A stretch of DNA of 31,351 nucleotides. Origin: a virus. Below the pieces are notes generated by a model. That model saw only the letters and a list, made by a program, of their open reading frames with translations. It did not search any database and was not told the DNA's origin. Every line of letters starts with the position of its first letter. Position 1 is the stretch's first letter. The stretch covers positions 1 to 31,351 of IMG/VR virus record IMGVR_UViG_3300025122_000091. One strand, written 5' to 3'. Positions 1 to 31,351 of this stretch are shown in pieces. A program made the translations under genes and the position numbers.

Positions 1-2
1 GG

Positions 3-1427
3 TTAATGGAAATCGGTACGAGCCGTATTCGCGCCTTACCTTTGGGAGACGGTGAAAAACTTCGGGGGTTTCGTTTTCATAGAATTATTATTGACGAGTT
101 TGCGCTCATGCCTGAAAGAATTTATAACGAAGTTATTGTTCCATTTTTGTCTGTAGTTACCAACCCAACGCAACGTGACGATTTAGATAAACTTGAAACC
201 CAGCTGATAGAGGAAGGTCGCATGGAAGAACACGAAAGACACATATGGCCCGGCAACAAATTAATTGCACTTTCTTCGGCTTCTTATAAATTTGAGTATC
301 TTTATAAACTGTATCAGCAATTTGAGTTTAATATTACACGTGAAGAACAAAAGGATGGTGCGTCTAGGTGCATTATGCACTTTTCATATGATTGCGCCCC
401 TCAGCAGTTATACGATCAAAATTTACTCAACCAAGCCAAATCCACAATGAGCCAATCTCAGTTTGAGAGAGAGTTTGGGGCTACATTCACAGATGATAGC
501 GCTGGATACTTCAAGACAAGTAAAATGGCCCTTTGCACTGTGCCGGACGGAGAACTACCCTCTATTGAAGTCAAAGGGGGGATTGACTCTGAATATATAT
601 TAGCCTTTGACCCGTCGTGGTCCCAAACGGAAAGCTCTGATGATTTTGCAATACAAATATTAAAATTAAACGAAGAGCAACAAAGAGCTACGTTGGTTCA
701 CAGTTATGCCTTGGCGGGCACATCTTTAAAGCATCATATTAGATATTTTTTATTCTGCTTGGAGAATTTTAATATTGTGGCTATATGCGGCGACTACAAT
801 GGTGGGGTACAGTTTTTACAGGCGTGCAATGAAAGTGAAGCTTTTAAACAAAAAGAAATCAAACTAAAGCAAATAGAAGTGCCTTTCGATAAACCTGAGG
901 AGTATCAGGAGAACCTGCGCCAGTATAAACAGCAATACAACAAAGGAGACAACAAGCACGTCATCCTAAGAAAACCTACGAGCAGCTGGATACGCCAAGC
1001 AAACGAATTACTACAAGCCAACTTTGATCACCGTCGGTTACTTTTTGCCAGTCAAGCTATTGATGATCAATATACAGCGCAAAAGAGCAAAATGATACCT
1101 ATCGAGGAATTAAAGTTCTTGCGCACCTCGGAATACGATAAGCAAAACAAAGGGGCTAGAATGATCGATTTTATCGAACATCAAGCCGACATGATGAACA
1201 TGACAAAAAACGAATGCGCCCTAATACAAATCACCACCACCGCACAAGGCACTCAAACTTTTGATTTACCTTCTAATCTAAGGAGGCAGACGGGCCCCGA
1301 TAAAGCCCGAAAAGACTCCTATTCAGCTTTGGTCTTAGCTAACTGGATGACAAAAATCTATTTTGATTCGCAAAAACAACCCAAATCGACTATAATAGAA
1401 ACATTCGAACCAATGTTCGTAAACTAA
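3..1427 (+). CDS. terL: Terminase large subunit (5' end cut by window)
   Basis: ATP-driven DNA-packaging motor and nuclease that docks on the portal. The frame is open to the left edge, so the N-terminal part with the Walker A loop lies outside the window; the ATG at 6 is probably internal. Residues are numbered from that ATG. A Walker B strand with catalytic acids (IIIDEF, D30-E31) is followed by a C-terminal RNase H-like nuclease. Its acidic residues are D202 (AFDPSWS), D263 (GDYNGG) and a late acidic pair D388/D395 (MIDFIEHQAD), the usual order in large terminases. The position directly before the portal fits. The gene ends in a short AT-rich gap that holds a small hairpin and a promoter-like element for the portal gene. 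The family call is firm; the packaging type (cos, pac or other) cannot be judged from this fragment. Confidence 0.93.
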   Translation, partial: LMEIGTSRIRALPLGDGEKLRGFRFHRIIIDEFALMPERIYNEVIVPFLSVVTNPTQRDDLDKLETQLIEEGRMEEHERHIWPGNKLIALSSASYKFEYLYKLYQQFEFNITREEQKDGASRCIMHFSYDCAPQQLYDQNLLNQAKSTMSQSQFEREFGATFTDDSAGYFKTSKMALCTVPDGELPSIEVKGGIDSEYILAFDPSWSQTESSDDFAIQILKLNEEQQRATLVHSYALAGTSLKHHIRYFLFCLENFNIVAICGDYNGGVQFLQACNESEAFKQKEIKLKQIEVPFDKPEEYQENLRQYKQQYNKGDNKHVILRKPTSSWIRQANELLQANFDHRRLLFASQAIDDQYTAQKSKMIPIEELKFLRTSEYDKQNKGARMIDFIEHQADMMNMTKNECALIQITTTAQGTQTFDLPSNLRRQTGPDKARKDSYSALVLANWMTKIYFDSQKQPKSTIIETFEPMFVN

Positions 1428-1432
1428 CTTTT

Positions 1433-1453
1433 TGACTTTTGAAAGTCACTTTT
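1433..1453 (+). terminator. Weak hairpin after terL
   Basis: TGACTT at 1433-1438 and AAGTCA at 1443-1448 form a 6-bp stem with a 4-nt loop, followed by CTTTT. The stem is short and AT-rich, so it could be a weak terminator separating terL from the portal promoter, or it could be chance. Confidence 0.35.
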
Positions 1454-1462
1454 AATTAAATC

Positions 1463-1472
1463 AGTGTAAAAT
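1463..1472 (+). promoter_or_regulatory. Candidate late promoter element (AGTGTAAAAT) before portal
   Basis: AGTGTAAAAT reads as GTG plus a -10-like TAAAAT at 1467-1472. Only 5 nt separate it from the portal ATG at 1478, so a transcript starting about 7 nt downstream of the -10 would have essentially no leader. There is no Shine-Dalgarno site before this ATG. The same element recurs before five other genes in the window. Confidence 0.5.
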
Positions 1473-1477
1473 TTAAC

Positions 1478-3505
1478 ATGGCCACGCGGAAATATACAAA
1501 AAGATCAGACTATTGGAAAAAGTTTGAGAAAAACTTTCAGTATCCCAACAATCCTTACGAAAGCCTCGCTGGAAAGGAGGATTGTGAACCCCAGCTACTG
1601 GGAGATTCTTTTTACGATTATACGTCAGAAGCGTACAACCGTAACTCTAACCCTATGGGGGGCGGCAGCGGGTCTACTGATCGACGTAGAAATCAAATCG
1701 CTATCAATCCGAAACTTTATGCGTACAACAATATTCGGTCGGGGATGCTCCCTTATGAGTATGCGTTCGACGGGGTTAATGTTAGGGATGCTATTGAGTT
1801 GTGCCAAAAAGCATATTGTAATGTAGCTATTTTTCGCAACTCTATTGACATGATGGCTGATTTTGCCAACTCTCCTCTTTATCTAGAGGGGGGGAACGAA
1901 ACGTCTAGACGGTTTATTAATTCGTGGTTTAAAAAAATAGGGGTTTGGGGGTTGAAGGACCAATTTTTTAGAGAGTATTATAGAAGTGGTAATATTTTTC
2001 TTTTTACTGTAGATGGAAAATTTAAAGCTGACGAGTTTGCGAAAATTAGAAATTTGGGACTTGTGGCTCAAACAAATAAGATTCCTATTAAATACATTCT
2101 GTTAAATCCCTTTGATGTGGTCGCCCAAAGAACGACGTCGTTTGATGTGCGCTTTTTTTCTAAAATACTCAGCGAATACGAAATCGAGAGATTGAAGAAT
2201 CCCAAGAACGATGCTGATAGGGAGTTGTATAACGCTTTGCCTTCAAACATTAAAAAGCGCATTCGGGAAAATGCTTGGACCCCGTCGGGGATGATGATTG
2301 TTTTGGATCCAGCTAAATTAAGATTCGCTTTCTACAAAAAACAAGACTACGAGCCTTTTGGCGTCCCCTTTGGCTTTGCGGTACTTGATGATATTAATTT
2401 CAAGATGGAGATGAAAAAAATTGATCAAGCTATTTGTCGTACAGTGGAAAATGTAGTGTTAATGATTACGATGGGAACAACTCCAGATAAGGGGGGCATT
2501 AACCCACGTAACGTGCGAGCTATGCAGTCTTTGTTTACCAATCAGAGCGTGGGGCGTGTATTAGTCAGTGATTATACCACAAAAGCAGATTTCATTATCC
2601 CGGATCTCCAAAAGGTAATTGGTCCATCCAAGTATGAGATAGTGAACCAAGATATTAAAGAAGGTCTTCAGAATGTTATACTTGGAGAAGAAAAGTTCGC
2701 GAATGCTACGATTAAGGCCCAGTTATTTTTGCAACGGCTCCGAGAGTCGCGAGAGGCTTTTCTAAATGAGTTTTTACAGCCGGAAATAAATCAAATTTGC
2801 AAGAATTTTGGCTTTAGGAAGTCACCTAAGGCGCATTTTGAAGACATCGATATGAAAGATGAAAACCAAGTCCAGCGCGTTATCACGCGCATGATGGAGC
2901 TGGGCATTTTACCTCCGGAAGAAGGGATGAAGGTTATCGACACGGGAGTCTTTCCTTCTGAGAGAGAGCTAGAAACTGCCCAAGAGAAATTTTTAGCGGA
3001 TCGAAAAAAGGGATGGTATAATCCTATGGTGGGAGGGGTGCCGGTCTTCGAAGAATCCGAAGAAGTGGAATTAGAGGAAATTAAACACCCGCGCAGCATG
3101 AAAATGATGGAGGAACAAAAGACCAAAACCCCCAAATCGCCGGGTCGCCCACTAGGATCCAAGGCACGCATCAAGAAAACCTACGCGGTCGATACCATCA
3201 AGGAAGTTATTGACGCCACTACCAAGTTTCATGCGGATCTAACAATCGAAGCTAAGAAGGTTTTCAAAAAGAAACGGTTAAGCAAAGCCCAAAAGAATGT
3301 TTTAGAAAAGGTTTGTGAGCTTGTTGTTTCGGCGTGTGATAGGGCCGATTGGAAGAAAACGGGCGTCAATTGCCTGAAAAACAGCCAACAGCTTTTACAA
3401 CTCAAGACCTTGAGAGGGGTAGCGGATATTAGCGTAGAGCATTCGTTAGACGAATATGCGTCAGCGATTTTATATCACAGCTTGAAGAATTCACCAAAAG
3501 ATTAA
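1478..3505 (+). CDS. Portal protein
   Basis: Dodecameric ring at the capsid vertex through which DNA enters and leaves; it binds the terminase and later the neck proteins. The 675-aa product lies directly after terL and before a protease/scaffold gene, the standard place for a portal. The region around residues 105-185 (CQKAYCNVAIFRNSIDMMA, then FREYYRSGNIFLF) is typical of portal clip/wing segments. The body around residues 270-450 is mixed alpha/beta. The C-terminal part (about 515-675) is charged and lysine-rich, with predicted helices (KKVFKKKRLSKAQKN) beyond the usual portal core. It may be an extension facing the capsid interior. No Shine-Dalgarno site precedes the ATG; a promoter-like element ends 5 nt upstream. 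The call rests on order and sequence character, without a search. Confidence 0.85.
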   Translation: MATRKYTKRSDYWKKFEKNFQYPNNPYESLAGKEDCEPQLLGDSFYDYTSEAYNRNSNPMGGGSGSTDRRRNQIAINPKLYAYNNIRSGMLPYEYAFDGVNVRDAIELCQKAYCNVAIFRNSIDMMADFANSPLYLEGGNETSRRFINSWFKKIGVWGLKDQFFREYYRSGNIFLFTVDGKFKADEFAKIRNLGLVAQTNKIPIKYILLNPFDVVAQRTTSFDVRFFSKILSEYEIERLKNPKNDADRELYNALPSNIKKRIRENAWTPSGMMIVLDPAKLRFAFYKKQDYEPFGVPFGFAVLDDINFKMEMKKIDQAICRTVENVVLMITMGTTPDKGGINPRNVRAMQSLFTNQSVGRVLVSDYTTKADFIIPDLQKVIGPSKYEIVNQDIKEGLQNVILGEEKFANATIKAQLFLQRLRESREAFLNEFLQPEINQICKNFGFRKSPKAHFEDIDMKDENQVQRVITRMMELGILPPEEGMKVIDTGVFPSERELETAQEKFLADRKKGWYNPMVGGVPVFEESEEVELEEIKHPRSMKMMEEQKTKTPKSPGRPLGSKARIKKTYAVDTIKEVIDATTKFHADLTIEAKKVFKKKRLSKAQKNVLEKVCELVVSACDRADWKKTGVNCLKNSQQLLQLKTLRGVADISVEHSLDEYASAILYHSLKNSPKD

Positions 3506-3508
3506 AAA

Positions 3509-3518
3509 AGTGTAACAT
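3509..3518 (+). promoter_or_regulatory. Candidate late promoter element (AGTGTAACAT) before protease/scaffold
   Basis: AGTGTAACAT, with a -10-like TAACAT at 3513-3518, lies in the 20-nt gap after the portal stop. It is 7 nt from the ATG at 3526. The only SD-like bases (AAGG) lie next to the ATG, too close to work. It matches the recurrent GTG-TAWANT element. Confidence 0.45.
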
Positions 3519-3525
3519 ACAAGGT

Positions 3526-5103
3526 ATGAGTGGCCCCTACAGATTTAAAACGGAGTTTAACTTCGAAGTTTTCGCAACAGATGATTTAGAAGAAGATTTA
3601 AGTATCAGCGTCGCTTCTCTGGATAATTTAAAACCCTTGATCCCAAAGGGTATAAATTTGGATCGCAATATTGATTTGGTGGGAGCTGCTTTTAATGCAG
3701 CTATTGTTAATAGATTCAACAGAAACGGCGATGGAATTAATTCAGCTACCGCAAAAGACCTTGTGGATTACTTTGTCCACAAGCCTACGAACATCGAACA
3801 CAAGAAAAACAAGGTGGTGGGGCATATCGTAAATGCAGCATTTACTGATATGGAAAATGAAAAAATTCTCAATACCCGTAAACTTGAAGATAAGGTAGAT
3901 CCTTTTTATATTTCGCTCGCAGCCGTAATCTACAAGACTGTGAACCCCGAGTTTGCTGAGCTGTTATTAAAGGCTAGTGACCCGAACGATGTGGATTATA
4001 ATAAAGTTGCAGCAAGCTGGGAGCTTGGTTTTAATGATTATAATATTGCAGTTGGCTCTCAGAACTTGAGCGAAGCCGAGATTATCACCGATCCTCAGAA
4101 AATTAAAGAATTTGAAAAATACTTGCGAGCTTTTGACGGAAATGGTACCTTAGAGGACGGAACCCCCGTTTATCGTTTGGTGGCCGGAGAAGTCTTTCCG
4201 TTAGGTATTGGCTTTACGACCAAACCTGCGGCAGACGTACAAGGAATCGCCATTCAAGAGGGTTTGGAGCTCGAATCAGACAAACAAGAGGCTTCTGTCC
4301 TAAAAAGCGATTTAAGAAAAATTAAAAATAATATTTTAAAAATTTCCCAAAACGAAGAAATTAATGTAAAAAAGGGTAACAGTTTTAAAACTATGGACAC
4401 AAAAGAATTAACAACAGAGTTCGAAAAGATCCTCGATTCTAGGTTAGGCAAAAAGTCCGAGTATACGCAAGAGTCTGTAGCTAACATGGCAACCCATATT
4501 ATGGATAAGATCCGTGAGAAGGATGCTGAGTGGAAGCTAGAGAAAGAAGAGGCCGAAAATGAGAAGGCCGAAGCGGTTGCTCGCACTGAGGAAGCCAAAG
4601 CTAATATTGAGGACTTTAAGAAGCAGCTCGAAGAGGCTCAAGAAAAGATATCCTCTTTAGAAGCTACTATCACTTCTGCTAAGGCAGAGGAGTTGTTCAA
4701 CAGCAGAATGGAAAACATCGATTCCCACTACGACTTGGATGATAGCGATCGCGCTGTCCTTGCCAAGGAGGTAGCTGTGCTCGAGTCTTCGGAGGCTGCT
4801 TTTGAAAGCTATCAGCAAAAACTTGGGGTCATCCTTAAACATAAGGGTAAAGCCTACAAGGAAGAGCAGGAAGCGGCCTTTCAGACGAAGGTAGAAGAAG
4901 AGCTCCAAAAGCGTTTAGCCACCTTTGACGAAGTAAAAGCTTCCGAAAAGGAAGAGGCAACAGTTGAAGACTTGGTCGAGAACGTTGAAGTTCCCGAAGA
5001 GTCTGCACTTGTAAACAACAATGAAGCTTCTTCGAAGGAAGAGTCTCTTAGGGACAAATTCGTAAAGGCTTTTAACCCTGAAACAGTTTCAGTAACTTAT
5101 TAA
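3526..5103 (+). CDS. Prohead protease-scaffold fusion protein
   Basis: Probable capsid maturation protease joined to an internal scaffold in one 525-aa chain. The N-terminal 250 residues look like a prohead serine protease. A conserved His segment (NIEHKKNKVVGHIV, H92 and H100) is followed by YISLAAVIYK (S130), ASWELGF (S164-E166) and a closing PLGIGFTTKPA segment seen in prohead protease/XkdF-like proteins. Which Ser is the nucleophile is not settled. The C-terminal half is acidic and helical, with a strong coiled coil around residues 330-385 (rich in E, K and A), as in scaffolds. An in-frame ATG at 4393 (M290) starts the scaffold part and could yield a separate scaffold, as in lambda C/Nu3, but its upstream AAAGGG is 16 nt away. 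The gene lies between portal and capsid genes, as expected. Confidence 0.75.
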   Translation: MSGPYRFKTEFNFEVFATDDLEEDLSISVASLDNLKPLIPKGINLDRNIDLVGAAFNAAIVNRFNRNGDGINSATAKDLVDYFVHKPTNIEHKKNKVVGHIVNAAFTDMENEKILNTRKLEDKVDPFYISLAAVIYKTVNPEFAELLLKASDPNDVDYNKVAASWELGFNDYNIAVGSQNLSEAEIITDPQKIKEFEKYLRAFDGNGTLEDGTPVYRLVAGEVFPLGIGFTTKPAADVQGIAIQEGLELESDKQEASVLKSDLRKIKNNILKISQNEEINVKKGNSFKTMDTKELTTEFEKILDSRLGKKSEYTQESVANMATHIMDKIREKDAEWKLEKEEAENEKAEAVARTEEAKANIEDFKKQLEEAQEKISSLEATITSAKAEELFNSRMENIDSHYDLDDSDRAVLAKEVAVLESSEAAFESYQQKLGVILKHKGKAYKEEQEAAFQTKVEEELQKRLATFDEVKASEKEEATVEDLVENVEVPEESALVNNNEASSKEESLRDKFVKAFNPETVSVTY

Positions 5104-5109
5104 AATATT

Positions 5110-5778
5110 ATGGCATTAAGACTATATCCATTCCGGCAATACAGTGATCACGATGTGATCAACCTGTTTGCCAACCAGATTGTCGACGACAATCCATCAA
5201 CCGATGGGAACGGTAGTGCAGGTGTGCTCGTAAAGGTGTTGAGTGGTAATCTGAAGAAAGATGTGGTTGAGTTCGCGTCTTCCTCTAGTTATCTTGGTAA
5301 GACGGACTATCCCTTTTTGGGAGCCGACAAATACCCTCAAGTCCCTCTACGGTGTATCGCCGCCACAACCGGAGCTCCCGTATTAGGCGTTACGCTTAAT
5401 CAGACTATAGCAAACGATGAGAACGGTGAGAAGCTCATCTATAATCCGATTAAAGCTGACGAGTTACAAGCGGTTCTGAGCGGTCAAGCCGTTCCGGTCG
5501 CCACACGAGGTTTATTTACCTTTTCGAACAGTGCGTATACAGAAAGCGCTTCATTTATTCCGGGTGGTTTAGCTGTTGTTAGTTCAACAGCGGGTACCAT
5601 GGACGGAGTTAGTGCAGATCTTTTGAATTTGCAGCGTATAGTTGGGCATATTGTTGCCACAGGCAACAGAACCTCTCAAAATGGGCAGACTGATGAGTTT
5701 GCAGGCACGGGTACGGCACAGTACGCGATGGTTCACATTGATGCTGCCGCATCATGGGGCGTATCAGACAATGGCTAA
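5110..5778 (+). CDS. Putative capsid decoration/stabilising protein
   Basis: A 222-aa protein placed 6 nt after the protease-scaffold gene and 26 nt before the capsid gene, the position held by decoration proteins such as lambda gpD. It is soluble and beta-rich, with many small residues (G, A, S, T, V). It has no signal peptide and no membrane segment. The segments GVLVKVLSG, APVLGVTLNQT, QAVPVATRGLFTFS and GGLAVVSS resemble the strand-turn pattern of phage head decoration proteins, in which a value is stored, reset and capped by a small beta-barrel. I do not recognise a specific family, and the call rests mainly on position and composition. The alternative is another minor head protein. No clear Shine-Dalgarno site precedes the ATG; it is probably co-transcribed with its upstream neighbour. 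Confidence 0.5.
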   Translation: MALRLYPFRQYSDHDVINLFANQIVDDNPSTDGNGSAGVLVKVLSGNLKKDVVEFASSSSYLGKTDYPFLGADKYPQVPLRCIAATTGAPVLGVTLNQTIANDENGEKLIYNPIKADELQAVLSGQAVPVATRGLFTFSNSAYTESASFIPGGLAVVSSTAGTMDGVSADLLNLQRIVGHIVATGNRTSQNGQTDEFAGTGTAQYAMVHIDAAASWGVSDNG

Positions 5779-5787
5779 TAGCAACGC

Positions 5788-5793
5788 AAAGGA
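5788..5793 (+). promoter_or_regulatory. Ribosome binding site deciding the capsid start
   Basis: AAAGGA lies 11 nt before the ATG at 5805. It supports 5805 over an in-frame ATG at 5754 that would overlap the end of the upstream gene. Good SD sites are rare in this window, so this is a useful marker for the capsid start. Confidence 0.55.
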
Positions 5794-5804
5794 ATTATAA
5801 TAAA

Positions 5805-6950
5805 ATGAAAATTACATTAAAAAGAACGCCTGAGCAAGTCGAGCTTATTAAGGCTATGGCCTCTAAGAATCGCGATACCGCTTATGCTGCGCAAGTTGCT
5901 TTAGCGGAGTTTATTGGTCCCGTTGTGTCGGAAGTTATTAATAACGCTCCGACCCTCAGCAACCTATTCACCCCGCTTCAGTACAACGCTGATGACAACC
6001 CTTCTCTTCCGTTAGATCTGTATTATAACGTTTTTGACGAAGATTATATCAAGGTTTATAGCCAGTCTGTTGCTGGAGGTCTTCCTACCAATATGGTACA
6101 GCCTACAGCTTCAGAGCTCAAGTTCACAACCTACACCTTGGACAGTGCGGTTGCTTTCGACAGAAAGTATGCCTCTCGTTCACGGTTGGACGTGATCGGA
6201 AAAACATTCACACGAGTGGCCCAAGAGGTGCTTTTGAAACAGGAGAGAACTTCTTCTAACCTGTTGATGACAGCTCTTGCTGAGGCGACAAACGGAAAAG
6301 CTGCGTTTTCGGCTTTAAACCGTAACGTTTTCCGTACAGCCACAGCTGATGTTTTCCAGATGGATGATATCAACAAGCTGATCACCAAGGCCAAGCGTGT
6401 TAATGCTTCTTGGTCCGGTGGTACTCCTACGGGAGCTCGTCATGGGATTACTGATCTTCTGGTTTCTCCAGAGGTTGTAGAACAGATTCGTTCTATCGCC
6501 TATCAGCCCATGAACACGCGTGCGGTTCCGGATACTACGGAATCTACGGTCCTTGGTGCGCCCGAGAATGTGCGTAATGAGGTTTGGAAGTCGAGTGGTA
6601 TTACCGAATTCTTCGGTATCAATATCATGGAAATCCTTGAACTTGGTGACGGCAAGCGTTACAACACAGTGTTTGACACTGTGGCGGGCACTACCGATTA
6701 TCTTAATAACGGTTCCACAAGCGCTTCGAGTCAGTTTGCTGGAGCTACGGAACAGATCATAGTTGGTTTGGATCGCAGTCGTGATGCGCTGGTGCGTGCC
6801 ATTGCTGTGGATTCGGACACGGGTTCTGAGTTCAACTTAACGGCGGACGATCAGTTCTCCATTAGGCAACAGCGAATCGGTTACTATGGTGCTCTTGAAG
6901 AGGGCCGCATGGTTCTTGACAACCGCGCTTTGGTTGGTTTGATTATGTAA
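5805..6950 (+). CDS. Major capsid protein (HK97-like fold expected)
   Basis: Main shell protein, 381 aa from the chosen ATG, in the size range of HK97-fold capsid proteins. The N-terminal helical arm (QVELIKAMASKNRDTAYAAQ) is followed by a mixed alpha/beta body. LLVSPEVVEQIRSIAY is the kind of spine-helix/P-domain segment commonly seen in these proteins, and the chain ends in a compact beta-rich A-domain-like region. I chose the start at 5805 because an AAAGGA site precedes it and an earlier in-frame ATG would overlap the upstream gene. A strong terminator follows at 6976-7007, which would isolate this highly expressed gene from what follows. No insertion domain is visible. The order portal, protease/scaffold, decoration, capsid supports the call. 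Confidence 0.85.
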   Translation: MKITLKRTPEQVELIKAMASKNRDTAYAAQVALAEFIGPVVSEVINNAPTLSNLFTPLQYNADDNPSLPLDLYYNVFDEDYIKVYSQSVAGGLPTNMVQPTASELKFTTYTLDSAVAFDRKYASRSRLDVIGKTFTRVAQEVLLKQERTSSNLLMTALAEATNGKAAFSALNRNVFRTATADVFQMDDINKLITKAKRVNASWSGGTPTGARHGITDLLVSPEVVEQIRSIAYQPMNTRAVPDTTESTVLGAPENVRNEVWKSSGITEFFGINIMEILELGDGKRYNTVFDTVAGTTDYLNNGSTSASSQFAGATEQIIVGLDRSRDALVRAIAVDSDTGSEFNLTADDQFSIRQQRIGYYGALEEGRMVLDNRALVGLIM

Positions 6951-6973
6951 TCAGACCTTTCCTATAAAAATTC

Positions 6974-7007
6974 AGCTCCACCCCGTTTTGGGGTGGAGTT
7001 TTTTTTT
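6974..7007 (+). terminator. Strong intrinsic terminator after capsid gene
   Basis: CTCCACCCC (6976-6984) pairs perfectly with GGGGTGGAG (6990-6998) around a 5-nt loop and is followed by nine Ts. It is a classic rho-independent terminator that closes the head transcription unit just downstream of the capsid stop. Confidence 0.92.
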
Positions 7008-7017
7008 GAAAAAATCC

Positions 7018-7027
7018 TGTGTATACT
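7018..7027 (+). promoter_or_regulatory. Candidate late promoter element (TGTGTATACT) before SAP-like gene
   Basis: GTG plus TATACT (7022-7027) lies directly after the capsid terminator and 10 nt before the ATG at 7038, where a new promoter is needed. TTGAAA at 7006-7011 is only 10 bp from the -10, too close for a normal sigma70 promoter. No Shine-Dalgarno site is present. Confidence 0.5.
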
Positions 7028-7037
7028 ATCATTATAT

Positions 7038-7487
7038 ATGGCAGCAAAAAGAAAAAGTACCAAAAAGAAGGCGACGAAGAAGGTCGCACCTAGAAAAACA
7101 GCCACGGCATCCACCAAGAAAAAGAAGCTCGAACTTAGTGAATTGCGCTATTCTAGTGGAAAACTGGACGACAAGACCGTCGCTCACATTGAAGAGCTTG
7201 AGGATATTTTAGGGGTTCATGAGGTTAATCATTTTGGAACCAATGATGATGTAATTTTTGAAAAAAATCTAAAAGAAATGACTTTGGCGGACCTTCAAAA
7301 TCTCTGCGGTAAAGTTAGGTTATTTGCCAGCGGCAACACTAGAGAGCTGAAAGAAAAGCTCCGAAAAGAGTTTACTAGAGTAACCAAAGGTAATAAAAGC
7401 ATTGTGCTCCAGCAGGAGGCGTCAGTCTGTAATCCGGATCATCCCAACCATGCAGCAGCCAAAAAGATTCTAAGCGAAGGTTTTTAA
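7038..7487 (+). CDS. Lysine-rich protein with SAP-like DNA-binding motif
   Basis: A 149-aa protein. The first ~35 residues are a lysine/threonine/alanine-rich tail (KRKSTKKKATKK) resembling histone H1-like or basic DNA-packing tails. Around residues 76-112, MTLADLQNLCGKVRLFASGN followed by RELKEKLRKEF fits the helix-turn-helix pattern of a SAP motif (leucine-rich helix, Gly turn, then basic helix), which in other proteins binds DNA. The C-terminus contains CNPDHPNHAAAKKIL. I chose ATG 7038 because an upstream in-frame ATG at 6993 lies inside the terminator hairpin. The gene sits between capsid and connector genes and has its own terminator-promoter boundary. It could be a minor head protein touching packaged DNA, or a neck component. 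The SAP assignment is by eye and needs a profile check. Confidence 0.6.
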   Translation: MAAKRKSTKKKATKKVAPRKTATASTKKKKLELSELRYSSGKLDDKTVAHIEELEDILGVHEVNHFGTNDDVIFEKNLKEMTLADLQNLCGKVRLFASGNTRELKEKLRKEFTRVTKGNKSIVLQQEASVCNPDHPNHAAAKKILSEGF

Positions 7488-7496
7488 GTGTAAATT
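7487..7496 (+). promoter_or_regulatory. Candidate late promoter element (AGTGTAAATT)
   Basis: AGTGTAAATT, with a -10-like TAAATT at 7491-7496, starts on the last base of the upstream stop codon and ends 8 nt before the ATG at 7505. No good Shine-Dalgarno site is present. It is a member of the recurrent GTG-TAWANT set. Confidence 0.45.
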
Positions 7497-7504
7497 AGGT
7501 TACC

Positions 7505-8056
7505 ATGGCATGGAACTCTAATCGACAACAGACCCCTTATTTTGTCAGCACGATTGCAACGGGCATCTATCGCGACGAATTTGATAGCGATACCGGCTAT
7601 CAAGCGCTATCTGCTATTTCTGGGTGGCTGGAAAACAATGTTGGGCTTTTAAATACTGAAATTTATACCTCTTTTTCTGGCTCTGGGATGACCGACGGAG
7701 CAAATTTCGGGGATACAGCCTTAGTACCCACAGGGGGTTTCAAATTCGAAGAGGCCGAAATATTCAAGCAGGTCTATCTAGTAGAATACTACAAAAAGAA
7801 AACCAGAAGTGTACTTAAAAACATTGATAGTTCGGTTGATTTTATTACGTTGAGGGACGGCGACTCTATGATAACCCGTACCAATAAAAACGAAATAGCC
7901 AAGACATACAGAGGGCTCGCTAATGACGCACAAGAGCACCTCAAGCTACTTACAGCCAAATATAATATCTATGGGGCCACCCCTCTTCAAGTGGCCGGTA
8001 CAGACGCTCCTGCGGGCCCTACGGGGACTGCTGCTAATTATGTTTATTGGCCTTAA
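7505..8056 (+). CDS. Putative head-tail connector/adaptor
   Basis: A 183-aa soluble protein of unknown family. It lies after the capsid unit and immediately before a bidirectional terminator, facing the inverted neck operon. The N-terminal region (residues ~15-65) contains DEFDSDTGYQALSAISGWLENNVGLLN, a compact helical segment. The middle has a tyrosine- and lysine-rich helix (EIFKQVYLVEYYKKKTRSVLK) and a later helix (RGLANDAQEHLKLLTAKY). The tail is Ala/Gly/Pro/Thr-rich. Small, mainly helical proteins after the capsid gene are often portal adaptors that bind the bottom of the portal ring, and this fits, but I do not recognise the sequence. The functional call is inference from position and helical character. 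Confidence 0.45.
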   Translation: MAWNSNRQQTPYFVSTIATGIYRDEFDSDTGYQALSAISGWLENNVGLLNTEIYTSFSGSGMTDGANFGDTALVPTGGFKFEEAEIFKQVYLVEYYKKKTRSVLKNIDSSVDFITLRDGDSMITRTNKNEIAKTYRGLANDAQEHLKLLTAKYNIYGATPLQVAGTDAPAGPTGTAANYVYWP

Positions 8057-8083
8057 GCCAAACAATTAGACTCAAAGCCAACA

Positions 8084-8115
8084 AAAAGCCGCCAAGGAAA
8101 ACCTTGGCGGCTTTT
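8084..8115. terminator. Bidirectional intrinsic terminator between convergent genes
   Basis: A perfect 14-bp inverted repeat (AAAAGCCGCCAAGG at 8084-8097 and its complement at 8102-8115) with a 4-A loop. A-run and T-run flanks make it work on both strands. It separates the forward connector gene from the reverse tail-tube operon. Confidence 0.93.
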
Positions 8116-8135
8116 GAACTATTAAGAACTAGGCT

Positions 8136-9653
8136 TTAATAAGGATTGGTTGATACAGAGTCGCCCTTATAAGCGGAGTCATCATCCTTTACTTGTCCCA
8201 AGGGCCAGTAAGGCAATGTGCGGAAACGAGGGTAAGAACCATCCATAAACAAACCATTGCTTACGTCATTTGCGCCACCAATTTGAGCGGTAAATGCCAT
8301 ATCAACGGACTCGTTATCTCCTATTGCGTTGGTGAAGGTTTCGCTGTCTAACCTCGCGTTTTTGACCGTAAATGACAATTTGGTTTTACCTGAAGAGGTA
8401 CATGTAGAATCTGCCAACCTCAACGTGAAGTCGTGTGTTTGTTTGGAACAAAGATCAGAAAAGAGATTCTTTTTCTGAAGCTCAGAAACAATTGCAGATA
8501 CCGTACAGCTGATATCCACAGGAAGATCAACCACACGAGCATAACCAAAGGTACTGCCCAACCGTTGCAAAACGGTACGACTCAAAGGCACACTAATAGT
8601 GAAGCTTTGAACATGAGCTGCGCCATCACCATCCATATCGGTCAAACCGATATAACTGCCGGAGGAACCCATGGTAAAGGTCAAATCACCGGGCCTCAAG
8701 GCCGCTACACCAGCGTCACCCGAGACATTAAAGGATTTACCTTTGGTTGTCCATCCTTGTGCTCCATATTGTGCACCTGTATTTCCAACACCTGTTTGGA
8801 AAACGTAACGATTTGTGCCGCTGTTACCCGCCAAGGTTACACCCGGAACTCCTTCGTCGTTGATGATGTTCCCTCCTACAGCACCGAGCTGCTGAGTAGT
8901 GGTGTTTACAAATGTTGCCGCAGCACCAGAAAGCCTGTCGTCAACCTTAATGTTGAAGCCTTCCACTGTAACACTGGCCGTTGGAATTGATCCTACCGAC
9001 GCTTCAACAGTGTAATCGCTTACAAAACCATTACCAATGGCAACCACATCAAAATCAGTGACGCCACCAATATTTTTTTGCCCCTCTACATCCTCACCAT
9101 CTGGAACAACCGTAATGAAGTAATTGTTTCCTTGAGGGTCATTCAGTACACCTGAAAGGGCTGAGTATCCGGATATACAACCGTCTCCACTCCAATAGGC
9201 AGTGGTAGCATTAGGACGCCCCATGCTAGCGTTATTAGGGGTAGAAGTGGGCACATTAAAGCCCATCTTTCTTTCGTTTCCACCGTCAGTAAGATAGTAG
9301 TTAAAATCCAATCCTACAGTAGGCGATTCCATTACGATGGAATCCAGTCGGGCCAACTGGCCGAATTCGTTAATATCTTGCCTATTAATTGTAAAATTAA
9401 AGTTAGCAGATTGAATTCTTTCCAGAGGCTCTAGAAGGCTTCTATTGTAAATGCCGCTATTGTAAACACGAGCCGGGGAACCTGACCATTTAAGGTTATA
9501 GGGTTCGTCTCGGCTTAGTACCATGCCGCTACCATGACCGCTCCCAAGCGGCAGACCTCCGAAAGCGCCGGTTTGGATATGGTAGCCTGAGGAGCTAGGG
9601 GCTATAAACAGCGCCTGACTCTGATAAATAATTCTGTTTCTTGATGTAGCCAT
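8136..9653 (-). CDS. Major tail tube protein
   Basis: Probable tube subunit that polymerises around the tape measure into a hollow tail. It is 505 aa, longer than lambda gpV-type tubes, so it probably carries extra surface domains. The segment around residues 75-120 (ERIQSANFNFTINRQDIN, then SPTVGLDFNYYLTDG) has the alternating strand pattern of tail-tube beta-sandwiches. A second module near residues 209-232 (GFVSDYTVEASVGSIPTASV) has a counterpart in the tube-like gene at 22176-23150. The C-terminal half (residues ~340-460) holds further strands, including FTLRLADST and FTVKNARLDS. It is the last gene of the reverse operon and ends at a strong bidirectional terminator. No SD site is visible; the AT-rich 56-nt gap upstream contains TAAAAT 3 nt from the ATG. 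Confidence 0.72.
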   Translation of the reverse strand: MATSRNRIIYQSQALFIAPSSSGYHIQTGAFGGLPLGSGHGSGMVLSRDEPYNLKWSGSPARVYNSGIYNRSLLEPLERIQSANFNFTINRQDINEFGQLARLDSIVMESPTVGLDFNYYLTDGGNERKMGFNVPTSTPNNASMGRPNATTAYWSGDGCISGYSALSGVLNDPQGNNYFITVVPDGEDVEGQKNIGGVTDFDVVAIGNGFVSDYTVEASVGSIPTASVTVEGFNIKVDDRLSGAAATFVNTTTQQLGAVGGNIINDEGVPGVTLAGNSGTNRYVFQTGVGNTGAQYGAQGWTTKGKSFNVSGDAGVAALRPGDLTFTMGSSGSYIGLTDMDGDGAAHVQSFTISVPLSRTVLQRLGSTFGYARVVDLPVDISCTVSAIVSELQKKNLFSDLCSKQTHDFTLRLADSTCTSSGKTKLSFTVKNARLDSETFTNAIGDNESVDMAFTAQIGGANDVSNGLFMDGSYPRFRTLPYWPLGQVKDDDSAYKGDSVSTNPY

Positions 9654-9709
9654 ACTATTTTAAAGTTTTATTAAAAATAGTTACAATCAAAACAGGCGTT
9701 TGAGAACTT

Positions 9710-10567
9710 TTATTGTCGTGGATTACGGTATTTGTTGATTTCAAAGTCCATAAAACCCACATATAAAGGAAGGGGTATAAACTTGTCCATTCGGTCAGAA
9801 ATCTTAGAAACTGTAGTGTTTTGTATAAAGCAAATGTCTGTCGGATAGTTGTTTGCTACATTATTATAATCGTAGCCGGTGGAATAGGAGCTTTTCACGT
9901 CTCCAAACTCGTCCAAAGGGGCTCCGGTATAAGGAACGTTTTTAAAAACCTCTTTAGAGGAGTCTGCAAAAATAGACAAAACTCCATCCAGTTGGTAGGT
10001 ATTTTCCGCGAAAGCGACAGCGGTTATTTGGGTGATGGTATTATCCGTTCCCCCAAAGGCAAACGGTTCGTTGGTGGTGGTTGTCGTTGAAAGAAAAACC
10101 GCAGGTACCACTTCTTCGTATGGTTGTACATAGGTTAATTCGCGAGTATATCTTGCGTTGAGCTTATATTTTCCTTCAATAATTAGGCTTTCTTCGTTTT
10201 GGTTAGAAACATAGGTGTTGAAATTTTTAACAGAATAGCCCCCGCTAATGTTGGCGGACGTAGAGACGCTGTCGTCAAACAATACCCGTCCGTTTTCGTA
10301 GTCCACTATCATGCCACTTTCTCCTGCGGCAAGGGCTCCATCATCGCCACTTATAGAAGGAACAGCTTCGGCACTGGCGATGCTTTTGTCGTATACCCAT
10401 TGTTTATAGGGGGAACCAAATACGGTTTTATTTGTGATTTGTTCGTCTGCGTAATTATAAAAATCTGTGCCTTGAAAGTTTTTATAGGCATCCCCTTTTA
10501 AGAGTAAATAATTGTCAAACCACATATAAAAACTGGTTAAGAGTCTATGTTGATAGGTTGGTTTCAT
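9710..10567 (-). CDS. Tail terminator/neck candidate
   Basis: A 285-aa protein whose ATG overlaps the upstream stop by 4 nt (ATGA), so translation is coupled within the reverse operon. It lies directly before the tail tube gene, the usual place for the tail-terminator protein that caps the tube at the neck. The N-terminal helix (HRLLTSFYMWFDNYLL) is amphipathic. A middle beta-rich section (MIVDYENGRVLFDDSVS, then GGYSVKNFNTYVSN) reads as strand-turn-strand, and the C-terminal segment (IPLPLYVGFMDFEINKYR) is also beta-rich. It is longer than typical tail terminators (about 130-180 aa), so it may be a fused or elaborated version. I do not recognise a named family. The call rests on operon order. 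Confidence 0.42.
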   Translation of the reverse strand: MKPTYQHRLLTSFYMWFDNYLLLKGDAYKNFQGTDFYNYADEQITNKTVFGSPYKQWVYDKSIASAEAVPSISGDDGALAAGESGMIVDYENGRVLFDDSVSTSANISGGYSVKNFNTYVSNQNEESLIIEGKYKLNARYTRELTYVQPYEEVVPAVFLSTTTTTNEPFAFGGTDNTITQITAVAFAENTYQLDGVLSIFADSSKEVFKNVPYTGAPLDEFGDVKSSYSTGYDYNNVANNYPTDICFIQNTTVSKISDRMDKFIPLPLYVGFMDFEINKYRNPRQ

Positions 10568-11172
10568 GATAATGAGCTTTTTTCGATCTTCCTTATTTCT
10601 TTATAATATTCATTAAGGAGAGAACTTAAATAAGTTGTGTTGTTAAATTTTCCGGCCCTTAGTTTGGATTTTACTTGTACTCCGCGCCCGGAACGTGAGC
10701 GTGCGGATGCAATATTGAGATATCTGCCCAATCCCCCTATTCCCGTTTCGATGCCCTTGGCCCAGCTTCGTCCTGTTGCCCAAGGAAGGGGGGTCATTCT
10801 AAAGATTTCTTTGGTGGTCGGAACGGTTATATTGATAATGGTTTTGGTTTTGGTATGTTGGTATCTTACTTCGTATTTGTGGAGCATCGTGCGAATGGGG
10901 TCTAGCGGCCTATCGCCTGATTGAAAGCCAATGTAGCTAAAAAGGTTTCCAACCCCGTTAAGAGTTCCGCTAACGTTGGTGGATGATGATCCTCCTGCTA
11001 TTTCAACGGTTACAGGGTGTTGTTCAAAGTTTTCTAAAAGTTTTTGTTGGGCGCTTTTTATTTTTCCTTCCACCGCCCTTTTAAGCCCCTTCGTGTACGA
11101 AGCTTCGCGAGGGAGGGCTTTTTGCACCTCTTTTAAGGTTTTGCGACTGATTACGGATTTGCTTCGGGCCAT
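10564..11172 (-). CDS. Neck/tail-completion protein (HK97 gp10-like position)
   Basis: A 202-aa basic protein, second in the reverse operon. It begins 1 nt after the stop of the head-closure gene and overlaps the next gene by 4 nt. The N-terminus is helical and basic (KTLKEVQKALPREASYTK). A central section contains VTVEIAGGSSSTNVSG and GNLFSYIGFQSGDRPL, a beta segment pattern I associate with neck proteins of marine phages. It is followed by a strand pair ending in INITVPTTKEIFRM. The C-terminal third is basic and ends in a helix (LSSLLNEYYKEIRKIEK). Tail-completion proteins of the HK97 gp10 type occupy this place between head-closure and tail terminator. The call is by order and character, not by a clear family match. 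Confidence 0.48.
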   Translation of the reverse strand: MARSKSVISRKTLKEVQKALPREASYTKGLKRAVEGKIKSAQQKLLENFEQHPVTVEIAGGSSSTNVSGTLNGVGNLFSYIGFQSGDRPLDPIRTMLHKYEVRYQHTKTKTIINITVPTTKEIFRMTPLPWATGRSWAKGIETGIGGLGRYLNIASARSRSGRGVQVKSKLRAGKFNNTTYLSSLLNEYYKEIRKIEKSSLS

Positions 11173-11173
11173 A

Positions 11174-11626
11174 TTAGCTGACGGATTTTAAGAAAATAGT
11201 GTAAAATTTCACGCCAAAAACCCCGTGGGCCCTAAAGTCACTGTTAATTGCAAACTTTTGGCTATCAAACTCTATACGCTTTGCCTGTGAAACCGTAGAG
11301 TAATCGGCGGCCTTAAAGATCATCCTTACTTGGCCCTCGGGAAGAAATATTTTGAGCTGCGAGTCTGACTGGCTACTGGCAAAAAAATCGCTGGTATAAT
11401 CTCTACCATATAGAATTCGGGCGGAAACTGTTGACGATTGTGGTGTATAACTAATAGGTGTTGTGGCGCCAGCATTGCCATAAATAGTATTGTAGGACTG
11501 GCTTGGCGTCGAAACGGTGATAACAGCGTCTTTGTAGACGCTGACGTCCCGGGCAAAGGTGTCATGTAGGTCGTTCATTGCGTTATTGCAGGTGGTTTTT
11601 TCTGCATTTGTTAAAAGACTTGCCAT
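11174..11626 (-). CDS. Head-closure (stopper)-like protein
   Basis: A 150-aa protein, first gene of the reverse operon. I chose the ATG at 11626. A GTG at 11641 is in frame upstream, but it falls inside the promoter-like AGTGTATATT element, so it is unlikely to be the start. The N-terminal helix (NAMNDLHDTFARDVSVYKDA) leads into a beta-rich body (ITVSTP, SSTVSARILYGRD, LKIFLPEGQVRMIF), as in small head-closure proteins that plug the portal. The last strand contains GVKFYTIFLKSV. Its length suits the family, and it precedes the tail-completion gene as expected. The ATG would be about the first transcribed base of the proposed promoter. No SD site is visible. Confidence 0.55.
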   Translation of the reverse strand: MASLLTNAEKTTCNNAMNDLHDTFARDVSVYKDAVITVSTPSQSYNTIYGNAGATTPISYTPQSSTVSARILYGRDYTSDFFASSQSDSQLKIFLPEGQVRMIFKAADYSTVSQAKRIEFDSQKFAINSDFRAHGVFGVKFYTIFLKSVS

Positions 11627-11632
11627 ACCATT

Positions 11633-11642
11633 AATATACACT
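11633..11642 (-). promoter_or_regulatory. Candidate late promoter of the inverted neck/tube operon
   Basis: Read on the minus strand, AGTGTATATT has a -10-like TATATT at 11638-11633. It ends 6 nt before the ATG at 11626, so the predicted transcript start falls on the ATG. It uses the same element as the forward genes, so both strands share one promoter class. Confidence 0.5.
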
Positions 11643-11693
11643 TTTTAATTTTTTTTTAGAAAAAACTTATTTTAAAAGCATAATTTATAAGAT

Positions 11694-12443
11694 ATGAAGT
11701 CTATTTATAGTTTCAAAGTTGATTTAGTTAAGGAAGTTGAACAGAAAACCAAAGAAAAGCGAAAAAACAAGGAAACCGGCAAACAAGAAGAGGTGGAGGT
11801 TTCCAAGAAAGTCAAGAAAAAGATTCCTCACGAAATAACCCTTAAGCGACCCGGACGGCGACAATTGGAGGAGGCGGACATGGAGTATTCCATTGAGATC
11901 AGCCGTTGCGTTAAGAAGGGGATTCTCACAAAAGCCATGTTGGCAAAAAAATATTCCGATACAGGAGGGATTCTTACGGAAAAAGACGCGCAGCGACTGG
12001 TAGATCTTTATACTGATCTTTCCGAGCTAGAGCTTGAAATGTCCAAGAGAGGGGCGACCCCTAACGCTAAAAAGGAAGATCCTAAGGCGAAGGGATTGGG
12101 GGGTAAAATTGCGATGACTCGAAGGGAGATTGTTAATCTGGAATCTTCTTATCAAAGCTTGTTTAATCATACGGCCGACATTAAAGCTCAAAACAGAGTT
12201 ATTTTATGGTATATTGTTCACTTGGCCCACCTTACCCAGCCTGAGGGAAAGGGAGATCCTGTAGCACTTTTTGAGGGGAAAGATTTTGAAGCAAAGGTAG
12301 ATAGCTACTATCAAAAGGATGAAGGTGAAGATGAATTATTTGGGTTAATTCACCGAAAACTTGCGGCTATCGTAAGTTATTGGTACTTTAGTGAAACGCC
12401 CACCCAAGCGGACTTTGACAATATAATCAATGATCTCGACTGA
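11694..12443 (+). CDS. Putative tail assembly chaperone 1
   Basis: A 249-aa charged, mainly helical protein, first of two overlapping genes just before the tape measure, where tail-assembly chaperones sit. The N-terminus is very lysine/glutamate-rich (EVEQKTKEKRKNKETGKQEE). A core (LKRPGRRQLEEADMEYSIEI, then CVKKGILTKAMLAKKY) is typical of phage chaperone-like proteins that read as a substrate-binding helical bundle. The C-terminal third is helical and includes a tyrosine/tryptophan-rich stretch (VSYWYFSE). It starts a forward unit divergent from the inverted operon. No SD site is visible; TAATTT lies 7 nt before the ATG as a possible -10 without the GTG. The next gene overlaps its last 14 nt in another frame. 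The call rests on position and character. Confidence 0.58.
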   Translation: MKSIYSFKVDLVKEVEQKTKEKRKNKETGKQEEVEVSKKVKKKIPHEITLKRPGRRQLEEADMEYSIEISRCVKKGILTKAMLAKKYSDTGGILTEKDAQRLVDLYTDLSELELEMSKRGATPNAKKEDPKAKGLGGKIAMTRREIVNLESSYQSLFNHTADIKAQNRVILWYIVHLAHLTQPEGKGDPVALFEGKDFEAKVDSYYQKDEGEDELFGLIHRKLAAIVSYWYFSETPTQADFDNIINDLD

Positions 12444-13419
12444 TGAGAAAGTCAATTTTAGATATTTATTCAAAGACATTGTCCACGGATTTTCAGAAGT
12501 ACACTTTGAGGGTGTAGCCCTCTACATTAAACACCTTTCTGCTCTAGACCAAGTTGACTTGGAGGAACTAGAGGAGCATTTTGTTACTAAGGCCGTCAAA
12601 AGAGGACTCCCCACCCAAGAGGAAACACTTACGCGCCTCAAGGAAGAGGGGATGTGGACCGCGGCCGACATAGCAGAGCTAACCGAACAAGAAAAATATG
12701 TAGAGAGTTTAAAAAACGCTCGAAAACAGCTTTTTATCAAACACGAAATTGACGACAATATCGAGCAAACCAAAAAAGCACATCTAAAGGTCGTCCAACT
12801 GACAATGGCCAAAGAGGAGCTCATAGGGCAAACCTCTGAAAAATACGCAAAAAGTCGTGTGAGTGATCATTATATTTTAAAATCTTTTTACAAAAACGAG
12901 GCGTTAACAAAACCTACATACTCAGAAGAGGAGATTGACGAGCTGGGCAAAGAGGATCTTTTAAGGATTATACAGAGTTATAATAAAAAGATTTTTGCGT
13001 TCACTGACGAAAACATTCAAACAATAGTATTGCAAGATTTTTATAGTCCTTATTTTCCTTTTTCTGATAATGTGATGAATTTTTACAACAAGCCTCTTTT
13101 TGATCTTTCTCTTAATCAGGTTAAATTAATTGTTTTCACTAGAATGTTTAAAAACATATTTGAAAGTTACCCAAAAATACCTGAAACCATTAAAAAAGAC
13201 CCTTCCAAAATTATCGATTACGTCAATGCACAAGATAAAGCAAAAGATGTTACGTCCAACTTGGATAAAGAGGGAGCTTCCACCATTGTGGGGGCGAAGG
13301 AAGAGGATTATGAATATTTAGGGTACAAGAAAACCTCTTCAGGTGCCTCCCTTTCCCAAAGACTCAAGGAAAAGGGCGGTCGCATGGACATGAAGGATTT
13401 GTTAGAAACAATGACGTAG
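12430..13419 (+). CDS. Putative tail assembly chaperone 2
   Basis: A 329-aa helical, acidic protein that overlaps the upstream gene by 14 nt in the +1 frame and ends 48 nt before the tape measure. In lambda, HK97 and many other phages the pair before the tape measure is made by a programmed frameshift (G and G-T). Here the second frame has its own ATG and I see no slippery heptamer in the overlap, so two separate proteins are more likely. The N-terminus (LFKDIVHGFSEVHFEGVALYIKH) is amphipathic. The region around residues 60-130 (EEGMWTAADIAELTEQEKY) has the W-and-E pattern seen in phage chaperones. The C-terminal ~50 residues are charged and may be an extended tape-measure contact. No signal or membrane segment is present. 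Confidence 0.52.
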   Translation: MISTDEKVNFRYLFKDIVHGFSEVHFEGVALYIKHLSALDQVDLEELEEHFVTKAVKRGLPTQEETLTRLKEEGMWTAADIAELTEQEKYVESLKNARKQLFIKHEIDDNIEQTKKAHLKVVQLTMAKEELIGQTSEKYAKSRVSDHYILKSFYKNEALTKPTYSEEEIDELGKEDLLRIIQSYNKKIFAFTDENIQTIVLQDFYSPYFPFSDNVMNFYNKPLFDLSLNQVKLIVFTRMFKNIFESYPKIPETIKKDPSKIIDYVNAQDKAKDVTSNLDKEGASTIVGAKEEDYEYLGYKKTSSGASLSQRLKEKGGRMDMKDLLETMT

Positions 13420-13440
13420 CGCGAAAAAATATTTGAAAAA

Positions 13441-13450
13441 AGTGTATATT
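13441..13450 (+). promoter_or_regulatory. Candidate late promoter element (AGTGTATATT) before tape measure
   Basis: AGTGTATATT, identical to the element of the inverted operon, ends 17 nt before the tape-measure ATG at 13468. This would give a short leader of about 11 nt without a good SD site. It would drive the long tail-tip unit that has no later promoter of this type. Confidence 0.48.
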
Positions 13451-13467
13451 TTATTGAATAGTGCACC

Positions 13468-16400
13468 ATGATCAAACTCGACGCTGTAATCAATGACAAG
13501 AAGCTCGTCGCCTCTATCCAAAAAGGGGTTGATGCCTTCAACAAGTCAACCGCAGGCAAAAGCAAATTAAATTTAAAAATCAACGAAAGAGGGTTTCGTC
13601 AGCCCTTGGGTCGCATAACAGGCGACTTAGACAAATTCGAGTCTGCGCTTGCGGCTTCTAACGCCCGTGTTATCGCGTTTGGCGCCTCTACTGCTGTTAT
13701 AGGTGGGATGACAGCGGCATTTAAAGCGCTTGCGGCAACAACCATAAATGTGCAAAAATCATTTGCTGACATCAACCGTATCTTAAATGTCAGTAACAAA
13801 GAGTTTGAGATGTTTTCAAACCAACTATTTGACATAGCAAAAAAGACCGCCACCAGTTTTGATGATGCATCCAAGGGCGCCTTGGAGTTTGCGCGCCAAG
13901 GCTTGGGACTGAACGAATCCCTGAAGCGCACAGCAGATGCTCTAGTACTGGTTCGTTTGACAGGAGTAAACGCAGATAAGGCTGTGAGCGCCCTAACCGC
14001 GACGGTTAACGCTTTCCAACAGAGCTCTTTAACTACAACCGAAGCTCTCAATAAATTTGTGGCGGTTGAAACCAAATTTGCGGTTTCGGCGCGCGATCTG
14101 ATGGATGGTTTGGGGCGAGTGGGTTCTGCTGCGGTTGATGCCAAGGTGAGTTTTGATGAACTGAATGCCATGGTGGCGGCCGTACAACAGCAGACGGGTC
14201 GAGGGGGCGCTGTTATTGGTAACGCCCTTAAAACAATCTTTACGAGATTGCAACGTCGCGATACCCTTACCGCCTTGGAAGCTTTCAACGTGCAGGTGCA
14301 GGACGTACAGGGCAATATTTTGCCTGCCATGCAAATTTTGCAAAACTTTGCCAAAACATATGATACCCTTACCGATGCCAACAAGTCTTATCTTCGCGAA
14401 CAGGTCGCCGGCGTTTTTCAGGCTAATATTCTTTCCGCTATAGTAAAGGATATCAACAGCGACTTTCAAGTATATAATCGCGCACTTACAACGTCTGCCG
14501 CAGCAACCAATGAGGCAGCAACCGCCAACGCAAGGTTAAACCAGACCATCAGTGCCTTAATTTCTCAAACCGGTACGGAGTTGATTCGTTTACAAGAGAA
14601 TATTGGCAAGGTAACATTTGAGCCTATTGCCCGAGCTATTTTAGGGCCCTTCAGAGAGCTTGTTACTAATATCAATAATCTTTTAGACGGAGAGGGGATG
14701 GGTAGTGAGTTTGCCAACGGTTTATTGAAAGGTATTCGTAATATTGTTGCGGGCCCCGGGCTGGTTGCGGCAATAGCCGTTATAGGAAAGATTTTTCTTA
14801 CTACAGCGGCTTATATTTCTCAAGCTCTTCCCACGTTGGTAGGCATCACGACCGAAAAACAAAAACAAGCCAATCTGGAGGCTACCATTGAGACGCTGTT
14901 GAAATCGGAGGCGCCGGTGGTTGCGTTGATAGCTGCGGCCGAAGGGGACGCTGCAAAACAGGCAGGTATTTTAGCGGCTCACGCCGCCAAACAAGAGAAG
15001 TCCTTTAAGGCGTCAGCGGCTTCGACCGGGATGATGGCCACTAATTTACGTTTAATGGGAATGACCGTTACCAAAGCGGGCGCACTTGTGCCAGTCAAGG
15101 GAGCCCCGCGTGGAGCAGCAGGTTATGTGCCGGGGTTTGCAGGGGAAGCTGCTGATGTGCGTAAAGGAGTCGGGGGTGTGAGTTCAACATCGCGGCCAGT
15201 CCATATTCCTAATTTTGCTTTTGGGAAAGGGAAGAGCGGTAGTATGGTGGCTAATACTGGCGAATATGTAGTTCCTAATTTTCGGGGAAGTGGGTCCGCA
15301 GTCTTTAATCCGGCGATGGTTAGGGCTAATGGAGGGTTACCTCAAGGAGCTAAAAAGATAACAGCTGCTCAGGGATATGTTCCGAACTTTTCGCCTTTAA
15401 GCGCCCAGCCTGCGATGTATCAAAAAGCTCTAGCATCATTGAGAGTCGGTAAGGTAACTGGGGTAAACACACAGGCGGACACTCTTGCGAGAGCGCCGTA
15501 CAACCGACCAGATTTAGCTGCAAAACTAAGAGCGGGCGTCGCTGCAAAACAAGCCCAAAAAGGAAAAGTGGTCGCCGGAGGCAAACAAACGTTTTCGATG
15601 CCTAATTCAGCTTTAGGTATAGGGGCCATTGTAGGGCTGCAAGAGAGAAGTGGCCCTTATAATCCGCGCAGTGCGTTTTCAACGCTCCAAAAACAGCCAA
15701 ATATTAAAAATGCAGGTTTATCAGCGTTGGTGAAGAGCCCTATGTTTGCCGGTTCTTCGTTTTCGGTCAGAGGTGTTAAGGTCGGATCTCTCAAAAAAGT
15801 CGGCAGCAAAGGCACTAAAGAGGATATAGCTGCGCGAAAGGTACTATCCGAGGGACAATTTTCGGATGACATGAATGAGTTCATGGTCCCTGCGCTGGGA
15901 AAATATGCATCCTCAATATTTAAAGGTCTTTTTAAAGATGACGGAAAAGCCTTTACGAGTGAACTTTTGCAAACAAAAGGCAAAAGAGTATTTTCTAAAA
16001 GTGTTGAAGGGGGAATTATGGAATCCGCCTTGCAGTTCTCGGGACAAAAAGCCTCAAGGTTCGGCGGTGATGACGCGGCACGTTTTGATTTCGAAGAGGC
16101 GGGTAAGATTAGCGAGCCGTTATTGAAGACTTTTTTTGGGGGGATAACCAGTGGGATTGTTCGTGCAGACGCTAAAAGGACCGATTTACCTAAGAACATT
16201 AACACATTAATTGGAAAATCATTTGGCACAAAGCTTACCGCAGATAAAATAGCCTTGTATGGTCCCATAGCTAGAGCTATTAAGATGGTGCGAGAACAAA
16301 ACAAAGGAACCAAAAAAGCCGCAGGCGGCTATGTTCCTAATTTTGTTAGAGGAAGTTTGATGCATCGACTGAGAGGAGTTCAAGGAGCTACGGGTTTAAT

Positions 16401-19400
16401 AGACCCTGCCGCTTCCATGCGAACAACTATAGAGTCAGCTCGCACAGCGGGAGTTTTTCAAGATAAAGGGGCTACTAAAGCTTTTGTAAAGAAATTTAAA
16501 AAAGATTTCCAACCTTCCGGCGCTCACGAAGCAGGCATCAGAGATCCCGGAGCAACAGCTTACAACGCCGCTATTAGGTCTATAACAGGACTCAATAGAC
16601 AAAGGTCCGTAGGAGCCAGAAACGAAGAGGTCGATGCGGCTTTGAGTCGATTGGGACTAATAACTCGTTCCGGCATAGGAAAGGCCAGAAAAGGAATAGC
16701 TAAAGAATATTTAACTCTAAGAAAAGAATCAGGGCTTACGAAAGGAATAGCTATGCAGAAGTTCGACTCTGCTGATTTTAGTAATTTGGCTAATTACGGC
16801 TCCGGTTCGAATAGGTATACTTTATCTGTTCAAGGTGGGGTGCTGAGGGCTAATAACGTTAGGCAACACGAATACAGGGACGCCAAAGTTGGTAACATAA
16901 GTATAGAAGACCATAAAAGAAAACAGTATTTAGTGATGGAAAATATGTCCTCGAAGGGACCCGTTAATTTCCCCTCCGAATTTAAAGGCCCCTTAATGGA
17001 GGCAGCAGCTAAATATAAATATCGGACCATTTCGAGGTCTAAGCTTACGTACGAACAAGCTAACATGAGCGATGTTCAAAGATTTAGGCAGTCCTCTAGA
17101 GGTTACGTTCCTAGTTTTGCAGGGGGAGGGCTTGGGGCGGCAATACAAAGAGAAAAAGAGGCCGGGATTCCTTCTTCAGCTATTCGCGTCAGTTCTTCAC
17201 CCCAGCTCCGAACGACGGGAAATCCTACTGGCTTAGGGGTAACTAATACCTTTGATGAACCTCGTGGTCTTCGTGATGTTGGATTAGCAGCTGGAGGTTA
17301 TACTCCGAATTTTGCAGCCGGTGCGGCCGGAGCGCCAATGGGGCTCGAGAATATTGTAGGAAAAGCGAAGTGGGACATAAGCCACCTTTTGCTCTCGGAA
17401 AGCAAGGTGACTAAATTAAACACAGAACTCAAACTGGCTGCCAACGAGTGGGCCAACAACAGACTGAGCACAAAAGAACTTAGAGAGAGCATCAAATCGC
17501 TCACAAAGGGGATGGGTGGGGCTGCAGAAGGTACCAAGGCTTTCGGCCGAGAACAGAGAGCGCTTCTTAAGAGTGCCAAAGCTTATGGAAAGACAATGAA
17601 ACCGGGCGGCATGGGAATGGGGGGTATGATGGCCATGATGGCCGTTCCTATGGTCGGTGGTATGGCCGAGCAAGCCATTGGGGGGCGTACCGGAGCGGCT
17701 GTTAGTGGAGGGATGACCGGTGGAATGATGGGCGGTATGATGGGAGGAATGGCCGCCGGGACAGGTGCCGGTGCGAGTATGTTGACTGCGATGGGCGCCG
17801 GTTCGGTGGCCGGTCCTGTTGGTATTGCTGCAGGCATACTTGTTGGCGCGTCCATGGGTATTGCGGCAAGCTTATCAGCCACGGCTGAAACCTCAGGTCA
17901 AGTTAATCAAGCACTACAGACACTGAAAGGGGCCATAGAAGGGAACGCTAAGGGTGCACTATTATATCTGGACGCTCAAGAAGCGCTCGGAGAAGCTAAG
18001 ACTATGGAGCAGTTGACTTCGGCAACCCTAAAAGCTTCCAATGCGTTGAACGCAATTGGAGATGTAAACCTAAGAGATCAGCTTGCGGCAACAGGAACGA
18101 GCGTTGATGACATGAGGAAAGTTATAGACAAATTTGTTGCTGAGCAAAAACGCCAAATGCTAATGCTAACAGCGAAAGGGGCCATGATGGGCGCTCAAGA
18201 AAACGAAGCCTTAGGCGAACAAATGAGGGACTGGCGCAAAGCTGGAAAAACGGGCGAGGGGAGTGATTATCAGCGTACGGGGCGTCAAGCGCTTGGAGGG
18301 TTGCGGGATATTTTTATCGCAGAAGGATTGGAGCAAAGTGATGTTCAGGGGTTCGTTGATACCTTAAAGGGAGAGCAGGTTTCCGGTGGTTTTCAGTTTG
18401 GCGGCATTTCACGGTTAATTTCAGATTGGGGCAAAGGTCAATATAGTGACAAGACCATTACTGATGCCTTAAGGGTTGCTTTTGAGAAAAAGCTTAAATC
18501 TGGTGATGTTACAGAAAAATTTGTTTTTGATTTGGCTCAGGCCATTGAAAGCGGGCTAGATCCGGACAACTGGAGCAGTGATGCGGAGAAAGAATTGGAG
18601 ATTTTCTTCAATACTTATTTTGTGCCAATGTTTGGAGATAAAATGAAGGAAATAGGTGAAAAAGCCGCAAAGTTTGACGTAGACAAAGGGATTGCCGCCA
18701 ACTATACTCGGGATCTAGAAGCGTTCCTAAGGTCAATCAATGAGACGGTAACGGATTATACCGACAACCTTTTGCAAATAACCGAGCAAACGGCTCTAAG
18801 GCAAGCCACCAAGCAAGCTCGGGCAGGATTTTTAGGTTTTCGTGGGGCTGGTGCCGCATTTAGGGAGACCCGTGCTGCCGGAATGGGGGACATAGCGGGG
18901 AGGAGACAGGCTATGGATCAGGGATTGTTTAAAGAACACTCTTCCTCAATCATGATTCAAATTGAAAAGGTGGCTAAAAACGTAGCGGATCTAACGGATT
19001 TTCGCCAAAACGTTATGTTTGGTACGCAGGGGTTTACTGGAGGAGGATTTCAAGCTGGAATAGACAGATTAAGAGAAAGGATCCCTACGACAGGTGCGGA
19101 TATCAAGGCCTATGAAGATTTAATTTCAAAACTTCAGCTCGCTTTTAATGAACAAAAAGCCGTCATAGACAAAGACGAAAAAGTTCAACATATTAAACTG
19201 AAAGCTCTAGAGCTCCGAGCCAAAATTACAGAGGAAGAGCACAGGGTAGCGATGATACAAGCCGACCAACTTGCTGTCAATAAGCTCCTAATAGGCAGAG
19301 AAGAGGGTAGAAGCAAAGGAACGGTTGCAACGTTAAAGCGCGGTGTTTCGGCCCCCGGAGCACTTAATTTTATGACAGCGAGGGGAGCTTTGGGCCAACA

Positions 19401-22176
19401 ACAAAAAACAGAAACCGCAGTCTTCGATGAACAAAAAAGATTAAGGGACAAACAGGCGATTTCCGAAGCACGCGGACGGCTGATAGAATTGCAAAATCAA
19501 GCCAAGATTAACCGAGTCACTTCCCAGTTGGTAGAGAGTAATCTGCAGTTAAAAACTTCTATAGACGCCTTAAACGCAACTATGGGCGGAGGGCCTACAA
19601 CCGGTGGAACTGGTGCGGCTGGTGGAGCGCCAAGGGGAGGAGCCGGGCTAGCAGGGGGAGGCGATTTGACTGTTACGGGTAAGCCCAAGGGTTTATTTAA
19701 GTTCGGCGACAAAGAAGTGCTGGAAAAAGCTGCGATAGCAAAAGCCGCTAAAGCAAAAAAGGACGCAAGGACCAAATTATCTCAGAAATACTTTACAGAG
19801 GAGGGAATGAGGGGTGTAGCCCCTCCTACGTATAATGCGGCTACCGGTAAGTGGGAGCAGGGGGACGTAGACAAGAAGGTGGCTAGGAAGGATGATCCGC
19901 GTTTCAAACGCTTATATGCGGGAGGGTTGGAAAAATATCAGGCTAGGCTTAATGTTCCGCCGGAGCTTGGCCCGCAACCCATCTACGGAGGCGCCGCTGC
20001 TGCGGAGAAGCGACAGGCTGCGCTAAAAGCCGCGAAGCAATTTCAATTGCAGGCTAGTCTAGATTACGATCAGTTTGGTGAGCCAATAGATAAGCGCTAC
20101 AAATGGGAAGAGGCTTCGATTACGGCGGCGCGGACCGCGGGGATCCGCCCGGACGTACACCAAAATATTCGGGGTGCGCAAAAGTGGAGGATAGTCGACG
20201 CCGCGCCGGCGAGGCGCTCTACAAGGCCGTCAGGTCGGTTGGGGGGGATGGTTGCAGAGGCTCATAAATTCGAACGCGAAGGACTGGAAAAGCAGATAAA
20301 ACACTTGAGATCCATTATCCCGCGCGATTTCCTTGGCAGTCAAGAACAAAGGGATATCCGGAGCGAGCGACAGAAGCTTCTAAGAGAGTTGATGGATAGA
20401 CACGCTAGTTTGGGCGATGGTTCACCTCTGGCGCCCATGACCATTACCCGCAATCCCGGTCCGTCCGCCGGATGGCAGCCATGGACTATGCCAGCGGCTT
20501 CGCCGGACTATGGCCCCGCGCATTTTCCTACACGAGGCAAACGCCATCCCGGGCCGCCCGGCCTCCTTCCTGAACCACAAGGTCCCGGTGGCTGGTTTTC
20601 GCTCCAGCGCGCTGGTGGTTATGGTACGGATCCAGAAGCGGGAATGTTTGCGCAGGCGGAGAAGTCCACAGCAAAATCTAAGGCCGAGTTTTTTGAAGGT
20701 ATGATGGGTCGCTTTAAAGGCGGAGGCCTAGAGGGGGAGCCATTAAGCGTAGAGCAAGTCGAGCATATAAATCAGATTAATAAAGAGATAGTTACGGCAT
20801 ACAAAGAGGGCGATAAGATTTTGATGAGAAAATTAGAGCTTGAGGCAAAAAGCGTTCAAAACTCTTTTATTTTAGCCAATCAAACGGATGCGATAAACAA
20901 AAAACTAATGGAGATGAACCAAAACTGGGCGCGCGATGATGCGGACAGAACGACTAAGTTCACAAAAGGTTTGGAAGATGGTTTTGCGCAAATCTACAGA
21001 GAAGAGCAAACACTTTTTAACAGGCTCGGAAACGAGCTTCCGATGCAATTTAAAAACAACATGGTAGGGGCTTTGGAGGCCACTATGGACAAGACCACAG
21101 ACTTGGGAGATGCTTTGGAAGGTGTCGCGATTGAGTTTTTGCGCACTATGCGTCGCGCTTTTCTTGACAGCGCTGTGAGCAACATGATGAATGCTGGGGC
21201 GGCGTTGGTTCCTTCGTGGGGAGCTAAGATGGCCCCTCCGAAGCAGCAGGGAGGTTTCATTCGAGCACAAGCAGGACGATTTGTTCCGGGGCGTGGGAGC
21301 GGTGACAAAGTGCCGTTGCTTGCTGAGCCCGGGGAAATTGTTATGAATCGAGAAGCGGTTAGTGCTGTAGGGGCGGATACTTTGCTAGGGCTTAATTCGG
21401 CAATTCCGAGATTTGGCCAAAAAGGAGGCAACTTAATGACCTTAGGCAAAAAATTGCCTCGGGACTGGAGCCAAATGAGCGGTCTATTCTTGCAGCGAGG
21501 TAATGCTGAAACAGGTGAGCTGGCTGACAAACATGCGGAGGCAATGGAAAAGAAAGCGGCTAAGCACCGGAAAAGCGAAGAACGAAAAGGTATGTTGACG
21601 AGTATGTTTGCTAGCGCTTTACTCTCTGGGGCGATGAGTTGGGGTGCTGGAAAAATAGGGTCATGGGCAAAGCAGCGGTCAGCTACGAAGCTTACAGGAG
21701 CGACGGTGTCTCGTACTGGAATGAGGAATTTTAAAAAGATGGGGGGTACTCGAGGGCAAGCCATTGAATTTTTGGAAGCTGGGGTTGATATTGGTGATTC
21801 AGGAATTCCCAATATGGCGCGAGGGGGAGCGATTAAGCGACAATCAGGTGGTTTTGTAGGACGCTCTGGGAGCGTGGCACGGCGTTACGGTTCGTATCAG
21901 GGTGGAGGTACCGTTTCTGTGCCATCTGGCGCCCCTGCCCTTGGGAATCCCTCCAACACTAATAATATAAACATCAATGTTTCACTGGGAGGCGCCGATA
22001 ATGCTAGGGGAACTGGGGCCAGCCAAACAGAAGTCGGCAATACAGGCGGCCCATCGAGGGTTACTGATAGTGATGCAAAAGCATTGGCAGAGAAAATTAA
22101 AAGCCAAGTGCTTAAAGTCATAGCAGAAGAACAAAGAGTAAGCGGCTCCTTGCGTCCGGGAGCTAGGAGACCGTAA
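13468..22176 (+). CDS. Tape measure protein with embedded domain cassettes
   Basis: A 2902-aa chain that sets tail length inside the tube and takes part in DNA ejection. Residues ~65-390 are the helical TP901-type tape-measure core (FGASTAVIGG to RELVTNINNLLDG). A hydrophobic stretch follows at ~429-461. Residues 552-1283 carry seven GYVPNF-like motifs that bracket two domain-sized inserts (642-951 and 961-1211). The first has a possible PD-(D/E)xK signature: D874, then D901-A-K903. A Met/Gly-rich membrane-like segment spans ~1377-1471. Helical parts alternate with a proline/glycine-rich linker at ~2210-2380. The C-terminus has the common tape-measure tail (GRFVPGRGSGDKVP, LLAEPGEIVMN; residues 2603-2627). 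The stop overlaps the next ATG by 1 nt (TAATG). Confidence 0.93.
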   Translation: MIKLDAVINDKKLVASIQKGVDAFNKSTAGKSKLNLKINERGFRQPLGRITGDLDKFESALAASNARVIAFGASTAVIGGMTAAFKALAATTINVQKSFADINRILNVSNKEFEMFSNQLFDIAKKTATSFDDASKGALEFARQGLGLNESLKRTADALVLVRLTGVNADKAVSALTATVNAFQQSSLTTTEALNKFVAVETKFAVSARDLMDGLGRVGSAAVDAKVSFDELNAMVAAVQQQTGRGGAVIGNALKTIFTRLQRRDTLTALEAFNVQVQDVQGNILPAMQILQNFAKTYDTLTDANKSYLREQVAGVFQANILSAIVKDINSDFQVYNRALTTSAAATNEAATANARLNQTISALISQTGTELIRLQENIGKVTFEPIARAILGPFRELVTNINNLLDGEGMGSEFANGLLKGIRNIVAGPGLVAAIAVIGKIFLTTAAYISQALPTLVGITTEKQKQANLEATIETLLKSEAPVVALIAAAEGDAAKQAGILAAHAAKQEKSFKASAASTGMMATNLRLMGMTVTKAGALVPVKGAPRGAAGYVPGFAGEAADVRKGVGGVSSTSRPVHIPNFAFGKGKSGSMVANTGEYVVPNFRGSGSAVFNPAMVRANGGLPQGAKKITAAQGYVPNFSPLSAQPAMYQKALASLRVGKVTGVNTQADTLARAPYNRPDLAAKLRAGVAAKQAQKGKVVAGGKQTFSMPNSALGIGAIVGLQERSGPYNPRSAFSTLQKQPNIKNAGLSALVKSPMFAGSSFSVRGVKVGSLKKVGSKGTKEDIAARKVLSEGQFSDDMNEFMVPALGKYASSIFKGLFKDDGKAFTSELLQTKGKRVFSKSVEGGIMESALQFSGQKASRFGGDDAARFDFEEAGKISEPLLKTFFGGITSGIVRADAKRTDLPKNINTLIGKSFGTKLTADKIALYGPIARAIKMVREQNKGTKKAAGGYVPNFVRGSLMHRLRGVQGATGLIDPAASMRTTIESARTAGVFQDKGATKAFVKKFKKDFQPSGAHEAGIRDPGATAYNAAIRSITGLNRQRSVGARNEEVDAALSRLGLITRSGIGKARKGIAKEYLTLRKESGLTKGIAMQKFDSADFSNLANYGSGSNRYTLSVQGGVLRANNVRQHEYRDAKVGNISIEDHKRKQYLVMENMSSKGPVNFPSEFKGPLMEAAAKYKYRTISRSKLTYEQANMSDVQRFRQSSRGYVPSFAGGGLGAAIQREKEAGIPSSAIRVSSSPQLRTTGNPTGLGVTNTFDEPRGLRDVGLAAGGYTPNFAAGAAGAPMGLENIVGKAKWDISHLLLSESKVTKLNTELKLAANEWANNRLSTKELRESIKSLTKGMGGAAEGTKAFGREQRALLKSAKAYGKTMKPGGMGMGGMMAMMAVPMVGGMAEQAIGGRTGAAVSGGMTGGMMGGMMGGMAAGTGAGASMLTAMGAGSVAGPVGIAAGILVGASMGIAASLSATAETSGQVNQALQTLKGAIEGNAKGALLYLDAQEALGEAKTMEQLTSATLKASNALNAIGDVNLRDQLAATGTSVDDMRKVIDKFVAEQKRQMLMLTAKGAMMGAQENEALGEQMRDWRKAGKTGEGSDYQRTGRQALGGLRDIFIAEGLEQSDVQGFVDTLKGEQVSGGFQFGGISRLISDWGKGQYSDKTITDALRVAFEKKLKSGDVTEKFVFDLAQAIESGLDPDNWSSDAEKELEIFFNTYFVPMFGDKMKEIGEKAAKFDVDKGIAANYTRDLEAFLRSINETVTDYTDNLLQITEQTALRQATKQARAGFLGFRGAGAAFRETRAAGMGDIAGRRQAMDQGLFKEHSSSIMIQIEKVAKNVADLTDFRQNVMFGTQGFTGGGFQAGIDRLRERIPTTGADIKAYEDLISKLQLAFNEQKAVIDKDEKVQHIKLKALELRAKITEEEHRVAMIQADQLAVNKLLIGREEGRSKGTVATLKRGVSAPGALNFMTARGALGQQQKTETAVFDEQKRLRDKQAISEARGRLIELQNQAKINRVTSQLVESNLQLKTSIDALNATMGGGPTTGGTGAAGGAPRGGAGLAGGGDLTVTGKPKGLFKFGDKEVLEKAAIAKAAKAKKDARTKLSQKYFTEEGMRGVAPPTYNAATGKWEQGDVDKKVARKDDPRFKRLYAGGLEKYQARLNVPPELGPQPIYGGAAAAEKRQAALKAAKQFQLQASLDYDQFGEPIDKRYKWEEASITAARTAGIRPDVHQNIRGAQKWRIVDAAPARRSTRPSGRLGGMVAEAHKFEREGLEKQIKHLRSIIPRDFLGSQEQRDIRSERQKLLRELMDRHASLGDGSPLAPMTITRNPGPSAGWQPWTMPAASPDYGPAHFPTRGKRHPGPPGLLPEPQGPGGWFSLQRAGGYGTDPEAGMFAQAEKSTAKSKAEFFEGMMGRFKGGGLEGEPLSVEQVEHINQINKEIVTAYKEGDKILMRKLELEAKSVQNSFILANQTDAINKKLMEMNQNWARDDADRTTKFTKGLEDGFAQIYREEQTLFNRLGNELPMQFKNNMVGALEATMDKTTDLGDALEGVAIEFLRTMRRAFLDSAVSNMMNAGAALVPSWGAKMAPPKQQGGFIRAQAGRFVPGRGSGDKVPLLAEPGEIVMNREAVSAVGADTLLGLNSAIPRFGQKGGNLMTLGKKLPRDWSQMSGLFLQRGNAETGELADKHAEAMEKKAAKHRKSEERKGMLTSMFASALLSGAMSWGAGKIGSWAKQRSATKLTGATVSRTGMRNFKKMGGTRGQAIEFLEAGVDIGDSGIPNMARGGAIKRQSGGFVGRSGSVARRYGSYQGGGTVSVPSGAPALGNPSNTNNININVSLGGADNARGTGASQTEVGNTGGPSRVTDSDAKALAEKIKSQVLKVIAEEQRVSGSLRPGARRP
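15121..17316 (+). repeat. Seven degenerate GYVPNF motifs in the tape measure
   Basis: In-frame copies encode GYVPGFAG (residue 552, nt 15121), IPNFAF (580, 15205), VPNFRG (602, 15271), GYVPNFSP (636, 15373), GGYVPNFV (953, 16324), GYVPSFAG (1212, 17101) and GGYTPNFA (1276, 17293). The shared core is G-Y-V/T-P-N-F, often preceded by A-G or A-Q. DNA around copies is only partly alike, so these are protein-level repeats. Spacings of 22-317 residues put domain-sized segments between copies. Confidence 0.88.
22165..22169 (+). promoter_or_regulatory. Strong Shine-Dalgarno inside tape-measure end
   Basis: AGGAG lies 6 nt before the ATG at 22176, within the last codons of the tape measure. With the TAATG overlap it indicates coupled translation. 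This contrasts with genes behind the proposed promoters, which have no SD. Confidence 0.75.
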
Positions 22177-23150
22177 TGCCAAAAAACGCAGTTCCAAGTT
22201 ACGAATCAAAATTCTTTATTAATGAATATGGGATTTCGGGTATTCGCGACTGGGACGCTAATTATAATGTGTCTCAGCAGACAGTTAATGCTCTGGGCGC
22301 TGGCTTTGTGCGTAATGTTTATGATGCCCCCTTGCAGGGGCAGCTTTCTTTGAGTCGTGATATTATTTTTAATAGTGATCCTATTTTATCATATACTGGA
22401 GAAGAGGCTGTTTCTGGTACTTTAATATATGACACTTATTTGGACGGAGGCGGTGCAAAAGTTTTTGGTTTTGATTCTGGCTATTTAACTGATTATTCAG
22501 TTAGTTGTGGTGTGGGAGGGGTGCCCACAGTTAACAGCTCTTTTGTTACGTTTGGGCGTTTTGGCAGTGGTGCGCGTGGGGGAGAGCTTGATTTTTCCGG
22601 TGACACCCCCCTAGACGGAAGCCGTGGGTTTTTAGCTTTCGCCAATCAGGGTTCTATTCAATGCGGATTCAACCAATCGGGCACCAACCGCGTAACGCAG
22701 GTAAGTCAAGCTTATTCAATAGAGCGTGAACCAATTTATACATTAAGCCAAAAAACAGCATCTGACTTAACAGGGGGGGCAGGGTTTGTTCCCACTGAGG
22801 TTATTACTCATTATCCTATCGAAGTCACGACAAGCATGACGGTAGAAGTGGACGATTTTGAAACTGCCAATATTATGGATACTATACGTAGTGGCCATTA
22901 TGAGACAATTGAATTAACGATCAACCAAGCCTATCAGGGTATTCAGCCTCTAAACGGAGACGCTGTTGTGGGAGGCACATTAGCCTTATTGGATGACTCC
23001 AGCAATCAACTTAAAGATAACGGATATCAAACAATGTACAAATTTCATAGTGTAACAGGGCAATTGGTGTCAGAATCAATTAGCACATCAATAGATGGAA
23101 CACTAAGTGTGGATTTAGAATTTAAAGACTTTTTAAACAGGAAATTATAA
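22176..23150 (+). CDS. Tube-like distal tail protein 1
   Basis: A 324-aa beta-rich protein whose ATG overlaps the tape-measure stop by 1 nt. It follows directly in the tail-tip unit. Residues ~40-70 (YDAPLQGQLSLSRDII) and ~102-127 (SGYLTDYSVSCGVGGVPTVN) align by eye with YVASAPLRGTLSFSHY and SGYIKGLEFSVS in the gene at 24853-25653. The second segment also aligns with SDYTVEASVGSIPTASV in the tail tube. It is probably a tube-fold paralogue forming a distal-tail ring at the tape-measure end, as in distal tail or tail-tip proteins of siphoviruses. The C-terminal half (MTVEVDDFETANIMDTIRSG, then SVDLEFKDFLNR) has the same sandwich character. A strong SD site precedes it. The exact ring position is not known. 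Confidence 0.62.
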   Translation: MPKNAVPSYESKFFINEYGISGIRDWDANYNVSQQTVNALGAGFVRNVYDAPLQGQLSLSRDIIFNSDPILSYTGEEAVSGTLIYDTYLDGGGAKVFGFDSGYLTDYSVSCGVGGVPTVNSSFVTFGRFGSGARGGELDFSGDTPLDGSRGFLAFANQGSIQCGFNQSGTNRVTQVSQAYSIEREPIYTLSQKTASDLTGGAGFVPTEVITHYPIEVTTSMTVEVDDFETANIMDTIRSGHYETIELTINQAYQGIQPLNGDAVVGGTLALLDDSSNQLKDNGYQTMYKFHSVTGQLVSESISTSIDGTLSVDLEFKDFLNRKL

Positions 23151-23151
23151 A

Positions 23152-24846
23152 ATGGGACAAATAACAAGTTATACGCCAATCTCAGCGCCAATCAATGTCG
23201 CCAGCATGATTTTTATAGCGGATGCAGGTGCGAGCAATCAGATTAAAAGCACGACCGTAACAAATTTAAGCAAAGTACCTCAAATTTGGGCCGCAGACGG
23301 CAACGGCTTAAAGTTGACCGATGACGACAGCACGGGCAATTATGGCGTCTTTATCAAAGACGGAGGAAACGTCGGTATTGGCACTGGCGCAGGGAGTCCC
23401 AACACATTTCTTGAGTTAAATTCCGGCGCAAGAACGGCCACTTTTGTCGCAGGCACGCCGTCTACGTGGACTAATATGCTTTTGTTGAATCCTACGGATA
23501 CGGCAAATGCAGCGGTGGGTATTAATTTTCAAGTTGATAATGCTTTTGATTCAGGTAGTGGGGCTGGAATCGTGGGAATTAAAAGTCATGCCACTAATGC
23601 TCAAATGGATTTAGCTTTTATTACCGATCCGTCGGGAGCGGGTTCAGCGGAAGCCATGAGAATCCTGCATAATGGAAACGTGGGAATTGGGACGGTGACG
23701 CCGGGGGATTTGGTAGAGATTAAACTTGACAACTCGGGTACGGATAGAGCGTTACAGTTGAACTTTCCTACTTCGTCAGCAGGTTGTGGTGTAAAGTTTG
23801 CTCAAGCGGGGACCGCTAAAGCCTATATTCAGTTTATGGGGTCGGCGTATGGAACGGTAGCGCGAAGAAGTCAGCTTGAGATTCTTTCTACAGCTGGAAT
23901 TACTTTCTGGCCGGATTCTGGGGCTGCTGATGTGGTAATAGATGCAGATGGAAATTTAGGAGTGGGAACCACAAGCCCTACGGCAAAAATACATATAGAA
24001 GGAGCTGGTACAAGTCCCGAGTTATTGCTGCTTAACAATACCACGGTTGACACTCAAATCAAGCTAACAAACAATGGTGGAAATCCCGCATATATCATAA
24101 ACGCCGCTGCTTATTTGGCTTTGGGAGGCAGCACCACCCCAGCTGCTGCCACACATTTAGTTATACAGAAATCTACGGGACGCGTCAGCATTGGCGGAAC
24201 GCTTGGTACGTGGAGCTATCCGTTGACCATTAGTAGTTCGGTGGCTACTGCGGCTGAATTTGGAAGTGCACACGCTTCAAAAGCTTATATTTATATAGTC
24301 AATTCCGCAAGCGGAACGGCGCAAACTGCAGTCGTCTTTGGTAATGCCGCAACAAATAATAGGCGATGGATGTGCGGTCAGTTTTGGGACACTTCTAATT
24401 ATTTTGGATTTGAATATTTGGGGGGTACTACCTTGAGTGGCCCCAACGATGCTTCGTTTAATTCTGGCACCTTAGAGAATACCACGGTATATATTTCACA
24501 AGCAGGGGGTATAAGTTCTCAAAATACACCTGTTGCTTTTGGTCAGATTCTTACCAACGGTAGCGTAAACCCTGTGCTAACTGGGTCTTATAATGTTAGT
24601 GGCGTAACGTGCAATAGCAGCGGGGAGATTGTGGTTACTTTTAGCAAGCAAGCAAGCAATACAACCTACACTGTTGTTGCCACAGGGGTAAAAAATGCGT
24701 CGCAGATTGCTTTGGTGGGAGTGGCTCTAAACGCTGACAAGCTGGCTGCGAAGTGTACTATTAATGTTTATCCTACTTTGGACCTAACAGCTACAAGCAA
24801 CGACTATTTAAGCTTTACAATTTATGGGGCCAAACTAAAAGCATAA
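23152..24846 (+). CDS. Tail fibre-like protein with GNVGIGT repeats
   Basis: A 564-aa protein lying between two tube-like distal genes, so it is probably attached to the tail tip. It carries GNVGIGT-type repeats near residues 72, 174 and 264 and a weaker copy near 342 (GRVSIGG). This sequence pattern is common in trimeric phage fibres with a chain of beta-helical or triple-stranded units, usually one repeat every ~90 residues. Between repeats are AMRILHNG, FWPDSGAADVVID and similar short strands. The C-terminal ~90 residues (SGVTCNSSGEIVVTFSKQ onward) form a separate beta-sandwich-like head, probably the receptor-contacting tip. I see no S74 intramolecular chaperone at the end. AGGA lies 9 nt before the ATG. 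The product is expected to be a trimer, without a search to confirm. Confidence 0.72.
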   Translation: MGQITSYTPISAPINVASMIFIADAGASNQIKSTTVTNLSKVPQIWAADGNGLKLTDDDSTGNYGVFIKDGGNVGIGTGAGSPNTFLELNSGARTATFVAGTPSTWTNMLLLNPTDTANAAVGINFQVDNAFDSGSGAGIVGIKSHATNAQMDLAFITDPSGAGSAEAMRILHNGNVGIGTVTPGDLVEIKLDNSGTDRALQLNFPTSSAGCGVKFAQAGTAKAYIQFMGSAYGTVARRSQLEILSTAGITFWPDSGAADVVIDADGNLGVGTTSPTAKIHIEGAGTSPELLLLNNTTVDTQIKLTNNGGNPAYIINAAAYLALGGSTTPAAATHLVIQKSTGRVSIGGTLGTWSYPLTISSSVATAAEFGSAHASKAYIYIVNSASGTAQTAVVFGNAATNNRRWMCGQFWDTSNYFGFEYLGGTTLSGPNDASFNSGTLENTTVYISQAGGISSQNTPVAFGQILTNGSVNPVLTGSYNVSGVTCNSSGEIVVTFSKQASNTTYTVVATGVKNASQIALVGVALNADKLAAKCTINVYPTLDLTATSNDYLSFTIYGAKLKA

Positions 24847-24852
24847 TAACGA

Positions 24853-25653
24853 ATGGCTAAGTTCATAAAATATGAAAAAGCATTACTTGAGATCGAAAGC
24901 CAAAGCATTTTGGCCGAAAACGCAGAGTTGGGTGTAGAGGCCTCCTTGGCACCTGTCGAAAATATAACAGGCAGCGTGATGCGATATGTGGCTAGCGCTC
25001 CGTTGCGTGGAACACTTTCTTTTAGTCATTATTTGACGGGGCGACTACATGAGTTTTTAAATCCGCTAACTAATATAGAGAGAACAGGGGAACCGCTGAG
25101 GGGCAACCTAGGAGGCATTGAATTTACAAGTGGTTATATTAAAGGATTGGAATTTTCGGTATCTCCTTTTGAGCCTATCTTAATGCGCTCCACCTTGGAT
25201 ATTTATGGGGAGCTTTCGGTTAAGGAGTCGGGAAGGAGCGACGTTAGCTTGCGCAACCAGAAGAAATTGGGGCATGGCGCCAAAACCTATGTGGCCGGAA
25301 ACGATATTGGAATGAATAGTAAATTAGGTTTTAGTTATTCTGTGTCTTGTGATAGAAATCCTATGGTGGTTATAGGAAGCGGTTTACCATCTCGTGTCAC
25401 AAAAGAAAACGTGAGAATTGATATGACAGTCAGGGGAGAAGATTTCGGTAGCGTTCTTAATACCACAGGTAACGCCGCTGTTGTAGATGTTTACGTTTAT
25501 GATGTGTATGGAAACGCAAGCGATGCTGCCTTGGGGCGTTTTGGGTGCACGGGTCAGATTTTTTCACAAAATATCACAGCATCTGACGGAACATATATGG
25601 CGGGAGAGGTGTCGATTTCTCAGGATTATCTAACAGGTAAAAAAGTAGTATGA
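24853..25653 (+). CDS. Tube-like distal tail protein 2
   Basis: A 266-aa beta-rich protein that follows the fibre gene by 6 nt and overlaps the giant tip gene by 4 nt (ATGA), so it is in one coupled unit. Its residues ~45-65 (YVASAPLRGTLSFSHYLTG) and 93-119 (SGYIKGLEFSVSPFEPILMR) match by eye the corresponding parts of the gene at 22176-23150. The later segment LGFSYSVSCDRNPMVV (residues ~158-173) is another copy of the same strand pattern. The C-terminal part includes VRIDMTVRGEDFGSV and VDVYVYDVYG. It is likely to be a paralogous ring of the distal tail, by duplication and divergence of a tube-like gene. The fibre gene inserted between the two copies supports an ordered tip assembly. No SD is visible. 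Confidence 0.6.
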   Translation: MAKFIKYEKALLEIESQSILAENAELGVEASLAPVENITGSVMRYVASAPLRGTLSFSHYLTGRLHEFLNPLTNIERTGEPLRGNLGGIEFTSGYIKGLEFSVSPFEPILMRSTLDIYGELSVKESGRSDVSLRNQKKLGHGAKTYVAGNDIGMNSKLGFSYSVSCDRNPMVVIGSGLPSRVTKENVRIDMTVRGEDFGSVLNTTGNAAVVDVYVYDVYGNASDAALGRFGCTGQIFSQNITASDGTYMAGEVSISQDYLTGKKVV

Positions 25654-28600
25654 TAATTAATTCAGGCGCAACAAACATTAAAGGAGTACCTGCGTTTGAG
25701 TTGGGCAATACTTACGATAAGTATGATATTGTTTATTATAGTGGCTATGATGAGTCCAATGTTAGTTACCCATGTACTCAAGCGCAGTCGGGGCATTATT
25801 ATTATAGTGGCAACTCCAGCCAAGTTGCGACGGCGGCAAATATTCCTGCGGGTGCTACTTCTAACTGGACTACTGGTTTTTTCTTTGATGTCTCCTATGG
25901 AGCTACTGTGGATTATAAGGGTTTAAATTATTCCACAGAGTATGGTGATGGTTATTATAATTTGTTAAACAAAAGCGAAAATGCGGTGCGCGCCACTTTT
26001 AATGTTTCTCTAGAAAAGCGGACAGACAAGGAAACTAAAGCTGCGTTGCATTTATTGGAGGATTCTTTCAATAAGGGAAATCGTCCCACGGGGGGCTATA
26101 CAGGCATCAACTGGACACCGTTCCCTCCTTATAACATGAGCGGGGAATTTTTTGTAGAGAGTTTTGATCATGTTTATGAATCTCCCGATGTAAACAAGGT
26201 CACGACTACCTTTTACAATGAAACGGCATCGTTAACTGACTGGAAACAATTATATATCCCCTTCACAAACACAAAAGGAGACTATATAAATGATATAACT
26301 TACTATCAACATGATATAGCTTATTTAAGGACACTTCCAGAGACGCCTCTTGTTTTAGACGGCCAAAGTGGTTGGTATTATTTCACAGGAGAAAAACATG
26401 TTGATTATAGCGCAGACACAGGAATTTTAGGCTCCGTCTTTAACAGTCCTTCTGGGCAATATACTTTATGGAGTAAAGATAAGTTTTATTTTGATATTAA
26501 TCAGGGATTAAATATACCCCAAAACCCTCGCTTCACTAAGCAAGACTTACGAAACGAGTTTACGCAGCGTTTTTCAGATGGTATTAATAAAAATCTTTTG
26601 TTGTTTACTGTCACATTTCAGGGCAGAAACGACAAAGAAACAAAAGCAATGCTTCATTTTCTAGAGCATCATCGGGGCACGCAATTGTTTCAATTTACCC
26701 CTCCAGCACCATATAACTTTACCAATAAGGTTTTCGTCGCTTCGACTTGGAGTCATAATATTCATTTTAAAGATAACAATGATATTACTGTAGAAATGCG
26801 AGAATTTCCTATTGATTACCTTAATGTATCACAAAGTTTTAGAACTTTGGTGACAGTGGTAAATAGGCCAGTACCGGAATGGGGGGGAAATGTGGGTGGA
26901 AACTTAGGGGGTAAGCTCGCAGGTTCTGTTTCTACAGAACAGCGTCGGGAGGGTCTTGATTTTGTGGGGGCGACGGGTATCCGAACCTATGTAGCAACAG
27001 GATTTTCCCTAAGAACGGGTTTTTATTTAACCAATAGTGGAAACACCCCCATTGAAACCTTTTTGGACATTACTAGCCCCTATTCGACATTTGAGTTTCC
27101 TTCGGGCGATGCGGATAGCCCGCTGGTTACGAGTCCCGGTAATAGCACCTTTGTTCCATTTTATTTCAAAGGACTGCAAGACAACCTCACGACACCCGGG
27201 TTTAATATTGGGCCGGATGGGAGTGGGGTCTTTACAGGGGTTTTAAACCTAAGAAGTCGATCGCGGCAAAATGGGATTTTTGATCCCAGTGGAACCATTA
27301 GTTTTGGAATAACGGGTTATGTAACAGGGTGGGATAGCAACCCCTATAAGGGAATGGACGGCCAAAATCCAATGCATCCCCATAAATTTTTGATTCAAAC
27401 AGGATACGCTAGTGCATCTGGGATACCTATAAATGTGTTGCACTGGACACACCCAGTAACAGGCTATTATTTAAACCGTTATAATATCGAATACACTCAA
27501 GACAAAGACTGGGGCAATTGGTCAGGAATAAGGGCTCATGATGCCTCGAGCCCGCAAAATATTCCGGGCATAACAGCGACAGGGTTCGAAATAAATAAAA
27601 AGCTGGTGGAGTCTTTTGGTTATGACTATGCCATTGGAGGCGGCGTATCCACTAATTTGTATACAGGCATACAAGTTCCCCCAAGCCTGATTGGGGAAGC
27701 TCAGATACCAGTCGCTAGTCAAAACGTACCTGACCCGTTAAATACAGGGGTGCAACAAAGCAGCTTTTTCATGCATAGTGGCGAAGAAGGGTCCCCTCTA
27801 AATCATGGGGAGGATTATTACTATAGAATGAGGTCGGAGTACGTGCAGCCTAATTCTCAATTGAGTCCGGAAGCAGATGTTATAAGTGGGTCGATGTATG
27901 TTTATGGGAGCGGGGTAGGGACCTTCAACGTCCCCACTTCTTTTGCGGTGGCCACAGGATTAGGGCGTCTTTCTCCCGACTATATTTTCGATAAATCACG
28001 CACTAAGATATCTACTCGCGAAAAGGGTTCTTTTAATGTTTTTTTGAAGCATCAAGCCCATAATGTCAATTTAAGTGGCGCTTTTTTGCAGGGATTGGTG
28101 GACGCAGGAATGGTTAAACAACAGGTCATTGAGGGGAAGGTTACGGATATGGAGGTAGGGGGTGGTTTAACCGCATTGGATGTGGCCAACACGGGGGCTT
28201 ATGCGGATAATTTTACAGGAGTTAAATTTATATTAAGGCCCGGATACGTTATTGGCTCAAACAAAACAGGAGGTCCGGCTGTAGAAACAGGCGATCAATT
28301 GTTAACTGGAATAAGCCCGACTCATGCCTCCAAACCAATCAGGGAAACCCCTTCAGTGTTGGTGATGCAAAATCGGTCGGCTATAGTTGGACAAGGGGGA
28401 GACGGCGGAGACGGTGGCTATACAATAGTAAAAAGCGAGCTGCCTACTGCGGGAACCACCCCAGAAGGGGGCTCTCAATCTCTTTTTACTTTACACCTAA
28501 CAATAGGCAACAAACAGGATTCGACAGCGGGAGGAGACGGTGGAGACGCTCTTTATGTTTCCCATCCAGATATTGCACAGTTTTCTATACGTAAAGACTA

Positions 28601-30776
28601 TAACTCGTTGATTTATGCCGGTGGAGGAGGCGGAGGAGGAGGAGATAGGTTTTTGGCTGAAAAATTGTTTGGTTATTTATCGCCGGGACAACACCAAGGT
28701 GGGAGTAAGCCGGATCCCGGAGCAACAAACTCAACATTGGGGGAGGGGCGAGGGAATGACTATACAAAAGTTTGGACAATAAATAATACAATCCAAATTT
28801 CCAATACTGATGGTAGTATTTTGGTTAAACCAACGGCAACTATGAAGACCAAATGGGGCGTGGAGACGGGAGCGGGTGGCCAAGTTATATTTAGAGCTAG
28901 CAATTTTCAGGGACAGCATAAGGCTGGAGCCGGAGGAGGAGGCGCTGGTTTTATGAACTCGCAAGGAGGTACTCAGTACAACAAGGATGGATCTACCGTG
29001 CCTCCCTCTACGATGGGAGGATATAATTTTTTTGGTAAAGGATCCTTCCAAGGGGTGGTCGCAGGTGGCTCTATGCGTGCAGGAGGAAAGAACAACTCGT
29101 GGGGAGGGGATGGGGGCGATTACGGTCTCGATGGTCAAGATGGAGAAATTTTTAACAAGGAAACCACTGGCTATCCTTTTCATTTGCCCCCTTCGGGAGG
29201 AGACGGAAAAACCGGAGGGTCGGCGGGCCAAGCCATTTCTGTAGTTGCGGCTTCAGGGGGAGGTCTGAATACCAATTATACTCAAGCTAATTATCGCGCA
29301 AAACTTTTGGTATTAACGCCGTCCGCAAGCACTCCCAGCGATATCCCCGGACTTGTGGCCCATTTTGATGCTAGTCATAATGTTTTTCAGTCCGACAAGG
29401 TGGCGGTCATTAATAATGCGGCTGGTTACGCAGCGGGCACCAATACGATGACTGTGGACAAATTACCTGTAGAAATAACTAGCGGCACCACCTTAACTTT
29501 CGCCAACGGGGCAACTTTTGCCCTAACCAGCACAGCGGCCGTAAACGCAACCTCTATAGTATCTACCACTGGGCTAACTGGTGCCGCGGTCGTCGACAAT
29601 GAGGTAGGGGGCGTTGTTGTTACAGCTAGCGATGACAGTGTAGTGAGGTGGTATTCTAAAAATGATTCTAATGTTTATTTAACTCAGGACACTGCCAATA
29701 ACCAACCAACATTCCAAAACGCTAATAAGACCGATACCTCCATTCCGGGGAGTACGGATGCGACCGTCAAGCACACCTATTTCAACAATCAAAAATACAT
29801 TTATTTTTCTGCCCCATCCACGTCTCATGTTGATTATATGAATCTTTATAACGCCACAGCCAATTCCAGTTATGCGGGGGATGTGCGTATCAATAATAAC
29901 GGTCTGGAATATTTGCCAAGCGCCACAGCACAGGCTATTACGATAGATGCTATATCTTTTTCTATTGCTAATGGCACAACTTTCAGATTTCCAAGGGGAG
30001 CCTCTTTCCAGTTGACGGCAGCGGCGGATTATACGGGCACCCCCCTTACTAGTTTGACAGGAAAACTTTATAAGGCTAAGCTAAAGGATGATGACCGGGG
30101 ATTTTATCGTTTGTCTTCTTTGGCGTCAGGGTTTGAGATTTTTTATGTTGTTTACCCTAATCGTTGGTTGGATGGAACTTCTAATTTCACATGTTCTATT
30201 GAAACCGATTATTCTGAAAATACACCGGGTATAGATAACTATCATCAAACAGGATGGTGCGCCTTTTCACCCAAGACCACATCTCTGTCCAATGCTTTTT
30301 ATGGGCGCGAGGATGGTCAGGTGCATGATAATACCGGACTTGGCCCCAAACACTCTTTATCTTTTGCTGATTGGACAAGAACAATTGTGCGAGATCCGGT
30401 TATAGCCCCGGGTCGTTCGTGGATTTACCATCTTAAAGGGGAGGCTTATAAGGGAAATATGCGAGTAACAGCTAAAAACAATGGGATTACCGTAGGTTAC
30501 GGTGTTTTTAAAGCCTCTAAGTTTAATTTTAATGCATCTGGAGATGTCTTGATCGGGGCCACGTCTGCCACTAAAGGCTTTAGGGGTGGAATAGCCGCTG
30601 TTCTGCTTTACAATAAAGGGTTGACGGGGCAACAGCGCCGGGTGGTGTATGGAAATTTAATGAATAAATATCTACGAACCAAAAGCGCAACAACTACGAG
30701 TGAAACCTCTATTGATTTTACAAATCTTAAGAGTGACAGCAATGGTTTGGCGGGGCGCGTACTCTTTAACTCATAA
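25650..30776 (+). CDS. Giant tail-tip protein: duplicated gpM-like module fused to adhesin
   Basis: A 1708-aa tail-tip and likely receptor-binding protein. Residues ~111-190 and ~314-393 hold two copies of a lambda gpM-like module (TDKETKAALHLLED and NDKETKAMLHFLEH, each followed by PPYNM or PAPYNF). After a GGNVGGNLGG linker come beta-sandwich parts: an Ig-like segment (~430-560) and a fibronectin-III-like segment (~570-760). Residues ~910-1200 are glycine-rich, with runs GQGGDGGDGG, AGGGGGGGGD, GAGGGGAG and GGDGGDYG, a pattern like the poly-glycine-helix bundles of phage adhesins. Residues ~1228-1675 resemble a LamG/concanavalin-type lectin (start IPGLVAHFDAS, end GGIAAVLLYNKGLTGQQ) that contains two copies of a GTTF/NGATF-type insert (~1264-1320 and 1427-1481). 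The gene overlaps its upstream neighbour by 4 nt. Confidence 0.78.
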   Translation: MIINSGATNIKGVPAFELGNTYDKYDIVYYSGYDESNVSYPCTQAQSGHYYYSGNSSQVATAANIPAGATSNWTTGFFFDVSYGATVDYKGLNYSTEYGDGYYNLLNKSENAVRATFNVSLEKRTDKETKAALHLLEDSFNKGNRPTGGYTGINWTPFPPYNMSGEFFVESFDHVYESPDVNKVTTTFYNETASLTDWKQLYIPFTNTKGDYINDITYYQHDIAYLRTLPETPLVLDGQSGWYYFTGEKHVDYSADTGILGSVFNSPSGQYTLWSKDKFYFDINQGLNIPQNPRFTKQDLRNEFTQRFSDGINKNLLLFTVTFQGRNDKETKAMLHFLEHHRGTQLFQFTPPAPYNFTNKVFVASTWSHNIHFKDNNDITVEMREFPIDYLNVSQSFRTLVTVVNRPVPEWGGNVGGNLGGKLAGSVSTEQRREGLDFVGATGIRTYVATGFSLRTGFYLTNSGNTPIETFLDITSPYSTFEFPSGDADSPLVTSPGNSTFVPFYFKGLQDNLTTPGFNIGPDGSGVFTGVLNLRSRSRQNGIFDPSGTISFGITGYVTGWDSNPYKGMDGQNPMHPHKFLIQTGYASASGIPINVLHWTHPVTGYYLNRYNIEYTQDKDWGNWSGIRAHDASSPQNIPGITATGFEINKKLVESFGYDYAIGGGVSTNLYTGIQVPPSLIGEAQIPVASQNVPDPLNTGVQQSSFFMHSGEEGSPLNHGEDYYYRMRSEYVQPNSQLSPEADVISGSMYVYGSGVGTFNVPTSFAVATGLGRLSPDYIFDKSRTKISTREKGSFNVFLKHQAHNVNLSGAFLQGLVDAGMVKQQVIEGKVTDMEVGGGLTALDVANTGAYADNFTGVKFILRPGYVIGSNKTGGPAVETGDQLLTGISPTHASKPIRETPSVLVMQNRSAIVGQGGDGGDGGYTIVKSELPTAGTTPEGGSQSLFTLHLTIGNKQDSTAGGDGGDALYVSHPDIAQFSIRKDYNSLIYAGGGGGGGGDRFLAEKLFGYLSPGQHQGGSKPDPGATNSTLGEGRGNDYTKVWTINNTIQISNTDGSILVKPTATMKTKWGVETGAGGQVIFRASNFQGQHKAGAGGGGAGFMNSQGGTQYNKDGSTVPPSTMGGYNFFGKGSFQGVVAGGSMRAGGKNNSWGGDGGDYGLDGQDGEIFNKETTGYPFHLPPSGGDGKTGGSAGQAISVVAASGGGLNTNYTQANYRAKLLVLTPSASTPSDIPGLVAHFDASHNVFQSDKVAVINNAAGYAAGTNTMTVDKLPVEITSGTTLTFANGATFALTSTAAVNATSIVSTTGLTGAAVVDNEVGGVVVTASDDSVVRWYSKNDSNVYLTQDTANNQPTFQNANKTDTSIPGSTDATVKHTYFNNQKYIYFSAPSTSHVDYMNLYNATANSSYAGDVRINNNGLEYLPSATAQAITIDAISFSIANGTTFRFPRGASFQLTAAADYTGTPLTSLTGKLYKAKLKDDDRGFYRLSSLASGFEIFYVVYPNRWLDGTSNFTCSIETDYSENTPGIDNYHQTGWCAFSPKTTSLSNAFYGREDGQVHDNTGLGPKHSLSFADWTRTIVRDPVIAPGRSWIYHLKGEAYKGNMRVTAKNNGITVGYGVFKASKFNFNASGDVLIGATSATKGFRGGIAAVLLYNKGLTGQQRRVVYGNLMNKYLRTKSATTTSETSIDFTNLKSDSNGLAGRVLFNS
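28381..29245 (+). repeat. Glycine-rich low-complexity stretches (GGA/GGC codons)
   Basis: DNA runs of GGA, GGC and GGT codons at 28390-28425, 28615-28645, 28925-28950, 29100-29125 and 29200-29225 encode the poly-glycine segments of the tip protein. The purine-rich GGAGGAGGAGG part at 28621-28645 is the longest. Short G-rich repeats of this kind are prone to slippage and may vary between related phages. Confidence 0.75.
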
Positions 30777-30778
30777 AA

Positions 30779-31351
30779 ATGTCTACAGAAGCACACAACA
30801 AGAGCATAACAGATTTACTTCCGGATACCCTTATAGAATTATATGAGATTGATACGGGGTCCAACTTGGGCATTAAGCGTTTTCATGCGGGAAAGTTGGT
30901 CGATAAAGATATAGTATTAAATGGTATAACTTATTATTGCTTGCCTATCGAGGCTGATGGTTTTGAATCCAAAGGGGACGGTTCATTGCCTCGCCCTCGT
31001 TTGGTAGTAGCCAATCCCGACGGCTTAATTTCTGACCTTATCAAAAGAGAAAAAGATATGGTGGGAAATATTTTTAAAAGAATAAGAATTTTTTTAAAAT
31101 TTATAGACGCTGTTAATTTTCCTGATAATACCAATCCTTTTGCCAATCCAGATCCTGAATCCAAGTTTGATGATGATGTATATGTGTTTAACAGAAAGGT
31201 ATCTGAAAACAAATATTTTGTTGAATTTGAATTAATTTCCCCTTTAGAGGTCGAATCCTACAAATTGCCAGCACGTATTATGATTGCGAATTACTGCCCA
31301 TGGAACTATCGGGGTATTGGATGCAAATACGGTTCGCGCCCCTCATACACA
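30779..31351 (+). CDS. Minor tail protein L-like (3' end beyond window)
   Basis: The frame runs from the ATG at 30779, 2 nt after the giant tip gene stop, to the window edge without a stop (191 codons). It is similar in character to lambda gpL, the tail-tip protein that follows gpM. The N-terminus contains LIELYEIDTG, then a gpL-like body (GITYYCLPIEADGF, LVVANPDGLI). Near the end, ANYCPWNYRGIGCKYG carries C173 and C182, the conserved cysteine pair before the iron-sulfur cluster site of this family. The remaining ligand cysteines would be beyond the window. In lambda, gpM-gpL-gpK-gpI-gpJ follow in this order, so gpK- and gpJ-like genes are expected next. Together with the gpM-like module this is the best evidence for a non-contractile lambda-type tail tip. 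Confidence 0.82.
   Translation, partial: MSTEAHNKSITDLLPDTLIELYEIDTGSNLGIKRFHAGKLVDKDIVLNGITYYCLPIEADGFESKGDGSLPRPRLVVANPDGLISDLIKREKDMVGNIFKRIRIFLKFIDAVNFPDNTNPFANPDPESKFDDDVYVFNRKVSENKYFVEFELISPLEVESYKLPARIMIANYCPWNYRGIGCKYGSRPSYT

Follow-up and report, generated by a model that had tools for sequence, protein, structure and literature searches.

Transcription of the late genes of phage T4 depends on gp55, a phage-encoded sigma factor that lacks region 4 and reads promoters consisting only of a -10 element, TATAAATA. The middle and late promoters of the phiEco32 sigma factor gp36, which also has no region 4, consist of a single element, tAATGTAtA, without a -35 box, and transcription starts 6-8 bp downstream of it (PMC8948821). 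In bacteria, a TANNNT box whose first T is located about 12 nt before the start codon is the hallmark of leaderless genes (PMC3160421). Most middle and late mRNAs of the Thermus phage phiYS40 are leaderless (PMC3594737). Here we describe a candidate one-element promoter that abuts start codons in a lineage of uncultured phages and that is probably read by a sigma factor of these phages.

The stretch of DNA analyzed, hereafter the window, is an IMG/VR fragment that has 31,351 bases and comes from a tailed phage. It contains a cut terL, a portal-position gene, capsid and tail genes, and a 2,902-aa gene in the position of a tape-measure protein (TMP) (Table 1). Its gene families were scarcely recognized in profile searches; the portal-position gene gave no family match above threshold, while the full-length terL of a relative matches Terminase_6N and phrog_2. 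The window is part of an uncultured marine phage group with more than 500 relatives in IMG/VR, where the capsid gene has 346 relatives. No tblastn match to the major capsid protein (MCP) was obtained in 50,697 cultured phage records, and the sigma factor described below likewise gave no match in cultured phages.

Table 1. Features of the window discussed in the text. P1-P6, candidate GTGTA promoters.
Feature	Position	Strand	Remarks
terL (large terminase)	3..1427	+	truncated by the left edge of the window
ACTTT/AAAGT half-site array	1427..1452	.	between terL stop and P1; cis element
P1 (AGTGTAAAAT)	1463..1472	+	5 nt to portal ATG at 1478; predicted leaderless
Portal-position gene, 675 aa	1478..3505	+	named from its position in the order terL-portal-MCP
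P2 (AGTGTAACAT)	3509..3518	+	7 nt to ATG at 3526; heads the 3526-5110-MCP unit
Gene between portal and MCP, 525 aa	3526..5103	+	protease/scaffold position; opens the P2 unit
Major capsid protein gene (MCP)	5805..6950	+	phrog_1005, E 0.0043; internal, Shine-Dalgarno site present
Intrinsic terminator, strong	6974..7007	+	closes the P2/MCP unit; P3 lies 11 nt further on
P3 (TGTGTATACT)	7018..7027	+	10 nt to ATG at 7038
149-aa gene	7038..7487	+	predicted to be driven by P3
P4 (AGTGTAAATT)	7487..7496	+	8 nt to ATG at 7505
183-aa gene	7505..8056	+	predicted to be driven by P4
Terminator hairpin	8084..8115	.	between convergent 7505-8056 (+) and 11626-8136 (-); minus-strand score
m11174, 150 aa	11174..11626	-	opens the leftward P5 unit
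P5 (AGTGTATATT)	11633..11642	-	6 nt to ATG at 11626; heads leftward 11626-8136
P6 (AGTGTATATT)	13441..13450	+	17 nt to ATG at 13468; leadered class
TMP, very long gene, 2902 aa	13468..22176	+	tape-measure position, predicted to be driven by P6; tail genes next

The initial annotation of the window had noticed six GTG-TAWANT elements just before start codons and had proposed that they are promoters of leaderless late mRNAs. The coordinates of these elements and their distances to the ATG (5, 7, 10, 8, 6 and 17 nt) are exactly as it had given them. None of the six genes behind them has a well-placed Shine-Dalgarno site and the internal genes starting at 5805, 22176 and 23152 do have one, both as described, and the reported lack of a shared -35 box extends to 340 nonredundant sites, whose flanks contain no -35 information. 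The consensus itself holds in part: its GTG-TA core was retrieved, but the TAWANT portion is loose, and the site at 3509 reads TAACAT, which does not fit. GTGTA occurs 36 times on the two strands of the window, with about 37 occurrences expected from dinucleotide frequencies, and 6 of these 36 precede a gene start by 0-36 nt, versus 0.38 expected (P = 2e-6). The longer form AGTGTAWANT is found 5 times for an expectation of 0.43. An additional perfect AGTGTAAAAT at 11198 (+), antisense to the gene 11174-11626 (minus strand) and located inside its end, stands outside the set. Since genes 11694 and 12430 of the window have no GTGTA element, and only about 11-26% of the genes bear the motif in the largest contigs, other promoters must exist.

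Six sites in A/T-rich gaps could, for the window taken alone, be a product of chance and composition. The relatives refute this explanation, to which we give practically no weight. In 16 contigs (1.07 Mb, 1,060 genes), GTGTA is the top-ranking of all pentamers at positions -14 to -19, with 113 occurrences versus 2.7 expected, whereas the reversed pattern used as control has 0 intergenic occurrences; moreover, orthologous genes keep the box in relatives that are about 50% identical in the portal. A de novo k-mer search upstream of ATG ranked GTGTA-type words at or near the top for the window and two close relatives, and gave the same result for contigs G001, G002, G003, G006, G012, G014 and G016. 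The unbiased evidence for the motif comes from this search and from the pentamer ranking, because the sites of the 340-site logo were chosen by GTGTA and its core is thus fixed by construction. The constant core in the relatives is GTGTA, followed by an A/T-rich tail, and the pattern GTGTAWANT-N5-ATG is present 14 times in phage contigs (reversed control, 0). The initial annotation had made its reading depend on an enrichment of the motif in intergenic regions genome-wide, and such an enrichment is what we found.

The distance of the box from the ATG resembles that of a Shine-Dalgarno sequence, likewise 5-10 nt, and GTGTA could thus be a non-canonical ribosome-binding signal and no promoter at all. 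However, there is a second enrichment 16-36 nt before the start (45 versus 9.6 expected in the 16 contigs, with only 2 at 37-55 nt), where the box often stands alongside a Shine-Dalgarno site. The box also favors the heads of divergent operons (50/154 versus 115/902 for codirectional genes in the same contigs; odds ratio 3.3, P = 1e-8) and does not precede internal genes, for example MCP (0/40 relatives), and the box at 7018 comes after a terminator. We consider a ribosomal signal very improbable.

The gap between GTGTANNNT and the ATG has a sharp edge. Among the 340 nonredundant sites, gaps of 0 to 4 nt account for 14 in all, while 82 sites have a gap of 5 nt, 62 of 6 nt and 38 of 7 nt, the numbers then declining. 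A hard lower edge at 5 nt is expected if the ATG cannot precede the 5' end of the mRNA. With the modal gaps of 5-6 nt, the box has its first T 11-12 nt before the start, as published for the TANNNT boxes of leaderless genes in bacteria (PMC3160421), and the start codons behind sites with gaps of 5-8 nt are ATG in 82 cases, GTG in 6 and TTG in 0. Shine-Dalgarno sites accompany 3% of the sites with gaps of 5-10 nt (7% in shuffled sequence) and 43% of those with gaps of 16-36 nt (10% in shuffled sequence). If transcription started about 6 nt past the motif, the mRNAs would either be leaderless or have leaders long enough to accommodate a Shine-Dalgarno site, and the statistics of spacing and Shine-Dalgarno sites suggest that the 5' ends of the transcripts coincide with the start codon or lie close to it. 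Alternatively, the elements could be promoters of the phage sigma factor whose transcripts carry a leader of 2-12 nt instead of starting with AUG. A discriminator of 5-8 nt is nothing unusual, and a start 6-8 bp past the element, as in phiEco32, would give very short leaders at some sites. Yet spacings of 5 and 6 nt are the most frequent, the edge is at 5, and the frequency of Shine-Dalgarno sites at 5-10 nt is below the shuffled level; such short leaders as the general rule are, in our opinion, quite unlikely.

The two spacing classes are gene-specific. Among nonredundant relatives the box is present before the portal gene in 41/42, before m11174 (P5) in 16/17, before TMP (P6) in 22/22 and before phoH in 33/36. 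Gaps at the portal gene and m11174 are mostly 5-12 nt (5-9 nt for the m11174 promoter), and those at TMP are mostly 13-33 nt, with a Shine-Dalgarno site in 15 of the 22 relatives. P6 belongs to this leadered subclass, and its own site in the window, at 17 nt, has no Shine-Dalgarno sequence. The other elements are less constant: P2 is kept within the close clade and by some of the distant relatives (11/29 nonredundant), P3 is present in 10/30 and P4 in 16/27. No GTGTA was found before g5110 in 36 relatives, and it directly precedes terL in 1/59 and the sigma gene itself in 1/48. P2 can serve 3526-5110-MCP as far as the terminator that closes this unit. The predicted units of P4 (7505-8056) and P5 (leftward, 11626-8136) meet at the hairpin between them, and P6 would serve TMP and the tail genes. 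At the portal promoter, ACTTT/AAAGT half-sites have a mean of 5.0 copies per 85 nt (1.0 in shuffled sequence), and 47/48 relatives have at least 3 copies. The array was found at none of the other promoters examined and is specific to the portal promoter. It is not a part of terL, as in G003 the portal gene is about 36 kb away from terL and the array is still there.

The initial annotation had suggested looking for a sigma-like gene elsewhere in the phage. Such a gene is located just outside the window in 13/13 relatives whose contigs reach that place: a protein of about 237 aa with a Sigma70_r2 domain is encoded in 13 of 18 relative contigs, and the contigs without it (G004, G005, G010, G013 and G018) each end short of its expected place, about 3.9 kb upstream of the portal gene. 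In IMG/VR, this protein is encoded at more than 585 loci. In the relatives its gene lies upstream of terL in one operon, with two genes between them, the order being phoH-g-sigma-g-nuclease-terL with GTGTA at the head. The protein comprises region 2, a Cys4 insert and a region-4-like helix-turn-helix. Region 2 (PF04542) scores above the cut-off in 8 contigs and with E <= 1.4e-4 in 5 more; the match of region 4 to PF08281 is weak (E 0.047). The conserved cysteines (87, 90, 107 and 119) are present in 41-42 of 42 sequences. The protein matches phrog_1740 (RNA polymerase sigma factor) with an E-value of 1.8e-7 over residues 15-234, covering regions 2 and 4. The gp36 protein of phiEco32 belongs to the same PHROG (E 5e-45), and homology to gp36 rests on this shared family; hhalign of the sigma alignment against the single gp36 sequence gave no significant score. 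An AlphaFold model built from 42 sequences (pLDDT 76.9) aligns end to end with ECF sigma factors. The PDB fold matches listed are sigma chains throughout, Mycobacterium tuberculosis SigH being first (probability 1.00) with a moderate Foldseek E-value of 2e-3, and most of the named top matches among viral models are RpoE-like phage sigma factors, including that of phage GAP52. The low global TM-scores presumably reflect a different orientation of the two domains and a poor prediction of the linker. When the sigma alignment was compared with the sequences in the PDB, only chance matches came up. The position near terL could also suggest a small terminase, an identity disfavored by region 2, by the match to a sigma PHROG and by the fold comparisons.

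This phage sigma factor probably reads the GTGTA promoter. The pairing rests on co-occurrence, because among the relatives none was found that clearly lacks both the sigma gene and the motif. Three loci in which no sigma gene was found (L240, L241 and L243) do not provide a clean natural experiment, being fragments or rearranged; in G020 a sigma gene is located elsewhere.

In five genomes the genes for RecA, DnaB and Pol III alpha are grouped in a replication block; in G003 they are split. The box is found in 1 of 56 replication-block genes versus 98 of 601 genes elsewhere (P = 0.0014). A regulon with the head, tail and sigma/terminase operons and without the replication block fits middle or late expression. 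Alternatively, the box could be the -10 region of host housekeeping promoters in a host with wide use of leaderless mRNAs, the phage sigma factor having other targets. The sites of the window do fit the spacing of leaderless TANNNT boxes (PMC3160421). However, the constant core has GTG before the TA, unlike the usual TGn-TATAAT, and the phage replication genes, which would be expected on host promoters, lack the motif. Moreover, GTGTAWANT-N5-ATG shows a mild excess in 59 Verrucomicrobiota genomes (69 versus 43 for the control, with at most 6 per genome) and no excess over the control in 61 Bacteroidota genomes. With counts this close to the control, the motif is no general promoter of those phyla as sampled, and the host-promoter explanation is disfavored because these sampled genomes do not use it widely; we regard it as unlikely. 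In the metagenome-assembled genome (MAG) of the Verrucomicrobiota set that holds a relative of the phage, the sole match to the pattern is on the phage contig. MCP matches in MAGs are uninformative about the host, since they fall in Rhodospirillales, Flavobacteria, Halobacteriovorax, Marinimicrobia, Rickettsiales, Patescibacteria and Verrucomicrobiales. G003 has DUF1501 and PSCyt2/PSD1 genes. The best match of its DUF1501 protein among the sampled Verrucomicrobiota genomes is 52% identical and gives a weak hint at the host.

We therefore retain, as likely, that the GTGTA elements are single-element promoters for an ECF-like phage sigma factor and that they yield leaderless or leadered mRNA according to spacing. 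The leaderless-promoter proposal of the initial annotation is thus supported by motif enrichment, the sigma gene, and the spacing and Shine-Dalgarno statistics. The elements would act as -10-type boxes (GTG-TA with an A/T tail and no -35), read by host RNA polymerase carrying the sigma factor encoded just left of the window in the GTGTA-headed operon. As this operon would itself be under a GTGTA promoter, the sigma factor probably amplifies its own synthesis. Transcription would begin about 6 nt past GTGTANNNT. With the ATG 5-10 nt past the box, the mRNA would have no leader or almost none, and its translation would begin on the AUG at the 5' end; with the ATG about 16-36 nt past it, the mRNA would have a short leader that often includes a Shine-Dalgarno site, as for TMP in many relatives. 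The sequence statistics directly show the motif with its positions and conservation, the two classes of spacing, the sigma gene and its fold, the lack of the box in the replication block and the absence of wide use in the bacteria sampled. We infer the pairing of sigma factor and promoter, the start sites, leaderless translation and the late timing of these genes from sequence comparisons. A broader proposal, which we put forward tentatively and hold slightly less probable than its contrary, is that one phage sigma factor and one box direct two translation programs of late mRNAs, the distance from box to ATG deciding gene by gene and being kept across deep divergence. The portal gene, m11174 and the phoH-sigma-terL operon would then be leaderless and TMP would be Shine-Dalgarno-leadered, in a lineage without cultured member in the collection searched.

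A sequence-only map of transcription is in this way proposed for an abundant uncultured phage lineage, covering its promoter and sigma factor, the heads of its operons and the predicted start sites. The predicted pair would be a new sigma-promoter combination with one-element specificity, and its hundreds of orthologous promoters constitute a natural set on the choice between leaderless and Shine-Dalgarno initiation within one regulon.

Among the systems described so far, T4 gp55 is similar in being a phage sigma factor with a -10-only promoter, but the T4 core TATAAATA was not found, the core here being GTGTA plus A/T. Sigma factors of the ECF type (M. tuberculosis SigH, E. coli sigmaE) appear by predicted fold to have the same sigma2-linker-sigma4 architecture; they differ in that the promoters here have no -35 motif and that the linker contains a Cys4 insert, and no anti-sigma gene was recognized. 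The leaderless mRNAs of phiYS40 come from another phage and host, and the corresponding report describes neither a GTGTA element nor a phage sigma factor (PMC3594737). Leaderless genes of bacteria such as Deinococcus and Actinobacteria (Zheng et al. 2011) share the -10-like box that abuts the start and the absence of a Shine-Dalgarno site, whereas the box described here has an extra GTG, is phage-specific and is probably tied to a phage sigma factor, and a Shine-Dalgarno leadered class coexists on the same promoter. In phiEco32, most of the elements precede genes that have good Shine-Dalgarno sites, at distances of 33-60 nt, whereas here they abut the ATG, and unlike gp36 the sigma factor here has a region-4-like helix-turn-helix and the Cys4 insert. 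With gp36, and with gp47 of phage 7-11, it shares nevertheless its nature as a phage sigma factor of phrog_1740, and the one-element promoter of phiEco32, tAATGTAtA, is strikingly similar to the aGTGTAwA found here.

The gene for the ECF-like phage sigma factor lies, in the relatives, within the terL operon, to the left of the edge of the window. The gene order of this operon (e.g. L110:912-2714, a locus in one relative) is phoH, an unnamed gene, sigma, a second unnamed gene, an ERCC4 nuclease gene and terL. In 33 of 36 relatives the sigma-containing phoH...terL operon is headed by a GTGTA promoter (GTGTA with an A/T-rich tail, shortly before a start codon), and this location suggests that the sigma gene is under positive autoregulation. 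The contigs G004 and G005, which share a source metagenome, both stop about 3.93 kb upstream of the point where portal begins, close to the expected position of the sigma gene. Either the assembly broke off there or the genome physically ends there.

The portal promoter is accompanied by an array of ACTTT/AAAGT half-sites. Upstream of the portal gene, a mean of 5.0 copies per 85 nt was found in 48 nonredundant relatives, versus 1.0 in shuffled sequence, and the remaining GTGTA promoters that were examined had no such array. Clusters of five or more copies occur just once per contig in 9 of 16 contigs, each adjoining the portal gene. In G003, a 122-kb relative, portal and terL are about 36 kb apart, yet the cluster still adjoins portal. 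The array may be an operator, an activator array or a packaging site.

Sequence features located in the window
Feature	Position	Strand	Location
ACTTT/AAAGT half-site array	1427-1452		between terL and the portal promoter
Perfect AGTGTAAAAT	11198-11207	+	antisense, within the end of gene 11174-11626

The perfect AGTGTAAAAT is probably a coding coincidence; words resembling it are found at the equivalent place in some relatives. In the relative G012 (L145-L147), TTGAC.TT and CTTGCAAT words are over-represented upstream of ATG and could perhaps constitute a further promoter class.

The G001-G006 phages carry genes for a bacterial-type DNA polymerase III alpha subunit, DnaB and RecA. G003 also encodes DUF1501 and PSCyt2/PSD1 (DUF1549/DUF1553) proteins (L116:13923-18057), the DUF1501 gene having a GTGTA box 6 nt upstream of its ATG. 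Such cargo is unusual for a phage.
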